64,000 nucleotides of DNA. Origin: a virus. Position numbers and translations under genes: made by a program. The notes beneath the pieces are model-generated. The model did no database searches. It worked only from the letters and a program-made list of their open reading frames with translations, and was not told the origin of the DNA. This document shows positions 1 through 64,000 of the stretch, one piece after another. Each line of letters opens with the position of its first letter. The stretch's first letter is position 1. The stretch covers positions 1 through 64,000 of the IMG/VR virus record IMGVR_UViG_3300050821_003843. One strand, 5' to 3'.

Positions 1-1
1 G

Positions 2-1849
2 AGGATGTTGGGTGATGTGTCGGCAGGAGACCAGAACAAACTCAATGGACTGAGTTATGCATTTGCCCAAATGTCCGCTAGGGGGCGAGTAGCGGGTGAC
101 GACTTACGCCAGATGATTAACTGGGGTTTCAATCCCTTACAGGAGATGGCAAGAACCAGTGGTAAGAATATGTCTGAACTCACTGAACGAATGCACGATG
201 GCAAAATCAACATCGACATGTTGAAAGGTGCATTTCAAAGTGCAACGGCTGAAGGTGGTCGATTCTTCGGCATGATGGATAAACAGTCAAGAACTTTCAC
301 TGGTCTATGGTCAACAGTGAAAGATGAAATGGCTGTCCTATTAACTGAAATCGGTCAACAGTTAATCAAGCATCTTGATATCAAGAAGATCATGGCAGAT
401 ACGATTGTGTGGTTACAAGAAGCCACCAAGTACATGAAAGTCTATGGCGAGTACATCGTCATTGTCGTGATCGAGGGAACCAAGTTCCTAATTGGTATGG
501 TTGCACTGAAACTTGCCATTTATGCGGCCGGTGTAGCCATGAGTGTCTACACAGCAGCAACCAAGGGAGCAGCCATTTCTCAAGCCATACTTTTAGCTTT
601 ACAGGGACCAAAGGGTTGGGTCCAATTGGCAGCGGGGTTAGCTCTCGCAGCAACAGCCACCTACCAGATTTCACAAGGATTCGCCAAAGTTGCTGATGAT
701 GCTAAGAAGGCGGCAAATGGTATCAAGGAAGTGGCGAATGAAGTCAAGGGAATGGATAACCGTAAAGCTGGTGAAGTGATCGACGCGATTGATGTCAAGC
801 TAAAGGAATTAAATCGGTTTGCTCGGGAAATGAACTTTCGCGGTATGGGTTTCAATCGTGAGAAAAAGGCTGATGCGATTTTAGCAGATGAGGGAGTCAA
901 TCGAGCGTTAGGCATCAAGACGATGACGCCTGAACTCTCCGAAGTGGATAAACAGGTTAATGAACTGCGTAAGACACTTAGAAAACTCGAAGGAGATTGG
1001 GGGGCTGCACTCAGTGTCAAACGTGCTCGACAGTTGAAGGATGATGTCAATCGTGAACTGGCTGCGATTGGTAACGAGAAGTCAGGCGCGAACGAGATGT
1101 TTACATCGACTCGTGACCAGTTGCGCAAGCTGCAAGAAGAACTTGATCCATCATTGACTAAGGCTCGGATGATGGCGTCAGGCATGAGTAAGGCGAAGTG
1201 GGAAGAGATTCAGGAAAATAAGAAACTCATCAGTAGTTTGGAAAATGAACTGCGATTGAAAAAAGCCATTGCGGATATTCGTGGTAAACATTCTGACCAG
1301 CGAATTGAAGCGGATGCCCTCGCTGACTCGATGGATAGTGCTCGGGTCAAAATGGGTCAGGAGATGGATAAATGGCAGTCCATGTTCTCACAAGGGCTAT
1401 TGTCCAAAAACACACTCGACAAATTGAACAAACATGCTCAAGAGGATCTACTAGGTCCAGTACAGGGGATGCTTGATTCGATTCGTACCCCACGTGAAAA
1501 ACTACAGCGTGAAATCGCCGAGATTGATAAACAGTTTGAAGCAGGTCGATTAACTCAAGAGCAGCGGGATAAATTAGTCAACAAAGCAACTCGCCATGCG
1601 GAAGGCAGTCCAGTGGGTCTACTCGATAGCGCGATGGTTGGTACTCGTGAAGCAGCAGCACATGTCAGTGATTACTTGGCTGGAGCAGATAAATCAGCAA
1701 CACTGAACCCCGGTCTAGTTGCAGCGAATAAGACAAATGAGACATTGGATAAGATCCTTGAGGCACTTGGACCGATCAAGAGTATTAGTGAAACGATGGC
1801 CGGTGAACCACCACCAATCGAAATCAAGGCGGGCAGCTTGATTTCGTAA
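2..1849 (+). CDS. Tail tape measure protein, 5' end outside window
   Basis: The frame is open to the left edge, so this is the C-terminal 616 codons of a longer gene. The first ~110 residues match the tape-measure domain pattern: LGDVSAGDQNKLN, then SARGRVAGDDLRQM, and GGRFFGMMDKQSRTF. A hydrophobic stretch at about residues 150-220 (IVIVVIEGTKFLIGMVALKL and a later Ala-rich helix) is typical of tape measure proteins, which thread through the tail tube and help DNA cross the membrane. The rest is predicted helical and charged (many KLEGDW, ELRKTLRKL-type segments). Tail proteins follow directly downstream. The family call is firm; tail type (contractile or not) is not decidable here. Confidence 0.88.
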   Translation, partial: RMLGDVSAGDQNKLNGLSYAFAQMSARGRVAGDDLRQMINWGFNPLQEMARTSGKNMSELTERMHDGKINIDMLKGAFQSATAEGGRFFGMMDKQSRTFTGLWSTVKDEMAVLLTEIGQQLIKHLDIKKIMADTIVWLQEATKYMKVYGEYIVIVVIEGTKFLIGMVALKLAIYAAGVAMSVYTAATKGAAISQAILLALQGPKGWVQLAAGLALAATATYQISQGFAKVADDAKKAANGIKEVANEVKGMDNRKAGEVIDAIDVKLKELNRFAREMNFRGMGFNREKKADAILADEGVNRALGIKTMTPELSEVDKQVNELRKTLRKLEGDWGAALSVKRARQLKDDVNRELAAIGNEKSGANEMFTSTRDQLRKLQEELDPSLTKARMMASGMSKAKWEEIQENKKLISSLENELRLKKAIADIRGKHSDQRIEADALADSMDSARVKMGQEMDKWQSMFSQGLLSKNTLDKLNKHAQEDLLGPVQGMLDSIRTPREKLQREIAEIDKQFEAGRLTQEQRDKLVNKATRHAEGSPVGLLDSAMVGTREAAAHVSDYLAGADKSATLNPGLVAANKTNETLDKILEALGPIKSISETMAGEPPPIEIKAGSLIS

Positions 1850-1986
1850 GCCCCAAATTTGCGTTTTAACGCCAAGTTGTCAAAAAACGATACTTAACCC
1901 CATATTTTCGCCCAAAACGCCTAAAAACCACCAAAACGGGACGCACACGACGTGTTACGCCTGCCAATTACCAAAAAGGTGACTAA

Positions 1987-2019
1987 ATGACAATGACAAC
2001 CGGAGGTGGTCAGTCATGA
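1987..2019 (+). other. Possible 10-codon leader ORF coupled to next gene
   Basis: An ATG at 1987 follows AAAAAGGTGAC and opens a 10-residue frame (MTMTTGGGQS) whose TGA overlaps the next gene's ATG as ATGA (2016-2019). The same stretch carries the downstream gene's Shine-Dalgarno GGAGGTGG (2002-2009). This could couple translation, or be chance. Confidence 0.3.
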
Positions 2020-3275
2020 CTGCAACAGCCTTAGATGGTAATGGCAATTTGATGCGTCGTATGTGGTCTGGTGAACGTGACGACGACGGTCATCGTACAT
2101 GGACCGTAGAGCATCAGGTCACAACGACAGATACACTTGACGGTCCATCGACTGTGATGGCTTGTTCTGACCTGCCTCAAATTGGCGATATGTGGGTCTT
2201 TGGTAATGACAACGATACGTGGGCGTTCTGTTGGCCTACGATGAAGGTGGATTATCTTTCACAAAAAGATGGTGAGAAACAAAAGTATTGGAAAGTACAA
2301 CAGAAGTTCTCAACTAAGCCGATGCATCGGTGTAACGTCACCCAAGTTGAAAACCCCCTATCTGAGCCGTTCATCATCTCGGGTAACTTTGTCAAGTATA
2401 CCAAGGAAGTGGCGTATGATCGTTACCAGAATCAGATACGATCCAGTTCATTAGAACAAGTACATGGGGCTGGTGTTGAATTTGATTTCAATCGGATGTC
2501 AGTCAAGATCTCATGGAACGTCAGTGCTCTAAACTTAGGTACAATCTCTACATTTGTAGATACGGTCAATGACAGTACGTTGTGGGGTATGGCTCGCCGG
2601 TGTGTGAAACTCAGTAACTATTCATTCGAGCGGATTCTCTATGGTGTCTGTACGTTCTATTATCGACAGAACCTTGAATTCGATATTGATTGGAACACCT
2701 TTGACCGCAGCTTGATGGATGAAGGATTCAAAGCGTTACACGGTGAGTGGAGATTACCGGGGGATACGAATGCGGATATGCTGACATGGCGCAACGGTGT
2801 CGCCCTACCGCCCGAAAGTGATTGGAAGTTGTTACCAATCATTACAGCCAGTGGAGCGAAAATTGCACCTGACCGCAACAATCCCCAACACTTTACCCGG
2901 TATAAAGATCGTAATGGGGAAATTGGTCGGGCAATCCTCGATGGTAACGGTGAGCCTGTCAGCGTTGGTAATGCTCCATTGTTGTGGGCACAGAGTACTC
3001 AATATCGACGCGGTACGATTGTTGTTAATCCATCTCTATGGTCGGGTAGTGACGGCAGTATCACGGGTAACGTCTATAAGTGTGTGTTTGATGGCACATC
3101 TAATTCAAGTGGGGCAGGACCAACAGGTACAGGTACAAACATCTCAGACGGCACGGTGAAATGGGACTTTATGTACACTGCAAACGCTGGCGGTCAGTAT
3201 GGTCCAGGTAATATCATCGTGAGTTATTATCCGCAGAGCAATTTTCTGTTACTTGGAATTCCCACAAGTCTATAA
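2016..3275 (+). CDS. Putative tail protein, unknown family
   Basis: A 419-residue protein directly after the tape measure, where distal tail and baseplate genes usually lie. GGAGGTGG sits 6 bases before the ATG. I see no enzymatic motif or membrane segment. The sequence is rich in Trp, Tyr, Asn and Gly, as in beta-rich virion proteins. Near residue 370 it has a short Gly-Thr linker (GPTGTGTNISDG) of the same style as linkers in the next genes, after which a small C-terminal domain follows. Position suggests a distal tail or hub-like structural role; this is inference only. Confidence 0.6.
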   Translation: MTATALDGNGNLMRRMWSGERDDDGHRTWTVEHQVTTTDTLDGPSTVMACSDLPQIGDMWVFGNDNDTWAFCWPTMKVDYLSQKDGEKQKYWKVQQKFSTKPMHRCNVTQVENPLSEPFIISGNFVKYTKEVAYDRYQNQIRSSSLEQVHGAGVEFDFNRMSVKISWNVSALNLGTISTFVDTVNDSTLWGMARRCVKLSNYSFERILYGVCTFYYRQNLEFDIDWNTFDRSLMDEGFKALHGEWRLPGDTNADMLTWRNGVALPPESDWKLLPIITASGAKIAPDRNNPQHFTRYKDRNGEIGRAILDGNGEPVSVGNAPLLWAQSTQYRRGTIVVNPSLWSGSDGSITGNVYKCVFDGTSNSSGAGPTGTGTNISDGTVKWDFMYTANAGGQYGPGNIIVSYYPQSNFLLLGIPTSL

Positions 3276-3281
3276 GCATTT

Positions 3282-3297
3282 AGAAAGTTGATACATA
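3282..3297 (+). promoter_or_regulatory. GAAAGT(T)GA(CA) start-site motif, first of ten copies
   Basis: A motif close to AGAAAGTGACA lies just before start codons at least ten times in the window. Copies, given by the following ATG: 3298, 7682, 26147, 42632, 44624, 44985, 54262, 62668, 63101 and 63457. The gap from GAAAGT to ATG is 5-11 bases, a ribosome-binding-site distance. Most of these genes lack a GGAGG-type site. GAAAG could pair with the CUUUC often found at the extreme 3' end of 16S rRNA, but the conserved TGACA tail is not explained by that. Confidence 0.6.
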
Positions 3298-3720
3298 ATG
3301 GACGAAATACACGTACCTGATGAAGAAACACGAATTCGACCACAATCAACCGTGGTCCATCGACTGACCATTGTCTCCACCGTATACCATCAAGTTCACG
3401 GCGGTGAAGCACAGGACTTGCAAACTCGTTGTAGTCGTGTGTTGACGACTGATGAACAACTCTATCAACGTTTGATGAAATCGACTGAAAAACCCTCCCC
3501 CATTGACTTGGGTTGGTTGAAGGGCTTGCCGATTGGCTTGATCCATATTGACAACCGTGATAAACAAGCCGAACTACTTGTCTATTTTGGTGCAAGCGAG
3601 GCACTGATTAAGATACCACCACTGGAATCATTCTTCTTTACACCTGCTAAAGAATTCAGTGTGCAGGTGAGTAGTAATATCGGTGGATCAAAATTCATGG
3701 TCTCCATCATTCCGGGGTAA
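3298..3720 (+). CDS. Putative tail-associated protein, unknown
   Basis: A 140-residue protein between tail genes, all on the same strand. Start chosen at the ATG behind AGAAAGTTGATACATA, the recurring motif. The C-terminal half (LIHIDNRDKQAELLVYFGAS, then ESFFFTPAKEFSVQVSSNIG) looks like a small beta-sandwich, as in minor tail proteins. No recognised family, signal peptide or membrane helix. Structural role inferred from position. Confidence 0.55.
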   Translation: MDEIHVPDEETRIRPQSTVVHRLTIVSTVYHQVHGGEAQDLQTRCSRVLTTDEQLYQRLMKSTEKPSPIDLGWLKGLPIGLIHIDNRDKQAELLVYFGASEALIKIPPLESFFFTPAKEFSVQVSSNIGGSKFMVSIIPG

Positions 3721-3755
3721 TCTGATACCTCGAAGAGTATTAGACAGGATGTAGA

Positions 3756-4589
3756 ATGCCTAGTCAAGGCGGTTTGAATCTACTGAGTGATGCCGATGTC
3801 GCGTTACTTCGAGAAATGGTCCGTGGGTACAAATCCCAACGTATCAGTAGTCCATACAGACAAGATGATTTAAGTACACATCAAGCCCCTGAAACCTACG
3901 TTGCGCTGCCAATACCATGTGAAGGTATTCCAGGTTTGATTCGTGAGGAAACGACAGGGACGGGGACATTTGGAGACGAGTCAGGTAGTACAGGTACAGA
4001 TTCGGATACAGGCACGGGGTCAGGTACAACAGGTTGTCCAGGTGATATTGCTGGTCCCGGTGATCGACCGGGTATGGCAATGTGTGACATCTATCGACTG
4101 AATCAATCGAATAACACGCTTCAAAAACTGGGGATTACCAAACCTGTCTATAACTTGTCAGCATCACCGTTACCAAAGGATTGGACGCTGGTGACTCGTG
4201 ACAAATCTGGCCGGTGGTATGCTGTCGTTAGTTCTCCGGGCGGTAGTGGTGCGCAAATCATTGAATTCACCTTGACGAGCGTCCTCTGTGCAAGCCATAC
4301 AGGTACGGGTACTGGAACTGGTACAGCGAACCAGATTTCTTACGTACTGGCACTTGCGGACCCAATTGGTACGATTTGCGGTGGAGTAATCCCACCCGGA
4401 CCAGTTAGAATTTACGACGATGAATGCTGTTATCTCGTGGGTAACGTTCAACTCTTGGTGAACTCTCGTGGTAAAGCAGTCAAGATGCAGTCTAGTAATC
4501 GTAATACGGGGTGTGATCAGCTTATCCGTCCATCTTGCTACTGGTCGATTATCTCGTTCTGTGGTCTTGGTATGAACTGTGGTGCTTAA
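3756..4589 (+). CDS. Putative tail fibre/tip protein with TGTG linkers
   Basis: A 277-residue protein with two low-complexity Gly-Thr-Ser linkers: about residues 66-92 (TTGTGTFGDESGSTGTDSDT) and about residues 186-195 (HTGTGTGTGTANQ). They separate three compact segments; the middle and last contain several Cys (CPGD, ADPIGTICGG, DDECCYLVGN, NTGCDQLIRPSC). Such linkers between small domains fit an exposed tail tip or fibre. It is followed after 3 bases by a second protein of the same style. Function is inferred from position and composition. Confidence 0.55.
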   Translation: MPSQGGLNLLSDADVALLREMVRGYKSQRISSPYRQDDLSTHQAPETYVALPIPCEGIPGLIREETTGTGTFGDESGSTGTDSDTGTGSGTTGCPGDIAGPGDRPGMAMCDIYRLNQSNNTLQKLGITKPVYNLSASPLPKDWTLVTRDKSGRWYAVVSSPGGSGAQIIEFTLTSVLCASHTGTGTGTGTANQISYVLALADPIGTICGGVIPPGPVRIYDDECCYLVGNVQLLVNSRGKAVKMQSSNRNTGCDQLIRPSCYWSIISFCGLGMNCGA

Positions 4590-4592
4590 CCC

Positions 4593-6017
4593 ATGATCAA
4601 ACCTTGTCAGAGTTGCGATATTCTAAATCTCGACTGTGCCTCATGCCAGCGATGTCTACCAAAATACTTGTGTTGTCAGGTCAACATTACTCCATCGTCT
4701 ACGGGGACAGGGAGTGATATTGATTGTTGTGGTTATGACATGCTGATGAAGTTCAGTTGTCCTGTCGGGGAAGCATTTGGAGGGGGTTGGGCAGGCAATG
4801 CAACTTGTTTGATCACGGGTAGACTGCCATTTTCCATTATCGCTGTACTTACTAAAGACGATAGTGGTTGCCACACTCAGGTCGGCATTTTTCTAAATGA
4901 CATCCTTCAGCCGTTACTCAAATTTGATGGAGTCCTGCCTGATGATATGACTTTCGATCTTACAGATAATCGAGGTAATCGGTATCAAGGGACGATTAGT
5001 CGCTATGGTCATATGGTCGCAAATCCACAAGCATGTGATATCTGTTCACCCTGTATTTGCGTGACTTGTATTCCGGGCATTCTCTCAGTAAATGTACAGG
5101 GCAATGCTCCTAACTACTTTCTACCCAATGGTGATCCTGAACCAGTCTTATGCCACTGTTCGAATACCGAGTTATTTCTGTTCGATTCCGTGTTACGGGA
5201 GTGGATTGGTCCACCAATACCATGTGCCAATGTCACGGTCTATACAACGATCAAACTTGCGCAAGCCCCTGACCAGTTTTGTGGATTTCATATCACGTTC
5301 CATACAAGCCCTACGGGAACCGGGACTGAACTCTACTCGTTTATCATCAGCTTTGAAGGAAGTACAAGTGATAGATGGCTTAGGGGGGTGCCGTGTGAGG
5401 GAGAATTTGGACTGACCAACGTTGGATTACCGAGCCTCAAACCATGCCCACCCAGTACGGGTACTGTCGGTGAAGACGGACAAGACGGTAATTGTCCTGA
5501 CCCCCCTCCAACATTATTCAATACGCAAGTTCAAGCGTCATTCTTTTTGCACCAAGGCACGCCCGAAGCTTGCAATGTTACCGTAGCAGCGTTTGCATGC
5601 GGGATGAGGAATATTGGTGAAACCCCACAAGTTGCCGTATGCAAGTGTTCTGACAATATTCCGACGACATTGAATTTGACCGTCTCATCAGACTGTCCGG
5701 GGATCAACGGTTATAACATACAACTTGTGTGGGATGGTTGTGGTTCATGGAGGGCAAAGGTTGTAACACCAGATCAGGGTATCGGGGGTGGTTCATCAAG
5801 AACAGTCTATTTCAACTTGAAGTTCAGTGAGGGAGTTGTTTCCTTTGAGTACCATGACGTGACAGGGATTGATCCAGTGTTTTTTGATCCTCCCACGATG
5901 TTCAGTTGTTCGCCGTTTATTCTCGTATTCAATGGTATCTCTACCATGAGAATCTTTGCCGATCCAGTGTGTAATCCTATCACGACCACATTTATCACGG
6001 TGACGATCACAGCATGA
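4593..6017 (+). CDS. Cys-rich putative tail fibre/adhesion protein
   Basis: A 474-residue protein that starts with a dense Cys cluster (CQSCDILNLDCASCQRC) and carries repeated Cys motifs (CDICSPCICVTCIPG, VCHC-like CKCSDN). Three Thr-Gly linkers (SSTGTGSD, SPTGTGTE, PSTGTVGED) separate beta-rich units. Two units share a layout: an N-terminal CxC element then a repeat ending in an Asn/Gly-rich strand, suggesting internal duplication. Likely a surface-exposed tail tip protein held by metal or disulfides. The gene's stop overlaps the next start (ATGA at 6014). Confidence 0.55.
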   Translation: MIKPCQSCDILNLDCASCQRCLPKYLCCQVNITPSSTGTGSDIDCCGYDMLMKFSCPVGEAFGGGWAGNATCLITGRLPFSIIAVLTKDDSGCHTQVGIFLNDILQPLLKFDGVLPDDMTFDLTDNRGNRYQGTISRYGHMVANPQACDICSPCICVTCIPGILSVNVQGNAPNYFLPNGDPEPVLCHCSNTELFLFDSVLREWIGPPIPCANVTVYTTIKLAQAPDQFCGFHITFHTSPTGTGTELYSFIISFEGSTSDRWLRGVPCEGEFGLTNVGLPSLKPCPPSTGTVGEDGQDGNCPDPPPTLFNTQVQASFFLHQGTPEACNVTVAAFACGMRNIGETPQVAVCKCSDNIPTTLNLTVSSDCPGINGYNIQLVWDGCGSWRAKVVTPDQGIGGGSSRTVYFNLKFSEGVVSFEYHDVTGIDPVFFDPPTMFSCSPFILVFNGISTMRIFADPVCNPITTTFITVTITA

Positions 6018-7129
6018 GTGATAATAACTTCCCAGAGTGTGAAAAATTCACTGGCCGTTTGAAGGCTATCTGTCGGTGTGAGACAGAATTACCGTTAGAC
6101 GGTCCACAATCTCATAACGCTTATCGACGACTATGGGGGCTTGATCCGATTATCAATGACTCGCCTAAGCCCGCGCCTCAACCCGCTAAGGCATCAGCCA
6201 GTGGAATTATGGCAATGAGAGGCTTAGGTGATTTACTGGCGAGTGGCATCAAGTTCGCCACATTTGGAATGGTCAAACCGTGTGGTGGTTGTGGTAAGAG
6301 ACAAGAAAAGTTGAATAATATGTTTCCTAATCCATTGCTGTCGAAAGACGTGGTTGAGACAACGGCAGTTCAATCCGGGAATTCAGAAATGAAATGGGCT
6401 TACGGTGTTACAACGGTAATTGAGAGACTACATAACGGTCTATTGCAAACAACATTAGAATCACTAAAACGAGGAGGCTTTGATAAACCTCGTTTGTTCA
6501 TCGACGGAGATAATCGCGGGTTCGAACGCTTTGGACTAGAGATGACTCATCGGGCGCAAGTGATTCGCAGTTATGGTAACTGGTTATTGGGTTTGTTAGA
6601 ACTCTATATTCGAGATCCATTCGCCGACCGTTACGCCATGTTCCAAGACGACTTCGTGACATACGTTGGTTTAAGAGGATACTTGGAACAGGTACAGTAT
6701 CCGGAAAAAGGCTATTGGAACTTGTACACATTCCCACACAATCAGCCTGATCAACTCGCTAATAGGGTGATGAATGGTACTAAGACACATCCCACACTCG
6801 ACCCAAACACAGTCGGGTTCTATCCAGCTTGTCAGAATGGTAAAGGGGCAGTTGCCTTGATTTTCGACAATACTGCCGTCAAGTTTCTGTTATCTCGCCC
6901 ACACATGATTGAACGTGTACAGAACTCACAACGTGGACACAAAGCCATAGACGGGGGTGTGGTGGAAGCCTTCAGACAGGAAGGATGGACTGAGTATGTG
7001 CATAATCCATCGCTTGTCCAACACATCGGTGAACAATCGAGTATGGGTAATCCACAACATTTGAAGTCGATTTCATTTCGAGGCGAGCAATTTGACGCAA
7101 GAACGTTACTATCTCAAACTGTGACCTGA
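6014..7129 (+). CDS. Glycosyltransferase-like protein with CxxC N-terminal domain
   Basis: A 371-residue protein. Residues about 1-115 hold Cys pairs and the element GLGDLLASGIKF...KPCGGCGKRQEKLNNMFP, a small CxxC-R-x-x-LN domain also found as a free protein at 7482-7685. The remaining part (about 125-371) resembles a GT-A glycosyltransferase: TTVIERLHNGLLQTTLESLK, RLFIDGD, and YAMFQDDFV, in which QDD could be the metal-binding DxD-like motif. It overlaps the tail gene upstream by ATGA and lies before a radical SAM/methyltransferase/glycosyltransferase run, so glycan addition to a virion or host surface is likely. Confidence 0.6.
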   Translation: MSDNNFPECEKFTGRLKAICRCETELPLDGPQSHNAYRRLWGLDPIINDSPKPAPQPAKASASGIMAMRGLGDLLASGIKFATFGMVKPCGGCGKRQEKLNNMFPNPLLSKDVVETTAVQSGNSEMKWAYGVTTVIERLHNGLLQTTLESLKRGGFDKPRLFIDGDNRGFERFGLEMTHRAQVIRSYGNWLLGLLELYIRDPFADRYAMFQDDFVTYVGLRGYLEQVQYPEKGYWNLYTFPHNQPDQLANRVMNGTKTHPTLDPNTVGFYPACQNGKGAVALIFDNTAVKFLLSRPHMIERVQNSQRGHKAIDGGVVEAFRQEGWTEYVHNPSLVQHIGEQSSMGNPQHLKSISFRGEQFDARTLLSQTVT

Positions 7130-7390
7130 GACTTTTCCAGTTTCAACGTCAAAATAGATTGTATGAATTCTGTTTTGCTGATCACAATAGGAGTGGGCGT
7201 ACATTCTACCCTTCACATCATAATGCTTTGACTCATGCCAGACATTATCAATCGACCAGATAGTGGAATGACTGCCCGCAGGGTCACCAATTACAGTAAC
7301 CTGACTGTCGGCTGTTGACTGACTGGGTTTGACACCGCACGCCAGCAATAATCCGTAAGCCATAAGGATGATGCACACGAGTTCTTTCAT
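7109..7390 (-). CDS. Small putative lipoprotein (moron)
   Basis: A 93-residue reverse-strand gene inside a long forward block; its 3' end overlaps the convergent gene by 21 bases. The N-terminus MKELVCIILMAYGLLLACG has a charged start, a hydrophobic core and a lipobox (LLAC), so it should be a lipid-anchored secreted protein cleaved before Cys18. The mature part has no family I recognise. AAAGGGA precedes the ATG. Isolated, oppositely oriented, exported proteins in phages are often accessory genes acting on the host envelope, for example in superinfection exclusion. That role is inference. Confidence 0.6.
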   Translation of the reverse strand: MKELVCIILMAYGLLLACGVKPSQSTADSQVTVIGDPAGSHSTIWSIDNVWHESKHYDVKGRMYAHSYCDQQNRIHTIYFDVETGKVSGHSLR

Positions 7391-7481
7391 GATGTCCCTT
7401 TAGTGTAAAGCACCTGACCACATCACGTATAACGTAAACTCGGCCGAAATGGGTTAAAATTTTTTGAAACACCATAAAAAC

Positions 7482-7685
7482 ATGTTGGGCGACACGGTTT
7501 CAACAGCCTTAGAGAGTGTGGGGATTACCGATCAGCGGGTATCACAATGGCTCGGTAAACAATGTCATTGTCCCGAACGAAAGGAACGATTAAATCAGCT
7601 AGATCGTTGGGCGAGGCAGGTGATTGCGGGCAAGTTAGTCGAAGCGAGAATGTATCTCAATCAACTTTTAGAAAGTGACAAATGA
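7482..7685 (+). CDS. Small CxC-R-LN domain protein
   Basis: A 67-residue protein, MLGDTVSTALESVGITDQ..., with CHCPERKERLNQLDRW. The order GD-T-V...G-I...C-x-C-x-x-R-x-x-x-LN matches the small domain in the glycosyltransferase-like protein at 6014-7129. I chose ATG 7482 over TTG 7464 because the conserved part begins there; neither has a clear Shine-Dalgarno. Its stop overlaps the next gene's start, so it is translationally linked to the radical SAM gene. Function unknown; a metal-binding or targeting module is possible. Confidence 0.6.
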   Translation: MLGDTVSTALESVGITDQRVSQWLGKQCHCPERKERLNQLDRWARQVIAGKLVEARMYLNQLLESDK

Positions 7686-8641
7686 ACGAACAACAGGCGA
7701 TTGCGCAAATGGTCTCACCCGGTATGCGTCGACCGGGAATTTTTCGTGGTGGCATTCTACAAATCTTAGTTACGCGAGGATGCGATAAAAGTTGCTTCCA
7801 CTGTACACAAGGGAGTAACTTGGGCGGTAAACCCATGATGATTACCGTGGATCAATTTGCAGAAGCATGCGACTCTCTTCAAAGCTATTTTGGTGTAGTA
7901 GGTATGTTCGGGGGGAATCCCTGTATCCACCCCCAATTCGACAAACTCTGTCGTATCATGCGTGAAAAGATCCCATTTGAACAACGGGGCTTATGGTCTA
8001 ATAACCCATTAGGTAAGGGAGCTATCTGCGCCATCACGTTCAATCCCAAGGTGTCTAATCTAAACGTACATTTGGATCAAGCTGCACACGATGAATTCGC
8101 CACGGACTGGGTAGCAGCAAAACCCTATCTCAAAGGACTCGACAGTGACTCACGACATGGTCCCCCCTTTGTCGCTATGCAGGACGTTGGATTGAGTGAA
8201 GAGGAAATCTGGCAGAACACAGCAACATGTGATGTGAATCAACACTGGTCGGCATTGATCGGCGTTTTTCGAGGAGAACTACGCGCTTGGGTGTGTGAAC
8301 TCATGGGCGCTCAAGCGATGATCCATCAAAACGAACCTGACTACCCGGATACGGGAATGAAAGTGACTCCCGGCTGGTGGCGTAAGCCCATGACGGAATT
8401 TTCTGAACAGGTTAAGTACCATTGTCGTCGATGTGGCATTCCGTTAAAGGGATATGGTCAATTGGCGATTGGCGGGGAAACAGAACAGGTTAGTGAAACA
8501 CACAAGTCAATCTATAAACCCAAGGATAAGGATCGACTGGTACAACTCATCACAAACCGCGGGGAACTCAAGGAAGGTGCGTTAGCAGTTGCTACGAACT
8601 ACATCGAGAACTCTTCTGTCTTAGCAGGAGATGCAATATGA
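7682..8641 (+). CDS. Radical SAM enzyme
   Basis: A 319-residue protein with the radical SAM iron-sulfur motif CDKSCFHC (C-x3-C-x2-C) near residues 35-42, preceded by a beta strand ILQILVTRG. MFGGNPCIHPQF resembles the GGEP strand that contacts SAM. A second Cys set near residue 255 (YHCRRCGIPL) and CELMGA upstream may ligate an auxiliary cluster. The start is an ATG behind GAAAGTGACAA. It is coupled to a methyltransferase gene by ATGA overlap. The substrate is unknown; the neighbours suggest modification of a glycan, peptide or nucleotide sugar. Confidence 0.8.
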   Translation: MNEQQAIAQMVSPGMRRPGIFRGGILQILVTRGCDKSCFHCTQGSNLGGKPMMITVDQFAEACDSLQSYFGVVGMFGGNPCIHPQFDKLCRIMREKIPFEQRGLWSNNPLGKGAICAITFNPKVSNLNVHLDQAAHDEFATDWVAAKPYLKGLDSDSRHGPPFVAMQDVGLSEEEIWQNTATCDVNQHWSALIGVFRGELRAWVCELMGAQAMIHQNEPDYPDTGMKVTPGWWRKPMTEFSEQVKYHCRRCGIPLKGYGQLAIGGETEQVSETHKSIYKPKDKDRLVQLITNRGELKEGALAVATNYIENSSVLAGDAI

Positions 8642-9840
8642 ATTGTGACTGTCAGCACACAACCTCACCCGAGACTGGGTTGATCGTCCGAGAAAAGATC
8701 TGCGAACGTCACAGACCATTTCGCACGTTGCCAGAAGAAATAGATAGTAGTTACTATCGACGATTGGGAACGCTAAGTGATGCCAACGAAATCAACCAGA
8801 CAAATCATGTACAGGAGCTACTGAGTCAGATTGTTGATTTTGATTTACCCAATGGAAAAAGACTACTGGAAATTGGTTGTGGTGTCAGTCCCTACGTGAG
8901 TCACTTGATTCAACTCGGGTTCGAATATACGGGGTTAGATGCTTCGAAGTGGGTGTGTAATTATCTCAATAAGAAGTTCAATGTCGAGGCGATTGCCGGT
9001 AGATTTGAAGATGTTGAATTCGAGTCACGTCAATTTGATTTGATACTGGCTGCGCACGTGTTGGAACATATTGTTGATCCAATCAGTGCTCTCGAAAAGA
9101 TGAAACGTCATTTGTCACCAACAGGACGAATCATACTGCTTGTGCCAGAAGGCACAGACCTGATTAACCCCGATCACGACTGCTTCTTCACAGTGGAAAC
9201 ATTGAGTAACTGCATTCATCAGGTAGGATTGTGTATTCAACTCATTACTACAGTTCAAATCGTGGAACATGAACGCTTTATTTATGCCGTTGTCAGTCCT
9301 ATTGAGTTCCCTCGATTTGCGCCGGGTGTTTCGGGAGCAATCTATACCACCTTATCAGAAGAGGGGATGCTCACTTACTTGCTACCCAAAAATGGGACGA
9401 TGTTGGAAATTGGTTCGGCTAACGGGGGTACTGCGCATCAAGTTGCAATTGCCCGACCCGAAGCGTCAATTGTGTGTATTGATGCCTTTTGTGATCCCAT
9501 AGCGACGTATGAGTACTGGCAACGGAACCAACGTGAGAACATGGTTCTTTTCAAAGGGTACTTTACCGACTACTTGAAGCATGACAGTAGCGCCAGTTTT
9601 GATGTTGTCTTCATCGATGGGGACCATCATTACGAAAGTTGTTTAATGGACATTTATGCGTCTGTTGAGTTACTTAAAGAGGGTGGATTCATTGCAGTCC
9701 ATGACTATGGTGATCCTAACCATCGTGACGTAACTAATGCGGTTCATGCCTTCTGTATCAAAACCCGCTGGCAGTTCTACACTGTTACAGGCTCACTTGC
9801 GGTATTAAGGAATCGTGACCATGCCACACCAAACAGCTAG
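8638..9840 (+). CDS. Tandem class I SAM methyltransferase protein
   Basis: A 400-residue protein with two Rossmann methyltransferase domains. Domain 1 (about 60-210) has motif I LLEIGCGVSPYVSHL, FEYTGLDAS and the post-motif AAHVLEHIVDP. Domain 2 (about 225-395) has LEIGSANGGTAHQVA, IVCIDAFCDP and VVFIDGDHHYESC with LLKEGGFIAVHDY, a Methyltransf_24-like pattern common in sugar and surface-glycan clusters. A small Cys/His start (CDCQHT...ICERH) may bind zinc. Located between the radical SAM and glycosyltransferase genes; likely O-methylates a sugar. One of the two domains could be structural only. Confidence 0.8.
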   Translation: MNCDCQHTTSPETGLIVREKICERHRPFRTLPEEIDSSYYRRLGTLSDANEINQTNHVQELLSQIVDFDLPNGKRLLEIGCGVSPYVSHLIQLGFEYTGLDASKWVCNYLNKKFNVEAIAGRFEDVEFESRQFDLILAAHVLEHIVDPISALEKMKRHLSPTGRIILLVPEGTDLINPDHDCFFTVETLSNCIHQVGLCIQLITTVQIVEHERFIYAVVSPIEFPRFAPGVSGAIYTTLSEEGMLTYLLPKNGTMLEIGSANGGTAHQVAIARPEASIVCIDAFCDPIATYEYWQRNQRENMVLFKGYFTDYLKHDSSASFDVVFIDGDHHYESCLMDIYASVELLKEGGFIAVHDYGDPNHRDVTNAVHAFCIKTRWQFYTVTGSLAVLRNRDHATPNS

Positions 9841-10633
9841 AGGAATTGTAGTTTGTGTTGGGTTTGATGATCTATTAGCAATCACACTACCAAGGAACAT
9901 GAGATTTCTATCTGAATGTGTTGTTGTGACCTCACCCGATGACATTAGAACTCAAGAGCTGGTAAAGAAAATACCAGATTGTCGATTACACATCACCGAT
10001 TCCTTCTATGCTAATGGAGCCAAGTTTAACAAGGGACTTGGAATGGAAGAAGGTTTTGATGTGTTAGGTCGTGATGGTTGGATTCAGATATGGGACGCTG
10101 ACATACTGTTCCCAGAGCATTTCAAACTACCCGACTTGAGTGTGGGTATGCTCTACGGGGCGCAACGGTTGGTACTCAATGACCCCAAACAATGGAAGCC
10201 AGAATTTAACTGGCTGAGTCTGAAACCCGCCAACGATGCGGAACGGGTGTCAGGTTACTTCCAGTTATTCAACGCCAGCGATTGGCACATCCTTCAAAAG
10301 CCGTGGTATGACGTATGCTTTACCCATGCTGGAGGTTGTGATGGTTATTTCGATTCACGCTGGCCACGTAACCGTACACAACGTCTGCCATTCAATGTAC
10401 TCCATTTGGGGCCAGTTGATGCGAATTGGTTCGGCAGAACACAAGCCAGAGTAGACGGACAGCCAATTGGAGGTAATCCAATGACATCACGTTTACTTAA
10501 TCAGCAGTATCGCGCTTATAAAGGTTGGAATACCTTACATCCACCAGTGAAGGAATTTCAAGAGGTGGTGGAAGTACCGGGTTATCAACCAAGTGGGTTT
10601 ATCCCACGTGCCTCGATCAGGAAAACACACTAA
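9821..10633 (+). CDS. GT-A type glycosyltransferase-like protein 1
   Basis: A 270-residue protein. The N-terminal half reads as a GT-A nucleotide-sugar fold: GIVVCVGFDDLLAITLPRNM, VVVTSPDD, then WIQIWDADILFP with the DAD metal-binding motif near residue 91. It shares this order with the proteins at 10633-11277 and 26147-26923, making a three-member family. It starts inside the 3' end of the methyltransferase gene and ends on the next gene's start codon, so the set is one operon. Acceptor and sugar unknown. Confidence 0.7.
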   Translation: MPHQTARGIVVCVGFDDLLAITLPRNMRFLSECVVVTSPDDIRTQELVKKIPDCRLHITDSFYANGAKFNKGLGMEEGFDVLGRDGWIQIWDADILFPEHFKLPDLSVGMLYGAQRLVLNDPKQWKPEFNWLSLKPANDAERVSGYFQLFNASDWHILQKPWYDVCFTHAGGCDGYFDSRWPRNRTQRLPFNVLHLGPVDANWFGRTQARVDGQPIGGNPMTSRLLNQQYRAYKGWNTLHPPVKEFQEVVEVPGYQPSGFIPRASIRKTH

Positions 10634-11277
10634 TGGATGCTATTTTGGTGTCAGTGGATTATGGTGATTATCTAAGTATCTGCTTACCGTACAATCGTCG
10701 TCACTTTAACCGGGTCATGATCGTCACTACACCAGACGACGCGATAACTCAACAACTCGCCAAACAACACGATTGTCAACTCTATATTACCAAGTGCTTC
10801 TACGAAGATGGTGGACTTTTCAATAAGTATCGAGCATTGGAGGCAGGACTTGACGCATTCATGCCACAAGACTGGTTAGCAATTATGGACTCAGATGTGT
10901 TATGGCCAAAAGCGATTGACAACACTCAGTATCAGATCGGTAAACTCTACTCACCATTACGTAGGATGTGTAACAACACCAATCACGTATCACCAGAATC
11001 AGAATGGTCGAACTACCCTTATCATTCACTTCACAACAGCCCCACATGGAAAGATCATTGTAGTGGCTACACACAAATTCTACACGTGGGTGATATAGTG
11101 TTGAGATCAAAACCGTGGCATCGACTCGACCTACCCACGGCGCAAGGCGGTGATACCCACTTCCAAGACAAGTGGAAAGTAGAGAATCGAATTCGCCCCA
11201 ACTGGGAATGTCTACACCTTGGACCACCACGTCAGAACTGGTCAGGTCGAGTATCACCGCCCGTCAAGTTTGATTAG
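10633..11277 (+). CDS. GT-A type glycosyltransferase-like protein 2
   Basis: A 214-residue protein starting at an ATG whose A is the last base of the preceding TAA. DYGDYLSICLPYNRRHFNRV, MIVTTPDD and WLAIMDSDVLWP (DSD motif) align with the protein upstream, so this is a tandem duplicate. The conserved C-terminal RPNWECLHLGP matches LPFNVLHLGP in its neighbour. It closes the decoration operon and is followed by a terminator-like hairpin. Substrate unknown. Confidence 0.7.
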   Translation: MDAILVSVDYGDYLSICLPYNRRHFNRVMIVTTPDDAITQQLAKQHDCQLYITKCFYEDGGLFNKYRALEAGLDAFMPQDWLAIMDSDVLWPKAIDNTQYQIGKLYSPLRRMCNNTNHVSPESEWSNYPYHSLHNSPTWKDHCSGYTQILHVGDIVLRSKPWHRLDLPTAQGGDTHFQDKWKVENRIRPNWECLHLGPPRQNWSGRVSPPVKFD

Positions 11278-11288
11278 TACCAACGAAA

Positions 11289-11319
11289 AACCCCTACCAG
11301 TTTTCAGGCTGGAGGGGTT
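11289..11319. terminator. Terminator between convergent operons
   Basis: AACCCCTACCAG pairs with CTGGAGGGGTT around an 8-base loop, with one bulged A. Read on the reverse strand it is followed by GTTTTTCG, on the forward strand by ATTGTGTGTTTT, so it may serve both operons; the reverse reading is the better intrinsic terminator. Confidence 0.75.
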
Positions 11320-11414
11320 ATTGTGTGTTTTGGTGGTTTTTACGCCATTTCGAACAAAATACAGGGTTTCGTACCAGTTTTAACAACTTGGCGGCAAAAC
11401 GCATTTAATCGCGT

Positions 11415-11684
11415 TTACGGTCGAGCGTACCAAGGTGTGTACTTCTGTTCAGTTTTCTTGCAATGTTTCATAGTTCGACCGTTCGTACCGTCTTCTGCGG
11501 TTTCATGCTCGCAATCGTCACACAACGGAGCGCCACAGACTAGACCCATTGTTTCATTACATCCATGTGTTGCAGGCTTGCCACATGAGTCACACTTAAG
11601 ATCAGCGTGTTCCAAACAAGTTATCTCGTCTGGGACATCACACTTTCCAATCCATGCTCGAATATATTGACACATACCGATCAA
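11415..11684 (-). CDS. Small zinc-finger protein
   Basis: An 89-residue protein with a B-box-like Cys/His pattern: CDSCGKPATHGC, then LVCGAPLCDDCEH and KHC. The spacing fits one or two zinc sites. Last gene of the reverse block, next to the terminator. Similar short Cys-rich proteins are common among phage accessory genes, acting through protein contacts; no specific function can be assigned. Confidence 0.65.
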   Translation of the reverse strand: MIGMCQYIRAWIGKCDVPDEITCLEHADLKCDSCGKPATHGCNETMGLVCGAPLCDDCEHETAEDGTNGRTMKHCKKTEQKYTPWYARP

Positions 11685-11688
11685 CTTT

Positions 11689-11991
11689 CTACTTCTGGTT
11701 GCGGGTGGGCAGGTACTTTGACCCTGTTTTCGGTCGTCGTGGTAAGGCTGGCTTGATTGCCTCGATCACTTCGACTTCATCGGGTGTGGGTTCGTCGACT
11801 GGTTGTACGGTCAACGCTTGGAACTGGGTGAGTCGATCAGCGAACACCTTTTGAGCGCCATTGATAAATCCATCACAGTAGGCTTCAGCAGCAGCAACCC
11901 CGTCTTGCTCGCCGTTCGATTGCACCTGATTCAATTCAGGCTTGGCGAGTCGTTTCGAGAAAATTCCAACAGCAAATCCAAATACGTTCAT
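11689..11991 (-). CDS. Small protein, unknown function
   Basis: 100 residues. I start at MNVFGFAVGIFSK because AAGGAACA lies 5 bases upstream, the standard site in this block; an upstream in-frame ATG lacks one. The N-terminus is hydrophobic but short. The middle (GVAAAEAYCDGFINGAQKVF) looks like an amphipathic helix, and the tail is Pro-rich and basic. No family recognised. Confidence 0.55.
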   Translation of the reverse strand: MNVFGFAVGIFSKRLAKPELNQVQSNGEQDGVAAAEAYCDGFINGAQKVFADRLTQFQALTVQPVDEPTPDEVEVIEAIKPALPRRPKTGSKYLPTRNQK

Positions 11992-12074
11992 TCTATGTTC
12001 CTTCGAAAATTGACCTAACGCGAAGTTGCGTCCTACTCGCCAGTCCGTAGGCAACTGGCGGTAAGGAAGAAACT

Positions 12075-12266
12075 TCATTCTTTACTAGGTGAGCGAAAAT
12101 CAAGTTCACCACCATTGGGACATTCCACCCTTGCCATAGTGGCTCCAGCCGCAACAGCGGCCTTAGCAGCCGCAACGGCGTGTGACTTGTATGTGTACTT
12201 ACGCGGAAAGAATCCACTTTTGTAGAGTTTGGGAGGGTTATTGACTTGTACAGTGTACGTTTTCAT
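12075..12266 (-). CDS. Small basic protein, unknown function
   Basis: 63 residues with AAGGAACA before the ATG. The core is an Ala-rich helix (SHAVAAAKAAVAAGATMARV) after a short beta start MKTYTVQV. The first residues resemble those of the small reverse-strand protein at 35597-35785 (MKTYKIQLN). No family recognised. Confidence 0.5.
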   Translation of the reverse strand: MKTYTVQVNNPPKLYKSGFFPRKYTYKSHAVAAAKAAVAAGATMARVECPNGGELDFRSPSKE

Positions 12267-12282
12267 TTCATTGTTCCTTAGT

Positions 12283-12360
12283 TTAGTGATTGAAGCAGGA
12301 TTTGAACTTGGCAGTCAGGTGATCGAGTTCACGTTGGAGGAGTGTGAGGAGTAGTGTCAT
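12283..12360 (-). CDS. Very small ORF, 25 codons
   Basis: MTLLLTLLQRELDHLTAKFK plus five residues, with AGGGGATGA 5 bases before the ATG. It fills the gap between two small genes with no leftover space, which favours it. It looks like one amphipathic helix. Too short to be certain. Confidence 0.35.
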   Translation of the reverse strand: MTLLLTLLQRELDHLTAKFKSCFNH

Positions 12361-12371
12361 AACGTCATCCC

Positions 12372-12572
12372 CTACTTAATGAATTCGTCAACCAGATTTG
12401 CAATTTGATCGTTATCGCTAACACCGGCCAGCAGCAATTTACCAATGAGGAGTTTCACGGACTGTGTTTTCAATGCTGCACGAAACCGTTTTTCTTCAAC
12501 CTTGTTAGCGGCAGTTTTCTTGTAAACTCTTGGCGGCATGTTGGGGGAACCGAGTTCGATTGGATTGTTCAT
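12372..12572 (-). CDS. Small protein, unknown function
   Basis: 66 residues. Start chosen at MNNPIELGSPN because GAAGGAACAGACAA precedes it; an upstream ATG has no site. Basic N-terminal half (YKKTAANKVEEKRFRAALK) and an acidic C-terminal helix. A sigma70-like promoter lies about 45 bases upstream, so it is first in its transcript. Confidence 0.5.
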   Translation of the reverse strand: MNNPIELGSPNMPPRVYKKTAANKVEEKRFRAALKTQSVKLLIGKLLLAGVSDNDQIANLVDEFIK

Positions 12573-12613
12573 TTGTCTGTTCCTTCGTTTGAGTGATTGA
12601 CCTGACACATGAG

Positions 12614-12643
12614 ATTATACGCTCACTGGCCAATAAAGATCAA
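12614..12643 (-). promoter_or_regulatory. Sigma70-like promoter, reverse strand
   Basis: On the reverse strand TTGATC (12638-12643) and a perfect TATAAT (12614-12619) are 18 bases apart. After the -10 box comes CTCATGTGTCAGGTCAA, nearly identical to the leader after the promoter at 13316-13343. The leader is therefore duplicated together with the promoter. Confidence 0.7.
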
Positions 12644-12660
12644 GTAATTCCGTGAAGTTT

Positions 12661-12888
12661 TCAACTTTTCTTCAAAGTTTTCTTAACTTGTTTAATTCCA
12701 CGGGGTTTGCCACGTTGAATCGGCTGGTAGTTTGCCTCAAAATGACGTAGGGCAGCTTCGGTGATGTCGTAATAACGTTTGCCCTGTACGACTTGATACG
12801 TGGCTTGCAACGTACCGCAGTCGATCAAGGCTCGCACACTACCGACTGAGCGATACCCTAGTCGTTTGGCAACTTGTGATGGAGTCAT
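12661..12888 (-). CDS. HTH DNA-binding protein, paralogue A
   Basis: 75 residues. SQVAKRLGYRSVGSVRALID is an excisionase/MerR-like helix-turn-helix, followed by a beta wing and a basic tail IQRGKPRGIKQVKKTLKKS. It is about half identical to the protein at 13373-13615. The start ATG overlaps the stop of the upstream gene (ATGA). A likely transcription regulator of the phage; candidate ligand for the palindromes in this block, though that is speculative. Confidence 0.7.
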   Translation of the reverse strand: MTPSQVAKRLGYRSVGSVRALIDCGTLQATYQVVQGKRYYDITEAALRHFEANYQPIQRGKPRGIKQVKKTLKKS

Positions 12889-13274
12889 TTTCGTTTCAAT
12901 CCTTCAAAATCATTGCCATCGAACCATTCACACATAATCGACCGAACAAGGTTGGTTTCATCATCAGTAAAGCCAGCAGCCTTACAGACAATCACGTCGT
13001 CTTCATTACACGGTAAGGCGAGTGTGCGCCAAGCTTCTTGCACCTGCATATTTTGCTCGGTGAATTCTTCAGCCGACAACTTTGCACCAATTTCAGCAAT
13101 CGTCTTTTCACCGAGTTGGACAAGTAGCTTTTCACACTGTTCAAAACGAGCAACCCACTTGACTGGTACGGTCGCAGACACTTTAGGACTACCAGTGATC
13201 CCGTTCGGATAAGGTTGGTCACTATAGATTTCTTGAAACATTCGCAAGATGTTTGGAAAGGCTAAGAGTTTCAT
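12885..13274 (-). CDS. Protein of unknown function
   Basis: 129 residues starting at MKLLAFPNILRMFQEIY, selected because AAAGGAACAAACG precedes it. Mostly helical and acidic (EQNMQVQEAW, DDETNLVRSIMCEWFDGND). First gene after the promoter at 13316-13343 and coupled to an HTH gene. No known family; a small host-takeover protein is plausible. Confidence 0.55.
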   Translation of the reverse strand: MKLLAFPNILRMFQEIYSDQPYPNGITGSPKVSATVPVKWVARFEQCEKLLVQLGEKTIAEIGAKLSAEEFTEQNMQVQEAWRTLALPCNEDDVIVCKAAGFTDDETNLVRSIMCEWFDGNDFEGLKRK

Positions 13275-13315
13275 CGTTTGTTCCTTTGGTTGAGTTGCGT
13301 TGACTGACACACGAG

Positions 13316-13343
13316 ATTATACACTGTAACGGCGTTAAAGCAA
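13316..13343 (-). promoter_or_regulatory. Sigma70-like promoter with palindromic spacer
   Basis: Reverse strand: TTGCTT (13338-13343), 16-base spacer, TATAAT (13316-13321). The spacer contains the palindrome TAACGCCGTTA (13327-13337). The same palindrome is in the same place in the promoter at 14088-14115, which points to an operator bound by a repressor or activator. Confidence 0.78.
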
Positions 13344-13372
13344 CTGTGGATCACAGAATTCCGAAATAATTT

Positions 13373-13615
13373 TCAAGATTTCTTCAAATTACTCCTTTTC
13401 ATGGGTTTTCCGCGCGGTCGTCCCCGTTGGATTGGGTGGTAACTGGCGACGAATTCGGCGAGTTGTGATTCACTGACTGTGTATTCCTTGCGACCTGATG
13501 GCAATTCATGACACGTTGCAGGCATCACTCCAGCAACGATCATGGTGCGGACAAATCGTGAGGAGCGATAACCCAAACGTTTAGCAACTTGAGCGGGGGT
13601 GAGTTCAGGTGTCAT
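13373..13615 (-). CDS. HTH DNA-binding protein, paralogue B, with AT-hook-like tail
   Basis: 80 residues. The helix-turn-helix PAQVAKRLGYRSSRFVRTMI matches its paralogue at 12661-12888. The tail contains IQRGRPRGKP; RGRP is the core of an AT-hook, which grips the minor groove of AT-rich DNA. The start lacks a strong Shine-Dalgarno. Probably a regulator expressed together with the gene upstream. Confidence 0.68.
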   Translation of the reverse strand: MTPELTPAQVAKRLGYRSSRFVRTMIVAGVMPATCHELPSGRKEYTVSESQLAEFVASYHPIQRGRPRGKPMKRSNLKKS

Positions 13616-13663
13616 TATGGAGTTCTTTACTTAAAAATGGACCAATTATTCCGTGTCTTTATA

Positions 13664-14035
13664 TCACTTCCACTCGGTCCAGCAGTTCAAATCGTAGTCG
13701 TAGTCCCGTGTCAGTTTCGCCAAACGACAGAATTTGCTGACGAATGTTCCGTCCGCATCACTGTAACTAACATTGCACAAAAGATGTTCGAACGGGAAAT
13801 CGTAGTTGCTGAAGTCGATCCTGATCCATCCGGTTGACCCATCGAACTGATTGCAAACAGCGTCACGGATTTGGTCTTCGAACGGATGGCCAAACACTTC
13901 TTCGATTTTGCCACAAGGGATATATTCCACTAAATCTGTCGGATTCAGATTTCCGAGTTCGTGGCGAACAGCTTTGAGTTGTGATTCCAGTCGAGCCACT
14001 TTCAATTCCAAATCGCGTTTCGTTGACTTGACCAT
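13664..14035 (-). CDS. Protein of unknown function, coiled-coil start
   Basis: 123 residues. The start MVKSTKRDLELKV is chosen over an upstream ATG because AAGGGGAAATC precedes it. Residues 5-35 form a heptad-like coiled coil (LELKVARLESQLKAVRHELG). The rest is Asp- and aromatic-rich (WIRIDFSNYDFPFEHLLCNV). First gene behind the promoter at 14088-14115. Confidence 0.55.
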   Translation of the reverse strand: MVKSTKRDLELKVARLESQLKAVRHELGNLNPTDLVEYIPCGKIEEVFGHPFEDQIRDAVCNQFDGSTGWIRIDFSNYDFPFEHLLCNVSYSDADGTFVSKFCRLAKLTRDYDYDLNCWTEWK

Positions 14036-14087
14036 GATTTCCCCTTCAATTTGATTGCAAAGTATGTTTAACCCACCCGACAACAAC

Positions 14088-14115
14088 ACTATACACCCTA
14101 ACGGCGTTAAAACAA
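14088..14115 (-). promoter_or_regulatory. Second promoter with TAACGCCGTTA operator
   Basis: Reverse strand: TTGTTT (14110-14115), 16-base spacer, TATAGT (14088-14093). TAACGCCGTTA occupies 14099-14109, directly downstream of the -35 hexamer exactly as at 13316-13343. The promoter lies just after a terminator, so it starts a new transcript. Confidence 0.75.
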
Positions 14116-14158
14116 GTCTGGCTTAAAAGAAAATGACAAGTTTTTTCAAAATAAAAGA

Positions 14159-14193
14159 AAACCCCGCTCCAACGTCATGTCAGAACAGGGTTT
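14159..14193 (-). terminator. Intrinsic terminator of the 14220-16532 operon
   Basis: AAACCC and GGGTTT close an imperfect hairpin; on the reverse strand it is followed by TTCTTTTATTTT. It sits 26 bases past the stop of the DGQHR-like gene. Confidence 0.68.
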
Positions 14194-14219
14194 AGGAAAA
14201 GTGAAAAAGTTTTGGAATT

Positions 14220-15743
14220 TTATGTTGGTTGGATCAATCTTAACTTGGCTACGGGTACAACCTGAATTTTCCCCGCACCGGCAAATCCATTGTCGACGGT
14301 CACTTTGGCGTTTTTACCGGCAAGGTCTTCAAGTGTGGCCGACCAACTGGCTTCAATTGGGTTTTCCACAATCCACACATGGTCCCCGGTCTTGATCGGT
14401 CGATGCAACTTGTCGCCACGAACTTTTTTCTGTAGTTGCTTTTGTTCGGGTGTGTCGTCAACAATTTCCTCTGTTTCTGTTGCTTCTGGGTCAGTCTTCT
14501 TCGGTGAGCCCTTGTCGATGGCAGAAATCAATGGCGTTTGTGACATGTCGAATGACTTCGTCCCTTCATCATCCATCGTGTAATCAGGCATGATCTTTTC
14601 GGAACTCAATGACTTACCGGCACTAAACAGGTTCCATGATTTGACGATGACCGCCAATCGCTCTGGGCCACTGATCGAGTTAGTGTCCTTGGCAATTTCC
14701 GAATAGGCTTCTTTAATTGGGAACATCGACTTTGCGCCGTTACCAATCGCCTCCCAGAACTTTTCCGCTAGATCTTTATGCCCCCACTTCAACATTCCAT
14801 CGTTGGGGGTGTCACAAGCATTGTACTTCTCTCCTGTATCACCTGACGAACCCATGAGAAACATCAAGGCAGCGGCTTTACCCAGCGGCAACACACTACT
14901 GATCGACCCTTCACTTTCGGCTTCATAGATAAACCTCACACACTCCAACAGTTTGGCATGACGATGGAGGAACTCGATTTGTTCCGAGTGAGTTCGGTTC
15001 GGCGCAAAAGCATCTGCAAACGCTGCTGTACGATGACCTAGCATTCGGATGGCATGTTCCGCGACTTTGGCAACCTTGACACGTTCGGTGGCGACGAGTC
15101 CATCAAAGTATTGATGATCGCGAAAGATCACATCGGCTAATGACCGGGGTTCTCCTGTATTGATGGTGTCGACGACTTTGGATGATTCACTGATCCCCGT
15201 GACCACTAAGCATTCAATTGCCGGTTCCTGATCTTTCCATTCTGGCCAGTTACCGGCATTCTCTTTCCATTCCTGCCATGCGAGTACCAACCCTACCAGA
15301 CGGTGCTGACAATCGAGACACAACCCGGTACGACCGATGATCATCGTTTCGCCGTTGGGACCGTTACCCAACCCACCATTCCAACGATTATTGAGTACCT
15401 CTGATTCCCATGTGCGAGCTAATGCAGCCCGAAATGGCCGATTCGTAATGTTATTGAGTAACCGAATCTTGGTTCCATAGTTGTCCTTCAAATCGAAATC
15501 GAGGGGCGCATTATCATCATCGGCGACTTCCGTCCAACCAAGTAGGAGTTTCGCTTTTTCTGCGATAAGTAATCCCAGTGGACCACCAAGCTCATAAAGC
15601 ATGATCCCGATCTTCTCATAAATCGTCTTGCGACCGTTACCATGATCGACTTCTGGCTTTGCTCCAGCCTTTTTCACTGCTGCTTTTTTGACCGGAGCCT
15701 TTGTGACAACTTCTTTTTTCGGTGCAACTTTCTTAACACTCAT
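14220..15743 (-). CDS. ParB/DGQHR-like domain protein with Lys-Ala-Pro tail
   Basis: 507 residues. The first ~30 are a histone H1-like basic tail (KKEVVTKAPVKKAAVKKAG). Around residues 135-150 IGRTGLCLDCQHRLVGL resembles the DGQHR/ParB-like nuclease motif, with Cys in the place of Gly. EWKDQEPAIECLVVTGI, then VVDTINTGEPRSLADVI, fit the same family. The C-terminal ~60 residues look like a small beta-barrel (GDHVWIVENPIEASWSATLE). Preceded by AGGAACAAGATT. It may bind DNA or nucleotides; phage homologues have no settled function. Confidence 0.6.
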   Translation of the reverse strand: MSVKKVAPKKEVVTKAPVKKAAVKKAGAKPEVDHGNGRKTIYEKIGIMLYELGGPLGLLIAEKAKLLLGWTEVADDDNAPLDFDLKDNYGTKIRLLNNITNRPFRAALARTWESEVLNNRWNGGLGNGPNGETMIIGRTGLCLDCQHRLVGLVLAWQEWKENAGNWPEWKDQEPAIECLVVTGISESSKVVDTINTGEPRSLADVIFRDHQYFDGLVATERVKVAKVAEHAIRMLGHRTAAFADAFAPNRTHSEQIEFLHRHAKLLECVRFIYEAESEGSISSVLPLGKAAALMFLMGSSGDTGEKYNACDTPNDGMLKWGHKDLAEKFWEAIGNGAKSMFPIKEAYSEIAKDTNSISGPERLAVIVKSWNLFSAGKSLSSEKIMPDYTMDDEGTKSFDMSQTPLISAIDKGSPKKTDPEATETEEIVDDTPEQKQLQKKVRGDKLHRPIKTGDHVWIVENPIEASWSATLEDLAGKNAKVTVDNGFAGAGKIQVVPVAKLRLIQPT

Positions 15744-15753
15744 AATCTTGTTC

Positions 15754-15945
15754 CTATTGTAAAACGAATGAAACGGGTAAGGGGGTTACTTCGACAGGTT
15801 CTCGACTACGCAACTTTTTCTGTTTACGTTGCTTGGCTTCGCGCTCACTGGCACTTGCGCCTACGTCAACCCACGTAGGCCACCCTGACAACTCAGAGGC
15901 AGTAAAACTCGATTTCATCCATGACGGTACTCTAACGGTTCTCAT
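15754..15945 (-). CDS. Small protein, unknown function
   Basis: 63 residues, AAGGAAG before the ATG. Contains VPSWMKSSFTASELSGWPTW and a basic helix SEREAKQRKQKKLRSRE. It lies between two genes of the same reverse operon with 10-14 base gaps. No family recognised. Confidence 0.5.
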   Translation of the reverse strand: MRTVRVPSWMKSSFTASELSGWPTWVDVGASASEREAKQRKQKKLRSREPVEVTPLPVSFVLQ

Positions 15946-15959
15946 GTGTAACTTCCTTG

Positions 15960-16532
15960 TTATTGTTGTGGTTCTTCAAATTCTACTGACACGTTTTCCG
16001 CACCACTGGGTAGCTCTAAATCACGATAGATCTGTTCCCTCATCTCATCAATTGTTTGTAGTCGACGTTCTTTTTTCGACTTAGGCATGATCCGTCGTTC
16101 TTCGACAACTGGCCCCAATGGCTGGTAGAGGGTTTCACCTGCATTGTTCTTACCTACGATGCGAAATGACTGACCACTGACGGCAATTCGTGGGTCGAGT
16201 AGGCGCTTGACAGGTTGCTTTTTCGAATGGCTCTGTTGACGCTTGTGGTTTGCGTGTTCGCGTCGTTCGGCTTGACGTGATCGGCGTAATGCCTCACGTT
16301 TTTGTTCCTTCATTTCACGCAACTTTTCCTGTTCCTTCTCACGTGCGTTTTTCGTGGCGACGACTTCAGCAGCATAGAGTTCCGCTCGTGTGGGTACTGA
16401 TTGCAACTTACCTTGATCCCTTGAATCGACAAATTGACGATTCACTTCATCAACACCTGTCTGGTCCACTGATGGTTGCTCAACCTGTTCCTTCTTACCA
16501 CGACTCGACCGTGATCCTCGACGAAATCCCAT
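15960..16532 (-). CDS. Basic coiled-coil protein, unknown function
   Basis: 190 residues, AAAGGAT before the ATG. A long charged helix spans about residues 55-110 (EKEQEKLREMKEQKREALRR), followed by a small globular part (FRIVGKNNAGETLYQPLG). Very rich in Arg, Lys, Glu and Gln. First gene of the reverse operon that ends at the terminator at 14159. DNA- or RNA-binding is possible from charge only. Confidence 0.5.
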   Translation of the reverse strand: MGFRRGSRSSRGKKEQVEQPSVDQTGVDEVNRQFVDSRDQGKLQSVPTRAELYAAEVVATKNAREKEQEKLREMKEQKREALRRSRQAERREHANHKRQQSHSKKQPVKRLLDPRIAVSGQSFRIVGKNNAGETLYQPLGPVVEERRIMPKSKKERRLQTIDEMREQIYRDLELPSGAENVSVEFEEPQQ

Positions 16533-16717
16533 TGGACGATCCTTTCAAACGAGACTAGAAATGGGGGCAGCACAACACCACCCCCTGAACTGACTTGGCT
16601 TGATGTTCCCTCTAAACTGTGATGTGAAACCCGCGTAACCATTCGGCGGGGCGTGAACCATAACCGAAACCGTTTGGCGATGCAACCCCACTGCAAAAGT
16701 ATTTTTGCTGGCTGCAA

Positions 16718-16746
16718 TTTACACGATGTAAACACTGTGGTATGCT
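16718..16746 (+). promoter_or_regulatory. Forward promoter with palindrome over the -35 box
   Basis: TTTACA (16718-16723), 17-base spacer, TATGCT (16741-16746). The -35 box is the left arm of the perfect palindrome TTTACA-CGA-TGTAAA (16718-16732), a probable operator. The region 16533-16959 has no convincing gene; this promoter, a GGCCG-TGTGT-CGGCC hairpin just downstream and two GGTAA palindromes mark it as the divergent control region for the reverse block and the forward early genes. Confidence 0.6.
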
Positions 16747-16833
16747 GAATGTATGGCCGTGTGTCGGCCGGAGGTGTGGACGCGTCGGCATGTCCCGCTC
16801 AGAAATGAGAACTGGCTGTTATCGCCACCGACC

Positions 16834-16855
16834 AAAGGTAATATCCGTTACCTTT
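16834..16855. promoter_or_regulatory. GGTAA palindrome 1
   Basis: AAAGGTAA-TATCCG-TTACCTTT, a perfect 8-base inverted repeat, 105 bases before the DUF559 gene. Related sites occur at 16911, 26921 and 26946. Confidence 0.6.
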
Positions 16856-16910
16856 GAAAACTCGATTTTCCTTACCATTCAAATTCTGTATGGGAGGGGA
16901 GGTCGTTTTC

Positions 16911-16931
16911 AAAGGTAATATCTATACCTCT
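16911..16931. promoter_or_regulatory. GGTAA palindrome 2 (degenerate)
   Basis: AAAGGTAATATCTATACCTCT shares its first eleven bases (AAAGGTAATAT) with palindrome 1 but has a weaker right arm. It lies 29 bases before an ATG and next to the AT-rich TAAAATAATATAAATAAAGG, where a promoter is likely. Confidence 0.5.
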
Positions 16932-16959
16932 AAAATAATATAAATAAAGGAATACAAAC

Positions 16960-17739
16960 ATGCCTCTACAGTTCACCAATGAAAAGAAGAACAAACCCAC
17001 CTCTGCTGAAAAGCGATTATGGCAGTTAATCAAGGAAATGGGTTTATGTCCATATATCCATCCCCAACACACGATAGGATGGTTCATTGTTGACTACCTG
17101 TTCGCGAATAAGCAGGTAATTGTCGAGTTAGACGATGGTAATTCTGATCATGAACGACGTGATAGATGGTTGATTGACTGTGGGTACACCCTGTTAAGGT
17201 TTAGAAGTGAACTTGTCTTCAATTCACCTGATGTGATTTTCAAGACCGTAGAGAGTTGTGAGCCTCCAACACGTACACCACACCATTTATTGATTCGTGC
17301 GCAGTCCAAACGACGCATCGAAAAGGGATTGATGTTACTAGAAGAAGATAAAATCTTAATAGACGGTAGAATAGTATCGTTGGAATCACTCACAACTGCA
17401 CAACAAGAAAACGCACTGTCCGGGGTGGTGTATGATGTAAAGTATGTACGACATGACAAATCAGTAAAGTGCCCGAAATGTAGTACTAAACTCCATCGTT
17501 ACGATTGTCGCTGTGAGAACTGCTGTTCTCTAATTCGTTGGGGTTGGTTGGAAGATGCAGTCACATCAGCAAAGGAAGAACAAACTGTTTCTACAACCGT
17601 AAAAGTAGTGGAAGTGTCAAAGGGGCGGCAATTTACTGATGGCAAACGCTGTCGACCCAAATGTCCAAATTGTCAACGTGGCTTAGCTGGTACGTGGAAA
17701 TGTTGTCCCGGTTGTGCGGCAACCATTGTATGGAAGTAA
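16960..17739 (+). CDS. DUF559/Vsr-like endonuclease with zinc ribbons
   Basis: 259 residues. The N-terminal ~100 match the DUF559/very-short-patch endonuclease type of the PD-(D/E)XK fold: TSAEKRLWQLIKEMG, IVDYLFANKQVIVELDDG with D and E as metal ligands, and CGYTLLRFRSELV. The C-terminal half has two or three zinc-ribbon pairs (CPKCSTKL, CRCENC, CPNCQRG, CCPGC). Vsr enzymes nick mismatched DNA; here a role in phage DNA repair or degrading other DNA is likely. AAAGGAATACAAAC precedes the ATG. Confidence 0.75.
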   Translation: MPLQFTNEKKNKPTSAEKRLWQLIKEMGLCPYIHPQHTIGWFIVDYLFANKQVIVELDDGNSDHERRDRWLIDCGYTLLRFRSELVFNSPDVIFKTVESCEPPTRTPHHLLIRAQSKRRIEKGLMLLEEDKILIDGRIVSLESLTTAQQENALSGVVYDVKYVRHDKSVKCPKCSTKLHRYDCRCENCCSLIRWGWLEDAVTSAKEEQTVSTTVKVVEVSKGRQFTDGKRCRPKCPNCQRGLAGTWKCCPGCAATIVWK

Positions 17740-17755
17740 CTTTCAGGAAAGGCGT

Positions 17756-18028
17756 ATGAAAAAAGCCAATAAGTATGGAGAAAAGGTAGAGCGTGTACGG
17801 ATCATCAAACGGGTTGTGATTGCGTATCCATTCACCAAGTGGTTCAGTAAGCCCCAGATGGTGCTAAAGAAAGGACAACACTTTGGAATTGACGCGAAGC
17901 GATTTGCGCAACAGTTGAGAAATGAGGCGGGTGAACGTGGGGTAAAAATCGCGTTAAAAGTGTATGGAAAGTATATTGCTCTAACGGTATGGGATCGAGT
18001 TACAGGTTACTCACAGGGGAACAAATGA
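17756..18028 (+). CDS. Small basic protein, unknown function
   Basis: 90 residues, starting at MKKANKYGEKVERV behind CAGGAAAGGCGT. Very basic N-terminus and a helix-rich C-terminus (RFAQQLRNEAGERGVKIALK). Its stop overlaps the next start. No family recognised. Confidence 0.5.
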   Translation: MKKANKYGEKVERVRIIKRVVIAYPFTKWFSKPQMVLKKGQHFGIDAKRFAQQLRNEAGERGVKIALKVYGKYIALTVWDRVTGYSQGNK

Positions 18029-18333
18029 TGAAGAAAAAAGTAGTTCTAGCAATGTATGCCGGAGAAGAGCCAGTGGTGTTCTCATGTGGGGATCTAACAT
18101 TCGAGATTGGTTATACGGCAATACGTTTACTTGCAACTGAATTACAAATCATGGATACATCACAAATGTCTCAATCAACGAGGTTCCACGTTAAACGATT
18201 TGCGAAAGCGTTGGGCTTATTGAATGAAGAAACAATGAGGTTGACGCGATCAAAAACGACGCCTGAAGAAGATAAAGAGACGATGGAACGTTACCATCGA
18301 ACCGGATTCGGTTGTGTTGCAGATGAATTTTGA
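18025..18333 (+). CDS. Small protein, unknown function
   Basis: 102 residues. Two adjacent ATGs (18025, 18028) follow AGGGGAACAA. Begins with a beta-strand pattern MMKKKVVLAMYAGEEPVVFS; the rest is helical and charged. Part of a run of short early genes with overlapping ends. Confidence 0.5.
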   Translation: MMKKKVVLAMYAGEEPVVFSCGDLTFEIGYTAIRLLATELQIMDTSQMSQSTRFHVKRFAKALGLLNEETMRLTRSKTTPEEDKETMERYHRTGFGCVADEF

Positions 18334-18342
18334 AAGGAACAA

Positions 18343-18525
18343 ATGATGAAAGAGATTTTAGTCGCCATCAATGAAGAGCTTATGCGGTTGACAAGTAAGT
18401 TGTCGATGGAGCGAAGATTTCCATCAAACAACCCCGACACGATGGATGAGAACATTCACGATTGTGAGGATCGTATCAAGGTTCTACGTGAAATTCGAAC
18501 GAAGATTGAAGACGCGTATATTTGA
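18343..18525 (+). CDS. Small coiled-coil-like protein
   Basis: 60 residues behind GAAAGGAACAA, with two adjacent ATGs. Amphipathic helices (INEELMRLTSKLSMERR, EDRIKVLREIRTKIEDAY). No family recognised. Confidence 0.5.
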   Translation: MMKEILVAINEELMRLTSKLSMERRFPSNNPDTMDENIHDCEDRIKVLREIRTKIEDAYI

Positions 18526-18535
18526 AAGGAAAATT

Positions 18536-19096
18536 ATGTTAAGTACAGTTGAACGTCGGAACCGAGTTGTATTTCCTGAATTTACTGGTGAGAGGATCTA
18601 CATGCGTGAATTCAGGCAGATAGATGGACTACCTAGGGGCTTGGAACGCTGGCAAGAAACAGTTGACCAGATGTTGCAGGGGCTGAGAACTGAAAAATCT
18701 ATCTTCATCATGGTGGATCAGTCAAAAGTGATCGAAGGGCAACCACAGCGTAGACCGGGCGTTCACATTGATGGAGTTTGGGTTGCAGGCCATTGGGACA
18801 ATGGTGGGTGGAAAACTGGTCAACACGATACCGGGGGCCACAGATTCATACCAGAAGACAACCAGTTGATCCTACTTGCATCTGATGTACAAGGTTGCGC
18901 CGCTTATGTCGGTGAATATGACGGTACGCCGGGTGAGGGAGGAGATTTTCAGCATCTTGACCTGTCACAACTTCAGAAAACTGAGTTGGAACCGATGTAC
19001 TGTTACGGAGGTAATGCGATGACGATGCTTCACGAGTCATTACCAATGAGGAAAACAGTAGATAGAACCTTAGTTCGTTTAAACGTGTCAGTCTAA
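18536..19096 (+). CDS. Protein of unknown function with HxD-like motif
   Basis: 186 residues starting at MLSTVERRNRVVF behind GAAAGGAAAATT. The middle reads GQPQRRPGVHIDGVW followed by GHWDNGGWKTGQHD and GGHRFIP: several His and Asp that might bind a metal, in the style of cupin or 2-oxoglutarate oxygenase folds. I cannot confirm either family. It precedes the RuvC-like gene in an operon of DNA metabolism genes. Confidence 0.5.
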   Translation: MLSTVERRNRVVFPEFTGERIYMREFRQIDGLPRGLERWQETVDQMLQGLRTEKSIFIMVDQSKVIEGQPQRRPGVHIDGVWVAGHWDNGGWKTGQHDTGGHRFIPEDNQLILLASDVQGCAAYVGEYDGTPGEGGDFQHLDLSQLQKTELEPMYCYGGNAMTMLHESLPMRKTVDRTLVRLNVSV

Positions 19097-19124
19097 TCCC
19101 ACAGGAAAATAAAGGAAACTCAAA

Positions 19125-19667
19125 ATTCCATTACCAACGAAAAAGAAACAACTGAGTGATACGATATTTTTGGGCATCGACCCCGGTACAGGTGGTGGAT
19201 TAGCAGCGATCATGCCAGAAGGTGAAATCATCTACACACCGATGCCAGAAACAGAAATGGATATTTGGAACTGGTTTGACGAGACTATGAATAGTCATGG
19301 AGGTAGTTCACTTCCAATCAAAGCCTTGCTAGAACGTGTATGGGCTGCGCCAATGGCTGGACGTAAGCAAGGTGGATCGAGTATGTTCACCTTTGGACAA
19401 AACTTTGGTTCGATGCGCATGGCTTTAACGGCAATCGGTGCAGAATGGGAAACACCAACGCCACAACAATGGATGAAGGGGTTAGGAATTCCAGTTGTCA
19501 AAGATGAATCACAACCACAACGAAAGGAACGATTGAGGGGAGTTGCTCAAAAACTCCTACCCAAACTTGAACTATGGAAAGAGCCTCGATCATTGGGTAA
19601 ACAACGCGCAGTCGCAGATGCACTGTTAATCGCGATTTATTGTCAACGAAAACACAACGGTCTGTAA
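19125..19667 (+). CDS. RuvC-like Holliday junction resolvase, probable AUU start
   Basis: 180 residues if it starts at ATT 19125. FLGIDPGTGGGLAAI carries the first catalytic Asp of the RuvC/RNase H fold; ALLERVWAAP supplies the Glu and KQRAVADALLIAIYC the final D. Cleaves branched DNA in recombination or before packaging. No ATG or GTG precedes the fold. TTG 19170 would cut off the first beta strand (TIFLGID) and has no Shine-Dalgarno, whereas AAAGGAAA (19111-19118) is 8 bases before ATT 19125 and gives the N-terminus (M)PLPTKKKQLSDTIFLG, like the MPL starts of other genes here. Confidence 0.82.
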   Translation: MPLPTKKKQLSDTIFLGIDPGTGGGLAAIMPEGEIIYTPMPETEMDIWNWFDETMNSHGGSSLPIKALLERVWAAPMAGRKQGGSSMFTFGQNFGSMRMALTAIGAEWETPTPQQWMKGLGIPVVKDESQPQRKERLRGVAQKLLPKLELWKEPRSLGKQRAVADALLIAIYCQRKHNGL

Positions 19668-19687
19668 CTTCAACTAATAGGAACAAT

Positions 19688-19957
19688 ATGTCCAAAGTCC
19701 ATAACGACGCATTGAAACTGGAACTGAGTAAACTCACACGTGAGGATTTAGAACGATTTGCATTAGTCCAAACGATTGGAGCTAGTATTGCTGCTAGCTT
19801 GAGTCCATTACCAGAAATGATGATCCAATACAGGGTTAAAGAGGTATTGGAAGATGAGGGATTTTCACATGATGAAATTGAACTCATGTCAGATGTTTCG
19901 ACTCGTGTTCTAACTGCCGTGATGCACGCGGATAAACTCCATCAGAGGAGGAACTGA
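19688..19957 (+). CDS. Small helical protein, unknown function
   Basis: 89 residues behind AGGAACAAT. Largely helical (NDALKLELSKLTREDLERFA) with an acidic C-terminal part. Ends on the next gene's start codon. No family recognised. Confidence 0.5.
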   Translation: MSKVHNDALKLELSKLTREDLERFALVQTIGASIAASLSPLPEMMIQYRVKEVLEDEGFSHDEIELMSDVSTRVLTAVMHADKLHQRRN

Positions 19958-20211
19958 TGAGTGTCTATTACATTATAAAACCTTTGAAGTGGAAAAAGGT
20001 TAGCTTTGTCGAGTCTGAGTCTTCTACACCGCAGGGTATCTACCATGCTAGGTTACTAAGTAAGGAATTGGCAGACGCTTTTATTGTGTCTGAAAATGGA
20101 CGTGATGGCAGTACAATTGGACATACTGCAACACTAGAAGGTGCTAAACATATGTGTCAATTGGATTGGGAAAACTACTTAGTCACAAACTACTTGGAGC
20201 GTGTAGAATGA
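19957..20211 (+). CDS. Small protein, unknown function
   Basis: 84 residues, coupled to its neighbour by the ATGATG overlap. Predicted alpha-beta (MSVYYIIKPLKWKKVSFVES, then an Ala-Lys helix near the end). It overlaps the uracil-DNA glycosylase start by four bases, so expression is linked. No family recognised. Confidence 0.5.
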   Translation: MSVYYIIKPLKWKKVSFVESESSTPQGIYHARLLSKELADAFIVSENGRDGSTIGHTATLEGAKHMCQLDWENYLVTNYLERVE

Positions 20212-20747
20212 CCCCGTGGCAGCAACACGTAGAAAAATGGAGTACTTGTACTGATTGTGATGCGTGTCGAAATAGGAACAAGGTTGTTCTATTTCGTGGT
20301 TCAATTCCGAACTCTATCTTGTTTGTGGGGGAAGCCCCCGGACCAAGTGAAAATTCGATTGGTAAGGTGTTTTGCGGTCCGGCGGGCAAGCTACTCGATG
20401 AATTGATCGAAAAAGCGTTCGAAGGGCGGCAAAACGTAAAATACGGCCTTACAAACCTAGTAGCGTGCCTACCGCAAGGTGACGAAAGGCGTAAATTCGG
20501 TGAACCTACCGACGACTCGATAAAAGCCTGTCAACCCCGCTTGGTAGAATGTATTGAGTTGTGCCAGCCGAAAGTGATTATCGCGGTGGGTAAATTGGCG
20601 GAAAAGTGGTTGCCCAAAATCACCAAAGTCAAGATCGTACCAATCATCCACCCGGCAGCGATCTTAAGATGTGACTTGTCACAACGTGGATTAGCAGAAT
20701 TGAGAACAGTTACAACCCTACGTGATGTTGTGGAGAACCTTAAATGA
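20208..20747 (+). CDS. Family 4-type uracil-DNA glycosylase
   Basis: 179 residues. Cys ligands of an iron-sulfur cluster are visible: CTDCDAC near residue 14 and later VACLPQ and KACQPRL. The catalytic loop GEAPGPSE near residue 42 and IHPAAILR near residue 145 are the two signature motifs. It removes uracil (possibly 5-hydroxymethyluracil) from DNA. The phage seems to make 5-hydroxymethyl-dU DNA, so its substrate range matters: it may clear misincorporated uracil after the dUMP pool is raised. Start ATG 20208 overlaps the preceding gene. Confidence 0.85.
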   Translation: MTPWQQHVEKWSTCTDCDACRNRNKVVLFRGSIPNSILFVGEAPGPSENSIGKVFCGPAGKLLDELIEKAFEGRQNVKYGLTNLVACLPQGDERRKFGEPTDDSIKACQPRLVECIELCQPKVIIAVGKLAEKWLPKITKVKIVPIIHPAAILRCDLSQRGLAELRTVTTLRDVVENLK

Positions 20748-20956
20748 TGGAATCAGTGGCAACAGATTGTGTCCAACTGATCGAGGCAGTACCGCAAGAT
20801 GGAACATACAAAGGAAGGTGGGGCGGTTATGTTGTGAGGTTTACAGACGCCAATGGAAATAACTTCACTGCGAAAACTGTTAAAGGGATCAGAACCATCA
20901 ATAGAAAAGTGAGTGTGATTGTTCAAGGTAGTCTTATCACAGTTAAGACAGATTGA
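20744..20956 (+). CDS. Small protein, unknown function
   Basis: 70 residues, coupled by ATGA overlap to the glycosylase gene. The sequence KGRWGGYVVRFTDANGNNFT followed by ISVIV-type strands resembles a small beta-barrel, possibly OB- or SH3-like. Unconfirmed. Confidence 0.5.
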   Translation: MMESVATDCVQLIEAVPQDGTYKGRWGGYVVRFTDANGNNFTAKTVKGIRTINRKVSVIVQGSLITVKTD

Positions 20957-20958
20957 CT

Positions 20959-21147
20959 ATGCCTCTATCAAACAAGCGTAAGGCTGAACTTGCATCGAAA
21001 TCTCATGATAAACTGAAATATGGTCAACGATTCGTCTGTCCGTCCTGCGGCGCAGTACATCACTTCGACAGTCATAATGGATGTTTCAATCCAAGGTGTG
21101 GTTACAAGGGTTGGTTAGAACCAGAAAAGAAGGAACAAGCAAAATGA
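20959..21147 (+). CDS. Zinc-ribbon protein
   Basis: 62 residues beginning MPLSNKRKAELASKSH. One zinc ribbon: CPSCGAVHHFDSH...CFNPRCGYKGW. I prefer ATG 20959 to TTG 20953. Its stop overlaps the following gene. Could bind nucleic acid; function unknown. Confidence 0.55.
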   Translation: MPLSNKRKAELASKSHDKLKYGQRFVCPSCGAVHHFDSHNGCFNPRCGYKGWLEPEKKEQAK

Positions 21148-21494
21148 TTGAAAGAGACAAATGGGAATGGTTTGGAATGGCAGGCCATTATGTGTGTCGA
21201 CATCAATGCCAATTCCATCTATGTACGGTGATTGGCGATTACATGATCTCGTCTGTTGGCGCTCGGGTAGAAACTCAAAAGAGTAGGGACTGGGTTGATA
21301 TCGGTTCAGAACGCAAATTCGAGACAATGGTGTTCAAGCTAAACAACCAAGAACGTTGTGCCGCAGAAGGGTGCTTGTGTGAAATGCCAATTGATTGGGA
21401 TGGCAATCAATTGGAAACTAGATGTTGTAACACTCCCGGCGAGTGTCAGAAACACCACATGGAACTATGTTTGAAGTATGCACAATTACAATAG
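21144..21494 (+). CDS. Cys/His-rich protein, unknown function
   Basis: 116 residues behind AAGGAACAAGCAAA. Several Cys/His groups (CRHQCQFHLC, CAAEGCLC, CCNTPGECQKHHMELC) suggest structural zinc. Its stop lies just before the nuclease gene's Shine-Dalgarno. No family recognised. Confidence 0.5.
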   Translation: MIERDKWEWFGMAGHYVCRHQCQFHLCTVIGDYMISSVGARVETQKSRDWVDIGSERKFETMVFKLNNQERCAAEGCLCEMPIDWDGNQLETRCCNTPGECQKHHMELCLKYAQLQ

Positions 21495-21501
21495 GAACAC
21501 C

Positions 21502-22710
21502 ATGCCGAAAGCTATCCAAAAACCAAAGACTGAGTTAGGTAAGAAACTACAAGGGAAACTCAAGCCAAAACAAGCCTTATGGCAAGGTCCAGAAGACCCC
21601 GGACCAATGGGCGGTATCACTCAATCCATACTAGGTCGTTATCCGGGGGGCTGTCCTGAGCGATTTCGATTGAAGTATGTTGAAGGGTGGGAACGTAAGC
21701 GTGTATTCGACCATAAGATAGAATACGGTCACATGTGGCACTGCTGTGAAGAGGAATTAGCACATGGTGGGAGTATTAGTAGTTGTTTAGGCGAGTTGAA
21801 AGTCTACGTTAAAGGACTTATGGACAAGTACCGATTCCAACAAGAGGAAATAAATCACTGGTATCAGACGTGTATGGTCCAATTCCCTATCTACGTTGAA
21901 CATTGGAAAAAACAACCTGACGTGTTGAAGCGGACACCGTTGATGCAAGAACAGGTGTTTCATGTGCCATACAAATTGCCATCGGGGCGCGCGGTGTATC
22001 TACGTGGTAAATTTGACTCGGTGGATTTAATTGGTGGTAAGGGCAGTGGAATTTACATCCAAGAAAATAAGACAAAGGGTGATATTGATTTTGAACAGAT
22101 GAAACGTAATCTGACGTTCGAAATCCAAACAATGTTCTATGTCTGTGCATTACAAGCAATGAAGGATGATAGAGAACCACCAACAGCACATTGGCAAGAA
22201 CAGCCGATTAAAGGCGTCAGATATAACGTTATCCGTCGTCCGTTCAGTGGTGGTAAAGGCTCGATTCGTAAGCATAAAGCCAAAACCACTAAAAAGGATG
22301 GTAACATACCAGAAGAATCAGATGAAAGTTACTATGGTCGATTACGTGATATCATCATGGAACCACCCGAACAAGGGCAAGATAATTACTGGTTTGCACG
22401 ATGGAAGGTTGAGATATCAGCGGCCGACATTCAAGCATTCAAGACACAATTCCTTGATCCATGTTTAGAGAACTTGTGTAACGACTACGGATGGTGGAAA
22501 GTTGCTTACGAAACTGGTCTAAATGCGTTTGACAATAAGTCACGACATCTACACGAAGTATTTGGACCACGATTCAATTATCATTGGCGTCTACCATTTG
22601 GCGTCTATAACCAACTTATGGAAACTGGATCAACTGACATGGATGAATTGTTGAATGGAAATACGGTCGGATTTCAACGCTCAACAACACTCTTCGAGGA
22701 ACTGGCGTGA
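21502..22710 (+). CDS. PD-(D/E)XK nuclease (Cas4/RecB-like)
   Basis: 402 residues starting at MPKAIQKPKTELG behind AGGAACACC. SILGRYPGGCPERFRLKYVEG matches the N-terminal part of Cas4/RecB-type nucleases; the active site is LRGKFDSVDL (Asp) then IYIQENKTKG (E-x-K) near residues 170-195, followed by an QTMFYVCALQ helix. Next to an ATPase of the Sak4 type, it probably processes DNA ends in recombination-dependent replication. Confidence 0.78.
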   Translation: MPKAIQKPKTELGKKLQGKLKPKQALWQGPEDPGPMGGITQSILGRYPGGCPERFRLKYVEGWERKRVFDHKIEYGHMWHCCEEELAHGGSISSCLGELKVYVKGLMDKYRFQQEEINHWYQTCMVQFPIYVEHWKKQPDVLKRTPLMQEQVFHVPYKLPSGRAVYLRGKFDSVDLIGGKGSGIYIQENKTKGDIDFEQMKRNLTFEIQTMFYVCALQAMKDDREPPTAHWQEQPIKGVRYNVIRRPFSGGKGSIRKHKAKTTKKDGNIPEESDESYYGRLRDIIMEPPEQGQDNYWFARWKVEISAADIQAFKTQFLDPCLENLCNDYGWWKVAYETGLNAFDNKSRHLHEVFGPRFNYHWRLPFGVYNQLMETGSTDMDELLNGNTVGFQRSTTLFEELA

Positions 22711-23045
22711 ATCAACCATTTATGTATTATTGGATGGAACAGGCAGTAAGGCAGGTTGCTGAGTTTAAAGAAAACACTTTAAGAAGACTTTGTTGTGAGG
22801 CGTGGGGTTGTCATGCTGACGACGTAATTTGCATGGCTCCAAACCACAAACTGGAATTAGTAACCGAATCAGAAAATAAGGAATTTGAGATCGTCAAAAT
22901 CGACGGTGTTTCTTACGGTTACTTTATGAGTTATTTCGATCCAATTCGCATGTTTCACGTAATTGAATTTAAGCAATCCTATTTTGGAGTATCTAATGCC
23001 CCCAAGTATCAAGAAACAGATACCGACAGCAAACCCCAAACGTAA
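22707..23045 (+). CDS. Protein of unknown function
   Basis: 112 residues, ATGA-like overlap with the nuclease gene; its 3' end overlaps the ATPase gene by 50 bases. Contains LRRLCCEAWGCHADDVICMA and a beta-rich tail. No family recognised. Confidence 0.5.
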   Translation: MNQPFMYYWMEQAVRQVAEFKENTLRRLCCEAWGCHADDVICMAPNHKLELVTESENKEFEIVKIDGVSYGYFMSYFDPIRMFHVIEFKQSYFGVSNAPKYQETDTDSKPQT

Positions 23046-23862
23046 AGTAGGTGGGTCAGTCGTCGATAGAATCGGTGAATATGATTTCGATCAGCCCGAA
23101 GGGATCAAGATCCTCATCTATGGTAAAAGTAAAACAGGTAAGTCAAGGACGATTGCGACATTCCCCGGTCCGATATTATGGATTATATGCTCGGGCGGTA
23201 ACAAGTCAGGTGAGTTACGATCAATTCCATTGGAGCATCGTAAAAAGATCAAGGCAGTCACGGTTAATAGTTCAATGGAGGTTCGCACACTCATCGAACA
23301 TGCACGTGATAGTGGATTGTATAAAACCGTGGCATTGGATCACGGTACGGGTCTGCAAGATCGTGTGCTGGCTGAGATCTTAAAGGTTGATGAACTGCCA
23401 GCACAGATGAAGTGGGGTACAGCATCACGAGACCAGTATATGGACGCGGGTACTCAATGCCGTGAGTTGTTTCGGATGCTGTTATCACTCTCGTGTAACG
23501 TGGTGATTGCAGGTCAGGAACGTGCTCCAAAGGACGTAGGCGACGATAACGAGATGTTATTACCAACTGTGGGGGTCGAGTTGATGCCGTCACTTGCCGG
23601 GTGGTTACATCCAGCAGTGGACTTTATCGTACAGACGTTTAAGAAACAGAAGACGATTGTCAAAACCAGTAAGATTAATGGAAAGGATGTGAATATAGAG
23701 GTTGCTGTACCCGGTGCTGACTTCTGTTTAAGGACTGGACCACACGGAATCTATAATACTGGGTTCCGTACACCAATCGACAATGCGCCTGACTACATCG
23801 TTAACCCGAGTTACGATAAGATCATGCAGATCGTGAATGGAACTTACAAAGGAACAAAGTGA
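22996..23862 (+). CDS. RecA-fold ATPase (Sak4-like recombinase candidate)
   Basis: 288 residues. Walker A IYGKSKTGKSRT is near residue 40; TVALDHGTGL is a Walker B-like strand; CNVVIAGQERAP is the following strand with a sensor-like Gln. This matches phage nucleotide-binding proteins of the AAA_24/Sak4 group, single-strand annealing or RecA-like factors. Start ATG 22996 follows TTGGAGTATCTA. Lies between a nuclease and an SSB-like gene, which fits recombination. Confidence 0.75.
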   Translation: MPPSIKKQIPTANPKRKVGGSVVDRIGEYDFDQPEGIKILIYGKSKTGKSRTIATFPGPILWIICSGGNKSGELRSIPLEHRKKIKAVTVNSSMEVRTLIEHARDSGLYKTVALDHGTGLQDRVLAEILKVDELPAQMKWGTASRDQYMDAGTQCRELFRMLLSLSCNVVIAGQERAPKDVGDDNEMLLPTVGVELMPSLAGWLHPAVDFIVQTFKKQKTIVKTSKINGKDVNIEVAVPGADFCLRTGPHGIYNTGFRTPIDNAPDYIVNPSYDKIMQIVNGTYKGTK

Positions 23863-24035
23863 TGGATGAGCTAATTAGGAAAATGATAATTGACGTATTG
23901 AACAAAGAACTAAAAGTTGAAGTCATAACAACGACAGAAACTAACAGTGGTGATACTGATCTGAAAACACTGGTCAGGATTCGTTTGGGGGATGATTACA
24001 TTGATGAAGATTTTGACGTAACAACGATTGGATGA
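23862..24035 (+). CDS. Small protein, unknown function
   Basis: 57 residues, MDELIRKMIIDVLNKELKVE at the start, overlapping the previous stop by one base behind AAAGGAACAAAG. One amphipathic helix, a Thr-rich turn and an acidic end. No family recognised. Confidence 0.5.
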   Translation: MDELIRKMIIDVLNKELKVEVITTTETNSGDTDLKTLVRIRLGDDYIDEDFDVTTIG

Positions 24036-24039
24036 CGCT

Positions 24040-24135
24040 ATGGAATTGGTGATTGTCTTAGGTGTTGGTGGTTTGATTATTTGGAACGCTTTACAAGGAG
24101 GAAATCATGCTCGTGTTATCAAGGAGTCCCGGTGA
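24040..24135 (+). CDS. Very small membrane protein overlapping csrA
   Basis: 31 codons: MELVIVLGVGGLIIWNALQG then a short basic tail. The first 16 residues are a hydrophobic helix. It overlaps the csrA start by 29 bases in another frame, so its translation would run through the csrA ribosome binding site. May be a true gene or a leader for csrA. Confidence 0.4.
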   Translation: MELVIVLGVGGLIIWNALQGGNHARVIKESR

Positions 24136-24307
24136 ATCAATTCTTATTGGAGATAACATCAAAGTCACGGTCACGCAAGTTCGAGGAGACCATGTGCGTT
24201 TAGGAATCGAAGCACCTGAAAACGTGAAGATACTACGGAGTGAAGTACCTGACCGTGGTAAATTACCTGCCGAGCAGTGTGGTACAATTGAAGTAGGTAG
24301 CGAATAA
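24107..24307 (+). CDS. csrA: CsrA translational regulator
   Basis: 66 residues, the usual CsrA size. MLVLSRSPGESILIGDNIKV, then VRLGIEAP, is the CsrA core; Arg6 and the VRLGIEAP strand, which carries RNA-binding Arg, are present. CsrA dimers bind GGA motifs in mRNA leaders to block or stabilise translation. Here the leader has ACAAGGAGGAAATC directly before the ATG, matching the CsrA target core ACARGGA, so it should repress itself. A phage copy could reset host carbon metabolism or motility, or time phage translation. Start fixed by the perfect Shine-Dalgarno. Confidence 0.93.
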   Translation: MLVLSRSPGESILIGDNIKVTVTQVRGDHVRLGIEAPENVKILRSEVPDRGKLPAEQCGTIEVGSE

Positions 24308-24342
24308 CTAATCAGTTCAACAATTTAATGGAGCGAAATCGA

Positions 24343-25581
24343 ATGGCAGCGAAAGTGGCAGTCAGTGCGTTGGGTAAGAAACTTGGGGCAAAGCTGGATA
24401 CAGCCGTCAAGGCGCATCGTAATGATGAGACGAAGGTTGGAGGCAGGGGTAAACTCCCTGACTTCGACAACTACATTGCCCAATTGGTGGATATGAAGAT
24501 CGGGTACTATGAAAAGGGGGACAACAAAGGAGAACCATTCTTCTATGCGGCTGGAGCAATTCAGTTTCCGAAAAAGGTCAACGTCAATAAGACGACGGTA
24601 GTGGATGTTGAAGGTCTAAGAACTCAATTTGGACCAGAACCGTTGTGTGATACAAAAAACTCAAAGGGTGAAGTTGTTACACTGGATATGCACGTAGCGA
24701 ACGTGCTGAACTTGTTCCGTCTACTTGGCGTTGATACATCAGATGTTGGAGGGGACGATATAGAACCCACCATCGAAGTGTTGAAATCCCAAGCCCCCTA
24801 TTTCCAAGTGAGTGTGAGTACCAGTGCAGCAACTACACAGTATCCTAACCCCAAGACATGGGAAAATTGGGGTAAGGCTTGTGAGTACACACCAGATGGG
24901 GATACAGGCGTGGTGGATGGTACAGGTGAAGAATTAGGGGGTGAATCAACAGAAGAGGAAGTGCAGGAACAATCCAGTGATGTGCCATTCGGTGACGACA
25001 TTGATGACTTGGTTGGTACTGCTAATGGTGAGGATGAGGATGCAGCAGCAGACGCTCATGCGAAGTTGACCGAATTGGCGAAAGCAGCAGGCAAAACGCA
25101 GAAGGATATTGACAATAGTAAGAGTTGGGAACAGGTCGGTGAATGGTGCCGTGAGGGTCAAAATGAAGGTGAGGCAGACGATGCGGTTGACTATGATGCA
25201 TTAGGCGCAGCAGCCGATGGAGGAGACCAAGAAAGTGCCGATAAACTCGATGAATTGCGTCAAGCGGCTGATGTGAGTGATGATGATTTCAATTCGATGA
25301 GTTGGATCGAATTGGCTGCGCACTTGAGTACGCTTGAAGAACCAGCAGCAGAGGAAGAAACAAGTACAACGCCAGAAGTAGGACAAGTGTGGAAGTACAA
25401 GCCAATTGAACTGAATCCAAAAACTAAGAAGATGGAGAAATCAAAGGTAGCGAAAGAACATGAGGTACTGTCTGTTGTGGGGGAGAAGGTGACACTAAAG
25501 AACCTCGATACGAACAAGACACTACTGAATCCAGCCACGAAAAAACCACTACTGATCCCCTTCGAAGAACTCGAAGAGTGA
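24343..25581 (+). CDS. Putative single-stranded DNA-binding protein
   Basis: 412 residues starting at MAAKVAVSALGKKLG with GGAGCGAAATCGA upstream. About residues 35-150 (LPDFDNYIAQLVDMKIGYYE, then FFYAAGAIQFPKKVNV) look like the OB-fold core of phage SSB-like proteins. A very acidic region follows (about 205-330), with two Ala/Asp repeats (AAADAHAKLTELAKAAGKT and ADGGDQESADKLDELRQAAD) each ending in a NS(K/M)SW element. The C-terminus VGQVWKYKPIELNPKTKK is a small beta domain. Position after recombination genes supports DNA binding. Confidence 0.6.
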   Translation: MAAKVAVSALGKKLGAKLDTAVKAHRNDETKVGGRGKLPDFDNYIAQLVDMKIGYYEKGDNKGEPFFYAAGAIQFPKKVNVNKTTVVDVEGLRTQFGPEPLCDTKNSKGEVVTLDMHVANVLNLFRLLGVDTSDVGGDDIEPTIEVLKSQAPYFQVSVSTSAATTQYPNPKTWENWGKACEYTPDGDTGVVDGTGEELGGESTEEEVQEQSSDVPFGDDIDDLVGTANGEDEDAAADAHAKLTELAKAAGKTQKDIDNSKSWEQVGEWCREGQNEGEADDAVDYDALGAAADGGDQESADKLDELRQAADVSDDDFNSMSWIELAAHLSTLEEPAAEEETSTTPEVGQVWKYKPIELNPKTKKMEKSKVAKEHEVLSVVGEKVTLKNLDTNKTLLNPATKKPLLIPFEELEE

Positions 25582-25583
25582 TC

Positions 25584-25702
25584 AGGTGGTTACGAAATGA
25601 AGTCGACTAGGTGTGCGAGCGGGGGAACCCCACTTGGGAAACCTAGTGGCAAGTGTAGCGTCGCAATGACTGGTACAATAAACCGACAAAGCCAGTCCAC
25701 CT
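25584..25702 (+). ncRNA. Structured RNA A with pseudoknot
   Basis: No ORF. AGGTGG (25584-25589) pairs with CCACCT (25697-25702) as an outer stem. Inside: ACTAGGT (25606-25612) with ACCTAGT (25641-25647); CACTTG (25631-25636) with CAAGTG (25650-25655); TGCGA (25614-25618) with TCGCA (25661-25665); GGGG-GAA-CCCC; and GACTGG (25668-25673) with CCAGTC (25692-25697). Two of the helices cross the first, giving a pseudoknot. All helices except the GG/CC hairpin are perfect. Sits directly after the SSB-like gene. No known family fits. Confidence 0.55.
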
Positions 25703-25707
25703 AACCT

Positions 25708-25713
25708 TATAAT
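25708..25713 (+). promoter_or_regulatory. Perfect -10 box upstream of RNA B
   Basis: TATAAT at 25708-25713. The -35 region is weak (GACAAA at 25685-25690, 17 bases away). Transcription would begin near 25720 at the base of RNA B. Confidence 0.45.
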
Positions 25714-25804
25714 CCCTCTAACCGAGTTGCTAACTGCTGACCTAGTCTGATGGCATGTGGCAGGGTATTAAATGGACTTATTACAACTCGGTTAGGGGGT
25801 TTTG
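25714..25804 (+). ncRNA. RNA B: 16-bp stem with long loop and U-tract
   Basis: CCCTCTAACCGAGTTG (25714-25729) pairs over 16 positions with CAACTCGGTTAGGGGG (25784-25799), one G-U pair, and TTTT follows. The 54-base loop is itself structured (CTGC...GCAG). This is either a small RNA with its own terminator or an unusually large terminator ending the early operon. Confidence 0.6.
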
Positions 25805-25865
25805 ATAATGCCTCTCCGTGATTCTGGTTGTTTGTTCCTTCCCGCTTCACGGGGGACCACTAGCT

Positions 25866-25890
25866 GACAGACCTAGGGCAAAAGTCTGTC
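25866..25890 (+). repeat. Hairpin before tRNA-like 1
   Basis: GACAGAC-CTAGGGCAAAA-GTCTGTC, a perfect 7-bp stem ending three bases before the tRNA-like gene. Could be a processing signal or part of one larger RNA. Confidence 0.5.
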
Positions 25891-25893
25891 GAC

Positions 25894-25999
25894 GGAGGTA
25901 TGGCGAAACTGGTAGACGCGACAAGATAAGGATGGTTCAATTCCGTCTGTAACTTATTTTGTAATGGATTATTTGTAGGTTCGAATCCTACTGCCTCCA
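25894..25999 (+). tRNA. tRNA-Leu-like RNA with enlarged anticodon arm
   Basis: 106 nt, about 20 longer than a normal tRNA-Leu. Acceptor GGAGGTA/TGCCTCC, D-arm TGGCGAAACTGGTAGACGC as in bacterial tRNA-Leu, and T-arm GTAGG-TTCGAAT-CCTAC are canonical. A 12-base variable arm fits class II. The anticodon arm is not normal: ACAAGATAAG pairs over ten positions with CTTATTTTGT, and above it sits GATGG-TTCAATT-CCGTC, which has the sequence of a second T-arm. If about 25 bases were removed after AUAAGG, a normal Leu loop (anticodon AAG, G37) would remain; the apical loop alternatively offers CAA. No encoded CCA. Confidence 0.6.
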
Positions 26000-26000
26000 A

Positions 26001-26114
26001 TGAGACTGAATTCCACTTGAAGAGTACAGTGGTGAATTATCTAGTGCGTGGAAGGTCCATACGTTCTCAGCATGTCGTCTAGGTAATGCTGTAACCCACA
26101 GTCTCAATTTTCTT
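26001..26114 (+). ncRNA. RNA D: four-way-junction RNA with terminator tail
   Basis: TGAGACTG (26001-26008) pairs perfectly with CAGTCTCA (26099-26106), followed by ATTTTCTT. Inside are three hairpins: AATTC/GAATT (26009-26038) extended by CAC/GTG, CGTGGA with TCC-AT-ACG (26047-26063), and CAGCAT-12 nt-ATGCTG (26068-26091). The plan is a cloverleaf, but arm sizes do not fit a tRNA. It starts two bases after the tRNA-like gene. No known family recognised. Confidence 0.55.
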
Positions 26115-26146
26115 ACTCCAACTCATGTTTTAGAAAGTGACACAAG

Positions 26147-26923
26147 ATGCTGACAGACAGACTTGAAGGGGTGACGGTATGCGTTGAATATTCTGATTTC
26201 CTACGTGAAACACTGCCGTACAATATGCGGCACTTTGACCGTTATTTGGTCATCACGAAGGAAGGAGACCATGATACGATTGGATTGTGTCGTAAACTTG
26301 GGGTGGATTATCTCACGACTAACTTGATGACAAAGGGAGATCAGTTCGCTAAGTCACGAGGTATTGATTATGGAATCGCAAACCTGACTGGTGACGGTTG
26401 GGTCATTCATGTGGATGCTGACATCTGGCTACCTCCACAAACTCGACACCTGATTAGTCACGTTAGCTTAGACCCAAAATGTATCTACGGTATCGACCGG
26501 GTGAACTGTATTGGGTGGGACAACTGGAAAAAGTTTATCAGTATGGACCCTCACTTGGAAGAGGCACATCAGTTCTTATGGCATTGTCTGATTGTGCCAC
26601 CCCCATTTCCACTAGGTGGTCGATTATCCTTTCGTGAGTATGGCGGGTATGTGCCAATCGGGTTCTTTCAAATGTGGCATCATGGACAGTGCCCCAAGCG
26701 TTATCCACTAAATCATAGTGGCGCAGAACGAACTGACGTACTCCATGCGTTACAGTGGGAACCAGAAAATCGTAGACTACTCCCTGAACTCGTGGCGGTT
26801 CATTTGGAATCAGAAAAGTCAGAACTGGGTAAGAACTGGAATGGTCGTAAGTCGATGAAGTTTGGACCACACCATCATCAACATGAGAAACATCACGAAC
26901 ACCATCAGAAGTATTGTGATTAG
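26147..26923 (+). CDS. GT-A type glycosyltransferase-like protein 3
   Basis: 258 residues; ATG behind TTTTAGAAAGTGACACAAG. GVTVCVEYSDFLRETLPYNM, YLVITKEGDHDT and WVIHVDADIWLP (DAD near residue 88) give the same order as the two proteins at 9.8-11.3 kb, so all three are paralogues. The His-rich end (HHHQHEKHHEHHQKY) is unusual and could bind metal. It stands alone between two RNA clusters, with the third palindrome overlapping its stop codon. A sugar could be added to host or virion structures or to the hypermodified DNA base. Confidence 0.68.
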   Translation: MLTDRLEGVTVCVEYSDFLRETLPYNMRHFDRYLVITKEGDHDTIGLCRKLGVDYLTTNLMTKGDQFAKSRGIDYGIANLTGDGWVIHVDADIWLPPQTRHLISHVSLDPKCIYGIDRVNCIGWDNWKKFISMDPHLEEAHQFLWHCLIVPPPFPLGGRLSFREYGGYVPIGFFQMWHHGQCPKRYPLNHSGAERTDVLHALQWEPENRRLLPELVAVHLESEKSELGKNWNGRKSMKFGPHHHQHEKHHEHHQKYCD

Positions 26924-26941
26924 GTAATTCCCTATTACCTA
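26921..26941. promoter_or_regulatory. GGTAA palindrome 3
   Basis: TAGGTAA-TTCCCTA-TTACCTA, 7-base arms, beginning on the stop codon of the glycosyltransferase gene. Same GGTAA/TTACC core as sites at 16834 and 26946. Confidence 0.58.
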
Positions 26942-26945
26942 AATT

Positions 26946-26966
26946 GAGGTAATTGTCCTTTACCTT
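26946..26966. promoter_or_regulatory. GGTAA palindrome 4
   Basis: GAGGTAA-TTGTCCT-TTACCTT, five bases after palindrome 3 and with the same 7-base gap between arms. The pair stands before the second RNA cluster. Confidence 0.55.
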
Positions 26967-26970
26967 TTGT

Positions 26971-26989
26971 AGTTACTGACTGAGTAACT
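26971..26989 (+). repeat. Hairpin before tRNA-like 2
   Basis: AGTTACT-GACTG-AGTAACT, a perfect 7-bp inverted repeat nine bases before the second tRNA-like element, in the same relative place as the hairpin at 25866-25890. Confidence 0.5.
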
Positions 26990-26997
26990 TTGATATT

Positions 26998-27100
26998 CGC
27001 TCCGTGGCGGAAGTAGACGCACTCGACAGACTGAGACAGATGAGGAAGTGGTACAGATTCCACACGATCTGTAAATTGCTGGAAGATCCAGCCGGAGCGA
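26998..27100 (+). tRNA. tRNA-like RNA 2, Leu-type D-arm, degenerate
   Basis: 103 nt. Acceptor CGCTCCG/CGGAGCG is perfect. TGGCGGAAGTAGACGC is a Leu-type D-arm that lacks the conserved G18G19. The T-stem position has GCTGG/CCAGC with only a 5-base loop (AAGAT), missing TTCRA. The middle forms ACAGAT/ATCTGT around a GTGG/CCAC hairpin, so the anticodon arm is enlarged as in element 1. Losing both partners of the D-T loop contact together suggests a tRNA-derived RNA that no longer works in translation. Confidence 0.42.
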
Positions 27101-27111
27101 TTTTGAAATTG

Positions 27112-27217
27112 ACGTTTTAGATTAGCAGTAGTGGTCTACCGGGCGATATCCAGTCCACGTTCAACTCGTGGCATGCAGTCGGATAACTGGGGTTCGATTC
27201 CCACTATTCTAAAACGT
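27112..27217 (+). tRNA. tRNA-like RNA 3 with extended acceptor-type stem
   Basis: ACGTTTTAGA (27112-27121) pairs with TCTAAAACGT (27208-27217) over ten perfect positions, longer than a 7-bp acceptor. GTAG-TGGT-CTAC resembles a D-arm and GGGG-TTCGATT-CCC the T-arm. TATCC/GGATA occupies the anticodon stem position, enclosing 29 bases with CCACG-TTCAACT-CGTGG, again a T-arm-like hairpin. Excising the insert would leave a 74-nt tRNA-sized body. Anticodon not assignable. Confidence 0.42.
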
Positions 27218-27237
27218 TATTTAATCAGGAACACGAT

Positions 27238-27465
27238 GTGCCTCTAGCTATCAAAAAGAAACTGCTACAATCCCAAGTCATATTTCGGTTCGAACACTCA
27301 CATGGACCATATGACAGTGGTAGTTTTTACGATGGTGACACCAAATTTGCACAACTCACGCTTATGCGGGACTGTGAAGCCGCAAAATCGCTTGTAAGCC
27401 TGTTAAAACGTCAAGGGGTACAAATCATCGTACCCACGTTCGAAGTCGCTAACGAGGTCAAGTAG
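27238..27465 (+). CDS. Small duplicated protein, copy 1 (GTG start)
   Basis: 75 residues from GTG 27238 behind CAGGAACACGAT. MPLAIKKK start, then HGPYDSGSFYDG and LMRDCEAAKSLVSLLKRQGV. It aligns along its length with the next gene. An alpha-beta fold is likely. Immediately upstream of DNA polymerase; role unknown. Confidence 0.55.
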   Translation: MPLAIKKKLLQSQVIFRFEHSHGPYDSGSFYDGDTKFAQLTLMRDCEAAKSLVSLLKRQGVQIIVPTFEVANEVK

Positions 27466-27466
27466 C

Positions 27467-27682
27467 GTGCCGATTGCCATCAAAAAACAGGTCAAGCCCC
27501 AATCGACTGTAAAATACACGATGGAACACCAACATACGAATGGACCGTATGATAACTTGAACGTGTACGCAAATGGTGTGCGTGTTGGTCAAGTGATATT
27601 GATGCACAACGTAGAGGCAAAGGGATTTATCCAGTTGATAACCCGGTCAGGTGTTCAACTGGTTGTGGATACACATAAGTGA
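27467..27682 (+). CDS. Small duplicated protein, copy 2 (GTG start)
   Basis: 71 residues, also from GTG. MPIAIKKQ, NGPYDNLNVYANG and LMHNVEAKGFIQLITRSGVQ match copy 1, so the pair is a tandem duplication. It ends 12 bases before the polymerase start. Confidence 0.55.
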   Translation: MPIAIKKQVKPQSTVKYTMEHQHTNGPYDNLNVYANGVRVGQVILMHNVEAKGFIQLITRSGVQLVVDTHK

Positions 27683-27694
27683 AGGAACAAGAAA

Positions 27695-29794
27695 ATCTTA
27701 GGAATCGACACAGAGACTTCTGGCGTTGACAAATACCACGGAGCAGCCCCATTCTTTGTAACTGTGTGTGACGATAATGACAATCAAACTTATTGGGAGG
27801 CTGATGTCGATCCATTCACCCGCAAACCTTTATGGGACTCTTCTGACCTACGCAGTATAAGAAAGACCATACTTGTACCGGGTGAGATGAAGATAATCCA
27901 CAATGAGAAGTTTGATGTACCGATGTTGGACAACATCTTACCCGGACTAATGGATGAATGGCCTTGGGATTATACACATGACACGCTAATTAGTGGGCAC
28001 TTGATTAACTCTAACGAACCACACGATCTAACGAGTCAGGTTCTAATCCACTTAGGTCTGAACATCAAGCCAGTGGAAGACAAGCTGCACGAGGCAACAG
28101 CAGCAGCCCGTAGAATGTGTCGAACAAAAGCGTTTATTGCCCAGTTCGGTCAGTGGCGCATTGCTGAAAAGGGTGAAGAGGATTTACCATCGGCAAAGGA
28201 TGCGACTTGGCAGTTTGACACGTTTCTGCCTCGCATGGTAGCCAAATACCAATGGGAAGCGAGTGATGCATATACTGCCTTAGAAAACAGACAACCATTA
28301 TCCATAATAGAAAAAAGTAATGGTTGGGAATGGCGTCCTCCTTCAGAAGTCTATGAGGGGTATCATCCGTGGTGGACAGTATTGTCAGAATACGCTAACC
28401 CAGATAGCGGGGTGTTATGTTACTTGGCAAAGGCGCATCACAAGTGCCTACACGCAAATGATCTGTGGTCTATTTATCTTGAACGAATGAAACTTGTACC
28501 ACAACTGTGTGCGATGGAGTCACGTGGCGCAACGTTGCATCAAGGCAGAATGACAGAACTGGAGGAACGGTTTACTAAAGCGTCAGAAGCGGCTGGCCGA
28601 TTGTGTAAGAACATTGCATCAAGGTATGACAACTACAAACTTGAGTTGCCTAAGAACGGGATGAACAACTCATTAAGGGGTTTTCTCTTTGATACAATGA
28701 GACTGGAATCACCGATCAAAACGGATTCAGGTGCCCCATCGTTCGATAAAAATGTGATCGAGCATTTTATGCTGACGCTCCCCACTAAGAGCAAGGAATT
28801 GACCTTCGTGGAAAAATTAAGGGAAAAGCGTAGCGCAGACACAGCCCTTGGATATTTGACCAGTTATCGAAAGTACATGCTGCCCGATGAAGTGATGGAC
28901 TTTTACCTGATACATTCCAAGGTGAATCCAACAGGTACAGCCACATTGCGCAACTCATCACAAGACCCCAATTCCCAACAGGTGAGTAAGAAAGAAGGAT
29001 TCAACCTACGTTACGTGTTTGGTCCGTTACCCGGTCGCGAATGGTGGTCGATTGATTACGACAACTTGGAGTTGCGCATCCCAGCCTATGAGTCTGGCGA
29101 GCGGGTAATGATTGATATCTTCGAAAAGCCCAACGATGCGCCCTACTTTGGCAGTTATCACTTATTAAATGCCAGTATCGTTTATCCTGACTTGTTCTGG
29201 CCATTAGCCGAAAAGAAAGGTGCATTCAAGGAAAAATACGGTTCGACCTACTACCAGTGGATCAAGAATTTCGATTTCGCCGATCAGTATGGTGCAATGT
29301 TGGGATCAGGTACAGCAGACCTAGCAGCACATAAACCCGGTGCGCAAGCAATGGTCCAGGCTAGATTGAAAGAAAAGAACAAACTCAATAACAAGTACAT
29401 TGACTTGGCTAACAAGTGGGGGTTTGTTGAGACCATACCCGATATCGAGGTCAATCCACGACGGGGTTATCCGGTCTATTGTTCGCGTTCAAAGTGGGGG
29501 CGAGTATCGCCAACGATTCCTCTAAACTACCATGTACAGTCTACAGCGTGTTGGATAAAAATGCGTGCTATGTTTAAGGTAGAAGAATACTTGCGGGCAA
29601 ACAAACTCGATGCCTACATCATCCTCGAAATCCACGATGAATTGATCTTCGATTTCCCATTTGTAAAGGATAAAGGAAATTTACATCACTTGAATGCAAT
29701 TCGAAAGATCATGGCATCTCTAGGCGATTGTGTTGGCATTCCGTTGACGTGTGGACTTTCCTACCATCCTCACAACTGGGCACAAGCGTCATGA
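27695..29794 (+). CDS. Family A DNA polymerase, probable AUC start
   Basis: About 700 residues. LGIDTETSGVD at the N-terminus is exonuclease motif I (3'-5' proofreading). Polymerase motif A is WSIDYDNLELRIP, motif C LEIHDELIFDFP (HDE); the O-helix region KNFDFADQYGAML is recognisable but diverged. The only in-frame start upstream of exonuclease motif I and close to a ribosome site is ATC 27695: AAGGAA (27682-27687) ends 7 bases before it. The next candidate, GTG 27764, would delete motif I. It replicates the phage genome and must accept 5-hydroxymethyl-dUTP. Confidence 0.88.
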   Translation: MLGIDTETSGVDKYHGAAPFFVTVCDDNDNQTYWEADVDPFTRKPLWDSSDLRSIRKTILVPGEMKIIHNEKFDVPMLDNILPGLMDEWPWDYTHDTLISGHLINSNEPHDLTSQVLIHLGLNIKPVEDKLHEATAAARRMCRTKAFIAQFGQWRIAEKGEEDLPSAKDATWQFDTFLPRMVAKYQWEASDAYTALENRQPLSIIEKSNGWEWRPPSEVYEGYHPWWTVLSEYANPDSGVLCYLAKAHHKCLHANDLWSIYLERMKLVPQLCAMESRGATLHQGRMTELEERFTKASEAAGRLCKNIASRYDNYKLELPKNGMNNSLRGFLFDTMRLESPIKTDSGAPSFDKNVIEHFMLTLPTKSKELTFVEKLREKRSADTALGYLTSYRKYMLPDEVMDFYLIHSKVNPTGTATLRNSSQDPNSQQVSKKEGFNLRYVFGPLPGREWWSIDYDNLELRIPAYESGERVMIDIFEKPNDAPYFGSYHLLNASIVYPDLFWPLAEKKGAFKEKYGSTYYQWIKNFDFADQYGAMLGSGTADLAAHKPGAQAMVQARLKEKNKLNNKYIDLANKWGFVETIPDIEVNPRRGYPVYCSRSKWGRVSPTIPLNYHVQSTACWIKMRAMFKVEEYLRANKLDAYIILEIHDELIFDFPFVKDKGNLHHLNAIRKIMASLGDCVGIPLTCGLSYHPHNWAQAS

Positions 29795-29991
29795 ACCACA
29801 AGTTAGAAGTCGATGACGACGCAATAGTGAATAACTACTACAGGGTCACAATGAGAAATCCACTACTACCAACAGAGTCAGAACTGGCAACACTGCGCAG
29901 TAAGTTACCCCACGTCAACTATCAAATGTTGAGTCTTCACTGGTTGGCGAATCGAATTACAGAACTCAAAAAAGCAGGGAGGTTAAATTGA
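29791..29991 (+). CDS. Small protein, unknown function
   Basis: 66 residues, ATGA overlap with the polymerase stop. Helical with a basic end (LANRITELKKAGRLN). No family recognised. Confidence 0.5.
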   Translation: MNHKLEVDDDAIVNNYYRVTMRNPLLPTESELATLRSKLPHVNYQMLSLHWLANRITELKKAGRLN

Positions 29992-30320
29992 GAGTGTTCA
30001 AACAGCATGAACTGCGAGAAGCATACGCCTATGCTGAAGCCGGTGAGATAGCTGTCCATGTCCATTTTATGGTATTCGCTAACTCGCCAGCATGTTTCAA
30101 ACGTGATATGAATCGTGGCTATCCTATCGCTCACGTATTAGGACAGGATAAGGAACACCTGATTGCGATAGCCCATGACTGTGGTGTTAAGAAAGTGGTA
30201 GTAGAATGCCAAGGAACTAGACGACAGCATATTGACCTATGTGGTAAGCCGTTGATCCATTGTCTAACACAAATGGATGTGGATATAGAAGATTACACTT
30301 TGGAGAAACAAGGCAAATGA
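29988..30320 (+). CDS. DUF4031-like protein (TTG start)
   Basis: 110 residues from TTG 29988, which has a strong site AGGGAGGTTAAA. EHLIAIAHDCGV...QHIDLCGKPL resembles the ELHAMADRIG...HYDIS region of phage DUF4031 proteins. Function of that family is unknown. Coupled to both neighbours by overlap. Confidence 0.45.
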   Translation: MRVFKQHELREAYAYAEAGEIAVHVHFMVFANSPACFKRDMNRGYPIAHVLGQDKEHLIAIAHDCGVKKVVVECQGTRRQHIDLCGKPLIHCLTQMDVDIEDYTLEKQGK

Positions 30321-30628
30321 AGATTAGATTGGTATGCCCCGAAGGGTGGAAACAGTGTGGGTTCCAACGTCTTGTGTGTGATGCGGTTGAATGTAGTTTG
30401 AACGATAAGGTACGAATTGCCGACACACTCAAACAATGGATCAATGATGGAGTGATGGAAGCTGAATCGAACCCGAGTACTGGCTTTGCGTTTGTGGATG
30501 GAAATAACTTGTTTGTGGAGTCAGGTGAAGGGACGACGTTACATGACTTCGCTGACTCGTTACAAGATGCTTCGAAATGTGTGGTAGAATACAAGGATGC
30601 AGATGATGAAGGGTGGCAAGTATGTTAG
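30317..30628 (+). CDS. Protein of unknown function
   Basis: 103 residues, starting MKIRLVCPEGWKQCGFQRLV. Alternating strands and an acidic C-terminal half. It overlaps the first gene of the DNA hypermodification cluster by seven bases, so it may belong to it. No family recognised. Confidence 0.5.
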   Translation: MKIRLVCPEGWKQCGFQRLVCDAVECSLNDKVRIADTLKQWINDGVMEAESNPSTGFAFVDGNNLFVESGEGTTLHDFADSLQDASKCVVEYKDADDEGWQVC

Positions 30629-31482
30629 TTGAAGAAGTTAAGAAGTTGACACCGTTACAAAGACTCTGTTTTTGGATAACCGAAAGGGAATCAATCAGGT
30701 TGAAAAAAGAAGCTGGTGATCCTAAACCGTGGAGCACGAACGAAGTATTACAGAATTTCCGCTTCTGCAATGTGATTAGGAGTGATGACAAGGTTTCACA
30801 GTGGCTCATGAACAACTGGTACACAAAGGAAAACATTGAGAAGGGGAATTTGGTAACGGCTTGTGTACTGGCACGACAGATCAACAATATCGAAACGATG
30901 ACGGATATTGGCTACCCTCATCCATGGAACCCGAAACGAGTCGAAGCGATTTGTAAAAAACGTGTAGCCGATGGGAAAAAGGTATTCAACGGCGCTTACA
31001 TCATCACGGGTGGGTTAGGTGGTGGTACGAAGGTGGAACAGGTGATTCACCTTGTGGTTGATCCAATCCATAAAGCGAAGGTAGCTCCAGTCTATGAGTC
31101 ACTTGAGGCAACACATACTCGATTGATGAATTATGTCGGTATGGGGTCATTTATTGCGGGGCAAGTGGTGGCAGACATTAAATTAGCTCTAAACCATGAA
31201 AACTATTGGCTTGATAGAAACACATGGGCTCCTATGGGTCCAGGTTCAAAACGTGGAATGAATCGACTTCACGAGCGCAACCCAGACGAGAAAAAGAATC
31301 AAGCCAAGTTCACAAAAGAACTTCAAGAACTTAGATCACAACTAAGGAAGTTGCTACCAGCAGATCTTTACTTGCGCATGGAAGCGATGGACCTTCAAAA
31401 CTGCCTATGTGAATTTTCGAAGATGGAGCGCACGTTGTTCGATAGCAAACGACCCAAACAACTCTATCCGGGGGTGAAATGA
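30622..31482 (+). CDS. Thymine pyrophosphorylase-family protein (clade 3 / HMUDK helical domain type)
   Basis: 286 residues. The N-terminal pattern LCFWITERESIRLKKEAG, KPWSTNEVLQNFRFCNV and RSDDKVSQWL is the signature of the helical family predicted as alpha-glutamyl/putrescinyl thymine pyrophosphorylase clade 3, which also forms the helical domain of some 5-hmdU DNA kinases. These act on hydroxymethyl-dU in DNA. A P-loop kinase follows with ATGA overlap, so the two may work as a split version of that two-domain kinase, or as kinase plus transferase. The C-terminal part is charged and coiled-coil-like. Confidence 0.72.
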   Translation: MLVEEVKKLTPLQRLCFWITERESIRLKKEAGDPKPWSTNEVLQNFRFCNVIRSDDKVSQWLMNNWYTKENIEKGNLVTACVLARQINNIETMTDIGYPHPWNPKRVEAICKKRVADGKKVFNGAYIITGGLGGGTKVEQVIHLVVDPIHKAKVAPVYESLEATHTRLMNYVGMGSFIAGQVVADIKLALNHENYWLDRNTWAPMGPGSKRGMNRLHERNPDEKKNQAKFTKELQELRSQLRKLLPADLYLRMEAMDLQNCLCEFSKMERTLFDSKRPKQLYPGVK

Positions 31483-32060
31483 TTATTTCACTCCGGGGGA
31501 CAAATGGATCAGGCAAGTCCACTGTCGTGCGTAAACTCATGGAACGCTACAACGCACAACCTGAGAGCCTTGATTCAAAGGGCAGACCGATGAACTATGT
31601 AATGACGTTGGGTAATGGATCATCACTGTACGTTGTAGGCTGCTATCAGAATGCTTGCGGTGGTTGCGACGGTATTCACCCCTTTACTGAAATTTGGCCA
31701 CGTGTAACGCGATTGGCAGCGTTGGGACACGTGTTATTCGAGGGGCTGGCGTTTACCAGTGGTTACGGCAACATCGGCAAGGATAGTGAAGTGTATGGTG
31801 ATGATTTTGTTTTTGCGTTTATGGATACCCCACCAGAAGTCTGTATCCAACGGGTACTTGCTCGACGTGAAGCAAAGGGAACTGAAAAACCGTACAGCCC
31901 AAAAAACCTGATGAGTAAGCTAAGTGCGGCGCGTAGCAGCGAACGTAAGATAAAAGAAGTGTACGGTAGGCGAGTTGTTTCAATCAATCACCGTGCAGCA
32001 GTTCAGCAGATTTTAGGGATCTACTATAATGCAAAACGAATTGAATGCATTGGAGTTTAG
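31479..32060 (+). CDS. P-loop kinase, probable 5-hmdU DNA kinase
   Basis: 193 residues. Walker A LRGTNGSGKSTVV is near residue 5-17; FAFMDTPPEVCIQRVLARR is the lid/thymidylate-kinase-like region. In hypermodifying phages such a kinase phosphorylates 5-hydroxymethyluracil in DNA to make it a leaving group. Its place between two pyrophosphorylase-family genes supports this over a nucleotide kinase role. Overlaps the next gene by 32 bases. Confidence 0.72.
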   Translation: MIISLRGTNGSGKSTVVRKLMERYNAQPESLDSKGRPMNYVMTLGNGSSLYVVGCYQNACGGCDGIHPFTEIWPRVTRLAALGHVLFEGLAFTSGYGNIGKDSEVYGDDFVFAFMDTPPEVCIQRVLARREAKGTEKPYSPKNLMSKLSAARSSERKIKEVYGRRVVSINHRAAVQQILGIYYNAKRIECIGV

Positions 32061-32823
32061 TCGACAACTAATTACATTGAATGACTTAGATCCAACGTAT
32101 GTTGTCTTGTGGTATGCGCAACTAGAGCCTGAACTAAAAGCAAAATTTCTCCTAGCTTACTTGTGCTTTTATCATTTTGGAACGGCATCATGGATCTGTT
32201 CACAAAATAACTATTGGCAAGGGATGATGGATGCGGCAGCAACGAAAGAGCGACCTAGAGCAAGTGAGCGTCGTCATTTTCGAGGGGGGCAAGCAACTCG
32301 GGCAATTCAGGACTTAATTGATTTAAAACTGACTCCATTACGCATCGTTCAACACTGGTCGAATGGTAAAATTAAACCAAGCGCTTTGGAGGTAATACAG
32401 CAAGTTAAAAACCATCGTGGGTTTGGTGATTGGGTGAGTTTCAAAGCGGCTGACTTATTAGAACGATTGGCAATAGTCCAAGTTCAATTCACACCGGATG
32501 ATGTATTCAACATGTACGAATCGCCACGACTAGGCGCAGAATTGATTGCTGCACAACATGACGTTCCAATGGAACAGGCTTGTCAATTTGCCTACAACCA
32601 TTTGACAGCAGGATTAAAGGATCTACTTGCTCCGCCACGTTGCGAACGACGATTGAACATCCAAGAGATTGAAACCTGCTTGTGCAAGTACCACAGTTAC
32701 CACAAAGGTCATTATAAATTAGGACAAGATGTTATCGAGGTGCGCCATGCAATTGAGTTGTATGGTAGCTTGCCGATGAGTAAACGTCTATTTAATGCTG
32801 GTAAGAGTGGAGGGCTGTGGTGA
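32029..32823 (+). CDS. Thymine pyrophosphorylase-family protein (clade 2 type)
   Basis: 264 residues. LNDLDPTYVVLWYAQLE, then FLLAYLCFYHFGTASWIC, and a central RHFRGGQATRAIQDL match the clade 2 group of alpha-glutamyl/putrescinyl thymine pyrophosphorylases, DNA glycosylase-like helical proteins. They displace the pyrophosphate from activated 5-hmdU with an amine or amino acid. GFGDWVSFKAADLLERL resembles the helix-hairpin-helix part. The acceptor amine cannot be read from sequence. Confidence 0.72.
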   Translation: MQNELNALEFSRQLITLNDLDPTYVVLWYAQLEPELKAKFLLAYLCFYHFGTASWICSQNNYWQGMMDAAATKERPRASERRHFRGGQATRAIQDLIDLKLTPLRIVQHWSNGKIKPSALEVIQQVKNHRGFGDWVSFKAADLLERLAIVQVQFTPDDVFNMYESPRLGAELIAAQHDVPMEQACQFAYNHLTAGLKDLLAPPRCERRLNIQEIETCLCKYHSYHKGHYKLGQDVIEVRHAIELYGSLPMSKRLFNAGKSGGLW

Positions 32824-33662
32824 AAGACGTAATTGTCATTGGAGCGGGTATTATTGGCGCTACGATTGCTAAGTCACTACAGACGCAGGGAAGAGACGTA
32901 TTGGTGATTGATAGTAATGAGTCACTGGCGGGGACAAAACCCTCTGGGGGCCATTTAAAGCCATCATGGTTTGGAGGGATGTCGAAAACTGAGTATGAAC
33001 CTGCAATGGAACTACTCAATGAGACTTGGGGATTGATTGAAGAACAGTTTACTATCAAGGCGTTGGGAATCAGTACGGGCGTCACTTCAACGGTTTATCG
33101 AGTTGACACGGATAAGGTAATTGAGTTTCCAAGGGTTGTAGGAAGAGTGTGTTCATTACAGTTTTTGGATAACTACCCAAATGTTGTATGGAACAATGGT
33201 GAAAGTCAGGAACGTTGCCGCTTGTTGATTGTCGCGGCTGGAGTGTGGTGTGGAACGTTACTTCCACAACTTGCTTTGAAAATACAGCGTAAGCAGGGAA
33301 TATCGTTCCGATATAAAGGTCAGTTGAAAGAACCATTTATCAATCCGTGGGCACCATACAAGCAGATTGTTGCGCATCAACAATCGTCGAATGAGATTTG
33401 GATAGGCGATGGGTCTACGATACTACAACCAAACTGGACAGCTAAAAGAGAACTTGAGTGTCGAACACGATGTGAGAATAACTTACAGAAGATGCAGTAC
33501 ATTCGTTCTATTACTGGGTTGCGACCCTACTGTGAAAGTGGGAAAGACCCTTGTCTATTAAAACAAGTTTTCAACCGTGTATGGGTCGCGACAGGTGCGG
33601 GTAAGTCTGGGACCATTGCAGCGGGTTGGGTTGCTAGAAAGATCATTGATGCCACGAGCTAA
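32817..33662 (+). CDS. FAD-dependent oxidoreductase (DAO-like)
   Basis: 281 residues from GTG 32817. VIVIGAGIIGATIAKSL is the dinucleotide-binding GxGxxG motif, VLVIDSNE the ribose-binding acid, and VWVATGAGKSGTIAAGWVAR the C-terminal FAD contact. The DAO type oxidises amino groups. In phages with amino-acid-linked thymines a related FAD enzyme processes the attached glycine; the same role is likely here because it sits between a pyrophosphorylase and an amidoligase gene. Confidence 0.75.
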   Translation: MVKDVIVIGAGIIGATIAKSLQTQGRDVLVIDSNESLAGTKPSGGHLKPSWFGGMSKTEYEPAMELLNETWGLIEEQFTIKALGISTGVTSTVYRVDTDKVIEFPRVVGRVCSLQFLDNYPNVVWNNGESQERCRLLIVAAGVWCGTLLPQLALKIQRKQGISFRYKGQLKEPFINPWAPYKQIVAHQQSSNEIWIGDGSTILQPNWTAKRELECRTRCENNLQKMQYIRSITGLRPYCESGKDPCLLKQVFNRVWVATGAGKSGTIAAGWVARKIIDATS

Positions 33663-34524
33663 AATCACTTCAGTCAATTGGACCTATGGGTGTGAGTTAG
33701 AACTAGGTGACGTGAGCAGAGACATAGTAATTCCTCTACAATATGGTAAATGGGAGTATGCTGAGACGGATATTGTCAACATACTTCCTCCATACCGGCA
33801 TGTTGCTTGTGACCCATTGGGGTTGGAACCACCAATGGGGGGTGAGATCAACACTGTTCCAACAATTGGTTGGAAATCACAAATCAAATTGATTGAAGAA
33901 TTGTTGAAATGGTTAATCACTGAGGGACAATCACCAACAACAAATTGTATATCACACACACACGTACATATCCACATACCGAGACTAGTACGTGACATTG
34001 AACTACTCAAAAAATTGACTAGGTATATAATGGAGAATCAAGTTAAATCTGTTGATAGTTGCCTTCAATTTGATTCTAGGCAAATGTCTGCAAAATTAGG
34101 GGCGGGATATTTGAAACTCGATTGTGGAAGACTGATGCCTGATTGGATGGGTGAGAATATTATCAACATGGCAAACTCGTTTGATGATTTTATCCGTATC
34201 CAGTGCTGTGGTAAAGATGGTGTCAGTCGTGGTAGACCGTTTCGATATGCGATCAATACATACTGCCTAAAGCACACACAGACAATTGAATTCCGACTAT
34301 TTCGTAGCTCACTTGACTTACTAGAGCTCTCTGACTGCTTTCGATTCGTGGAACAATTCATGTTGGCGGCATTGAATGATGGACCTTCAGTGGATGAGTT
34401 ATTGAGGGTAGGTTATAAGTTTCCTCCGTTTCGCTACTCGCTACCAGAAGTCGAAGGCTGGCTAAAAACGAAGTGGGATAAAAGTAGGGGGGAGAAGAAA
34501 CGTGAATTCATTCCAGTTACGTGA
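33649..34524 (+). CDS. Amidoligase-family (ATP-grasp-like) enzyme
   Basis: 291 residues, ATG 33649 behind GAAAGATCATTG. WTYGCELELG, THVHIHIPRL and TIEFRLFRSS are the three signature strands of the phage/bacterial amidoligase (COOH-NH2 ligase) family, including the metal-binding Glu and His. Such enzymes were predicted to join amino acids or amines to modified thymine. It overlaps the FAD gene by 14 bases and the GNAT gene by 23 bases. Confidence 0.75.
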   Translation: MPRAKITSVNWTYGCELELGDVSRDIVIPLQYGKWEYAETDIVNILPPYRHVACDPLGLEPPMGGEINTVPTIGWKSQIKLIEELLKWLITEGQSPTTNCISHTHVHIHIPRLVRDIELLKKLTRYIMENQVKSVDSCLQFDSRQMSAKLGAGYLKLDCGRLMPDWMGENIINMANSFDDFIRIQCCGKDGVSRGRPFRYAINTYCLKHTQTIEFRLFRSSLDLLELSDCFRFVEQFMLAALNDGPSVDELLRVGYKFPPFRYSLPEVEGWLKTKWDKSRGEKKREFIPVT

Positions 34525-35032
34525 AACAACTCGCGGAGAGTTTGTGACTGCTACGGGGTTGCATCCAGTTGCGGCTGACTCATTTGCTAAAACATTTCGC
34601 GCTAAAGCCGATGCATTTGACCTATGGCCGTGCCTAGGCGTATGGAATGACAGGCAGCAACTGATGGGGGCGATTATTTGGACGATTACACAACGGCAAC
34701 CGCATATCGCAAATTTACAACTACTTCACACGTTCGCCGAGTATCGTCGACAGGGAGTGGCGTCAAAACTGTGTGTGGAGTGTTTAAATCGCGTGAGAGG
34801 GCTTGGGGCTGAGTATTTGAGGGTGAGTAGTGAGCCTGAAAGCGTGGCGTTTTACAAGAGCCTAGGCATTCAATTTTTAGGTAGGCAAAAATCAGGTTGC
34901 TTACTGGCGATGGGTCGATTAACGGGTACTGATGGCGATTTCAGACAACTTAATTACTCATTAGAACACGAGCCGATAAGAAAAGCAGTGTTCCGAAAGG
35001 GTAAAGGAGGTTGTGTTGAAGTGTTTAAATAA
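34502..35032 (+). CDS. GNAT N-acetyltransferase
   Basis: 176 residues from GTG 34502 behind GGGGGGAGAAGAAAC. IANLQLLHTFAEYRRQGVAS is the acetyl-CoA binding motif A (Q/R-x-x-G-x-A) and ESVAFYKSLGIQFLGR motif B. As the last gene of the hypermodification cluster it probably acetylates the amine on the modified base. Followed by a terminator-like hairpin and convergent genes. Confidence 0.75.
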   Translation: MNSFQLRETTRGEFVTATGLHPVAADSFAKTFRAKADAFDLWPCLGVWNDRQQLMGAIIWTITQRQPHIANLQLLHTFAEYRRQGVASKLCVECLNRVRGLGAEYLRVSSEPESVAFYKSLGIQFLGRQKSGCLLAMGRLTGTDGDFRQLNYSLEHEPIRKAVFRKGKGGCVEVFK

Positions 35033-35035
35033 AAA

Positions 35036-35060
35036 TAGCCCACCGGGTTAGGGCGGGCTA
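35036..35060 (-). terminator. Terminator between convergent genes
   Basis: TAGCCCACC pairs with GGCGGGCTA with one mismatch. On the reverse strand TTTTTATTT follows, so it ends the reverse transcript of 35089-35785; on the forward strand there is no T-run. Confidence 0.7.
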
Positions 35061-35088
35061 ATGAAGTCAACTTATCAGACCAATAATG

Positions 35089-35505
35089 TTATTGCTTGAC
35101 CCACACATTTCCCCGCTTACCTTCGGTTGATCCGTAAGCAACTCGACCGTCTTCCACCATCAATTTCAAATGATTGACGACAGGACCACCCTCTTTTCCA
35201 CCGGGTGTACGACCTAGTCCGACAACGATTTCACGTGAGGAGTAATCGTGACCCTTCTTCATGAACTTGAGGATTTGATTTTGGAGTTCGGTTGTGTCGG
35301 TTCGTGTTGCTCGTGGGGCTGATTCCTTTTTCACTAATTTCGCAGCAGCCTTTTTCGTAGCCACTTTTTTCACGGGGGCAGTTGACTTGGCGGCAACCTT
35401 TTTCACTGCCTCCTTTTTAACAGGGGCAGGTGATGCAGCAGCATTCACGGGAGCACCGGTGACCACGCCATCAATCACAGCGTTTCCAACAACTTTCTTA
35501 GCCAT
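35089..35505 (-). CDS. Histone H1-like tail plus winged-helix-like protein
   Basis: 138 residues. Residues about 25-70 are Lys-Ala-Pro repeats (APVKKEAVKKVAAKSTAPVK, TKKAAAKLVKKES) like histone H1 or bacterial HC1 tails. The C-terminal 65 residues (LQNQILKFMKKGHDYSSREI, then VVNHLKLMVEDGRVAYGS) have a winged-helix pattern. Probably a DNA-binding or nucleoid-like protein of the phage. The ATG is preceded by GAAAGATGACGAATT. Confidence 0.68.
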   Translation of the reverse strand: MAKKVVGNAVIDGVVTGAPVNAAASPAPVKKEAVKKVAAKSTAPVKKVATKKAAAKLVKKESAPRATRTDTTELQNQILKFMKKGHDYSSREIVVGLGRTPGGKEGGPVVNHLKLMVEDGRVAYGSTEGKRGNVWVKQ

Positions 35506-35596
35506 AATTCGTCATCTTTCAAACTAGAACTTGAGGGTATCTGCCATCATCAGACCACGTAGATAAATTCGTGGTGACGCCCGGAGGCGTTTCGGC

Positions 35597-35785
35597 TTAG
35601 ACACATACAGGGTAAGCAAGGGCAGAAGATTTGTGATGACCATTGATTAACGATTGGAGTTGTTCAACCGTCGCATCATCAACTTTTTCGTTCGAGATCA
35701 GGCGAGTTACCTGAACGATGTTTTCGCTGGCGTCAATTCGGACTTGGTAGACTCGACCATTCAATTGGATTTTGTAAGTTTTCAT
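35597..35785 (-). CDS. Small protein, unknown function
   Basis: 62 residues, start MKTYKIQLNGRVYQVRID chosen behind AAGGAACAAATC. A beta hairpin followed by a short helix (DDATVEQLQSLINGHHK). Promoter at 35841-35869. No family recognised. Confidence 0.5.
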   Translation of the reverse strand: MKTYKIQLNGRVYQVRIDASENIVQVTRLISNEKVDDATVEQLQSLINGHHKSSALAYPVCV

Positions 35786-35840
35786 GATTTGTTCCTTCGT
35801 TTCGTGTGTGTCATTTCGTTTCGTTGAACCCGACAACAGA

Positions 35841-35869
35841 AGTATCGTCGAGGAGTGGAAGTTTGTAAA
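35841..35869 (-). promoter_or_regulatory. Sigma70-like promoter, reverse strand
   Basis: Reverse strand TTTACA (35864-35869), 17-base spacer, GATACT (35841-35846), 56 bases before the small gene's start. Lacks the palindrome seen in the 13-14 kb promoters. Confidence 0.6.
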
Positions 35870-35939
35870 GGAAATTCTGTGAACTTTTCTACGGAATTTT
35901 CAAAATAGTTCTGAAATCCCTATTTTAGAGGAGTTTTCT

Positions 35940-36557
35940 ATGAGAGAAATTGTTCGGATTCTCGTTGACATGGACGGTCTGTTGACGAATTTTGATGACG
36001 CGGCGTGCCTCGCACATGGCTTTCCGATCCAAATGTTACACGATTACAGGCAGCCGGGTGAATGGTCGCTCATCCCTATTTTCGCTCGAATGCGGGGCGA
36101 AATCATGAGTGTGGAGGAATTTTGGAGGGTGATTGGCGAACATGGTGAACTATTTTGGACCTCGTTGGCGCAAACCGAATGGATGGACCCATTGCTCCAA
36201 TTGGTTAAAGAATTCAACGGTAGTGATTGGCATGTGGTAACAGCCCCAAGCCATTGCCCCACGTCGTATAGTGGAAAGGTGAAGTGGTTGAAGTCACGAC
36301 TTGGCAAGGAATTTGATCGGGTACTGGCAACCCCGCACAAGGAAATTTTAGCCATGCCGGGTGTTATACTGATTGATGACAACGAACAAAACATACAACG
36401 GTTTAAACTGGCCGGTGGTAGTGGGATCTTGTTCCCAATAATGGGGAACTGTCTACATCACTTGGCAAATAATCCAGTGGCTTACGTGCGTGAACAGATA
36501 GAAGAAAGGCTGTATAAGGATGAATCTGAAAGTAGGGCAGATAGTCACGTGGCTTGA
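35940..36557 (+). CDS. 5'(3')-deoxyribonucleotidase (HAD family)
   Basis: 205 residues. VDMDGLLTNFD is HAD motif I with both catalytic Asp; HVVTAPSHCPTS is motif II and LIDDNEQNIQRF motif IV. The NT5C group removes phosphate from deoxynucleotides such as dTMP and dUMP. Next to a thymidylate-synthase-like gene it should drain dTMP so that the modified nucleotide replaces it. AGAGGAGTTTTCT precedes the ATG. Confidence 0.75.
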   Translation: MREIVRILVDMDGLLTNFDDAACLAHGFPIQMLHDYRQPGEWSLIPIFARMRGEIMSVEEFWRVIGEHGELFWTSLAQTEWMDPLLQLVKEFNGSDWHVVTAPSHCPTSYSGKVKWLKSRLGKEFDRVLATPHKEILAMPGVILIDDNEQNIQRFKLAGGSGILFPIMGNCLHHLANNPVAYVREQIEERLYKDESESRADSHVA

Positions 36558-36735
36558 ACCAATTCGCACACAGATTGAAAACCGTGGGAATATGTTGGGA
36601 CCACGGATGATAGATCAGGAATTACACCACAGTGGTGAAGTGATTTCGATTGAGGGTGATTCGTGTACGGTACGCGATTCATGGGGTTTGATTTGGCAAC
36701 TGAAAATTGAAAAGGACAAGTTGACATGCATCTAA
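36520..36735 (+). CDS. Small protein, unknown function
   Basis: 71 residues; overlaps the nucleotidase gene by 38 bases and the next gene by 10. KVGQIVTWLEPIRTQIE and SCTVRDSWGLIWQLKIEKDK look like a small SH3-like barrel. No family recognised. Confidence 0.5.
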   Translation: MNLKVGQIVTWLEPIRTQIENRGNMLGPRMIDQELHHSGEVISIEGDSCTVRDSWGLIWQLKIEKDKLTCI

Positions 36736-37862
36736 AGTATCCAAACGTAAATGACGCATTCCACGAATTGGTCTACGGAATTCATAATGGACACATTCCA
36801 ACCGTGTCATCACCTAGTAGAGTTGGTGACGTGTTACAAATCCAAGAACCTGTGATTGTCACATATGAAAAGCCGCTAGAGAGGGTGCTGTTCAACCCTG
36901 CACGCGATGTTAATCCATTCCTGAACTTGTATGAAACACTTTGGATGTTGGCTGGCCGTAATGACATTGCACCATTGGAATATTACTCTAAGAACTATGG
37001 TCAGTTCGTGGATGATGGTGATGGAATGCAGAATGCAGCATATGGATATAGGTGGAGACATGCATTACATAAAGAAATGGGAGATCCATGTAGTAAGTGT
37101 GGTGAGAGCGTTCCTTGTCACTGCGACGCACCATATTGTGTAGATCAACTCAAAGTTATTATCGACCATTTACGAAAGATACCAACGTCAAGACGTGTCG
37201 TGCTCCAAATGTGGAACGTAGAAGATGACTTACTCAAGATTGAAACAACAAAAGATGTTGCGTGCAATCTATGTGCGTTGTTCTCGTTGAGACAAGCTAG
37301 TCGAAAAGAAATAGAAGAAGAGGCACATAACGGCTACTATCTCGATATGACGGTCTACAATCGCTCGAATGACTTGACTCTTGGACTTTTGGGGGCGAAC
37401 GTTGTTCACTTCTCATTTCTACAAGAATACATGGCGAATTGCTTAGGCGTTCAGGTGGGGGTGTATAATCAAGTGAGTAACAATCTCCATTGTTACACAT
37501 CACGTTGGGAACCAGATAAGTGGTTAGCAGAAGGTGTGTGTGATGAGTACAGAAACCAACAGTGGAATCATGTACCGTTAGTTAAGGACCAACAGACGTT
37601 TGATAGTGAGTGTCGTAATTTTGTGGCTATGAACTTTTGCGGTGGTGTAATCCACGATAACCGTTGGGAAGAACCATTTTTGCGAACCGTGGCGCAACCG
37701 ATGATGAATGCCTTCCATTATCACAAACATCGCAAATACTGGGAAGCGTTGAATCACGGTGTTGCGAACATTGCTGACGGCGCTTGGCAATTGTGCGCAT
37801 ACAGATGGATTGAGAAACGACGACTGGCTTGGGAAGCGAAAAAGGAGACGAATGATGAGTAG
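36726..37862 (+). CDS. Thymidylate synthase family, probable dUMP hydroxymethylase
   Basis: 378 residues. VVLQMWNVEDDL, then DVACNLCALFSLR holding the catalytic Cys, and VYNRSNDLTLGLLGANVVHFS match ThyA-type enzymes; the Asn in LGANVV corresponds to the residue that selects dUMP rather than dCMP. The residue after the catalytic Cys is Asn in place of the ThyA His, as expected if water replaces hydride transfer. FNPARDVNPFLNLYETLWML is the N-terminal core. A Cys cluster insert (CSKCGESVPCHC) is unusual. Product: 5-hydroxymethyl-dUMP. Confidence 0.8.
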   Translation: MHLKYPNVNDAFHELVYGIHNGHIPTVSSPSRVGDVLQIQEPVIVTYEKPLERVLFNPARDVNPFLNLYETLWMLAGRNDIAPLEYYSKNYGQFVDDGDGMQNAAYGYRWRHALHKEMGDPCSKCGESVPCHCDAPYCVDQLKVIIDHLRKIPTSRRVVLQMWNVEDDLLKIETTKDVACNLCALFSLRQASRKEIEEEAHNGYYLDMTVYNRSNDLTLGLLGANVVHFSFLQEYMANCLGVQVGVYNQVSNNLHCYTSRWEPDKWLAEGVCDEYRNQQWNHVPLVKDQQTFDSECRNFVAMNFCGGVIHDNRWEEPFLRTVAQPMMNAFHYHKHRKYWEALNHGVANIADGAWQLCAYRWIEKRRLAWEAKKETNDE

Positions 37863-38097
37863 AGAAGTGTTACGCATGGCAACGATGGTGGCGAATCAAC
37901 GATTGAACTGTATCAAACGAGTCAAGGAGTTAAACAATCAACTCGGGTTGTTGCCATCAATGAAGCCAGAAGAGGTTGACAAGTCATTGAGGGAACTTGG
38001 ATTACAGATCCTGAACCTCGATAATCTCCAGTCAGAATACCAGTCAATGAAACTACAAGCGGAGAACAGTGGTGATCTACCAGCCAATACGCACTAA
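37855..38097 (+). CDS. Small coiled-coil protein
   Basis: 80 residues; ATGs at 37852 and 37855 follow AAAGGAGACGA inside the end of the previous gene. Helical, with heptads (LRELGLQILNLDNLQSEYQS). No family recognised. Confidence 0.5.
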   Translation: MSREVLRMATMVANQRLNCIKRVKELNNQLGLLPSMKPEEVDKSLRELGLQILNLDNLQSEYQSMKLQAENSGDLPANTH

Positions 38098-38105
38098 GAC
38101 AGATT

Positions 38106-38636
38106 TTGTACGGAGGTATTCCTAGCGGAGAATTTGGCAATAGGTCTCCCACATGGAACGGCTGGCTTGATTGGAATAAAGATCATCTAGGTTCTGATAA
38201 GTTTGAATTGTTTCACATTCGAAATCGTGTTGCAGGTGCAATGACTTGGTATGACGTGCCCAAATTCAAAATGGCTGATACGTGGGATATCGCTTGTCAA
38301 CACTTTAGCGTGGAACAGTTGTACATATCTGCTATGTGCCCTACTGAGTTGACACAAATCCAAGGTGAGGTAATGAGAACAGCCAAAGGACTGTATCTCT
38401 ATTACTCAACCGTAAAGAAGCCGATGCGTCAATCATTGTTGGAAGGGGGTCAAGAAGCACTAGGACTATTTGCAGTTTCTTTACTACAATACTACATGGA
38501 TCAAAACAGTTGGGAATGGTTGAATCACTTACTCGATAGTTATGAAGATCATGTCGTAGAGTTTACAACGCTCTCCAAACGGTGGGGCGCAGTCGAAGGA
38601 TATAACACACTATTTTGGGAGGTTAGAAAGTTCTAA
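38106..38636 (+). CDS. Protein of unknown function, TTG or ATT start
   Basis: 176 residues from TTG 38106; ATT 38103 is the codon before it and could also serve. No Shine-Dalgarno is evident for either. Begins YGGIPSGEFGNRSPTWNGWL, rich in Trp and Gly, and ends helical. Its stop overlaps the MazG-like start. Position suggests nucleotide metabolism, but no motif supports that. Confidence 0.5.
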   Translation: MYGGIPSGEFGNRSPTWNGWLDWNKDHLGSDKFELFHIRNRVAGAMTWYDVPKFKMADTWDIACQHFSVEQLYISAMCPTELTQIQGEVMRTAKGLYLYYSTVKKPMRQSLLEGGQEALGLFAVSLLQYYMDQNSWEWLNHLLDSYEDHVVEFTTLSKRWGAVEGYNTLFWEVRKF

Positions 38637-39358
38637 TGGATATTAAACAGTACGAAGAAGCCAGCATGCGCACGATGGCAGACCAGAATGTGATTCGTCT
38701 ACGTAATTTTGAAGGCGTAGATAAAAAAGGTAATCCACAATTTGGCGGAAAAAATAGTAGTACAGTTCTGACACAACTCGACAACGCTGCTAGAGGCATG
38801 GCTGGTGATGTGGGTGAGGTCAATACGTGTGTACAACAAGCATTGGAGTATGGTAAACTACTAGACTTGGTGAATTTGAAGGAAGAACTAGGTGATGTGT
38901 TATGGCGAATCGTACAAGCATGTAACGCCGTGGGGTTCACGTTGGAGGAAGTGATGCAAGCGAACATTTCAAAGCTGGCTATAAGATACCCCGACAAGTA
39001 CACGGACCACTTAGCAGATGAGGCAAATCGAAATCGTGAAGCAGAACGACAAGCAATCACGGTTCCACAACTAGGCGAACCTTATCCAGTTGGTCATACG
39101 AATGACGGTGGAGTGATTGTAGAACCAATGTCACCAACCAGAACAGTAATGTCTCAAACTGGACAAGGTTGGGCAGAACCAAAAGAACAACGTGATACGG
39201 GACCGGGTCGATTGGATCAAGAACTAGAATACCCAGTTTCCAATGCATTTGTGTCTGCTGCTGATGCCCCTGTTCGTAGATGTCGAAAGTGCGGGTTGAA
39301 GATCCATCGTAATCAACCAAGTGATATCTGTTCAAGTTGCTTCAAACCTACAACGTGA
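38636..39358 (+). CDS. MazG-like nucleotide pyrophosphohydrolase with zinc finger
   Basis: 240 residues. GMAGDVGEVNTCVQQALEYG, then LKEELGDVLWRIVQACNAVG, gives the EExxE-x(n)-ExxD-type magnesium site of all-alpha NTP pyrophosphatases. MANISKLAIRYP-like QANISKLAIRYPDK closes the fold. The C-terminus adds a zinc finger (CRKCGLKIHRNQPSDICSSC). Likely hydrolyses dTTP or dUTP to feed the hydroxymethylase. Confidence 0.75.
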   Translation: MDIKQYEEASMRTMADQNVIRLRNFEGVDKKGNPQFGGKNSSTVLTQLDNAARGMAGDVGEVNTCVQQALEYGKLLDLVNLKEELGDVLWRIVQACNAVGFTLEEVMQANISKLAIRYPDKYTDHLADEANRNREAERQAITVPQLGEPYPVGHTNDGGVIVEPMSPTRTVMSQTGQGWAEPKEQRDTGPGRLDQELEYPVSNAFVSAADAPVRRCRKCGLKIHRNQPSDICSSCFKPTT

Positions 39359-39398
39359 GGATAGTTGATGACTTATCAAGTATTAGTTAGGATGAGTA

Positions 39399-41678
39399 AT
39401 GCCTAAAGCGATTGAACGTGACACACTTCCAGCGGGGTTGAAGCCCTTTCGGTTCCACGGTCTTGATTTGAGTTATAAGGATGGTGATAAAAATGCAACG
39501 TGTCTGTGCCCATTTTGTGGTAAGGAAGGGAAGTTCACAATCCTTGCTGAGACGAGTCAATGGAGGTGTTTCAGTTGTAATGAGGGATTTGAGAAGAAGG
39601 ACAACAATGGCCATGCGAAGTCGATCAAGGGTGGTAATGCTACGGAATTTCTACGTCTGTTGTGGAAATACTGTGATGCAGAACCTTGTGACTACACCGA
39701 ATTGGTAAAGGATCGCACATTACTCAGCCCAGTGATGTTGGTGCGTTGGGAGGTAGTCAAGTCATTTCTAACGGGTGAGTGGCTGATGCCCGCGTATAAC
39801 ATCAAGGGAGAACTGATCCAACTCTATCGTTACGTGAATTGTAAAAACCCCAAAACAGGTGAGTGGAAACGTAAGTTGATTCCCACACCCGAAGTGGGTG
39901 GTCATGGATTATTCGGGATGAGTGGATTCGACAGTAAGCGACCGATCATTGATGTGTTCGAATCATGGAACGGTGTGGTCTATGAGGAAGTGATTAGTCA
40001 GATTGGTATGAATGCTGAGACTGAGAAGTGGGAGGAGGTTGGTAAGTTCAAGGATTCGTTGGGGGCTGAACGAAATGTGATTGGCTTACCCGGTTGCGCT
40101 ACGTTCGATTCGAAGTGGATGCCATTGTTTAAAGATCGTGTGGTCAACTTTTGGTTCGATAACGATCATCCCCAAGTGAATGAGCGAAATGGGCAATCAA
40201 CAACGGGGGCGGGCTGGCTGTATTCGTGTCGTAATTCCAGCACACTTTTGAAGGTGGCGAAATCGGTACAGGTGTTAAAGTGGGGTGAGCAAGGTTTCGA
40301 CCCCGAATTGACTTCGGGTTACGACGTTAGGGACGCTCTGAAGGCCCATAAATCGCTTTTGGGGCGTTCGGCGGCATTATTTGACCTAAAGGTCAAGTTA
40401 CAAACCGTGGCCGCTAACGAGGTCGTATCGAGCGCAAATTCGGCAGCGGGGGATGTGAATACCAAGCTACGACCGAAAACGTGTACCGACTTCAAAACAC
40501 TGGTCAATTCGTGGAAGAAGCCGATGCGCTGGCGACAGGAGATGGAGGACGCTTTAGCGATCTGTCTAGCGGTGGGTTTGTCAACGGAACAGGTAGGGGA
40601 CCAGTTGTTTCTGATGCTGATCGCTGACGCCGGGAGTGGAAAAACTTGTTTCTGTGATGCGTTACTTGTGGCGGAAAATAGTTACCCGGTTGAGAACGTG
40701 ACAGGCTTGTATTCTGGCTGGCAGGGTGGTGGCTTCAGCCCATTGGAACGTATGAATCGTAAAATGTGGATTACAGCAGAGGGGGACACGGTTGTACAAC
40801 ATCCCGCATTTCCTCAATTCATGTCACAAATTCGACGCGCATTCGATGGAAAGGGCCATGCCACATTCAAGAACTCGAAAGAGGATCAGTTATTCGATGG
40901 TCTTAGATTTACGTGGTTGCTGGCTGGTACACCAACAATGATTGACCTGATGAACAATCAAGCCTCATTGGGAGACCGGTTCCTCAAATTCTTTATCGGA
41001 CAACCGGACGACGATGAGCGTCGACAGATACTCATGAGATCGGCTTACTCAGCAAAGCGGGCAGTACAAATCAAGTCGGGTGATGATGCAGAACATCAAC
41101 TCGATCCAGCGTTGTGCGAGGCGTACCAGTTGACGGGAGGTTATCTCAATTGGCTTAGATCAAATACTGATCTACTCGCCAAAGTTGAAATGGATGATGA
41201 GCGATTGATGCAATGCGCTGACTTGGGAGAGTTCACGGCTTGCTTACGCGCTCGACCGGGTAAGACGAAAACCGATGAAGCCCACGATGCGAAGGAAATG
41301 CCCACACGTCTAACAAAACAATTTGTACGGGTGGCGATGTGCCTTGCTGTGGTGTGCAATCGAGGGTCAGTCGATCAGCATATAATGGACCTAGTGCGAA
41401 AGTTGACACTCGATACGTCAATGGGGGTCACACTACAGATCGTGAAGCAACTCTATGCAAAAGGGAATGAGGGGTTGTCATACGGGGCACTGGCGCAACT
41501 GGTGAGTATGACGAATGACAAAGTCAAATCCATGTTACGGTTTTTACACAAACTGAAAATCGTGGCATGGTACGAACCGATTGATGAGGAAACACAAAAG
41601 AAGTTACCTCACAAATGGCGAGTGACGAAACACATGGCGGAACTTTACAAATCTGTGATTGTTGATTGGGGACAATAA
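39399..41678 (+). CDS. DNA primase-helicase
   Basis: 759 residues. A CHC2-type zinc finger lies at about 33-66 (CPFCGKEGKF, WRCFSCNEGF). The centre has a TOPRIM-like strand (VVNFWFDNDHPQ). A helicase/ATPase domain follows with Walker A ADAGSGKT near residue 409 and a Walker B-like KMWITAEGDT; LLAGTPTMIDLMN and LGDRFLKFFIG resemble sensor and arginine-finger regions. C-terminal 100 residues look like winged helices (YGALAQLVSMTNDKVKSMLR). It primes and unwinds at the replication fork. Confidence 0.82.
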   Translation: MPKAIERDTLPAGLKPFRFHGLDLSYKDGDKNATCLCPFCGKEGKFTILAETSQWRCFSCNEGFEKKDNNGHAKSIKGGNATEFLRLLWKYCDAEPCDYTELVKDRTLLSPVMLVRWEVVKSFLTGEWLMPAYNIKGELIQLYRYVNCKNPKTGEWKRKLIPTPEVGGHGLFGMSGFDSKRPIIDVFESWNGVVYEEVISQIGMNAETEKWEEVGKFKDSLGAERNVIGLPGCATFDSKWMPLFKDRVVNFWFDNDHPQVNERNGQSTTGAGWLYSCRNSSTLLKVAKSVQVLKWGEQGFDPELTSGYDVRDALKAHKSLLGRSAALFDLKVKLQTVAANEVVSSANSAAGDVNTKLRPKTCTDFKTLVNSWKKPMRWRQEMEDALAICLAVGLSTEQVGDQLFLMLIADAGSGKTCFCDALLVAENSYPVENVTGLYSGWQGGGFSPLERMNRKMWITAEGDTVVQHPAFPQFMSQIRRAFDGKGHATFKNSKEDQLFDGLRFTWLLAGTPTMIDLMNNQASLGDRFLKFFIGQPDDDERRQILMRSAYSAKRAVQIKSGDDAEHQLDPALCEAYQLTGGYLNWLRSNTDLLAKVEMDDERLMQCADLGEFTACLRARPGKTKTDEAHDAKEMPTRLTKQFVRVAMCLAVVCNRGSVDQHIMDLVRKLTLDTSMGVTLQIVKQLYAKGNEGLSYGALAQLVSMTNDKVKSMLRFLHKLKIVAWYEPIDEETQKKLPHKWRVTKHMAELYKSVIVDWGQ

Positions 41679-41902
41679 TGCAATCTGTAGTAAACTCACT
41701 GAACGAAGAAGACGTAGTGGTGGACATTAGGCTCATCGCACAGTCGGAAGAGGAAGCTGATCTGTTGCATGAGTTCCATCGGCTGTTTAGCACGCTGGAT
41801 GAGAATAAGACGCTGTTGGTCAACGTATGTGATGGTGTGGTGTCATTTGTAGATTATGCGGATGTCGAGTTTGACAACGGAGGCGATGATGCCTCTACCT
41901 GA
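41678..41902 (+). CDS. Small acidic protein, unknown function
   Basis: 74 residues from ATG 41678, whose A is the last base of the preceding TAA. Strongly acidic (LNEEDVVVDIRLIAQSEEEA). Overlaps the next gene by 14 bases. Confidence 0.5.
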   Translation: MQSVVNSLNEEDVVVDIRLIAQSEEEADLLHEFHRLFSTLDENKTLLVNVCDGVVSFVDYADVEFDNGGDDAST

Positions 41903-42095
41903 CCTGACACCGAAAGACAGTGACCCATTTCCATTTGGTCAGTACAAGAGCAAGCGTTACGATCAAGTACCAGCCCAGTATCTTGATTACCTGTTGGGTA
42001 TGGAATGGATTGATTCGTGGCCTAGGGTCAAGATGTATATCAAAAAGAACAAGTCAGTGATTGATACTGAACTGAAGGAACAAGAAGATGAGTGA
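41889..42095 (+). CDS. DUF3820-family protein
   Basis: 68 residues behind CGGAGGCGATG. FPFGQYKSKRYDQVPAQYLD matches the DUF3820 signature (MPFGKYKG-x-DVPxxYL). Members are small proteins found near replication and exonuclease genes in phages; biochemical role unknown. Its end overlaps the next small ORF. Confidence 0.7.
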   Translation: MPLPDLTPKDSDPFPFGQYKSKRYDQVPAQYLDYLLGMEWIDSWPRVKMYIKKNKSVIDTELKEQEDE

Positions 42096-42171
42096 AGGCG
42101 GTAAGAACAATGACATTCCAGCAACTGAGATTGTTACGAATCCAAAAGAGGCAATTGATCTGTTGAGATGA
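42088..42171 (+). CDS. Very small ORF, 27 codons
   Basis: MSEGGKNNDIPATEIVTNPK plus seven residues, behind AAGGAACAAGAAG. Fits between two genes by overlap and one-base spacing. Weak but consistent. Confidence 0.4.
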   Translation: MSEGGKNNDIPATEIVTNPKEAIDLLR

Positions 42172-42270
42172 ATGCTCGAAAGTCGTAATGCAAGTCGACG
42201 CGCAGTCGAGCGGGCGATTGATGTATTGGATGACTACATCAAATCTGATAAAGTTGTTTGGAGAGAATAA
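42172..42270 (+). CDS. Very small ORF, 32 codons
   Basis: MLESRNASRRAVERAIDVLD plus twelve residues, one amphipathic basic helix. Starts right after the previous stop and its TAA overlaps the next ATG (TAATG). Confidence 0.42.
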   Translation: MLESRNASRRAVERAIDVLDDYIKSDKVVWRE

Positions 42271-42491
42271 TGGTTGGAGCCAGACCGAAACTGTTGTGGG
42301 AAGTGGATCTACACAAACGAATCATAGCTGCGTTGAAGTTAGGACCGTTGAGTGTGATGCAACTGGTGAAGCGTGTAGGGATGACCTATTCAACGATTCA
42401 AAGGATATTGGCGAGTCATCCGGATCAGTTTGAAATCAAGGTCGAAAGAACGGCCGGTAGGGAAGGGGCGAAATGGGGATTAAAGAATTAG
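42270..42491 (+). CDS. Winged-helix DNA-binding protein
   Basis: 73 residues. LHKRIIAALKLGPLSVMQLV, then GMTYSTIQRILASHPDQFEI, is a helix-turn-helix with a short wing, like MarR or phage replication initiators. Last gene before a non-coding regulatory gap. Confidence 0.6.
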   Translation: MVGARPKLLWEVDLHKRIIAALKLGPLSVMQLVKRVGMTYSTIQRILASHPDQFEIKVERTAGREGAKWGLKN

Positions 42492-42512
42492 GATTCTCTA
42501 ATACAATACAAG

Positions 42513-42562
42513 ATAACCCTATGGGTTATAGGGGGGTGGGATTATCGCGCCTTCTGTATAAT
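42513..42562 (+). promoter_or_regulatory. Hairpin and candidate promoter in intergenic gap
   Basis: ATAACCC-TAT-GGGTTAT (42513-42529) is a perfect 7-bp hairpin, without a T-run. TATAAT at 42557-42562 has TG just before it but no good -35 box. The gap 42492-42631 probably starts the late small-gene/terminase transcript. Confidence 0.45.
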
Positions 42563-42631
42563 GTATGTTTGCATCCCTGTATAGGATGGTTTCATTTTTA
42601 TTTTCACATTTTTTGAAAGTGACGTGTTTTT

Positions 42632-42871
42632 ATGGGTAAACCAATTGTGAAGAAAGTGGTGAAAAAGGCATCCACACCGAAAAAGGTGAAAGAACCTGTA
42701 ATGGAGGTTGGCTCACTCGTGCGGGTGGTGACGGTGTATCGAGTCAAGCGTATGCCATCTCACGCTAACGGAGAACACTTGGCAACACTGATCGCTGTTG
42801 AGGATCAAAGGTTGGATCGTGTGATCCACTTTCGTCGTGAAGAATTAGAACTTGTAAAGGTTGACGAATGA
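42632..42871 (+). CDS. Small protein with Lys-rich start
   Basis: 79 residues; ATG behind GAAAGTGACGTGTTTTT. The first 25 residues are Lys/Val/Pro-rich (KPIVKKVVKKASTPKKVKEP), like the H1-type tails of the proteins at 14220 and 35089. The rest resembles a small SH3-like barrel (VGSLVRVVTVYRVKRMPSH). Confidence 0.5.
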   Translation: MGKPIVKKVVKKASTPKKVKEPVMEVGSLVRVVTVYRVKRMPSHANGEHLATLIAVEDQRLDRVIHFRREELELVKVDE

Positions 42872-43278
42872 CACCAGAACAGACAAAAACCTACTTGGAA
42901 TGGATTGATCGTAATCGTCATGTGATGGAAGGACATGTTGCGGGTAAAAAAGTAATACCGATACAGAAATCAAATGTAGGACTAAGATTTAATCCACATC
43001 CTGACTGCCCACAATGGAGTACATTGTGTGATTACAAAATAGAAGAATCACAACTACGGCCATTCGAGTATGATGAACTCCATAAATATGTTGGTTCATG
43101 TGTACTGAAGAATGATGGTACGCTGGAAAGGTATTTGATTCGTCATACGTTTACCACCGTATGTGACTCACCGGGAGGGTATGGGGTGGCATTAGAACGG
43201 AATGGTCTTACTTCCTCATTGGAATTACTTGCTGACTATTGTTTCGTGGATGGATCACCTTGTGGAGTAGTGGGATGA
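42868..43278 (+). CDS. Protein of unknown function
   Basis: 136 residues, coupled by ATGA overlap. Mixed alpha-beta, several aromatic residues, one Cys-rich patch (HPDCPQWSTLCDYK). No family recognised. Confidence 0.5.
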   Translation: MTPEQTKTYLEWIDRNRHVMEGHVAGKKVIPIQKSNVGLRFNPHPDCPQWSTLCDYKIEESQLRPFEYDELHKYVGSCVLKNDGTLERYLIRHTFTTVCDSPGGYGVALERNGLTSSLELLADYCFVDGSPCGVVG

Positions 43279-43442
43279 ACTACAGAACTCGACGTATGTT
43301 AGATGATACACTGGAGGGAATTAAGATGGTTGGATTTGGTGTATTGATCGCTAACATGTCCTGTCTTGTGTTAGGGCTTCTGTTCTTAGAGGTGTGGGGT
43401 ATCTCTATCTTGTGGAATTGGTTTGTTGGGAGTAGTCAATGA
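43275..43442 (+). CDS. Small membrane protein
   Basis: 55 residues from ATG 43275. A hydrophobic stretch of about 30 residues (MVGFGVLIANMSCLVLGLLF and onwards) could be one long or two short membrane helices. A holin role is conceivable from size but unsupported. Confidence 0.5.
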   Translation: MNYRTRRMLDDTLEGIKMVGFGVLIANMSCLVLGLLFLEVWGISILWNWFVGSSQ

Positions 43443-43699
43443 TGAAACTAAAATCAATCGAGGAAGAATGGAATGATTTTACGTCTAAGGTGTTTGATGG
43501 TACGCAGTCTGAGATTCAGGTTGTGGAAATGAAACGTGCATTCTTCGCTGGCGCAACAGCGTTGATGTGTAATGTGATAGATATTGGTGAAGATGATTCA
43601 ATGTCTGAAGAGGATAGTGTCAAGTATCTTGAGAGTGTGAATAATGAATTGGGAAAGTTTTGGAACGTTATTTCTGATGGAATTAGAGAGGGTGTGTGA
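43439..43699 (+). CDS. Small acidic protein, unknown function
   Basis: 86 residues with ATGATG at the start. FFAGATALMCNVIDIGEDDS resembles the RAFFAGA helix common in small phage proteins of unknown function. Ends in the next start codon region. Confidence 0.5.
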   Translation: MMKLKSIEEEWNDFTSKVFDGTQSEIQVVEMKRAFFAGATALMCNVIDIGEDDSMSEEDSVKYLESVNNELGKFWNVISDGIREGV

Positions 43700-43947
43700 T
43701 GCTGAAAAAAGAAGAGATTTCTGACCCGAATAGTTGTCTGAATCGGGCACTTGACGAAGAGGGTGTGTTTACATTATTAGAACGAGATAAGGCAGCACCT
43801 GATACGATCCGTTACTGGTGTCGTAAAAGGATTGAATTAGGAGAATCAACCTCTGAAAGTCCTGAGATTAAAAGCGCTCTACGTGATGCAGCACAAATGG
43901 AAAGTAGCCGTGACCTGATTCGACAGAAGTTAGGGAAGATGTCTTAG
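43699..43947 (+). CDS. Small protein, unknown function
   Basis: 82 residues from ATG 43699. Helical; LLERDKAAPDTIRYWCRKRI resembles a phage protein in which an Asp-x-x-Ala-Pro element precedes the helix. Followed by a 99-base gap before the terminase small subunit. Confidence 0.5.
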   Translation: MLKKEEISDPNSCLNRALDEEGVFTLLERDKAAPDTIRYWCRKRIELGESTSESPEIKSALRDAAQMESSRDLIRQKLGKMS

Positions 43948-44046
43948 AAAGGTTTTGAAACTTGAGAGGTATTTACAATGGGGTGATGTGGCGTTATGGT
44001 GTTCTGTTGTGTTGTTCCTATGATGATGTAAGAGAAGGCGTCTAAA

Positions 44047-44631
44047 GTGGGAAATAAAGAACTTGCTATTCGTCCATTAACTGCTAGACAGAAAGCATTT
44101 GTTAGAGAGTATGTGCTTCTGAATGATGGAACGAAAGCAGCGATTAAAGCAGGGTACTCTAAAGGTCGTGCAAGTGATGAGGCTAGAGAGCTCTTACAAC
44201 ACCCTGCAATCAAGCGTGAACTCGGTAAAGCACGAGCACATCTAGCTAAACAGTATAAGTCTCAATTGGACTTGGCAATTGGCAGACTTGTGAGTTGTAT
44301 CACTCGTGTGGGTAGTGATTATGTGGATGAACAAGGGCGTCCCATACCTCTCCATCAACTCTCACAACGCGCTAATGAAGCAGTCGATGGGATTGAGGTA
44401 ACTCAGTTTGAGGATAAGGCCGGTAACGTCCACACCAAGACCAAACTGAAGTTGATGCCTTTATCCTCAGGACTGGATATGGCATTCAAGATTCAAGGCA
44501 GTTATGCGCCTGACAAACATCAAGTCGTGACAGCGAATGTGGACTTGAGTGATTTGTACGACAGACCTGAGAATGTGTTGGATGAGGATGTGATTGAACT
44601 CGAACCTGAAAGTGACACACAAGATGAATGA
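44047..44631 (+). CDS. Terminase small subunit
   Basis: 194 residues from GTG 44047 behind GAGAAGGCG. RPLTARQKAFVREYVLLNDG, then KAGYSKGRASDEARELLQHP, is the DNA-binding helix-turn-helix domain typical of small terminases. It recognises phage DNA and brings it to the large subunit, encoded 1.4 kb further on; small genes are interposed, which is unusual but not rare. Confidence 0.85.
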   Translation: MGNKELAIRPLTARQKAFVREYVLLNDGTKAAIKAGYSKGRASDEARELLQHPAIKRELGKARAHLAKQYKSQLDLAIGRLVSCITRVGSDYVDEQGRPIPLHQLSQRANEAVDGIEVTQFEDKAGNVHTKTKLKLMPLSSGLDMAFKIQGSYAPDKHQVVTANVDLSDLYDRPENVLDEDVIELEPESDTQDE

Positions 44632-44971
44632 CCTCATTGGGCTGCTACTATGTAGTATGCTGATTGTAGTCTCAATACTCGCGTTACAGGCTGCAAACAG
44701 GCGAGTCAGGTACTTTCGACTGTACACACAAGCAGACCCCGTACGCCTCATCGTGAACGCTGTAGGCGATGTGAGTTGTGAGGGTCTGCACTTTCACAAT
44801 ATGAAGCTACAGCAGATTGATTGGGATCGTGTGTTAGATGAGAGTAATCCATTTATGATCCAACCCGGAATGGAACTGACTGCGAAATGGGTGAGTTGTC
44901 AAACGTTGATGGCGGTCAGCGTGATTAGAAATCACAGTATTCCAATGGTATTGTCGTTAGAAGAGTTTTAA
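44624..44971 (+). CDS. Small membrane-anchored protein
   Basis: 115 residues; ATG 44624 behind GAAAGTGACACACAAG. One N-terminal membrane helix (LIGLLLCSMLIVVSILALQA) with a soluble C-terminal part facing cytoplasm or periplasm. No family recognised. Confidence 0.52.
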   Translation: MNDLIGLLLCSMLIVVSILALQAANRRVRYFRLYTQADPVRLIVNAVGDVSCEGLHFHNMKLQQIDWDRVLDESNPFMIQPGMELTAKWVSCQTLMAVSVIRNHSIPMVLSLEEF

Positions 44972-44984
44972 GAAAGTGACACAG

Positions 44985-45296
44985 ATGAGTAAGCAGCCAC
45001 ATAAACAAGACTATCCGGGTGAAAACTGTTGTGGAGATTGTGGTTCTCCACTGAGTGAAGTAGATGAAAATCCAGTACTCGATTATCCAATGGGTCCGGG
45101 CTGGTACTGGTATCAACACCCTGACACAGTAGAGGATAATGATAAGGGTCCACAAAAGGTTGACCCCACGATGATGGAAATTGTATGTCGTGGTACGGAA
45201 TTCTTGGGTATGTGGCAAGGGAACCTAGTACCTCTAACGGCAATGACTGGTAAATGGCAGCGGGCTAAGTTGTCAGCGTTTCATGGGGGTGAGTGA
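44985..45296 (+). CDS. Small Cys-containing protein, unknown
   Basis: 103 residues; ATG 44985 behind AAGAAAGTGACACAG. One Cys pair (CCGDCGSPL), then a Trp/Tyr-rich segment. No family recognised. Confidence 0.5.
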   Translation: MSKQPHKQDYPGENCCGDCGSPLSEVDENPVLDYPMGPGWYWYQHPDTVEDNDKGPQKVDPTMMEIVCRGTEFLGMWQGNLVPLTAMTGKWQRAKLSAFHGGE

Positions 45297-45517
45297 TGAA
45301 GATAATTAGAAAAGGGACACCACCTTCTGAGACTCTATGGGTCGGTACTTGTCAATCATGTAACTCTGAAGCAGAGGCTAATCAATCTGAGCTTAAGAAC
45401 ATAGAGCACGATCAGAGAGAGGGATATTCGTTTTGTTGGATGACATGCCCAGTGTGTGGCGCTGGAGGTATGTGTCAAGGAATGTTGTTTTACCCCAAAA
45501 AGTGTGATAATCCATGA
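45296..45517 (+). CDS. Small zinc-ribbon protein
   Basis: 73 residues starting within TGATG. CQSCNSEAEANQSEL and CPVCGAGGMCQGM form a four-Cys zinc site. No family recognised. Confidence 0.52.
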   Translation: MKIIRKGTPPSETLWVGTCQSCNSEAEANQSELKNIEHDQREGYSFCWMTCPVCGAGGMCQGMLFYPKKCDNP

Positions 45518-45801
45518 GTTCTAAAATCCCACAAGCCCCTCCTTGTCGTCAATGTGGTAAAGTTCCTCATATGAGAATGGAACGTGGGTCATGGATGCCG
45601 TATGGTTGTAACTGTACAGGCACGAATAGACCCGATTGTGATACATCTTATGAAGAGTATCCACAAATTGACTTCACACACAGTATCAACGAAGACAATG
45701 AGATTGAGTACGATCCAAATAGGCGTTTGACATTTGTTGACGGTCTCATAGCTGGCTTCTTGATTGGGTTTGTCGTTGGACTATTGGTGGTGATGAAATG
45801 A
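45514..45801 (+). CDS. Zinc-finger plus membrane-helix protein
   Basis: 95 residues. N-terminal CRQCGKVPH and CNCTGTNRPDC zinc-type motif; C-terminal membrane helix GLIAGFLIGFVVGLLVVMK. The same restriction-alleviation-like Cys layout occurs in other phage small proteins, but identity is open. Confidence 0.52.
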   Translation: MSSKIPQAPPCRQCGKVPHMRMERGSWMPYGCNCTGTNRPDCDTSYEEYPQIDFTHSINEDNEIEYDPNRRLTFVDGLIAGFLIGFVVGLLVVMK

Positions 45802-46067
45802 GTAAACGGACTGACCACATTAACCATCTTGCCGACTTGCTCAGAGAAGACTTTAAGCGATGGGTAACAACACTACCACTTGAGTCAGTTAGGATTGTTC
45901 ATGAGCGTTTAGAACGAATGACAGATGAAGACACATTGGATGACGTGTACACAGAACTCCATCTGAAGATCACTGGCACGATTCCACAATTCATACAGAC
46001 AGTGGATGCTGCGATTGCACAGTCTGAAGCCGCACAAAGTAGAACTGTTAAGGAACGACTAAATTGA
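45798..46067 (+). CDS. Small helical protein, unknown
   Basis: 89 residues, charged helices (HLADLLREDFKRWVTTLPLE). Ends overlapping the terminase large subunit start, so it may be coupled to it. No family recognised. Confidence 0.5.
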   Translation: MSKRTDHINHLADLLREDFKRWVTTLPLESVRIVHERLERMTDEDTLDDVYTELHLKITGTIPQFIQTVDAAIAQSEAAQSRTVKERLN

Positions 46068-47647
46068 TAACAGTCAAACGTGAGGGGATTATTGACCCCT
46101 TGAAGTTCCAACAAAAGTTCTGGCCTGATATCACATTCTATGATAAGCAGCGACAGATAATCTACTCGACAATTGAGAATGATGAAACGGTATCACCCGC
46201 GGCAAATGTTGCGGGGAAGGATTTTGTCTCTGCCTTCGTTGCTCTCTACTTTTTCTGTTCTCGTGACCCTGTTCGTGTGGTCACAACCTCTGTAAAGGAC
46301 GATCATCTTCGAGTGTTGTGGGGCGAGATCATGAATCTTGTCTCTAGTTCGAAGTACCCCATGAGGTCAAGTGAGGGAGGCAACCTTGTCTGTAATCATC
46401 ATGAAATAAAGAAGATAGTACGTGGTAAGTTGTCAGAAAAGTCGTACATGATCGGCATGGTGGCTGCTGAAGGCGCAGCGCTCCAAGGTCATCACTTACC
46501 GCGGGGGAAGAACTTTGCGCCTCACACGTTGTTCGTTGTGGATGAGGCGAGTGGCGTCCCTGACTTGTACTATGAGATGGCGTCGACATGGTTCCATCGT
46601 GCTCTCATCATTGGAAACCCTTGGGCTTGTAACAACTTTTTCTATAAAGCCGTGAAGGGTCGACCGGGCACAGAAGACCGCGGGGGAGACATTCCACGAC
46701 CAGACGGCAACGGGTACTATCGCAAGATCATTCAGATCAAAGGCACTGACAGCCCCAATGTGCGCTATGGTTTATTGGAACTTGCCGCGGGTAGAGTACC
46801 CACAAACAAGATCATTACTCCAGGAGTTCTACCGTACTCGGAGTATGTGAAACGGCGTATGTTGTGGGATAAGGTGAAACAAACGGTATCCATTGACGGT
46901 GAATTCTATGAAGGTGCTGAGACAATGATGTTTCCACCTGAATGGCTGGCAAGGGCTGAAAAGATTGCAGCAGAGTTTGTTCCTTATACAACTCGAACAG
47001 GTAGAGCTATTGGTTGTGACCCCGCAGAGGGTGGAGATAGTTCGTGCTGGTCAGTCGTGGATGGTCATGGATTGATTAAACTCATCTCATTGAAAACACC
47101 TGACACGAACCTGATCCCTTATGAGACAATTCGACTGATGAAACTCTATAAGGTGGACGCTAAAAATGTGTGGTTCGACCGCGGGGGTGGTGGTAAACAA
47201 CATGTCGATCGGCTGCGTTCAATGGGTCATGAGGTACGAACTGTGGCTTTTGGTGAACCGGCATCAGAGGCAGATTTGTTCAAACGCTATAAGAGGATGT
47301 CAGAGAAGCGTGAAGAAAAGGAAGATCGTACTGTTTACAAGAACCGTAGGGCCGAGATGTATGGTATTATACGTGAACTGATTGATCCATCGAATGAACC
47401 CGGCTTTGGGCTACCCGGCGAGTATCATGAATTGAGGCGACAACTAGCACCAATTCCATTACGTTATGGACGAGAGGGTCAAATGTATCTATTACCAAAA
47501 CACAAGGAAAAGAGCGATTCAACTGAAGAATGTCTGTATGACTTACTCGGTTGTTCACCAGACGAAGCAGATTCGTTAGCGTTGGCCGTGTTTGGTTTGA
47601 TGATGAGTGACCGACCACAAATCACAGTAGGAGCAGTTGATGTCTAG
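46064..47647 (+). CDS. terL: Terminase large subunit (TTG start)
   Basis: 527 residues from TTG 46064 behind AAGGAACGACTAAA. ATPase: SPAANVAGKDFVSAF is a diverged Walker A and TLFVVDEASG the Walker B with catalytic Glu. Nuclease: AIGCDPAEGGDSS, VWFDRGGGGKQHV and EADSLALAVFGL supply the RNase H-type Asp residues. It packages DNA into proheads and cuts it. Cut mode (headful or site-specific) is not readable here. Confidence 0.9.
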   Translation: MITVKREGIIDPLKFQQKFWPDITFYDKQRQIIYSTIENDETVSPAANVAGKDFVSAFVALYFFCSRDPVRVVTTSVKDDHLRVLWGEIMNLVSSSKYPMRSSEGGNLVCNHHEIKKIVRGKLSEKSYMIGMVAAEGAALQGHHLPRGKNFAPHTLFVVDEASGVPDLYYEMASTWFHRALIIGNPWACNNFFYKAVKGRPGTEDRGGDIPRPDGNGYYRKIIQIKGTDSPNVRYGLLELAAGRVPTNKIITPGVLPYSEYVKRRMLWDKVKQTVSIDGEFYEGAETMMFPPEWLARAEKIAAEFVPYTTRTGRAIGCDPAEGGDSSCWSVVDGHGLIKLISLKTPDTNLIPYETIRLMKLYKVDAKNVWFDRGGGGKQHVDRLRSMGHEVRTVAFGEPASEADLFKRYKRMSEKREEKEDRTVYKNRRAEMYGIIRELIDPSNEPGFGLPGEYHELRRQLAPIPLRYGREGQMYLLPKHKEKSDSTEECLYDLLGCSPDEADSLALAVFGLMMSDRPQITVGAVDV

Positions 47648-47870
47648 GTTTAAACTACCGCACTTTGATTGCCCCACATCTGAGTGCCTTTTGTATAGAA
47701 TAGCTTATCGTCACAGACTCCACAATCCTGTTGAAGAATACAAAAACCAACGAGACATTCTATCACGTCAAGAAGTGTACAGGACTAGACTCTCTGAAAG
47801 GCACGTTGGTAGAGTTGAACGGGCTGAGATTCAATACCACGGTGGTAGATTTCATAGTGGAGAATGGTGA
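47640..47870 (+). CDS. Small protein, unknown function
   Basis: 76 residues from ATG 47640 behind AGGAGCAGTTG. Basic, Arg-rich helix (NQRDILSRQEVYRTRLSERH). Overlaps neighbours at both ends. Confidence 0.48.
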   Translation: MSRFKLPHFDCPTSECLLYRIAYRHRLHNPVEEYKNQRDILSRQEVYRTRLSERHVGRVERAEIQYHGGRFHSGEW

Positions 47871-48199
47871 TGTCTAGGGTATTTTATTTTGGCTGTTCGT
47901 GGCCCCCACATGACTTCTTTACTCGAAAGAAACAAACGATGTCTGACAAAATAACAATTATGGTTGGTGGTAGGCCAGAAGAAGTTCCAATGACCGACAT
48001 TGAAAAGAACGAATGTCGTGACAGAACTGGTAAGTCTCTTATCTGTTGGGATACAGTCCGTTTTAGTGGCATGTCGTTTGACCATATTGACGTCATTCAG
48101 GATATTGCGTTTGATAACGGACGTGTGTTACTCCACAATCATAAAGGGTTAGTCGATCCTAAAAGACTACACCTACTCAGAAGGGGCGTAATGCCATGA
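47870..48199 (+). CDS. Protein of unknown function
   Basis: 109 residues from ATG 47870 behind TGGAGAATGGTG. A second start at 47939 (MSDKITIMVGG, with GAAAGAAACAAACG) is also good; the two may both be used. The C-terminal part (TGKSLICWDTVRFSGMSFDH) is unassigned. Confidence 0.45.
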   Translation: MSRVFYFGCSWPPHDFFTRKKQTMSDKITIMVGGRPEEVPMTDIEKNECRDRTGKSLICWDTVRFSGMSFDHIDVIQDIAFDNGRVLLHNHKGLVDPKRLHLLRRGVMP

Positions 48200-48516
48200 A
48201 TGAAACGACACGTGAAGAAAAACTAGCTGGAATGACTGTATTGGAACAACGTGAATTCGAGTTCCAAGGTAGAAAAGTCACCGAACTGATTGTACAGAAT
48301 GGAGCGAATGACTATCGAGTTATGTGGGCGTTATCACCCTTCTTCGAAATGGTCATTGATGGTGTGCCGAATCCAATTGTGTCTTTTTCTTATCTCGCAG
48401 ATAAACATACTGGTTATGATTTTTACTCGTTCAAGTCTATTGCACGTCGTCGAGTACAAGAAATGTTCGAGGATACGTTGAAGAATCCACCAATGCATCT
48501 ACTACCAACGGAATGA
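48196..48516 (+). CDS. Protein of unknown function
   Basis: 106 residues with ATGA overlap. Beta-rich centre (FQGRKVTELIVQNGANDYRV) and a C-terminal helix. No family recognised. Confidence 0.48.
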   Translation: MNETTREEKLAGMTVLEQREFEFQGRKVTELIVQNGANDYRVMWALSPFFEMVIDGVPNPIVSFSYLADKHTGYDFYSFKSIARRRVQEMFEDTLKNPPMHLLPTE

Positions 48517-48520
48517 ACAA

Positions 48521-48817
48521 ATGAAAGTTGACGAACTGAAAGACCAGACTAAGAGGGTTGAGCGTGGAAGTGCAATTCAACAGACATTACAGCAGATCGC
48601 ACAAGAGTATAAAGTAGTTTCTTCGGCGGTGTGGGTGTGTGTTGCTAGTAATGAAATTAGATACTCACCCTCAATAGATCCGCCAACTATAGGTTATGCG
48701 GTTGGTGGCATTCCATATGAAGCAACCAAGAAGATGAGAGATGAATTGAGGCAAATTCTACTCAATCACCTACAGTCAAGAATCGACGCATTAAAAGCAG
48801 AATTCGACGCACTATGA
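48521..48817 (+). CDS. Protein of unknown function
   Basis: 98 residues, helical ends with a short beta centre (VVSSAVWVCVASNEIRYSPS). Overlaps the next gene by four bases. Confidence 0.48.
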   Translation: MKVDELKDQTKRVERGSAIQQTLQQIAQEYKVVSSAVWVCVASNEIRYSPSIDPPTIGYAVGGIPYEATKKMRDELRQILLNHLQSRIDALKAEFDAL

Positions 48818-49107
48818 GAACAAATCCACCAGTATTCACAGATCGTTACTACGTTGACAAAATCCAATTTGAACATGATGAACCTATCTATATTGTTCGT
48901 GATTGTATCACAGAAGAAGCGTTCCATTGTTGGACAACTGTGATTGAAGATGATGCACAAGGCGAATCGGCTAAGTTCACTATTCCATTTTTCATGAAAA
49001 TTGACGACACAAATCAACATAGCATTAGAGGATGTGCGTTCTGTTGTGCAACACTAGGATCAGCGATCAGTCTACTCCACAAACTTCAAGATGAGGCGTC
49101 AGCCTAA
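48814..49107 (+). CDS. Protein of unknown function
   Basis: 97 residues. Alternating strands and a Cys pair near the end (GCAFCCATLG). Its last base is the A of the portal gene's ATG, so it is coupled to it. Confidence 0.48.
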   Translation: MRTNPPVFTDRYYVDKIQFEHDEPIYIVRDCITEEAFHCWTTVIEDDAQGESAKFTIPFFMKIDDTNQHSIRGCAFCCATLGSAISLLHKLQDEASA

Positions 49108-51608
49108 TGGAACAATCGAGTAACGGACATACAGACACGAATCAACAGCGTGCAGATGCGTTGAATAAATCTTTTCCATTCAGTGGTAGTCAACCAGTCA
49201 ACAATGAGGATTATTCTGCAACGTCAATGGCCGATCAGTTAGTCGCCAATCACATCATGTCACGATTCAACTGGATGGCACAAATGTTGTTACCTGGTCG
49301 TGACATCTATAAAGAATGTGGTTATCCTCCGTGTGGTGAGGCAATCCCCGCACAACTCTATCGTGACATGTACGACCGTGATGCCTTGAGCGCTCGTGTC
49401 GTGCAGGTATTACCAAAGGAATCATGGCAGGTACAGCCAGCGATCTATGAAGATGAAGACCCAGAAGTCGAAACAGCATTTGAAACAGCATGGCAGGAAC
49501 TGCATCGTACACTGAGGGGTAATAGTCTGTATCAAGATGAACAGTGTTCTCCTATTTGGGATTACTTGTTACGGGCTGATATTCTGTCTGGTATTGGTCA
49601 TTATGGCGTGTTGCTACTCGGTATCGACGACGGCCAGCCCCTTGACCACCCACTTGAGGCATTCAGGGGTTTCGACTCACAACAACCCGGTACAGAGGGT
49701 TTACACGGTCCTGAACCACTACGGGGCGATGCGCAAGGCTACGACACGTTCACCACGAAGCAACTTGATGAGCAGGGCGTGCCATCCTTTGCCACACCCG
49801 TTCCATTTAATGTGAAATCAGCAACTAAAGACAGTACAGAGGAATCTGTTGGCGGTAAGGGCACAAGTAAACTTATCTATCTAAAGGTATTCGATGAAAC
49901 GCTGGCACAAATCACTAGATATGAACGCGATCCACACAATCCAAGATTTGGCCTTCCCCAAATGTACCTACTCACGTTCAATGACCCGAGGAACGATCCT
50001 AGTGGTGGTGCTGGTCTGCCTGTTGCTTCTGCTCATTGTCACTGGTCACGTATCATTCACATTGCAGACAATACAGGCTCCAATGACGTCCTAGGCTACC
50101 CGAGAATGAAACAAGTGTTCAATCGCTTGTGGGACGCCTTTAAGACATATGGCGCATCAGGTGAGGGATTCTGGCAAATGGCTTTTGCCATGTTGTCATT
50201 GGAAACGAATCCCGCATTAGGCGCTGACTTCAAAATAGACCAGGATGCATTAAGGGAACAATTACAGAAGTTGAGAAGTGGATTTCAACGTCACTTGGTT
50301 ACCGCGGGGATGACAGCAAAAACACTGCCTCCCGCATTGAGTGACCCAACACCGTACATCAACATCTTCATTGAAGCAATTTGTATCTTTCTAGGCTGTC
50401 CTGTTCGTGTGTTTAAGGGGAGTGAGCGTGGTGAACTTGCTTCTACTCAGGATGACTCAAGTTGGAATGATAGGCTACGTCATCGACAGATATTCTATCT
50501 AACGCCGAAGATTTTAGTACCATTTATTGATCGTTTGATTACTGCTGGAGTGTTGCCTAAACCAAAAGGCTACTCGGTGGTGTGGCCAGACTTGGAAGCA
50601 TTGTCGGATAAGGATCGTGCGACCATTGCACTACAGAGCACACAAGCCCTAGCAGCCTACATTGCTGGTCAGTGTGAAAACGCCATGACACTGTTGGACT
50701 TCTATGTCAACATCATGAAAATTCCACATGAACTAGCCGTACAGATTGTTGACTCAGCCCAAGCGGCACAAGATGCAGAAGAACAGCAGACGATTGAAGC
50801 AGAACCCACAATCGAGGAACAACAGGCACAGACAGACGCGAGTGTACCAACACATGAAAAAGAAGCAGCATTGACTGATGCTGGTGACACGCAAAATACA
50901 GAATTAGCGTTTAACAACTGGGCTAAGTGGAATGCAGAACATCGTGGCAATGGCATTTCTGGTACGGCCATTCAACTCGGCGAGGTTGCCAAAGTTAAAA
51001 ACACCAAAAAATCTCATATGGAGGCTGCTGAAGCGCACGATAAAGCCTCAAGTCAATTTCATAAGAGTGGCGATGAGAAACTTGCTAGGATGCATCATTT
51101 AGAAAAATGGAGACATATAGATCACGTCAACAAAATGGACTCCATGCCAAAGAAAGATAAAATTAAAGGTGGCGTAGTCCATGTGACGGCTGAAAGGGCA
51201 ATATCTCACACATTACATGTAGGAAATGTAGAAGTTCCTAATGGTGAACTCAGTAAGATGGTTAAGTTACCATTAGAAGAGCATAAATTTGGCGGGGCGT
51301 CTATTGGTGAGCATGGTAATGGACACAATCATTTAAACTCGATGAAGACTCGTGCTACTTCTAAAGGTGTTCGAGACGCATTGATTGAACAGGGATGGCA
51401 ACACACACATACGCACAACCTACCTAGTGCCGCTGGTGGTAAGAACCATCAAGAGGGGTTTGTTAAAGGTGGTCATGTTCTAACAACTGTAGATGTCGGT
51501 TACGGAGACACAACCTTAAGAGTCAGTAAAAAACCAGCAGGGGTCCAAAATTATGACACAACACACGAGAAGGTATTAGCAGAACAAGATGGTGACACTC
51601 AAGAATAG
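49107..51608 (+). CDS. Portal protein with extra C-terminal domain
   Basis: 833 residues, longer than usual portals (about 450-550). Residues about 30-560 match the DUF1073-type portal: LSARVVQVLPKESWQVQPAI, GIGHYGVLLLGIDDG, and VFKGSERGELASTQDDSSWN. The C-terminal ~230 residues are an added part: an Ala/His helical repeat (HMEAAEAHDKASSQFHKSGD), then a His/Gly-rich region (GEHGNGHNHLNSMKTRATSK). The portal forms the ring through which DNA enters; the extra domain could be internal cargo or a head-inside factor. Confidence 0.8.
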   Translation: MEQSSNGHTDTNQQRADALNKSFPFSGSQPVNNEDYSATSMADQLVANHIMSRFNWMAQMLLPGRDIYKECGYPPCGEAIPAQLYRDMYDRDALSARVVQVLPKESWQVQPAIYEDEDPEVETAFETAWQELHRTLRGNSLYQDEQCSPIWDYLLRADILSGIGHYGVLLLGIDDGQPLDHPLEAFRGFDSQQPGTEGLHGPEPLRGDAQGYDTFTTKQLDEQGVPSFATPVPFNVKSATKDSTEESVGGKGTSKLIYLKVFDETLAQITRYERDPHNPRFGLPQMYLLTFNDPRNDPSGGAGLPVASAHCHWSRIIHIADNTGSNDVLGYPRMKQVFNRLWDAFKTYGASGEGFWQMAFAMLSLETNPALGADFKIDQDALREQLQKLRSGFQRHLVTAGMTAKTLPPALSDPTPYINIFIEAICIFLGCPVRVFKGSERGELASTQDDSSWNDRLRHRQIFYLTPKILVPFIDRLITAGVLPKPKGYSVVWPDLEALSDKDRATIALQSTQALAAYIAGQCENAMTLLDFYVNIMKIPHELAVQIVDSAQAAQDAEEQQTIEAEPTIEEQQAQTDASVPTHEKEAALTDAGDTQNTELAFNNWAKWNAEHRGNGISGTAIQLGEVAKVKNTKKSHMEAAEAHDKASSQFHKSGDEKLARMHHLEKWRHIDHVNKMDSMPKKDKIKGGVVHVTAERAISHTLHVGNVEVPNGELSKMVKLPLEEHKFGGASIGEHGNGHNHLNSMKTRATSKGVRDALIEQGWQHTHTHNLPSAAGGKNHQEGFVKGGHVLTTVDVGYGDTTLRVSKKPAGVQNYDTTHEKVLAEQDGDTQE

Positions 51609-51616
51609 GATAGCTG

Positions 51617-51775
51617 ATGTCTGAATCTGATAAGGCAAACTTAGACCAACAGTTAGCACAATTGAGGGATGGATTACCTCGATTCTGGTTTGCAATCTAT
51701 CAGGGTTGTTTGGATGCTGGTTTCAGTGAAGCACAAGCAATGCTCATTGTGTTGGAGTTTGTTAGAAAGAATTGA
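51617..51775 (+). CDS. Small protein, unknown function
   Basis: 52 residues starting MSESDKANLDQQLAQLRDGL. Mostly helical; FSEAQAMLIVLEFVRKN resembles a short helix-turn-helix. Located between portal and MuF genes with 8- and 3-base gaps. Confidence 0.52.
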   Translation: MSESDKANLDQQLAQLRDGLPRFWFAIYQGCLDAGFSEAQAMLIVLEFVRKN

Positions 51776-51778
51776 CTG

Positions 51779-53998
51779 ATGTCTCTACTGGTTGCCAAAA
51801 AACCTAAACGTACTACCTCGAATCCTCTCAAGTACGACCCAAGTGGTACAGGTCAGATCCGTCGTCAATTCATGCGACAGATAGAAGCCAAGTTCAAGGA
51901 ACTGAATCGTCGTGTCTACCAACGGTTAGTCAATGAACATCAGTATGGATTAACACAGAACTATGATCCAGCACAACCACGAGTACCAGCGGGTTCGCCA
52001 GAAGGTGGGGTTGTTTGGAGTGTCGTCATTAACAATGTGAAATCAGAGTTCTATGGTTGGAACTATGAGATCGTAGCAAATTCTCCATACGATTTCCCAC
52101 AGTCAGAAAACTACCTGTCTCAGTTCAAACAATGGTTACTGAAGCAGATGAGTGAGTTGTTCTATAATGAGGATGAGAATTCATGGTGGAGGGAATATAT
52201 TGCAAAGGGTTGGCAACTTGGCGCAGCGAAGGTGTATAACGCTTGGAAATCACCAAGTGAGTTTCTCAAGTCATCGTTTAACGTACCTGTCTCGGTCAAC
52301 AAGGTAAAACTCCTCGCAGCACGAGTATTCACAGAACTGGAAAACGTCACACAAGACATGGCAACTAAGATGAGTCGTGAACTTGTGGATGGATTGATTC
52401 AGGGCATGTCACCACGCGAAGTGGCTCGAAACATGTCGAAGTCGATCGAGGGGATCAGTAAAGCACGAGCGTTAGCGATTGCTCGCACGGAAGTTGTTAG
52501 ATCGCACGCTAATGGACAATTGGATACGTTAGAGCAACTGGGGATGCAGCATGTGGGCGTTGCAGTGGAGTGGTCAACATCCGGGTTAGGGATGACTAGA
52601 AAGAAGAACCCAAGTCCTTGCCCAATTTGCGCACCGATGCAAGGTGTGGTGTTCACGCTCGAAGAAGCTAGAGGTATGATCCCTAGACATCCAAATTGTC
52701 TTTGTTCCCTGATTCCGGCCAATGTAGGGGAGGACGGTAAGGGTCAAATTCGCTCGTTTAAAGGCGTGTCAGCGGCTTTAGGCAAAAGTGTCAGGGCTGA
52801 AATACCCAAGCGGTCAAAACGCACTGTAGCGACTCAGGCGAAGTTATCACGATGGGCAGGTGCAACGGCAAAGGTCAGTAAATCACGACCTGAATCAATT
52901 TTGAATATGGAACTGATTGATAACCTGAATCCATACCACGATGCACAAGGGAGATTCTGTTCTAAAGAGAATGCTGTCAACTGGCATGAGATTAAATATC
53001 AACGTACAGAACCTATCTACACTCGCCCACAAAGTAAGCACGTAGACGAAGTGACTCACAAAGCGTTGATAGATGCGGAACTTGCCCAACAGGGCGGTGG
53101 TATTGCTGACAAAGCAAATATGTTTCGAAGTGAGATGTCAAAGCACAATAAAGAACTCGAAGTGATTCGACAAAAACTTGTTAAGGACGTTGCTAGGCAT
53201 GAACGTGAAATTGCAAAGCATGGTGCTGAATTCAAACGAATCCTTGATGAACATTCCAAAGCATCTAACGTTGATGAGAAAAAAGCAAATAAGTTGAATC
53301 GTCAAGGTATCGCATCTCACAACCGACTATCAAAAGCACGTGAGAAACTGGAGTATGCTAAGGTAGAGGCACGTAACGCACTACTCGACCACATCGGTAC
53401 AAAAGATCCTGCCCCAGTCAAATTATGGGGATTGGCAGCGATGCCCGAATCGAGTGCCAAACGTGCATTAGAGGCTGCTGAGTGGTATGGGCAAATTTTA
53501 TCGAAGAAGGTAGTGAGTCGACCAGACAAGGGCTATCACAGTATCGACGCTTATCCAATTGAGGATGGTCGTTCCTTTGCACAAAACAAGTCTCAGAGTA
53601 AAGTTGATTTTGGTGTTGATCATGAAATCCATATGGCACACCATGCAGCAGTGGATATTCACATCCATGAGATTGGACATACAATCGAATTTGCTAATCC
53701 TAAAATCAATGACATGACATTAGGCTTTATTCACCATCGTGTTCAAGGCGAATTACCACAACCGTATCCATACGGTGATAAAGACGAAGTAGGATTTAAA
53801 GATGAGTTTGGTAAATCATTTTCAGGGCATGCTAACGCAATCTATGTTGGAAAACACTACGCATCAGGCGCAACTGAGATTCTAGCTATGGGGTTTCAGA
53901 AGTTGTACAACAATCCGGGTGAATTCGCCCATAAAGATCCAGAGTATTTCAAATTCCTAATTGGTGTATTAAGGGGGGATTTCAGTGAAAGGAAATAA
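51779..53998 (+). CDS. MuF-type head morphogenesis protein fused to a zincin-like domain
   Basis: 739 residues. The central MuF/SPP1 gp7 domain shows ARALAIARTEVVRSHANGQL, PSPCPICAPMQGVVF and HPNCLCSLIP. A junction NLNPYHDAQGRFCSKEN (about 381-397) leads into a helical spacer and then a metallopeptidase-like domain with H630-E-I-G-H634 and a candidate third ligand E700 (GATEILAMGF). MuF proteins enter the head and some carry C-terminal toxins or enzymes delivered with DNA. A protease on this scaffold would be a virion-delivered effector; delivery is inferred. Confidence 0.8.
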   Translation: MSLLVAKKPKRTTSNPLKYDPSGTGQIRRQFMRQIEAKFKELNRRVYQRLVNEHQYGLTQNYDPAQPRVPAGSPEGGVVWSVVINNVKSEFYGWNYEIVANSPYDFPQSENYLSQFKQWLLKQMSELFYNEDENSWWREYIAKGWQLGAAKVYNAWKSPSEFLKSSFNVPVSVNKVKLLAARVFTELENVTQDMATKMSRELVDGLIQGMSPREVARNMSKSIEGISKARALAIARTEVVRSHANGQLDTLEQLGMQHVGVAVEWSTSGLGMTRKKNPSPCPICAPMQGVVFTLEEARGMIPRHPNCLCSLIPANVGEDGKGQIRSFKGVSAALGKSVRAEIPKRSKRTVATQAKLSRWAGATAKVSKSRPESILNMELIDNLNPYHDAQGRFCSKENAVNWHEIKYQRTEPIYTRPQSKHVDEVTHKALIDAELAQQGGGIADKANMFRSEMSKHNKELEVIRQKLVKDVARHEREIAKHGAEFKRILDEHSKASNVDEKKANKLNRQGIASHNRLSKAREKLEYAKVEARNALLDHIGTKDPAPVKLWGLAAMPESSAKRALEAAEWYGQILSKKVVSRPDKGYHSIDAYPIEDGRSFAQNKSQSKVDFGVDHEIHMAHHAAVDIHIHEIGHTIEFANPKINDMTLGFIHHRVQGELPQPYPYGDKDEVGFKDEFGKSFSGHANAIYVGKHYASGATEILAMGFQKLYNNPGEFAHKDPEYFKFLIGVLRGDFSERK

Positions 53999-54242
53999 AG
54001 AACTCGGGGTGGTGAAAAAGGGTAGTAGTAAAATCGTATGGACTACGGATGGCTGGTATAGTGAGGAAGATAGGCAAGCCGCTGCTTTCTTAAACGCTGC
54101 TGGTATAGGAACAGAAGGTGTGAGTTCTATCTCACCAACGGCCTATTCTGATATTCTCATACAAGCAATGAACTTGATTCACGGTGATGGATTCAAGTGT
54201 TTTGTGAAATCCAGTTCTCAACCAGTTGGCACAGTGTACTAA
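53985..54242 (+). CDS. Small protein, unknown function
   Basis: 85 residues from GTG 53985 behind AGGGGGGATTTCA; overlaps the MuF gene by 14 bases. Its tight link to the metallopeptidase end of that gene is notable: it could be an inhibitor or chaperone for it, which is speculation. No family recognised. Confidence 0.5.
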   Translation: MKGNKELGVVKKGSSKIVWTTDGWYSEEDRQAAAFLNAAGIGTEGVSSISPTAYSDILIQAMNLIHGDGFKCFVKSSSQPVGTVY

Positions 54243-54261
54243 CATGAAAGAAAGTTGACAC

Positions 54262-54663
54262 ATGTTTCGCTTCATTAGAAAACTATGGGATTTGTTTTGG
54301 CTGTGGTTTGATAGAACTATACTGACTGATGATAAAGACCATGCTCGGATTGCTGAAGGAATGGTTGGGTATCAAGGCACAACGAGATCAGAAGTAGAAA
54401 AACAAACGCGCCTGTCATTTTCACCAGAAGAACTAGCAACGGTTGAAACACAATCCTCGCAGCAGGATTTGATTGACGTTGAGGAAATGAAGCCAGTAAG
54501 GAACATGGGCTTCGGTGAACGTGTGATTTGCACAGCCCCCAACGGTGAAAGATACTGGGTCTACCCGAAACAGCCAGATGAAGAACAACGCTATTCACAC
54601 AAGACCTATGAAGAGTTTATTCTTCAAGAATACCGACGATTAGGCTTAGAAAAACGAGTTTGA
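54262..54663 (+). CDS. Protein with N-terminal hydrophobic helix
   Basis: 133 residues; ATG behind GAAAGTTGACAC. MFRFIRKLWDLFWLWFDRTI is an amphipathic or membrane-anchoring start; the rest is charged with no known motif. Confidence 0.5.
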   Translation: MFRFIRKLWDLFWLWFDRTILTDDKDHARIAEGMVGYQGTTRSEVEKQTRLSFSPEELATVETQSSQQDLIDVEEMKPVRNMGFGERVICTAPNGERYWVYPKQPDEEQRYSHKTYEEFILQEYRRLGLEKRV

Positions 54664-54686
54664 AACGACACAAGTGGAGTATAGAT

Positions 54687-54947
54687 ATGTCAGTGACACA
54701 CATTGCCGGTCCAACAGTCACAGTAGGTCAAAGGAAGATACAGAGATGTTTAGTTTGTGGTGAAAAATTAGCAGACAACATCGACATTCTAAAAGGAATA
54801 GTCGCGTCACCAGATGTACCGCCAGAATACCTACAATGGCCTCCGGGTGACTTAGTCCAACAGGACGGTAATCGAACTTCTGTGATTCAACACGTTGATG
54901 GAACCGATTTGCCAGAAGATTGTTGTATTAACATGGTGGAGGAATAA
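54687..54947 (+). CDS. Small protein, unknown function
   Basis: 86 residues; start ATG 54687 with AGTGGAGTATAGAT. One Cys pair (CLVCGEKL) and an acidic Pro-rich end. An upstream TTG lacks a ribosome site. Confidence 0.48.
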   Translation: MSVTHIAGPTVTVGQRKIQRCLVCGEKLADNIDILKGIVASPDVPPEYLQWPPGDLVQQDGNRTSVIQHVDGTDLPEDCCINMVEE

Positions 54948-54951
54948 TCCA

Positions 54952-55212
54952 ATGGCAAGAGATGAGAATGGATTCACACCGACACAAGCAAGGATCGTGA
55001 ATGTACTCATAGATGGTACATGGCATCCTAAACGTGAGTTACTCTATGCAGTCGATGAACTGGCAGATGATGACAATCTACTACAGTACCATCTAAAGAA
55101 CATCAAACGTATCTTGAAGCCTCGAAACGAACACATTACGTTCCAAATTCATCCCACAATGGGCACGCTCTATATGCTGACTCGTGCCTTGTCTCCATCG
55201 AATATTGGTTAG
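54952..55212 (+). CDS. Winged-helix-like protein
   Basis: 86 residues behind GGAGGAATAATCC. FTPTQARIVNVLIDGTWHPK, then LQYHLKNIKRILKPRNEHI, fits a winged helix similar to response-regulator output domains. Located just before the head operon terminator, it may regulate late genes. Confidence 0.6.
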   Translation: MARDENGFTPTQARIVNVLIDGTWHPKRELLYAVDELADDDNLLQYHLKNIKRILKPRNEHITFQIHPTMGTLYMLTRALSPSNIG

Positions 55213-55273
55213 CGGTTCGCCGTAGTTTTTACAGACAGCTATTTCAACCGCCCGAAGTTACCTGTATCACTGG

Positions 55274-55307
55274 ACCCCTAGTAGCTATTTTGCTCTGGGG
55301 GTTTTTT
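55274..55307 (+). terminator. Terminator overlapping the next gene's ribosome site
   Basis: ACCCC-TAG-TAGC, loop, GCT-CTG-GGGGT then a run of six T. The T-run ends one base before the GTG start at 55309, and the GGGGG arm is the only Shine-Dalgarno-like stretch for that gene. Confidence 0.65.
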
Positions 55308-55308
55308 C

Positions 55309-58173
55309 GTGCAGATACACAATTCAAATCCTGAAGGTCACAATCAGTATTCCAATGTGTCTAAAGTTGCCGCTAAAGACCATATCCATGATACTGGCAA
55401 AAATGGGGTGGTTAGTTATCTAGTAAACAAGCCAGATAGTTATTACCACAGAAAAACCGGCACGTTAGAGGCAGTTAGAGGGGGTCGACTGCGTTTATTG
55501 ATGCAGACTGAAGATAAGCACGGCAACAAAACTCAAACATCTTGGCACTTCTATCCACATGAATTGACACTTCACAAAGTCACTCCAATTACAAATCGAG
55601 AATTACCACAATTAGAATATCTTGTACAGAACCTGTCTAATGCCAAGTATAGACATGAGACGCTAAACGGTCGTAAACACATCGTTGTCCCCATGACGAT
55701 GATTGTTCCCGGAGTTCTCAACGGTTCTAAGGGTTCTTTATTTTACCCCGAAGAGGAAGTTGGTAAAGATCCAACACCTTGGAACGGGATGCCGATTACC
55801 GTCTATCACCCGATTCGTAACGGGAAGAACGTCAGCGCTAAGACTGACGGTATTCTCGATGAACAAGGGATAGGTGAAGTTCGCAAAGCCAAGACCGATG
55901 GTAAACTCCGTGCAGAAGCGTGGATTGACATCGACAAAGCGAATAAGGTTGACCCACGTGTGATTCAAAATATCCAACGTGGTTTACCAACCGAAATCTC
56001 GACTGGGCTCTATACCAAAAACTCGCCAGCGCCCAAGGGGTCACACCACAACGGCAAACCCTACGAATGGATTGCTCGTGAGTATAGACCTGACCACTTG
56101 GCGATTCTACCTGACCAAAAAGGAGCATGTAGTGTGAATGACGGTTGTGGATTGGGCGTGAATGCTGAAGTAGATGAAGAGCCAATTGACAACGATTGGG
56201 CTAAATCATTGTTCCCAACAGGGGAGAAGGAGTTTGTCTTGAAGCGGTTAGAAACTAATTCCAACCCAGAGGGGCATAATCAGTGGACGCATGGTGGTGT
56301 AACTGTCCATTTTTCTGGTGACACCTTCAAAGCTAAAGCATCTTTGAAAGACAAGGGCTTTAAATACGATGGTGACAATAAGAGATGGAGTAAAGATTTC
56401 GTAAAGGGACAGCATCCATTACATGTAAATTCACTCCATGATGCCAAAGGCAACTTTCAAGACACGCCAGAAGGTATGCATAAGACAATCAAGTATCTTG
56501 CCAAGTCAGATAAAGTTCACATGGAATTGGAGCATCATCCAGTGTCAAATCAAGAACTAGAAATTAACTCATTCTCAGATTACAAGTGTTCTGGCGCTGA
56601 ATGCAAGATGAAGTCTGAAACGGCTAACGCTCACTCAGAACTCGCAGATAAGACCGAACGTGAGAGTGACCATGCGAAAGCTGCGAGGATGCATCAAGAT
56701 GCCAGTGCAGCATACATGAGTCACGAATCAGGTGCGAAGGTTGATAAAGCAGCAGAGCACAGTACAAAAGCCGCAGAACATGCTGAAAAGGCTGGTACTA
56801 GCTTTGTGTCGTACAACGAAGAACACGAAGAAGTTGAGAATGGTGGTCCAGGTAGTGGCCCACATCCACATATTGCTCTAGCTGTAGCTCATGCAAGAAC
56901 TGCTTTGAACTACACTAGCGGACATCATACTGATAGTGACGTCTATGGTGCTCGTCTAAAAAATGCTAAATCAGGAGTCAGCCTTTCTGAAGTCGCTCAA
57001 ACAGCCTCTCATTCAGCCCTAAAAGATAAAACTAGCTTGGGACACGACAAAGCAGCTTATGCGCATAATGAGGCAATGCAGACACATTCAAAAGCAATGG
57101 TTTTGCATGCCGATTCTGGTGCAGGCCACAAAGAAGCCTATCTTGCTCATGAAAAAGCCAGAGATTCACATTCGATTATGAAAAAATTCCATAGAGGTGC
57201 TTCTGCTTCACTGTCACACAATTCACAGGAACCAGATATGGATTTTGCAAATAACGGTGGACCCGGATCAGGACCACATCCCGGACAGATACACTCAATC
57301 AGTCATTTAGCTAATGAGAAATCTACGGCGGCTGATAATGCAACAAACAAGTTCAGAGCTAATTCTTCTATTGCAAATAAGCAAACAGCAATAGAGCACC
57401 ACCAGACCGCGTTGTCTCTTCATAAGATGTCAAAAGAAGGACATAAGGAACTTGGTAATAAAGGATTGAGGGAACATCATTCTGCACAGGTTCTTCATCA
57501 CACAAAACAACTCGCATACTTGTCAAAAGCTCCAACAAACAATTCCGACGATCCTGAAGGTTCGTCATTTAACTCCAATGAAGAAGGAGAAACTATGGCG
57601 AAACTGACGGCCAATCAACGAAGTCAGATTATCAACAAACTCACGTCAGACAAGGGGTGTGGTTGCTATACGGCAAACGATGCTGATTATCTGCAATCAC
57701 AATCTGATGAACGACTGAACGAACTTGCTATCAATGCTGAAGAGCATTTGACACACAATGAAGAAAGGGAAGAGCCAGTGGCTAAGGTAATGACAGCACA
57801 AGAATACATGGACGCAGCCCCACCAGAAATCCAGCAGATCATTGCAAATGCGGCTGAGATCATGCGTACCGAAAAGGCTGGCATCATTGCCAAGCTGGTG
57901 GCAAACATCAGTGACGCAGCGAAGAAAGCATCAATGACCACGATGCTAGAATCGAAGACGTTACCAGAAGTTAAAACCTATGCCGAACTGGCTGAATTGG
58001 CTGCGCCTAAGCCTGTCGAAAATACGCGACGTACTGTCTATGGTCCATTGGGTAATACTCCAATCGTGACGGATAATGCTGGTAAGGATACCGATGCCGA
58101 AGAAATGACTCCATCACGATTCGATTGGAATGAAGTGGCACGGATTCCCGGCTTGGCAACCTCCAAGAACTGA
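55309..58173 (+). CDS. Prohead protease/scaffold polyprotein (DUF2213-like)
   Basis: 954 residues from GTG. About 90-300 is the protease-like domain (MIVPGVLNGSKGSLFYPEEE, TPWNGMPITVYHPIRNGKNV, GLPTEISTGLYTKN, EYRPDHLAILPD). Repeated accessory modules follow: NSNPEGHNQ at 5-13 and 317-325; NGGPGSGPHP near 511 and 650; and several Ala/His helical repeats. From residue 763 the sequence is a scaffold-like helical domain. The gene precedes decoration and capsid genes as expected. It should cut scaffold and capsid precursors. Confidence 0.75.
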   Translation: MQIHNSNPEGHNQYSNVSKVAAKDHIHDTGKNGVVSYLVNKPDSYYHRKTGTLEAVRGGRLRLLMQTEDKHGNKTQTSWHFYPHELTLHKVTPITNRELPQLEYLVQNLSNAKYRHETLNGRKHIVVPMTMIVPGVLNGSKGSLFYPEEEVGKDPTPWNGMPITVYHPIRNGKNVSAKTDGILDEQGIGEVRKAKTDGKLRAEAWIDIDKANKVDPRVIQNIQRGLPTEISTGLYTKNSPAPKGSHHNGKPYEWIAREYRPDHLAILPDQKGACSVNDGCGLGVNAEVDEEPIDNDWAKSLFPTGEKEFVLKRLETNSNPEGHNQWTHGGVTVHFSGDTFKAKASLKDKGFKYDGDNKRWSKDFVKGQHPLHVNSLHDAKGNFQDTPEGMHKTIKYLAKSDKVHMELEHHPVSNQELEINSFSDYKCSGAECKMKSETANAHSELADKTERESDHAKAARMHQDASAAYMSHESGAKVDKAAEHSTKAAEHAEKAGTSFVSYNEEHEEVENGGPGSGPHPHIALAVAHARTALNYTSGHHTDSDVYGARLKNAKSGVSLSEVAQTASHSALKDKTSLGHDKAAYAHNEAMQTHSKAMVLHADSGAGHKEAYLAHEKARDSHSIMKKFHRGASASLSHNSQEPDMDFANNGGPGSGPHPGQIHSISHLANEKSTAADNATNKFRANSSIANKQTAIEHHQTALSLHKMSKEGHKELGNKGLREHHSAQVLHHTKQLAYLSKAPTNNSDDPEGSSFNSNEEGETMAKLTANQRSQIINKLTSDKGCGCYTANDADYLQSQSDERLNELAINAEEHLTHNEEREEPVAKVMTAQEYMDAAPPEIQQIIANAAEIMRTEKAGIIAKLVANISDAAKKASMTTMLESKTLPEVKTYAELAELAAPKPVENTRRTVYGPLGNTPIVTDNAGKDTDAEEMTPSRFDWNEVARIPGLATSKN
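57595..58173 (+). CDS. Nested scaffold protein, internal start
   Basis: An in-frame ATG at 57595 follows AAGAAGGAGAAACT, a strong Shine-Dalgarno at 5-base spacing. It would yield the last 192 residues alone: helical, acidic, with IMRTEKAGIIAKLVANISDA. Nested scaffold genes inside the protease gene are known in other phages (lambda C/Nu3). The start is in the right place at the end of the accessory repeats. Confidence 0.65.
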   Translation: MAKLTANQRSQIINKLTSDKGCGCYTANDADYLQSQSDERLNELAINAEEHLTHNEEREEPVAKVMTAQEYMDAAPPEIQQIIANAAEIMRTEKAGIIAKLVANISDAAKKASMTTMLESKTLPEVKTYAELAELAAPKPVENTRRTVYGPLGNTPIVTDNAGKDTDAEEMTPSRFDWNEVARIPGLATSKN

Positions 58174-58222
58174 TTTCACCCTTTGTGGTTTTCTGTTTAT
58201 TCAACTTTAGTAGGAGATAACG

Positions 58223-58717
58223 ATGAAGGGTGCTGAAATCCTTATCAATGGGAATCAACCTAATGGGCGATTTCTTGAAGGTACTGTGAGTGGTACGCCT
58301 GCGCCGGGTACGTGTATGGAGGTTCTGCCAGCCACGGAACCCGTCAATGGTCGATTTACTTATCGCGCGTGTACGTCTGGTAGTAACGGTGATTCACGAC
58401 CGACAACGGTGCTACTCGAAGACGCACTACAAGGCGTGACCCCGGATATCAATGGTGCAAATACCTACGTTAATGGAGCACGGTGCTTCCTCTATGTCCC
58501 TGTACCGGGGGATGAACTGAACATGCTGGTGGAAAACATTAGTGGTACTGGAGACAGTCACGCGATTGGTGACTTACTCATGATTGACCGTGCTACAGCC
58601 GGTAATCATGGAAAGTTGCTGGTCCAAGACTCGGCCGGTCATAGTGCCCCATTTACATGTATGGAAACGAGTACGGGACTGACTGTTGATACTTTGCTGG
58701 CTTGTCGATTCGGCTGA
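58223..58717 (+). CDS. Putative head decoration protein
   Basis: 164 residues behind TAGGAGATAACG. Beta-rich, small, placed between scaffold and capsid genes; GTPAPGTCMEVLPATEPVNG and ARCFLYVPVPGDELNMLVEN resemble decoration or fibre-like beta-sandwich proteins. It would bind and strengthen the capsid. Identity rests mainly on position. Confidence 0.6.
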   Translation: MKGAEILINGNQPNGRFLEGTVSGTPAPGTCMEVLPATEPVNGRFTYRACTSGSNGDSRPTTVLLEDALQGVTPDINGANTYVNGARCFLYVPVPGDELNMLVENISGTGDSHAIGDLLMIDRATAGNHGKLLVQDSAGHSAPFTCMETSTGLTVDTLLACRFG

Positions 58718-58769
58718 TTCCTTTGCGGGTTGACCGCAGTAAATTTCTCAATCCCTTAGGAGGTGTATT

Positions 58770-60005
58770 ATTCTAACCCAAGACTTTATTTTGAATGGGG
58801 AAACTCATGGTGAGTTTGCCGAACTGTTGCCAGGACTGCGATTTGACGTGGGTATGATGAAGCCCTTTTTCGACTCACGCAATCAACGGTGTGTAGTTGT
58901 GAATAGTGGTCGTAAGGTGTATTCTGAAACTTTGAAAGAATACGTCCCGATCTACGAAAAGAAACTCATCAAGGATCTAGTTGCGAATGGCATCGAATCA
59001 CCAGTCTTCAACGATACTACCTTGCGTAAGCAGGAATGGATTGAGTTGGATAAGGTGATTCTCCGTGCTGCACGATATCGGTTGCGAGCATGGGCAGACC
59101 TTGCGGCGCAATCGTCATTCGGCGGATTCGACGGTATGTCGAAAATGGTTCTCGAACACGAAACCATGTCAGATCCCGGTGAAGCAGTTCAGGATATGGA
59201 TGGCTTGGCGGATGGTCGTGCGGATACACCACGTTACCAACTGCAAGGCTTGCCACTACCAATTACCCATGCAGACTTTTGGTATTCCAAACGTCGCCTG
59301 ATGTTGTCACGCAACACGGGTACGCCATTGGACACCACGATGGGTGAGTCTGCTAGTCGTCGTGTAGCAGAAATGATTGAACGTAGCCTCATTGGTAACT
59401 CCACGGGGATTACCTATGGTGGAGCTAACAATCCAAGTTATGGTCGTACATCCACGGTGTATGGTTATACGAACTTCCCCGCTCGATTGACGTACTCAGC
59501 AGCCCATGCGCCAACAGAAGGTTCATGGACTCCTGCGACGCTATTGGCTGACGTATTGGCCGTGAAGCAGTTGTTGATTAACAACAAATTCTATGGTCCA
59601 TACATGATGTACACGTCAACGGATTGGGACAAGTATCTCGACAACGATTACTACGTCAGCATCACGTCGGGGGCAGTGGCACCAACCAAAACCTTGCGTG
59701 AGCGATTACGTGAGATTGATGGGATTCAAGACGTACGTCGTTTGGATCTGTTCTTCGCCAGTGCTCCAACGGCTGGTGGTCCAGGATATGCGAACTTGGG
59801 TTTGACCCTCAATCCATTCACGTTCATTCTGGTACAGATGACACCAGATGTTGCCCGTGCGGTGAATGGTATGGATATCAGTACCATTCAATGGGAATCT
59901 CACGGTGGATTGAGATTGAACTTCAAGGTTCTGGCAATTCAGGTTCCACAACTCCGTGCTGACTATTACAACAACTGTGGGATCGCCCAAGCCACGGTAA
60001 CTTGA
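58770..60005 (+). CDS. Major capsid protein, probable AUU start
   Basis: 411 residues from ATT 58770. AGGAGG (58758-58763) lies 6 bases before it. The alternative TTG 58791 is 27 bases from the Shine-Dalgarno, too far. Sequence features fit a HK97-fold capsid protein: IYEKKLIKDLVANGIESPVF, then a long GLADGRADTPRYQLQGLPL region, and the C-terminal WESHGGLRLNFKVLAIQVPQ with its VLAIQ strand. The most abundant virion protein having an AUU start is remarkable. Confidence 0.78.
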   Translation: MLTQDFILNGETHGEFAELLPGLRFDVGMMKPFFDSRNQRCVVVNSGRKVYSETLKEYVPIYEKKLIKDLVANGIESPVFNDTTLRKQEWIELDKVILRAARYRLRAWADLAAQSSFGGFDGMSKMVLEHETMSDPGEAVQDMDGLADGRADTPRYQLQGLPLPITHADFWYSKRRLMLSRNTGTPLDTTMGESASRRVAEMIERSLIGNSTGITYGGANNPSYGRTSTVYGYTNFPARLTYSAAHAPTEGSWTPATLLADVLAVKQLLINNKFYGPYMMYTSTDWDKYLDNDYYVSITSGAVAPTKTLRERLREIDGIQDVRRLDLFFASAPTAGGPGYANLGLTLNPFTFILVQMTPDVARAVNGMDISTIQWESHGGLRLNFKVLAIQVPQLRADYYNNCGIAQATVT

Positions 60006-60056
60006 TCGAGTGTGCTTCTATGAAAGAAGACATATGTGGATGACTAGGAGAATGTA

Positions 60057-60257
60057 ATGAAAGAAAAGAAACTGAAAACAGACGCCAATGTAGTTGTAAG
60101 GAAGTTCAAATGTCTTGCAACTCACACGGAAATCAAGACTGATGAAGACGGGGATGAGACTCAAATCGACTATAAGATCGGTGATATCATCGAATCTCCA
60201 GTCGATTTGGTTAAACAATTCCCCGGCAAGTTTGAGTTGGTAGAGGATAAGAAGTGA
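60057..60257 (+). CDS. Small protein, paralogue of the 60553 protein start
   Basis: 66 residues behind AGGAGAATGTA. VVRKFKCLATHTEIK and GDIIESPVDLVKQFPGKFEL align with residues 15-65 of the protein at 60553-61047. Such short proteins between capsid and connector genes may be head accessory factors. No named family. Confidence 0.55.
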   Translation: MKEKKLKTDANVVVRKFKCLATHTEIKTDEDGDETQIDYKIGDIIESPVDLVKQFPGKFELVEDKK

Positions 60258-60433
60258 TGTCCAAACTCGTTTCCATCATGACGTTGTTCTGTGTCTTACT
60301 TGTGATGGTCCAAGCCGTTCAGGCACGTCATCATAAGCACAAACACCGTACCAGCGTGTACGTGACAACCGTTGCCCCTGTCGTGACGACACACACGACA
60401 ACCACTTCGATTCGTACGATGCGAATTCGATAG
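60257..60433 (+). CDS. Small secreted His/Thr-rich peptide
   Basis: 58 codons. MSKLVSIMTLFCVLLVMVQA is a signal peptide with VQA as cleavage site; the mature part is ARHHKHKHRTSVYVTTVAPV and a Thr-rich end. Overlaps the previous stop (ATGA). A secreted small peptide in the head operon is an odd insertion, likely an accessory gene. Confidence 0.55.
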   Translation: MSKLVSIMTLFCVLLVMVQAVQARHHKHKHRTSVYVTTVAPVVTTHTTTTSIRTMRIR

Positions 60434-60451
60434 CTTGCCGTCCCAGCGCAG

Positions 60452-60516
60452 CCACTGACCTTTAAGCAAGGGCTTTGTGTCAACTTTCACCTAAGCTTAG
60501 GGGTCAGTGGTTTTCT
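60452..60516 (+). terminator. Terminator after the capsid genes
   Basis: CCACTGACC (60452-60460) pairs with GGTCAGTGG (60502-60510) perfectly, with inner TAAGC/GCTTA, followed by TTTTCT. It should end or weaken the capsid transcript before the connector genes. Confidence 0.75.
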
Positions 60517-60552
60517 AACAATGAAATGTGACAAATACACTAAGGATTCAAA

Positions 60553-61047
60553 ATGACAGCTACTATGCAACGTCCTATTCCTCACAATGTCGAAGGTCGT
60601 CCCCTCTACAAGTTCCGCTGTAACATTGGTCAATGTGTGGCCGTGAACAAACTGGGTGAAGCAATGATGTACGATCAAGGCCAACGAATTGAAACCCCTA
60701 CGCATCTCACTAAGAGATTCGGTCAGGAAAAATTTACTCGCCTGAGTGATAGTGATCCAGTTGATGAGGGTCGATTGTTCGTGGCAGAAATGGACGCTAA
60801 AGCCCTTGAAGATCTGAACAAGGATGATACAAACGAGTATCGTCATCACACGCCAGAAGCCCCACCATCTCCATTCGATGAGGATCGGGAATCGGGTATC
60901 GCGGCAACTTATAAGAGTATGTCGATTGATGACCTGACGAAGATTGCTCGTGATGAGGAGATTCCTTTGGGTACTGCCAAAACCAAGAAGGACATCATCA
61001 ACAAGATCATGGATCATAACAACTTGGCAGCGCCACAAAACCAATAA
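60553..61047 (+). CDS. Head accessory protein with SAP/HeH-like end
   Basis: 164 residues. The start PLYKFRCNIGQCVAVNKLGE matches the small protein at 60057. The last ~50 residues (YKSMSIDDLTKIARDEEIPL, KTKKDIINKIMDH) have the SAP/HeH helix-extension-helix pattern, a DNA-binding unit often seen in phage head-tail proteins. Confidence 0.6.
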   Translation: MTATMQRPIPHNVEGRPLYKFRCNIGQCVAVNKLGEAMMYDQGQRIETPTHLTKRFGQEKFTRLSDSDPVDEGRLFVAEMDAKALEDLNKDDTNEYRHHTPEAPPSPFDEDRESGIAATYKSMSIDDLTKIARDEEIPLGTAKTKKDIINKIMDHNNLAAPQNQ

Positions 61048-61085
61048 TTTGGTTATTCGCTCCGCAAAACCAGTGAGGTTCGTTG

Positions 61086-61478
61086 ATGTCACGTACCAGT
61101 CCCACAGCAGTACAGAACATCCTTGGCACAGAATACGACGTGACGAATCGTCCATCACTCAATGGATTCATCGACACGGCCTCAGCAGACGTAGATGACG
61201 TATTGGCTAATGATGTTCAAGGATTGATGACACCCAATAGGCTGGAACTTATTGAACGTTGGCTGGCGGCACACTACTACCAGATTAGTGACCCCGGATA
61301 TAAGTCAAGGACGACAGCGGGGGCAAGTGGTTCGTTCAATGGGGAAACCACAATGGTATTTATGTCAACTCGGTACGGTCAACAGGCATGCGCAATAGAT
61401 TCTACTGGTTGGCTGGCGAAACGAAGTGATGAAGTCACTAAGGGTTCACGTCGAATGGTCCAGTTCTTTGTAGGATAA
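61086..61478 (+). CDS. Head-tail connector protein
   Basis: 130 residues from ATG 61086. PSLNGFIDTASADVDDVLAN and LELIERWLAAHYYQISDPGY is the connector (gp6/gp15-like) signature: an N-terminal helix, then the WLAAHYY helix; later GSFNGETTMVFMSTRYGQQA. It plugs the portal in the neck. Confidence 0.72.
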   Translation: MSRTSPTAVQNILGTEYDVTNRPSLNGFIDTASADVDDVLANDVQGLMTPNRLELIERWLAAHYYQISDPGYKSRTTAGASGSFNGETTMVFMSTRYGQQACAIDSTGWLAKRSDEVTKGSRRMVQFFVG

Positions 61479-61483
61479 CAATT

Positions 61484-61834
61484 ATGAATCGTCGATCATT
61501 TGTTGGTTTGTGTGTGTCTGCTATTGCTATGCTTCCATTGACTGGCTTAGCAAGTACTCCGGATAAGATGAAATTAACAATCCATCACGAACCAGAACAT
61601 GGATGGACTAGAGTTACTGGTTCTTTTGAAGCCAAAAAGAAATTCCATCATGTCTGGCAAACCAAACTTTGGCCAGAATGGCAACAGCATATGCGTCCAA
61701 TGGAAGAACGAACTTCTTTTCTATGGAACATGATGGAAGGCTATGATGCTTTGTTTTCAACGCGATCAAAAGAGTGTGCTAGTGCTCTTGAGTTTGCGAT
61801 TAAAAATTGTGGTTGTGTAATCACAGTTATCTAA
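61484..61834 (+). CDS. Exported protein with Tat-type signal (moron)
   Basis: 116 residues. MNRRSFVGLCVSAIAMLPLT followed by GLAS is a twin-arginine signal (RRSFVG) with hydrophobic core and cleavage site. The mature part is small (HHEPEHGWTRVTGSFEAKKK) with no family. It is placed between connector genes, where no exported protein is expected. Likely an accessory gene acting in the periplasm of the host. Confidence 0.6.
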   Translation: MNRRSFVGLCVSAIAMLPLTGLASTPDKMKLTIHHEPEHGWTRVTGSFEAKKKFHHVWQTKLWPEWQQHMRPMEERTSFLWNMMEGYDALFSTRSKECASALEFAIKNCGCVITVI

Positions 61835-61844
61835 TGGATAAACT

Positions 61845-62210
61845 ATGCCACCCTTAGAAACTTGTGACTTGAGACAGACTGCCGTGTTATGGAATGTAAC
61901 GGGGCAGGATCGACATGGGAAACCAACAGTTTCCAATCCTATTCAAATTCGAGTCAGGTGGGTGTTAAATGACAGTCAAGTTGTTGATCCATTTGGGAAC
62001 ACTGTGGCATCTAGTGGAACTGTCATCACTGACCGTCCCATTGATAACATGGCTCTTATGTGGTTAGGTAAGTTAGTCGATTTACCATCACCTCCAACGG
62101 ATATCCATCAGGTGATTAAGGTGAACACCACACCAGACATCAAGAATCGGAATACTCGATTCGACTACATTCTGATGCGATATGCACAAGCCCTACCAAC
62201 GACGGGTTAA
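61845..62210 (+). CDS. Head closure (neck) protein
   Basis: 121 residues. TAVLWNVTGQDRHGKPTVSN, IQIRVRWVLN and TSDVHQ-like PTDIHQVIKVNTTPDIKNR fit Hc1-type head-closure proteins with a small beta-barrel. It follows the connector gene as in other siphoviruses and myoviruses. Confidence 0.62.
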   Translation: MPPLETCDLRQTAVLWNVTGQDRHGKPTVSNPIQIRVRWVLNDSQVVDPFGNTVASSGTVITDRPIDNMALMWLGKLVDLPSPPTDIHQVIKVNTTPDIKNRNTRFDYILMRYAQALPTTG

Positions 62211-62213
62211 ATC

Positions 62214-62657
62214 ATGGAAGTCAAACTTGATCTACTGGGTAGTGACAGTCTCAAAAAGAAGTTGTTAGCGATTGCGCAAAAGTATGGTCAACCCGATCAA
62301 GTCAGCGTGACAGTTGGGTTTACTCAACGCTATGCAATCTACGTACACGAGGTACAAGCGAAACACGTAGTCGGTCAATGGAAGTACCTTGAAACACCCG
62401 CTAGAGGGATGACTCGACAAACTTGCCGCACGATTGAAACAGCATTACGTAGAGGAGCTCCTATGCTCCAAGCCCTGATGCTGGCAGGACTGGGGATTCA
62501 ACGTGCTGCACAGATACTGACGCCAGTCGATACAAGTGCACTAAAAGCAAGCGCCTTTACCTGCCCGACACAAGATGTAGAGTCAGTCAGTCAAGCGGCT
62601 TTTCAAACATCAGAACAGATTCGACTCGCCCAACAGAGTACAAAACCTAATCCATAG
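62214..62657 (+). CDS. Neck/tail completion protein (HK97 gp10-like)
   Basis: 147 residues. VGFTQRYAIYVHEV, WKYLETPARG and GLGIQRAAQILTPVDTSALK match the gp10-like neck family: the pattern YAxYVHE...W-KYLE-PA, then PVDTGALKxS. It joins tail to head. Confidence 0.7.
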   Translation: MEVKLDLLGSDSLKKKLLAIAQKYGQPDQVSVTVGFTQRYAIYVHEVQAKHVVGQWKYLETPARGMTRQTCRTIETALRRGAPMLQALMLAGLGIQRAAQILTPVDTSALKASAFTCPTQDVESVSQAAFQTSEQIRLAQQSTKPNP

Positions 62658-62667
62658 AAAGTGACAA

Positions 62668-63081
62668 ATGGCCGGAGTTATTAACGGACAAGCAACCGCG
62701 ATTGCGAATAGACTGAGTAGTGAGGATAACACCAAGTTCCCTATTGCTCTCATCATTCCAATCGCATCACTCTTACTCCAGTTCTTGGGTGATTGTTGGA
62801 AAAATGCTCCTCCAGCGGGTGTACCGGGCAGTATCAACCCGAGTGATTACATTCGAGATCACTACGATCCAGCAACCGATACCTTCGAGGATGTGATTGT
62901 CGGGCAAGTGAGAGGACAGACACGTCGTTCTATCAGAATCAATGCTCGCACAAATGGTTCACCACGATTGAACACATTCACGCAAGACGAAATCAATCAA
63001 CTCAGTGTTGAAGCATTGAAACAAGTGATGAATACTCCACAAGTCTCTGCCAGTTGTTTGGCAGAAATTGATAACCACTAA
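62668..63081 (+). CDS. Protein of unknown function, neck/tail region
   Basis: 137 residues; ATG 62668 behind ATAGAAAGTGACAA. A hydrophobic segment at about 27-43 (ALIIPIASLLLQFLGDCW) may be a membrane helix. Acidic, hydrophilic C-terminus. No family recognised. Confidence 0.5.
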   Translation: MAGVINGQATAIANRLSSEDNTKFPIALIIPIASLLLQFLGDCWKNAPPAGVPGSINPSDYIRDHYDPATDTFEDVIVGQVRGQTRRSIRINARTNGSPRLNTFTQDEINQLSVEALKQVMNTPQVSASCLAEIDNH

Positions 63082-63100
63082 TTAAGAAAGTGACACAAAC

Positions 63101-63418
63101 ATGGATCATCCAACCGTTACAGTTCAGTCAGGGACACCAGAAGCCCCCACAACACAAACGTTTGTCATCAGTCCAGCCAACATTGCCTTGATTCTACAAC
63201 AATTGATTAGTGCAGAACCTAAGATCGTAGCGATCATGTCAGAACTCGGTCCATTCGCTGCTGTACTACCTGCACCGTTCAATATTCTGAGTAATCCACT
63301 AATTCAGGAAGCCGCTAGTGCCCTCCCTACACTACTGCCTCTATTACAGAACTTGGAAAATATTCTCAATCAAATGGCTCCTCCAGTACCCGTCACACCA
63401 CCCCCAGTAGCGACTTGA
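63101..63418 (+). CDS. Protein of unknown function
   Basis: 105 residues; ATG behind AAGAAAGTGACACAAAC. Ala/Pro/Leu-rich (FGPFAAVLPAPFNILSNPLI-type) with weak membrane character and a Pro-rich end (PPVPVTPPPVAT). Confidence 0.48.
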   Translation: MDHPTVTVQSGTPEAPTTQTFVISPANIALILQQLISAEPKIVAIMSELGPFAAVLPAPFNILSNPLIQEAASALPTLLPLLQNLENILNQMAPPVPVTPPPVAT

Positions 63419-63456
63419 TTGAGTATCTCGTTATTCAGAAAAAGAAAGTTGACAAA

Positions 63457-64000
63457 ATGATTGAAACGACACCCGCCATCCAAACAACTCCGACCCCATT
63501 ACCAACGTGGGTACAAGGACTAATTGGTGTATTGATTGCCATTACGGGGGTTTTAGCAGGCCCACATGTACTGCCTAACCTCCAACCTACGCCAAAACCC
63601 CCCATAATCACGCCTAACGTCACGCCAGTACCAAAACCGAACAATACCCCAACCCCTACACCAATGCCCGCAAAAGCGATTGTAGCGACTGTAAACGGTA
63701 CAGTTGTACACGGTTTAGTCGAAGCGGGACAACTTGTCGTGGTGAAGGGTGAAGGCGGTCTGAAAGTCGCTGCAACGTCTTATCCACCAAGTAGTGCCAG
63801 TATCCATAAGTTTTCAGTAGAGGAATTAGCTTGTGTCCTTAAACCCGGTGCAACGCTCCAGGTGGTCGGTTATGAGAACGACTCTGATCCGATCACGATG
63901 TCAATTGCAGCGAATCAGGCACCACAACCTCCACCAGTTAATCCACAACCTAATCCTCAACCACAACCAACCCCTCCAACACCAGTCGATCCAAGTCCTA
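63457..64000 (+). CDS. Pro-rich membrane-anchored protein, 3' end outside window
   Basis: The frame opened at ATG 63457, behind AAGAAAGTTGACAAA, stays open to the window end (181 codons). One membrane helix lies at about 19-37 (VQGLIGVLIAITGVLAGPHV), then Pro-rich spacers (PTPKPPIITPNVTPVPKPNN), a small globular part (KAIVATVNGTVVHGLVEAGQ), and a second Pro-rich stretch (QPPPVNPQPNPQPQPTPPTP). Function unknown; a surface or lysis-related protein is possible. Confidence 0.6.
   Translation, partial: MIETTPAIQTTPTPLPTWVQGLIGVLIAITGVLAGPHVLPNLQPTPKPPIITPNVTPVPKPNNTPTPTPMPAKAIVATVNGTVVHGLVEAGQLVVVKGEGGLKVAATSYPPSSASIHKFSVEELACVLKPGATLQVVGYENDSDPITMSIAANQAPQPPPVNPQPNPQPQPTPPTPVDPSP

Follow-up and report, generated by a model that had tools for sequence, protein, structure and literature searches.

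Probable tRNA mimics with replaced anticodon domains in the replication region of a tailed phage and its relatives

Results

The 64,000-nt window analyzed here is part of a 72,917-base IMG/VR virus record. The source virus is a tailed phage; its DNA polymerase is of the PolA type, and it also encodes a portal, a terminase, and a tape measure. Between an open reading frame at 24328-25581 and the DNA polymerase gene, which starts at 27764, lie three tRNA-like elements on the plus strand, embedded in a series of further structured segments (25584-25802 and 26001-26107). Default ARAGORN finds neither tRNA nor tmRNA in the window, and a scan for consensus promoters and terminators gave nothing above shuffles. 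A csrA gene at 24107-24307 encodes a phage CsrA (PF02599, 4e-24), with homologs at the equivalent position in many relatives; it points to a bacterial host, which would lack archaeal splicing enzymes. Host searches with the DNA polymerase against GTDB genomes returned only unrelated PolA proteins with 22-27% identity, and those with the terminase and portal gave matches all below 31%. A CsrA sponge of the CsrB/RsmZ type, suggested by the adjoining csrA and by GGA in some D loops, was rejected, as GGA sites are not enriched (151 observed versus 149 expected in 17 regions). The window also carries a thymidine hypermodification module at 30613-37862, with 5-hmdU kinase domains (PF18723, PF18748), an amino acid:DNA transferase (PF18724), an FAD oxidoreductase, a GNAT protein, and a thymidylate synthase homolog, together with a uracil-DNA glycosylase superfamily homolog at 20154-20747 (PF03167, 1.5e-23). 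The phage probably carries 5-hmdU-derived bases.

Element 1 (25894-25999) resembles a tRNA-Leu whose anticodon arm has been replaced. It is called a tRNA by cmscan (RF00005, 40 bits versus a gathering threshold of 29) and scores 33 in our own scanner, which requires an acceptor, a D arm, and a T arm and leaves the middle free; in shuffles of the related phage loci described below, at most one match scored 31 or more and none reached 32. Its 7-bp acceptor, GGAGGTA/TGCCTCC (25894-25900/25992-25998), is followed by a Leu-type D arm, TGGCGAAACTGGTAGACGC (25901-25919), and the 3' portion comprises a canonical terminal T arm, GTAGG-TTCGAAT-CCTAC (25975-25991), with A73 at 25999. The short variable region (25963-25974) forms a TAA-TGGA-TTA mini-hairpin ending in U48, and A15-U48 fits the tRNA Levitt pair. 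The Leu identity elements A73, A14, GG, and the T loop are present. In place of the anticodon arm (25921-25962) stands a 10-bp stem, ACAAGATAAG/CTTATTTTGT, capped by a T-arm-like hairpin with a 5-nt bulge. This cap, GATGG-TTCAATT-CCGTC at 25931-25947, has a perfect T-arm shape, and the middle segment folds more stably than its shuffles (p=0.023).

The other two elements resemble tRNAs less completely. Element 2 (26998-27100) has a 7-bp acceptor and a D arm, both of the Leu type, its middle contains a helix, ACAGAT/ATCTGT, enclosing GTGG/CCAC, and the T position (27078-27092) is occupied by GCTGG-AAGAT-CCAGC, a hairpin without a T loop; it escapes cmscan at the gathering threshold. Element 3 (27118-27212) is closed by an acceptor-like stem of about 11 bp, and a stem, TATCC/GGATA (27147-27151/27181-27185), encloses 29 nt containing a T-arm-like hairpin, CCACG-TTCAACT-CGTGG (27155-27171). 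Its terminal T arm, TGGGG-TTCGATT-CCCAC, is paired at only 3/5 positions, and its best Rfam match is below threshold (tRNA-Sec, 21.7 bits versus a gathering threshold of 47). An initial sequence-only reading had described an acceptor, a D arm, and a terminal T arm in RNAs starting at 25894, 26998, and 27112. That description holds in full for element 1, for the acceptor and D arm but not the T arm of element 2, and for the closing stem of element 3, with its imperfect T arm. All three are more stable than shuffles by RNAfold (z -2.5, -3.6, and -3.4 for elements 1, 2, and 3), and in none did we find a 5-bp anticodon stem with a 7-nt loop and U33.

The same reading had noted a second T-arm-like hairpin within the anticodon arm of elements 1 and 3, and both hairpins are there. 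A census of 5-bp TTCRANN hairpins on both strands of the whole window found three, all inside these two elements, versus about 1.9 per window in shuffles. Close homologs of the window elements were absent from INPHARED and from the 37 related loci. The inserted hairpin is missing from every relative; it is particular to elements 1 and 3 and not conserved. What the relatives keep is the tRNA top half with a replaced anticodon domain.

Neighboring segments of the same strand are also structured. At 25584-25700, an RNA with an AGGTGG/CCACCT closing stem and internal and 3' hairpins (RNAfold z -2.5) has a tRNA-like topology without a T loop. It is followed at 25714-25802 by an inverted repeat forming a 16-bp stem, CCCTCTAACCGAGTTG/CAACTCGGTTAGGGGG, and then TTTT (z -3.75). 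An RNA at 26001-26107, starting 1 nt past element 1, has a 7-8 bp closing stem, GAGACTG/CAGTCTC, and a weak signal (z -1.3).

Are these tRNAs with tiny introns, excised by some splicing activity? As had been proposed, removal of 25 nt from element 1 formally restores a Leu arm, though one that would require A34 (anticodon AAG). Such a single-removal test is passed by 14% of shuffles of the segment when any anticodon is allowed, which places the result at chance level, and by 0.6% when only Leu anticodons count. No other element of the related phages passes, and in the wider Leu-like set described below, among the matches listed, removal yields an arm with a Leu anticodon in 1/93, element 1 itself, versus 0.6% by chance. 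Element 1 contains no bulge-helix-bulge in its anticodon stem, only an uninterrupted 10-bp stem and then a hairpin with a single 5-nt bulge; the 6-nt loops found in some relatives cannot be introns, and csrA argues for a host without the archaeal enzymes. The test does have power: in another viral family, F2, 17 of the 25 members listed (68%) regain a canonical anticodon arm when a single segment is taken out, versus 1.2% of shuffles. For the elements studied here, we regard introns as highly improbable.

The members of family F2 (L446, L422, L357, L402, L412, L381, L364, and others from IMG/VR) are viral tRNAs for Asn, Arg, Gln, and Thr in which the 5' strand of the anticodon stem is interrupted by an insert of 39-50 nt, consisting of a covarying hairpin and then UNACAGCAA. 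The insert resembles an intron, of a kind seemingly not yet described in tRNAs. At L468 ~378-710, which is the cultured Bacillus phage vB_BcoS-136 (NC_071049.1, ~55.32-55.65 kb) and is unannotated there, an F2-type motif, GTGTCTTG/AAAGACAC-TAACAGCAA, flanks an apparent circularly permuted tRNA, in which the 3' half ...CATCGTA precedes the 5' half TACGGTG....

Using DNA polymerase searches, we gathered a clade of 37 related phage loci, with polymerases 30-47% identical. Anticodon arms are non-canonical in 18/25 clade tRNA-like genes versus 0/41 in control phages (Fisher p=7e-11). The 25 comprise these 18, six ordinary tRNAs found by the scanner, and one found by ARAGORN (L023 3690, anticodon CTA); the controls are the approximately 41 tRNAs, all with ordinary anticodon arms, that the same scanner detects in 799 kb of other PolA phages. 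The aberrant loops measure 6 nt (L011, L035, L051), 12 nt (L045), 13 nt (L044, twice), 18 nt (L028), and 21 nt (L053), and the other aberrant arms carry inserts of 30 to ~120 nt. When elements from different phages are compared by BLAST, nothing aligns beyond the T arm and the 3' acceptor. Could these be decaying phage tRNA genes? The missing T loop of element 2, the poor terminal T arm of element 3, and single mismatches in a few acceptors are what decay would produce. However, pairing is complete in most acceptors and T arms, and damage is confined to the anticodon domain, with nothing comparable among the 41 control tRNAs. In 20 clade top halves, 97% of pair cells hold standard pairs and 10/12 pairs show compensatory changes, a conservation that is partly by construction because only paired top halves could be picked up by the scanner and the IMG/VR patterns. 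We therefore consider decay very unlikely.

Of the 18 aberrant clade elements, 14 lie in the sense orientation in one interval, between a homolog of the 24328-25581 open reading frame and the DNA polymerase. This suggests a second reading, in which the top halves punctuate a polycistronic replication transcript as RNase P/Z cut sites while the decoding parts drift; the sense orientation of ~80% of the wider Leu-like set relative to neighboring genes, among the matches listed, agrees with it. Punctuation leaves unexplained the conservation of acceptor sequence, namely, [N]G[CT][CT]C[CT]G in 10/20 clade rows and AGTCAGG in 42/93 Leu-like elements among the matches listed, as well as the presence of two to three elements in one gap. 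It is, in our estimation, unlikely.

Several other RNAs occur in these loci. Ordinary tRNAs of the amber suppressor type (anticodon CTA; L023 3690-3764 and L053 8268-8339) adjoin aberrant elements in two clade phages. A conserved pseudoknot-like RNA, GAGAA...AGGTT...TTCTC...AACCT, sits between two tRNA-like elements in L030 (7540-7595) and L044 (4740-4795) and has no further matches among IMG/VR contigs. A compact D-armless tRNA-like RNA of 68-73 nt, ordered as acceptor, GTGGTAR, covarying hairpin, TGATAGGGCAWC, and T arm, is found in two phages of the clade and in a third phage whose polymerase is unrelated (L019 5043-5110, L029 7646-7718, and L212 ~9870-9950 on the minus strand). In L021, a structured spacer, GGYGCCCTCAGGGCCTCC...GGAGGTACAAGGGCRCC, occurs twice between ordinary tRNAs (~5623-5686 and 5763-5817).

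How widespread are such RNAs? A pattern scan of IMG/VR for a Leu-type D arm separated from a T arm by 48-78 bases yielded at least 120 stretches, giving at least 107 Leu-like RNAs with paired acceptor and T arm and middles of 45-75 nt; 93 non-redundant elements among the matches listed were analyzed. Element 1 belongs to this set: its D arm is of the Leu type, both its acceptor and its T arm are paired, its middle falls within 45-76 nt, and it has U48. Bacteria carry ordinary tRNA-Leu genes, and the pattern has no match in 333 bacterial genomes (4 + 301 + 28). Those of the Leu-like RNAs that Rfam detects are named only as generic tRNA, and none is annotated. Among the matches listed, U48, the last base of the middle, is T in 92/93, A73 is kept in 70/93 (75%), and Leu anticodon loops in the middles show no excess (15% versus 12%). 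A separate family of class-I-topped tRNA-like RNAs with a common middle, TCATGGTGAAGG-CC..., occurs in L430, L454, L378, and L458.

The one feature that recurs in the middles of the Leu-like set is a pseudoknot, present in many of them, in which a hairpin loop pairs with a strand that stops exactly 2 nt short of the T arm. A 6-bp partner occurs at that register in 37% of the set among the matches listed versus 9% of shuffles, and distant registers are at background. This register test is stronger evidence than an automated two-sequence count of pseudoknot-stem covariation, which is weakly above slid controls (six compensated pairs versus one to four). Pseudoknots at the same register are present in clade members L044 (L044b) and L035 (L035a), with p=0.013 and 0.016; none was found in window elements 1 and 2.

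Apart from this register, the middles have no common motif. In the largest group among the matches listed, with the AGTCAGG acceptor, top halves are 94% identical and middles are at chance (0.495 versus 0.487 shuffled), and L318, L330, and L044 each hold a pair of elements whose tops are the same but whose middles differ. Both observations would fit a natural tRNA scaffold whose top half protects and processes the RNA and whose hypervariable middle is the working part, binding protein or carrying antisense cargo. Antisense cargo was rejected, since the longest matches between middles and neighboring phage sequence, sense or antisense, equal those of shuffles, and the pseudoknot register is the sole motif that the middles share. 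We judge the scaffold reading rather unlikely.

Cultured phages carry these RNAs as well. Bacteroides phage BS-TP2 (PQ571275.1, 19550-19656) has an identical, unannotated copy of one element, lying in a gap of 153 nt that is flanked by a DUF2303 gene and a NinG gene. Another such RNA, with the pairings GCGGGT/ACCCGC and GTTGTTA/TAACAAC, occurs in Weissella phage PWc (KY744240.1) and is likewise unannotated; the pseudoknot is supported at p=0.007 in each phage. In a weaker candidate in Sulfitobacter phage phiCB2047-B, no pseudoknot was detected. Standard annotation misses such RNAs, and their numbers are therefore probably underestimated.

A role as aminoacyl donors for thymidine hypermodification enzymes was also considered, the amino acid:DNA transferase being encoded at 32029-32823. 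The module lies 3-9 kb downstream of the elements, and 5-hmdU kinase homologs occur in most of the clade. Yet co-occurrence is not strict: L030 and L051 have aberrant tRNA-like elements with no HMUDK/ADDT homolog found nearby, and no such gene is annotated around the BS-TP2 element. The donor hypothesis was rejected and seems to us barely credible.

Discussion

What purpose do phage tRNAs serve? The question is an old one, and the main answers have been codon supply and the replacement of cleaved tRNAs. For a large set of phage tRNA genes that retain the top half but cannot decode, some other answer would be called for, one that involves host factors recognizing the acceptor and elbow. The occurrence of related RNAs in many unrelated phages suggests that phages widely carry tRNA look-alikes unable to decode.

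Our tentative preference, held at somewhat less than even confidence, is that the elements are non-decoding tRNA mimics in a tailed-phage replication operon that sequester host factors in the manner of a decoy or sponge. Its two parts differ in strength. The mimic structure is well supported: the comparisons demonstrate RNAs that are phage-specific, non-decoding, and free of an intron signature and that have a conserved top half. The decoy role is one that we infer. Selection would maintain the acceptor stem, the D/T-loop elbow, and usually A73, with the anticodon domain exchanged for closed structures that are unrelated to it; many phages have a pseudoknot there. RNase P would cut the RNA, and CCA would be added as on a tRNA. 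Since the mimics do not decode and offer no anticodon loop to cut, they may act through the acceptor and elbow, sequestering host proteins that bind there, including tRNA-targeting defense proteins. The sequence-only reading had raised a decoy for anticodon nucleases and, alternatively, a structural or regulatory tRNA-derived RNA. In the narrow sense the former is unlikely because the anticodon loop is absent; the broader direction, a decoy or a structural or regulatory RNA, is the one favored by the evidence.

Might the Leu-type RNAs be charged? Leu identity in Escherichia coli resides in A73, A14, and D/T-loop contacts and not in the anticodon; editing requires the anticodon arm, but leucylation can do without it (PMC9976931). 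The Leu types lack only the part that LeuRS can spare in aminoacylation and keep the A73, A14, and D/T-loop contacts that the bacterial enzyme needs, so they may be leucylated. With A73 in only 70/93 among the matches listed, charging by LeuRS cannot be general. As to possible targets, some known defense systems cleave anticodon loops and are evaded by phage tRNAs (PMC10264068), and the tail-cutting Cas12a3 engages the acceptor and T arm (PMC12851939). Such descriptions establish that targets of the acceptor/elbow type exist; none has been linked to these RNAs.

Some observations weigh against the preferred reading. Elements 1 and 2 lack the pseudoknot, and the T-loop loss in element 2 is as expected of a decaying copy. 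Placement in the operon equally fits a role in RNA processing. More broadly, phages of several bacterial phyla may share an undescribed class of tRNA mimics, with an aminoacylatable Leu top half and a hypervariable, often pseudoknotted domain, that serves as a counter-defense decoy or sponge; we offer this generalization as a possibility of about one in three. Since cultured BS-TP2 and PWc carry such RNAs, expression, charging, and deletion phenotypes are directly testable.

How do these RNAs compare with known systems? We found no report of such RNAs in the open-access literature, and among Rfam families only RF00005 tRNA scores above its gathering threshold, its model treating the replaced domain as an insertion. 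The Bacillus cereus pseudo-tRNA tRNA-Other is likewise tRNA-shaped and reportedly inactive in translation but is a chromosomal gene at an island border and not a phage-wide class (PMC3399842). The tRNA-like domain of tmRNA is also an upper-half tRNA mimic in which other RNA stands in place of the anticodon, with pseudoknots nearby (PMC3985003). In contrast to tmRNA, the mimics described here retain an intact D arm, have no G3-U70 (element 1 has A3-U70 plus a D stem), and are not recognized as tmRNA by ARAGORN; they are 68-176 nt long, confined to phages, and often Leu-like. The phage tRNAs that evade anticodon nucleases likewise come from phage genes and have altered anticodon loops (PMC10264068). 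Those tRNAs decode and carry point changes, whereas the mimics lack a usable anticodon loop.

Follow-up and report, generated by a model that had tools for sequence, protein, structure and literature searches.

The 64,000-nucleotide stretch of viral DNA analyzed here (the window) carries a gene cluster predicted to build a hypermodified thymine. With slightly better than even confidence, we propose that this base arises through 5-aminomethyl-dU, is extended by an amidoligase, and is capped by a GNAT acetyltransferase. Six plus-strand open reading frames span positions 30613–35032, and all five junctions overlap, by 4, 32, 7, 14, and 23 bases. A first-pass annotation had described this six-gene cluster with overlapping ends at 30622–35032; the end is correct, and the start moves to 30613. 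It also placed two pyrophosphorylase-family proteins around a P-loop kinase. Both genes are there, and current Pfam names them HMUDK_hel (formerly aGPT-Pplase1) and amino acid:DNA transferase. The kinase itself, the FAD oxidoreductase, the GNAT, and the nearby dUMP hydroxymethylase-like, MazG, and deoxyribonucleotidase genes are all borne out (Table 1). A near-identity search of phage records with the 28–40 kb region gave no match.

Table 1. Predicted hypermodification genes in the window and the matches on which they rest.
Feature	Position	Strand	Evidence
5-hmdU DNA kinase helical partner (HMUDK_hel)	30613..31482	+	Pfam PF18723 1.8e-41; PaMx11 gp50 31%, Simon 30%
P-loop partner of 5-hmdU DNA kinase	31479..32060	+	PaMx11 gp49 34%, M6 gp54 27%; Walker A
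Amino acid:DNA transferase, glycinyltransferase-like	32029..32823	+	PF18724 (ADDT) 1.8e-12; PaMx11 gp46 32%
Flavin-dependent lyase homologue	32817..33662	+	Pfam DAO 2.5e-22; PaMx11 gp47 35%
GS-fold amidoligase (carboxylate-amine ligase)	33649..34524	+	Amidoligase_2 sub-threshold; AF2 model; viral homologues
GNAT acetyltransferase	34502..35032	+	Pfam 6.8e-8; AF2 GNAT fold; amidoligase-adjacent homologues
Deoxyribonucleotidase-like	35940..36557	+	phrog_2643 (PHROG) 1.1e-13; Pfam NT5C below cut-off
TS-like dUMP hydroxymethylase (putative)	36726..37862	+	Pfam 1.3e-21; PaMx11 gp51 38%
MazG-like pyrophosphohydrolase	38636..39358	+	PF03819 1.8e-9

The front end of the pathway corresponds gene for gene to that of phage PaMx11 (N-alpha-GlyT, 5-NmdU; PDB 8z2m, 8z2o). 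By sequence, the window shares the TS-like enzyme, the two-part 5-hmdU kinase, the glycine-type transferase, and the flavin lyase, which match PaMx11 gp46, gp47, gp49, gp50, and gp51. The transferase matches the solved 'Glycinyltransferase' (8z2m/8z2n) at 2.9e-33, from which glycine specificity is predicted, and the lyase homologue matches the 'Flavin-dependent lyase' (8z2o/8z79) at 2.9e-48. An Asp in the window lyase aligns with the 8z2o Lys that precedes PCLL, and the window has a Lys one position earlier. Among solved structures, the TS-like protein is closest to CMP 5-hydroxymethylases (1.3e-13), with thymidylate synthases scoring less well (1.8e-6). The best specific Pfam match of the P-loop kinase is HMUDK_HMUD1 (PF18748) at 0.0011, below the family cut-off. 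The agreement with PaMx11, including these solved relatives, makes 5-aminomethyl-dU the expected intermediate. In a pathway modeled by homology on PaMx11, the TS-like enzyme would form 5-hydroxymethyl-dUMP for incorporation into DNA, and the nucleotidase and MazG would help to shape the nucleotide pool. The two-part kinase would phosphorylate 5-hmdU within DNA, the transferase would swap the phosphate for glycine, and the flavin lyase would cleave the glycine to give 5-aminomethyl-dU. The 5-hmdU kinase and amino-acid-transfer pathway to a hypermodified thymine, as first annotated, is thus the best reading of the family and structure-relative matches. The choice of M6 (5-NedU) as its model stands in part. 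The window has homologues of M6 gp54 and gp55 (kinase parts), gp51 (transferase), and gp58 (TS), but tblastn at 1e-3 found no counterpart of M6 gp52 (PLP) or gp53 (radical SAM) anywhere in the 72.9 kb record, and PaMx11 is the closer model.

The back end is neither that of M6 nor that of PaMx11. The PaMx11 gp48-type GNAT has no match in the window or the rest of the record; the window has an amidoligase and an unrelated GNAT instead. The likeliest amidoligase start is the ATG at 33649, and homologues start nearby. Its score against Amidoligase_2 (PF12224) is 14.3 bits (E 0.037), below the curated cut-off of 22, and a homologue in locus L004 reaches 19.6 bits. A PDB sequence search with a four-sequence amidoligase profile found no match. 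The first-pass call of an amidoligase is nonetheless upheld by the AF2 model (pLDDT 92.6), which folds as a glutamine synthetase / glutamate-cysteine ligase, with VIA Z scores of 9.3–10.6 to GS, GCS, and YbdK; the best Foldseek E value is 1.9e-3, with none down to 1e-3. The protein is 46–57% identical to 35 viral homologues, and the GxExE, GGE, HxH, and TxEFR residues are invariant across 37 amidoligase sequences. The resemblance to PaMx11 could mean that the virus makes only 5-aminomethyl-dU, or an acetyl form of it produced by the GNAT, with the amidoligase marginal or inactive. The intact amidoligase motifs and a GNAT that is unlike gp48 and found only with an amidoligase make this quite improbable.

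The loci that encode flavin lyases show how the two back ends are distributed. An alignment scan detected the lyase on 49 viral contigs, and a single-sequence scan yielded none that could be confirmed. Among 56 flavin-lyase loci, 24 carry an amidoligase, 15 carry a PaMx11-type GNAT, and none carries both. After dereplication (n = 47) the counts are 21 and 12, with none having both and 14 having neither (Fisher 3.7e-4). Two close sequences went into the profile for the PaMx11-type GNAT, and a single sequence into that for the LMW phosphatase. On the lyase tree (45 rows), the label 'amidoligase' requires nine changes, four of them forced by well-supported branches. We did not detect a hidden acetyltransferase in the amidoligase loci among the 25 families listed out of 27, in a scan of 76 of 92 unassigned ORFs, or in the loci with neither back end among 13 families, covering 41 of 49 ORFs; the ORFs omitted from these scans were removed by hand and were mostly short. 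We take gp48 to be the enzyme that acetylates the amine in PaMx11. The mutual exclusion of the two genes suggests that the amidoligase replaces this amine-acetylating enzyme. The unannotated record of phage Simon (PQ683277.1) shares the transferase, flavin lyase, amidoligase, two-part kinase, and TS with the window, but its amidoligase is distant (30%) and an LMW phosphatase takes the place of the GNAT.

The window GNAT belongs with the amidoligase. Its AF2 model (pLDDT 94.9) has the GNAT fold, and the protein is 49–50% identical to amidoligase-adjacent GNATs of loci L004 and L005. The GNAT query gave 80 loci, of which 18 were already in the collection; the amidoligase is present in 58 of the 62 others and is missing only at contig ends. 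The GNAT alignment (A3) holds 33 of 41 sequences. Because the fold matches of the window GNAT are generic amine acetyltransferases, the pair might instead act on a protein or in small-molecule synthesis and merely share the operon. LUZ24-like phages would fit, since they have Amidoligase_2 and GATase II with no such cluster described in the part of the source consulted (PMC3890496). We regard this as very unlikely: wherever the contig is long enough, a DNA transferase and a kinase accompany the pair, and they do so in two different modification backgrounds.

The second background is a set of viral operons with the constant order TET/JBP, class II glutamine amidotransferase (GATII), amidoligase, GNAT, DNA transferase (ADDT), and kinase. 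The window amidoligase and GNAT are 46–57% and 40–54% identical, respectively, to those of these operons. Neither TET/JBP nor GATII is found in the window or at 60000–72917 of the record; the window has TS and the flavin lyase instead. The amidoligase tree has two distant clades (split 100/100), with flavin lyases beside members of both, and the amidoligases of the window and locus L108 (pair 98/95) lie on the GATII side. The amidoligase alignment (A5) contains 36 of 38 dereplicated amidoligases, omitting those of Simon and of the contig-cut locus L055. The bacterial-genome scan with the amidoligase found one short contig (L201), possibly viral, that carries GATII-amidoligase-GNAT and is labeled as an Actinomycetota MAG. 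Among 14 long TET/GATII records, possibly fragments, none has a C5-cytosine methyltransferase or a thymidylate synthase, which makes thymine the somewhat likelier substrate of TET in these operons. Rhodococcus phage Tonitrus is reported to have ParB-TET-aGPT-Pplase2-kinase genes for thymidine hypermodification, and the word amidoligase is absent from that paper (PMC11955845).

Of the 81 loci gathered with the amidoligase query, 79 carry GATII and the remaining two are truncated by the contig end; in TET-type loci, GATII lies immediately 5' of the amidoligase. It is absent from all 56 flavin-lyase loci, and no examined locus pairs it with a flavin lyase. The lyase and amidoligase loci were each collected by their own query, with 80 of 131 amidoligase relatives retained, so this exclusion is partly built in. 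GS-fold enzymes use ammonia as a substrate. The amidoligase could therefore act before the lyase, joining ammonia or an amine to the DNA-bound glycine carboxylate to give a glycinamide-type base, with GATII as the ammonia source in the TET operons. GATase II and Amidoligase_2 also co-occur in LUZ24-like phages (PMC3890496), which suggests that the amidoligase itself may be what GATII supplies. We consider amidation unlikely: GATII is missing from all 24 flavin-lyase loci that carry an amidoligase, the lyase removes the target carboxylate, and the mutual exclusion with the PaMx11-type GNAT is expected if the amine is the target of both enzymes.

On the preferred pathway through 5-aminomethyl-dU, the presence of the amidoligase-GNAT pair in TET/JBP operons that have GATII and another transferase but no flavin lyase points to two alternative aminomethyl routes. 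In a hybrid locus, L090, the TET and the kinase are those of GATII-type operons, yet the locus encodes a flavin lyase and a glycine-type transferase and has no GATII. This gene mix indicates that the transferase type tracks the amine route and not the origin of 5-hmdU. A tentative generalization, which we hold at less than even confidence, is that the amidoligase is a shared base-extension module. Two unrelated enzyme sets, glycine transferase with flavin lyase and another transferase with ammonia-giving GATII, would converge on a 5-aminomethyl pyrimidine; ATP-driven, isopeptide-like aminoacylation would follow, and then exchangeable finishers (GNAT, LMW phosphatase, radical SAM). If so, flavin-lyase phages attach amino acids to thymine twice. 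Beyond 5-aminomethyl-dU, we infer that the window amidoligase would use ATP to couple a carboxylic acid, likeliest an amino acid, onto the aminomethyl group. Superfamily precedent faintly suggests glutamate, joined through its gamma-carboxyl. The GNAT would then acetylate the newly added amine.

Our literature search found nothing that joins an amidoligase to thymidine hypermodification; an earlier mention is possible, and the novelty is provisional. As Lee reportedly summarized in 2022, the known thymidine hypermodifications arise when 5-hmdU receives an amino acid or an amine, which is then trimmed. The amidoligase step, if true, would instead use ATP to extend the group on the base further outwards, and the origin of many different bases from few parts would be explained by exchangeable finishing genes. 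The amidoligase occurs on at least 131 viral contigs and its partner GNAT on at least 344, so this chemistry could be common. Such bases are relevant to phage escape from nucleases, and the enzymes are of interest as DNA-labeling tools. In this virus, the hypermodified thymine may help to avoid the DNA-cutting defences of the host.

The record behind the window is 72,917 bases long, of which the window covers bases 1-64000. The record encodes a tape measure, a terminase, a portal, and head proteins, which identify the window as belonging to a tailed phage; a search of 28-40 kb against phage records found no near relative. The first-pass annotation proposed a thymine hypermodification cluster with families matching the pathway of phages such as M6 and ViI, and its gene list was correct, including the nucleotidase-like, TS-like, and MazG genes 3' of the cluster. 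Its names for the first and third genes are revised to the helical part of the 5-hmdU DNA kinase (HMUDK_hel) and an amino acid:DNA transferase (ADDT). The cluster is real, but it is of the PaMx11 rather than the M6 type, with an added amidoligase-GNAT extension. By sequence comparison, the nearest relatives of this extension belong to another operon type.

Features of the window and of compared viral loci
Locus	Positions	Strand	Feature	Remarks
Window	30613-35032		HMUDK_hel, P-loop kinase, ADDT, FAD (DAO) protein, weak Amidoligase_2 match, GNAT, in this order	Family search; six genes, each end overlapping the next start
Window	35089-35505	-	Histone-H1-like ORF rich in Lys and Ala	Converges on GNAT; Pfam gave no match
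Window	38106-38636		176-aa ORF	TS-like gene on one side, MazG on the other; no Pfam or PHROG match
Window	7682-9840		Radical SAM gene, then double methyltransferase fusion	Distant from cluster; possibly sugar or tail modification
L002	9860-10381		LMW phosphatase	Example from an amidoligase-bearing lyase locus
L090	6829-7995		Radical SAM gene	Adjoins clade-II amidoligase
L096	9741-10937		Radical SAM gene	Adjoins clade-II amidoligase
L118	6686-7972		Radical SAM gene	Adjoins clade-II amidoligase
L090	5942-11669		GATII-operon-type TET/JBP and kinase, flavin lyase, glycine-type transferase, radical SAM, amidoligase	Hybrid; no GATII
L066	5466-7994		GATII with an amidoligase copy on each side	One operon, two copies
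L007	11441-11896		Insert near GNAT	Example

Pairwise identities between PaMx11 and window proteins are 31% (gp50), 34% (gp49), 32% (gp46), 35% (gp47), and 38% (gp51). In PDB comparisons, the window lyase matches a solved 'Flavin-dependent lyase' (E 2.9e-48), the transferase matches a solved 'Glycinyltransferase' (E 2.9e-33), and the TS-like protein is closer to CMP 5-hydroxymethylase than to thymidylate synthase. The KPSW, WAPYxQ, GDG, and TGxxKxG stretches common to seven lyases are all kept in the window lyase. We did not detect the M6 radical SAM (gp53) and PLP (gp52) proteins in the window or record end, nor the PaMx11 GNAT (gp48). Because the PaMx11 homologues are present and the M6 radical SAM and PLP proteins were not detected, the best reading is that the window and PaMx11 would share a front end up to 5-aminomethyl-dU. 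We take the PaMx11 enzymes to carry out these steps, based on PDB names and a cited title, and it is highly probable that the pathway reaches this base.

The amidoligase model (pLDDT 92.6) aligns with YbdK, glutamine synthetases, and glutamate-cysteine ligases (Z 9.3 to 10.6), and its best Foldseek match is gamma-glutamylmethylamide synthetase (E 1.9e-3). Residues E16, E18, E66, H105, H107, T212, E214, F215, and R216 are invariant across 37 sequences and follow the pattern of the site where glutamine synthetase binds metal and nucleotide. The fold and these residues indicate that the family very likely uses ATP to couple a carboxylate to an amine through an amide bond. The 5-aminomethyl-dU amine is its somewhat favored substrate; if so, glutamate is a weakly held candidate for the ligated acid, less likely than not. 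The modeled GNAT has no special features of its family and lies near N-terminal and amino-acid acetyltransferases.

Phage Simon gave the only amidoligase match among phage records, and 131 relatives were confirmed in viral contigs. The best 80 of the 131 plus one earlier locus have a near-fixed order: TET/JBP, class II glutamine amidotransferase (GATII), amidoligase, GNAT, often an insert, ADDT, and kinase. Profiles detected GATII in 79 of these 81 loci, GNAT in 80, TET in 75, ADDT in 73, and kinase in 69; flavin lyase, TS, and HMUDK_hel were each found in 0/81. Family matches in one such locus, L004, are Tet_JBP (1.4e-24), GATase_6 (2.6e-12), and ADDT (2.4e-19). The two loci lacking GATII are on contigs that start right at the amidoligase, and the contig of the one lacking GNAT stops just past the amidoligase. 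A GNAT-side scan (best 80 of 344 relatives) added 62 new loci; 58 carry the amidoligase, and each of the remaining four is on a contig that starts right at the GNAT gene. These data show that the window-type GNAT and the amidoligase are one unit. PMC3890496 also places GATII-amidoligase pairs in LUZ24-like phages. An insert lies near GNAT in 45/83 loci examined (L007-L085), mostly in the GNAT-to-transferase gap; it was labeled a homing endonuclease, and the single member scanned gave no Pfam match.

Neither a C5-cytosine methyltransferase nor a thymidylate synthase was found in the 14 long TET-operon records, which leans toward oxidation of thymine in DNA by these operons. A TET-type thymidine system is named for phage Tonitrus in PMC11955845.

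The amidoligase tree has two clades (split support 100/100). The window and L108 amidoligases pair (98/95) on the GATII side, yet both sit in flavin-lyase clusters; the window protein shares up to 57% identity with GATII-operon members and 30% with Simon's. TET occurs together with flavin lyase and glycine-type transferase in L134/L135, and these loci and the L090 hybrid show that transferase type tracks the amine route. Most simply, two enzyme sets, a transferase with GATII and a glycine transferase with flavin lyase, would converge on one aminomethyl base, the putative amidoligase substrate. This inference is limited by the gathering of the two locus sets with separate queries and by the GATII-amidoligase pairs of LUZ24-like phages.

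Seven lyases used as queries retrieved 49 viral loci; the window and six phages bring this set to 56. The amidoligase is present in 24 and the PaMx11-type GNAT in 15, never together; profiles found GATII in 0/56, and the window-type GNAT only in the window and L108. An LMW phosphatase accompanies the amidoligase exclusively (18/24 versus 0/32 other lyase loci). With near-copies removed, 47 loci retain 21 amidoligases and 12 PaMx11-type GNATs, again never both (Fisher p 3.7e-4, in a test that ignores kinship). A single inherited accident does not account for this pattern, because the amidoligase label requires nine changes on the lyase tree, four of them forced by well supported branches. Radical SAM beside the amidoligase, seen in three of these loci (L090, L096, and L118), is a third finishing variant. 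These counts and neighbors identify a post-lyase finishing slot that is filled by alternatives: the PaMx11-type GNAT, or the amidoligase with GNAT, LMW phosphatase, or radical SAM, with none in 14/47.
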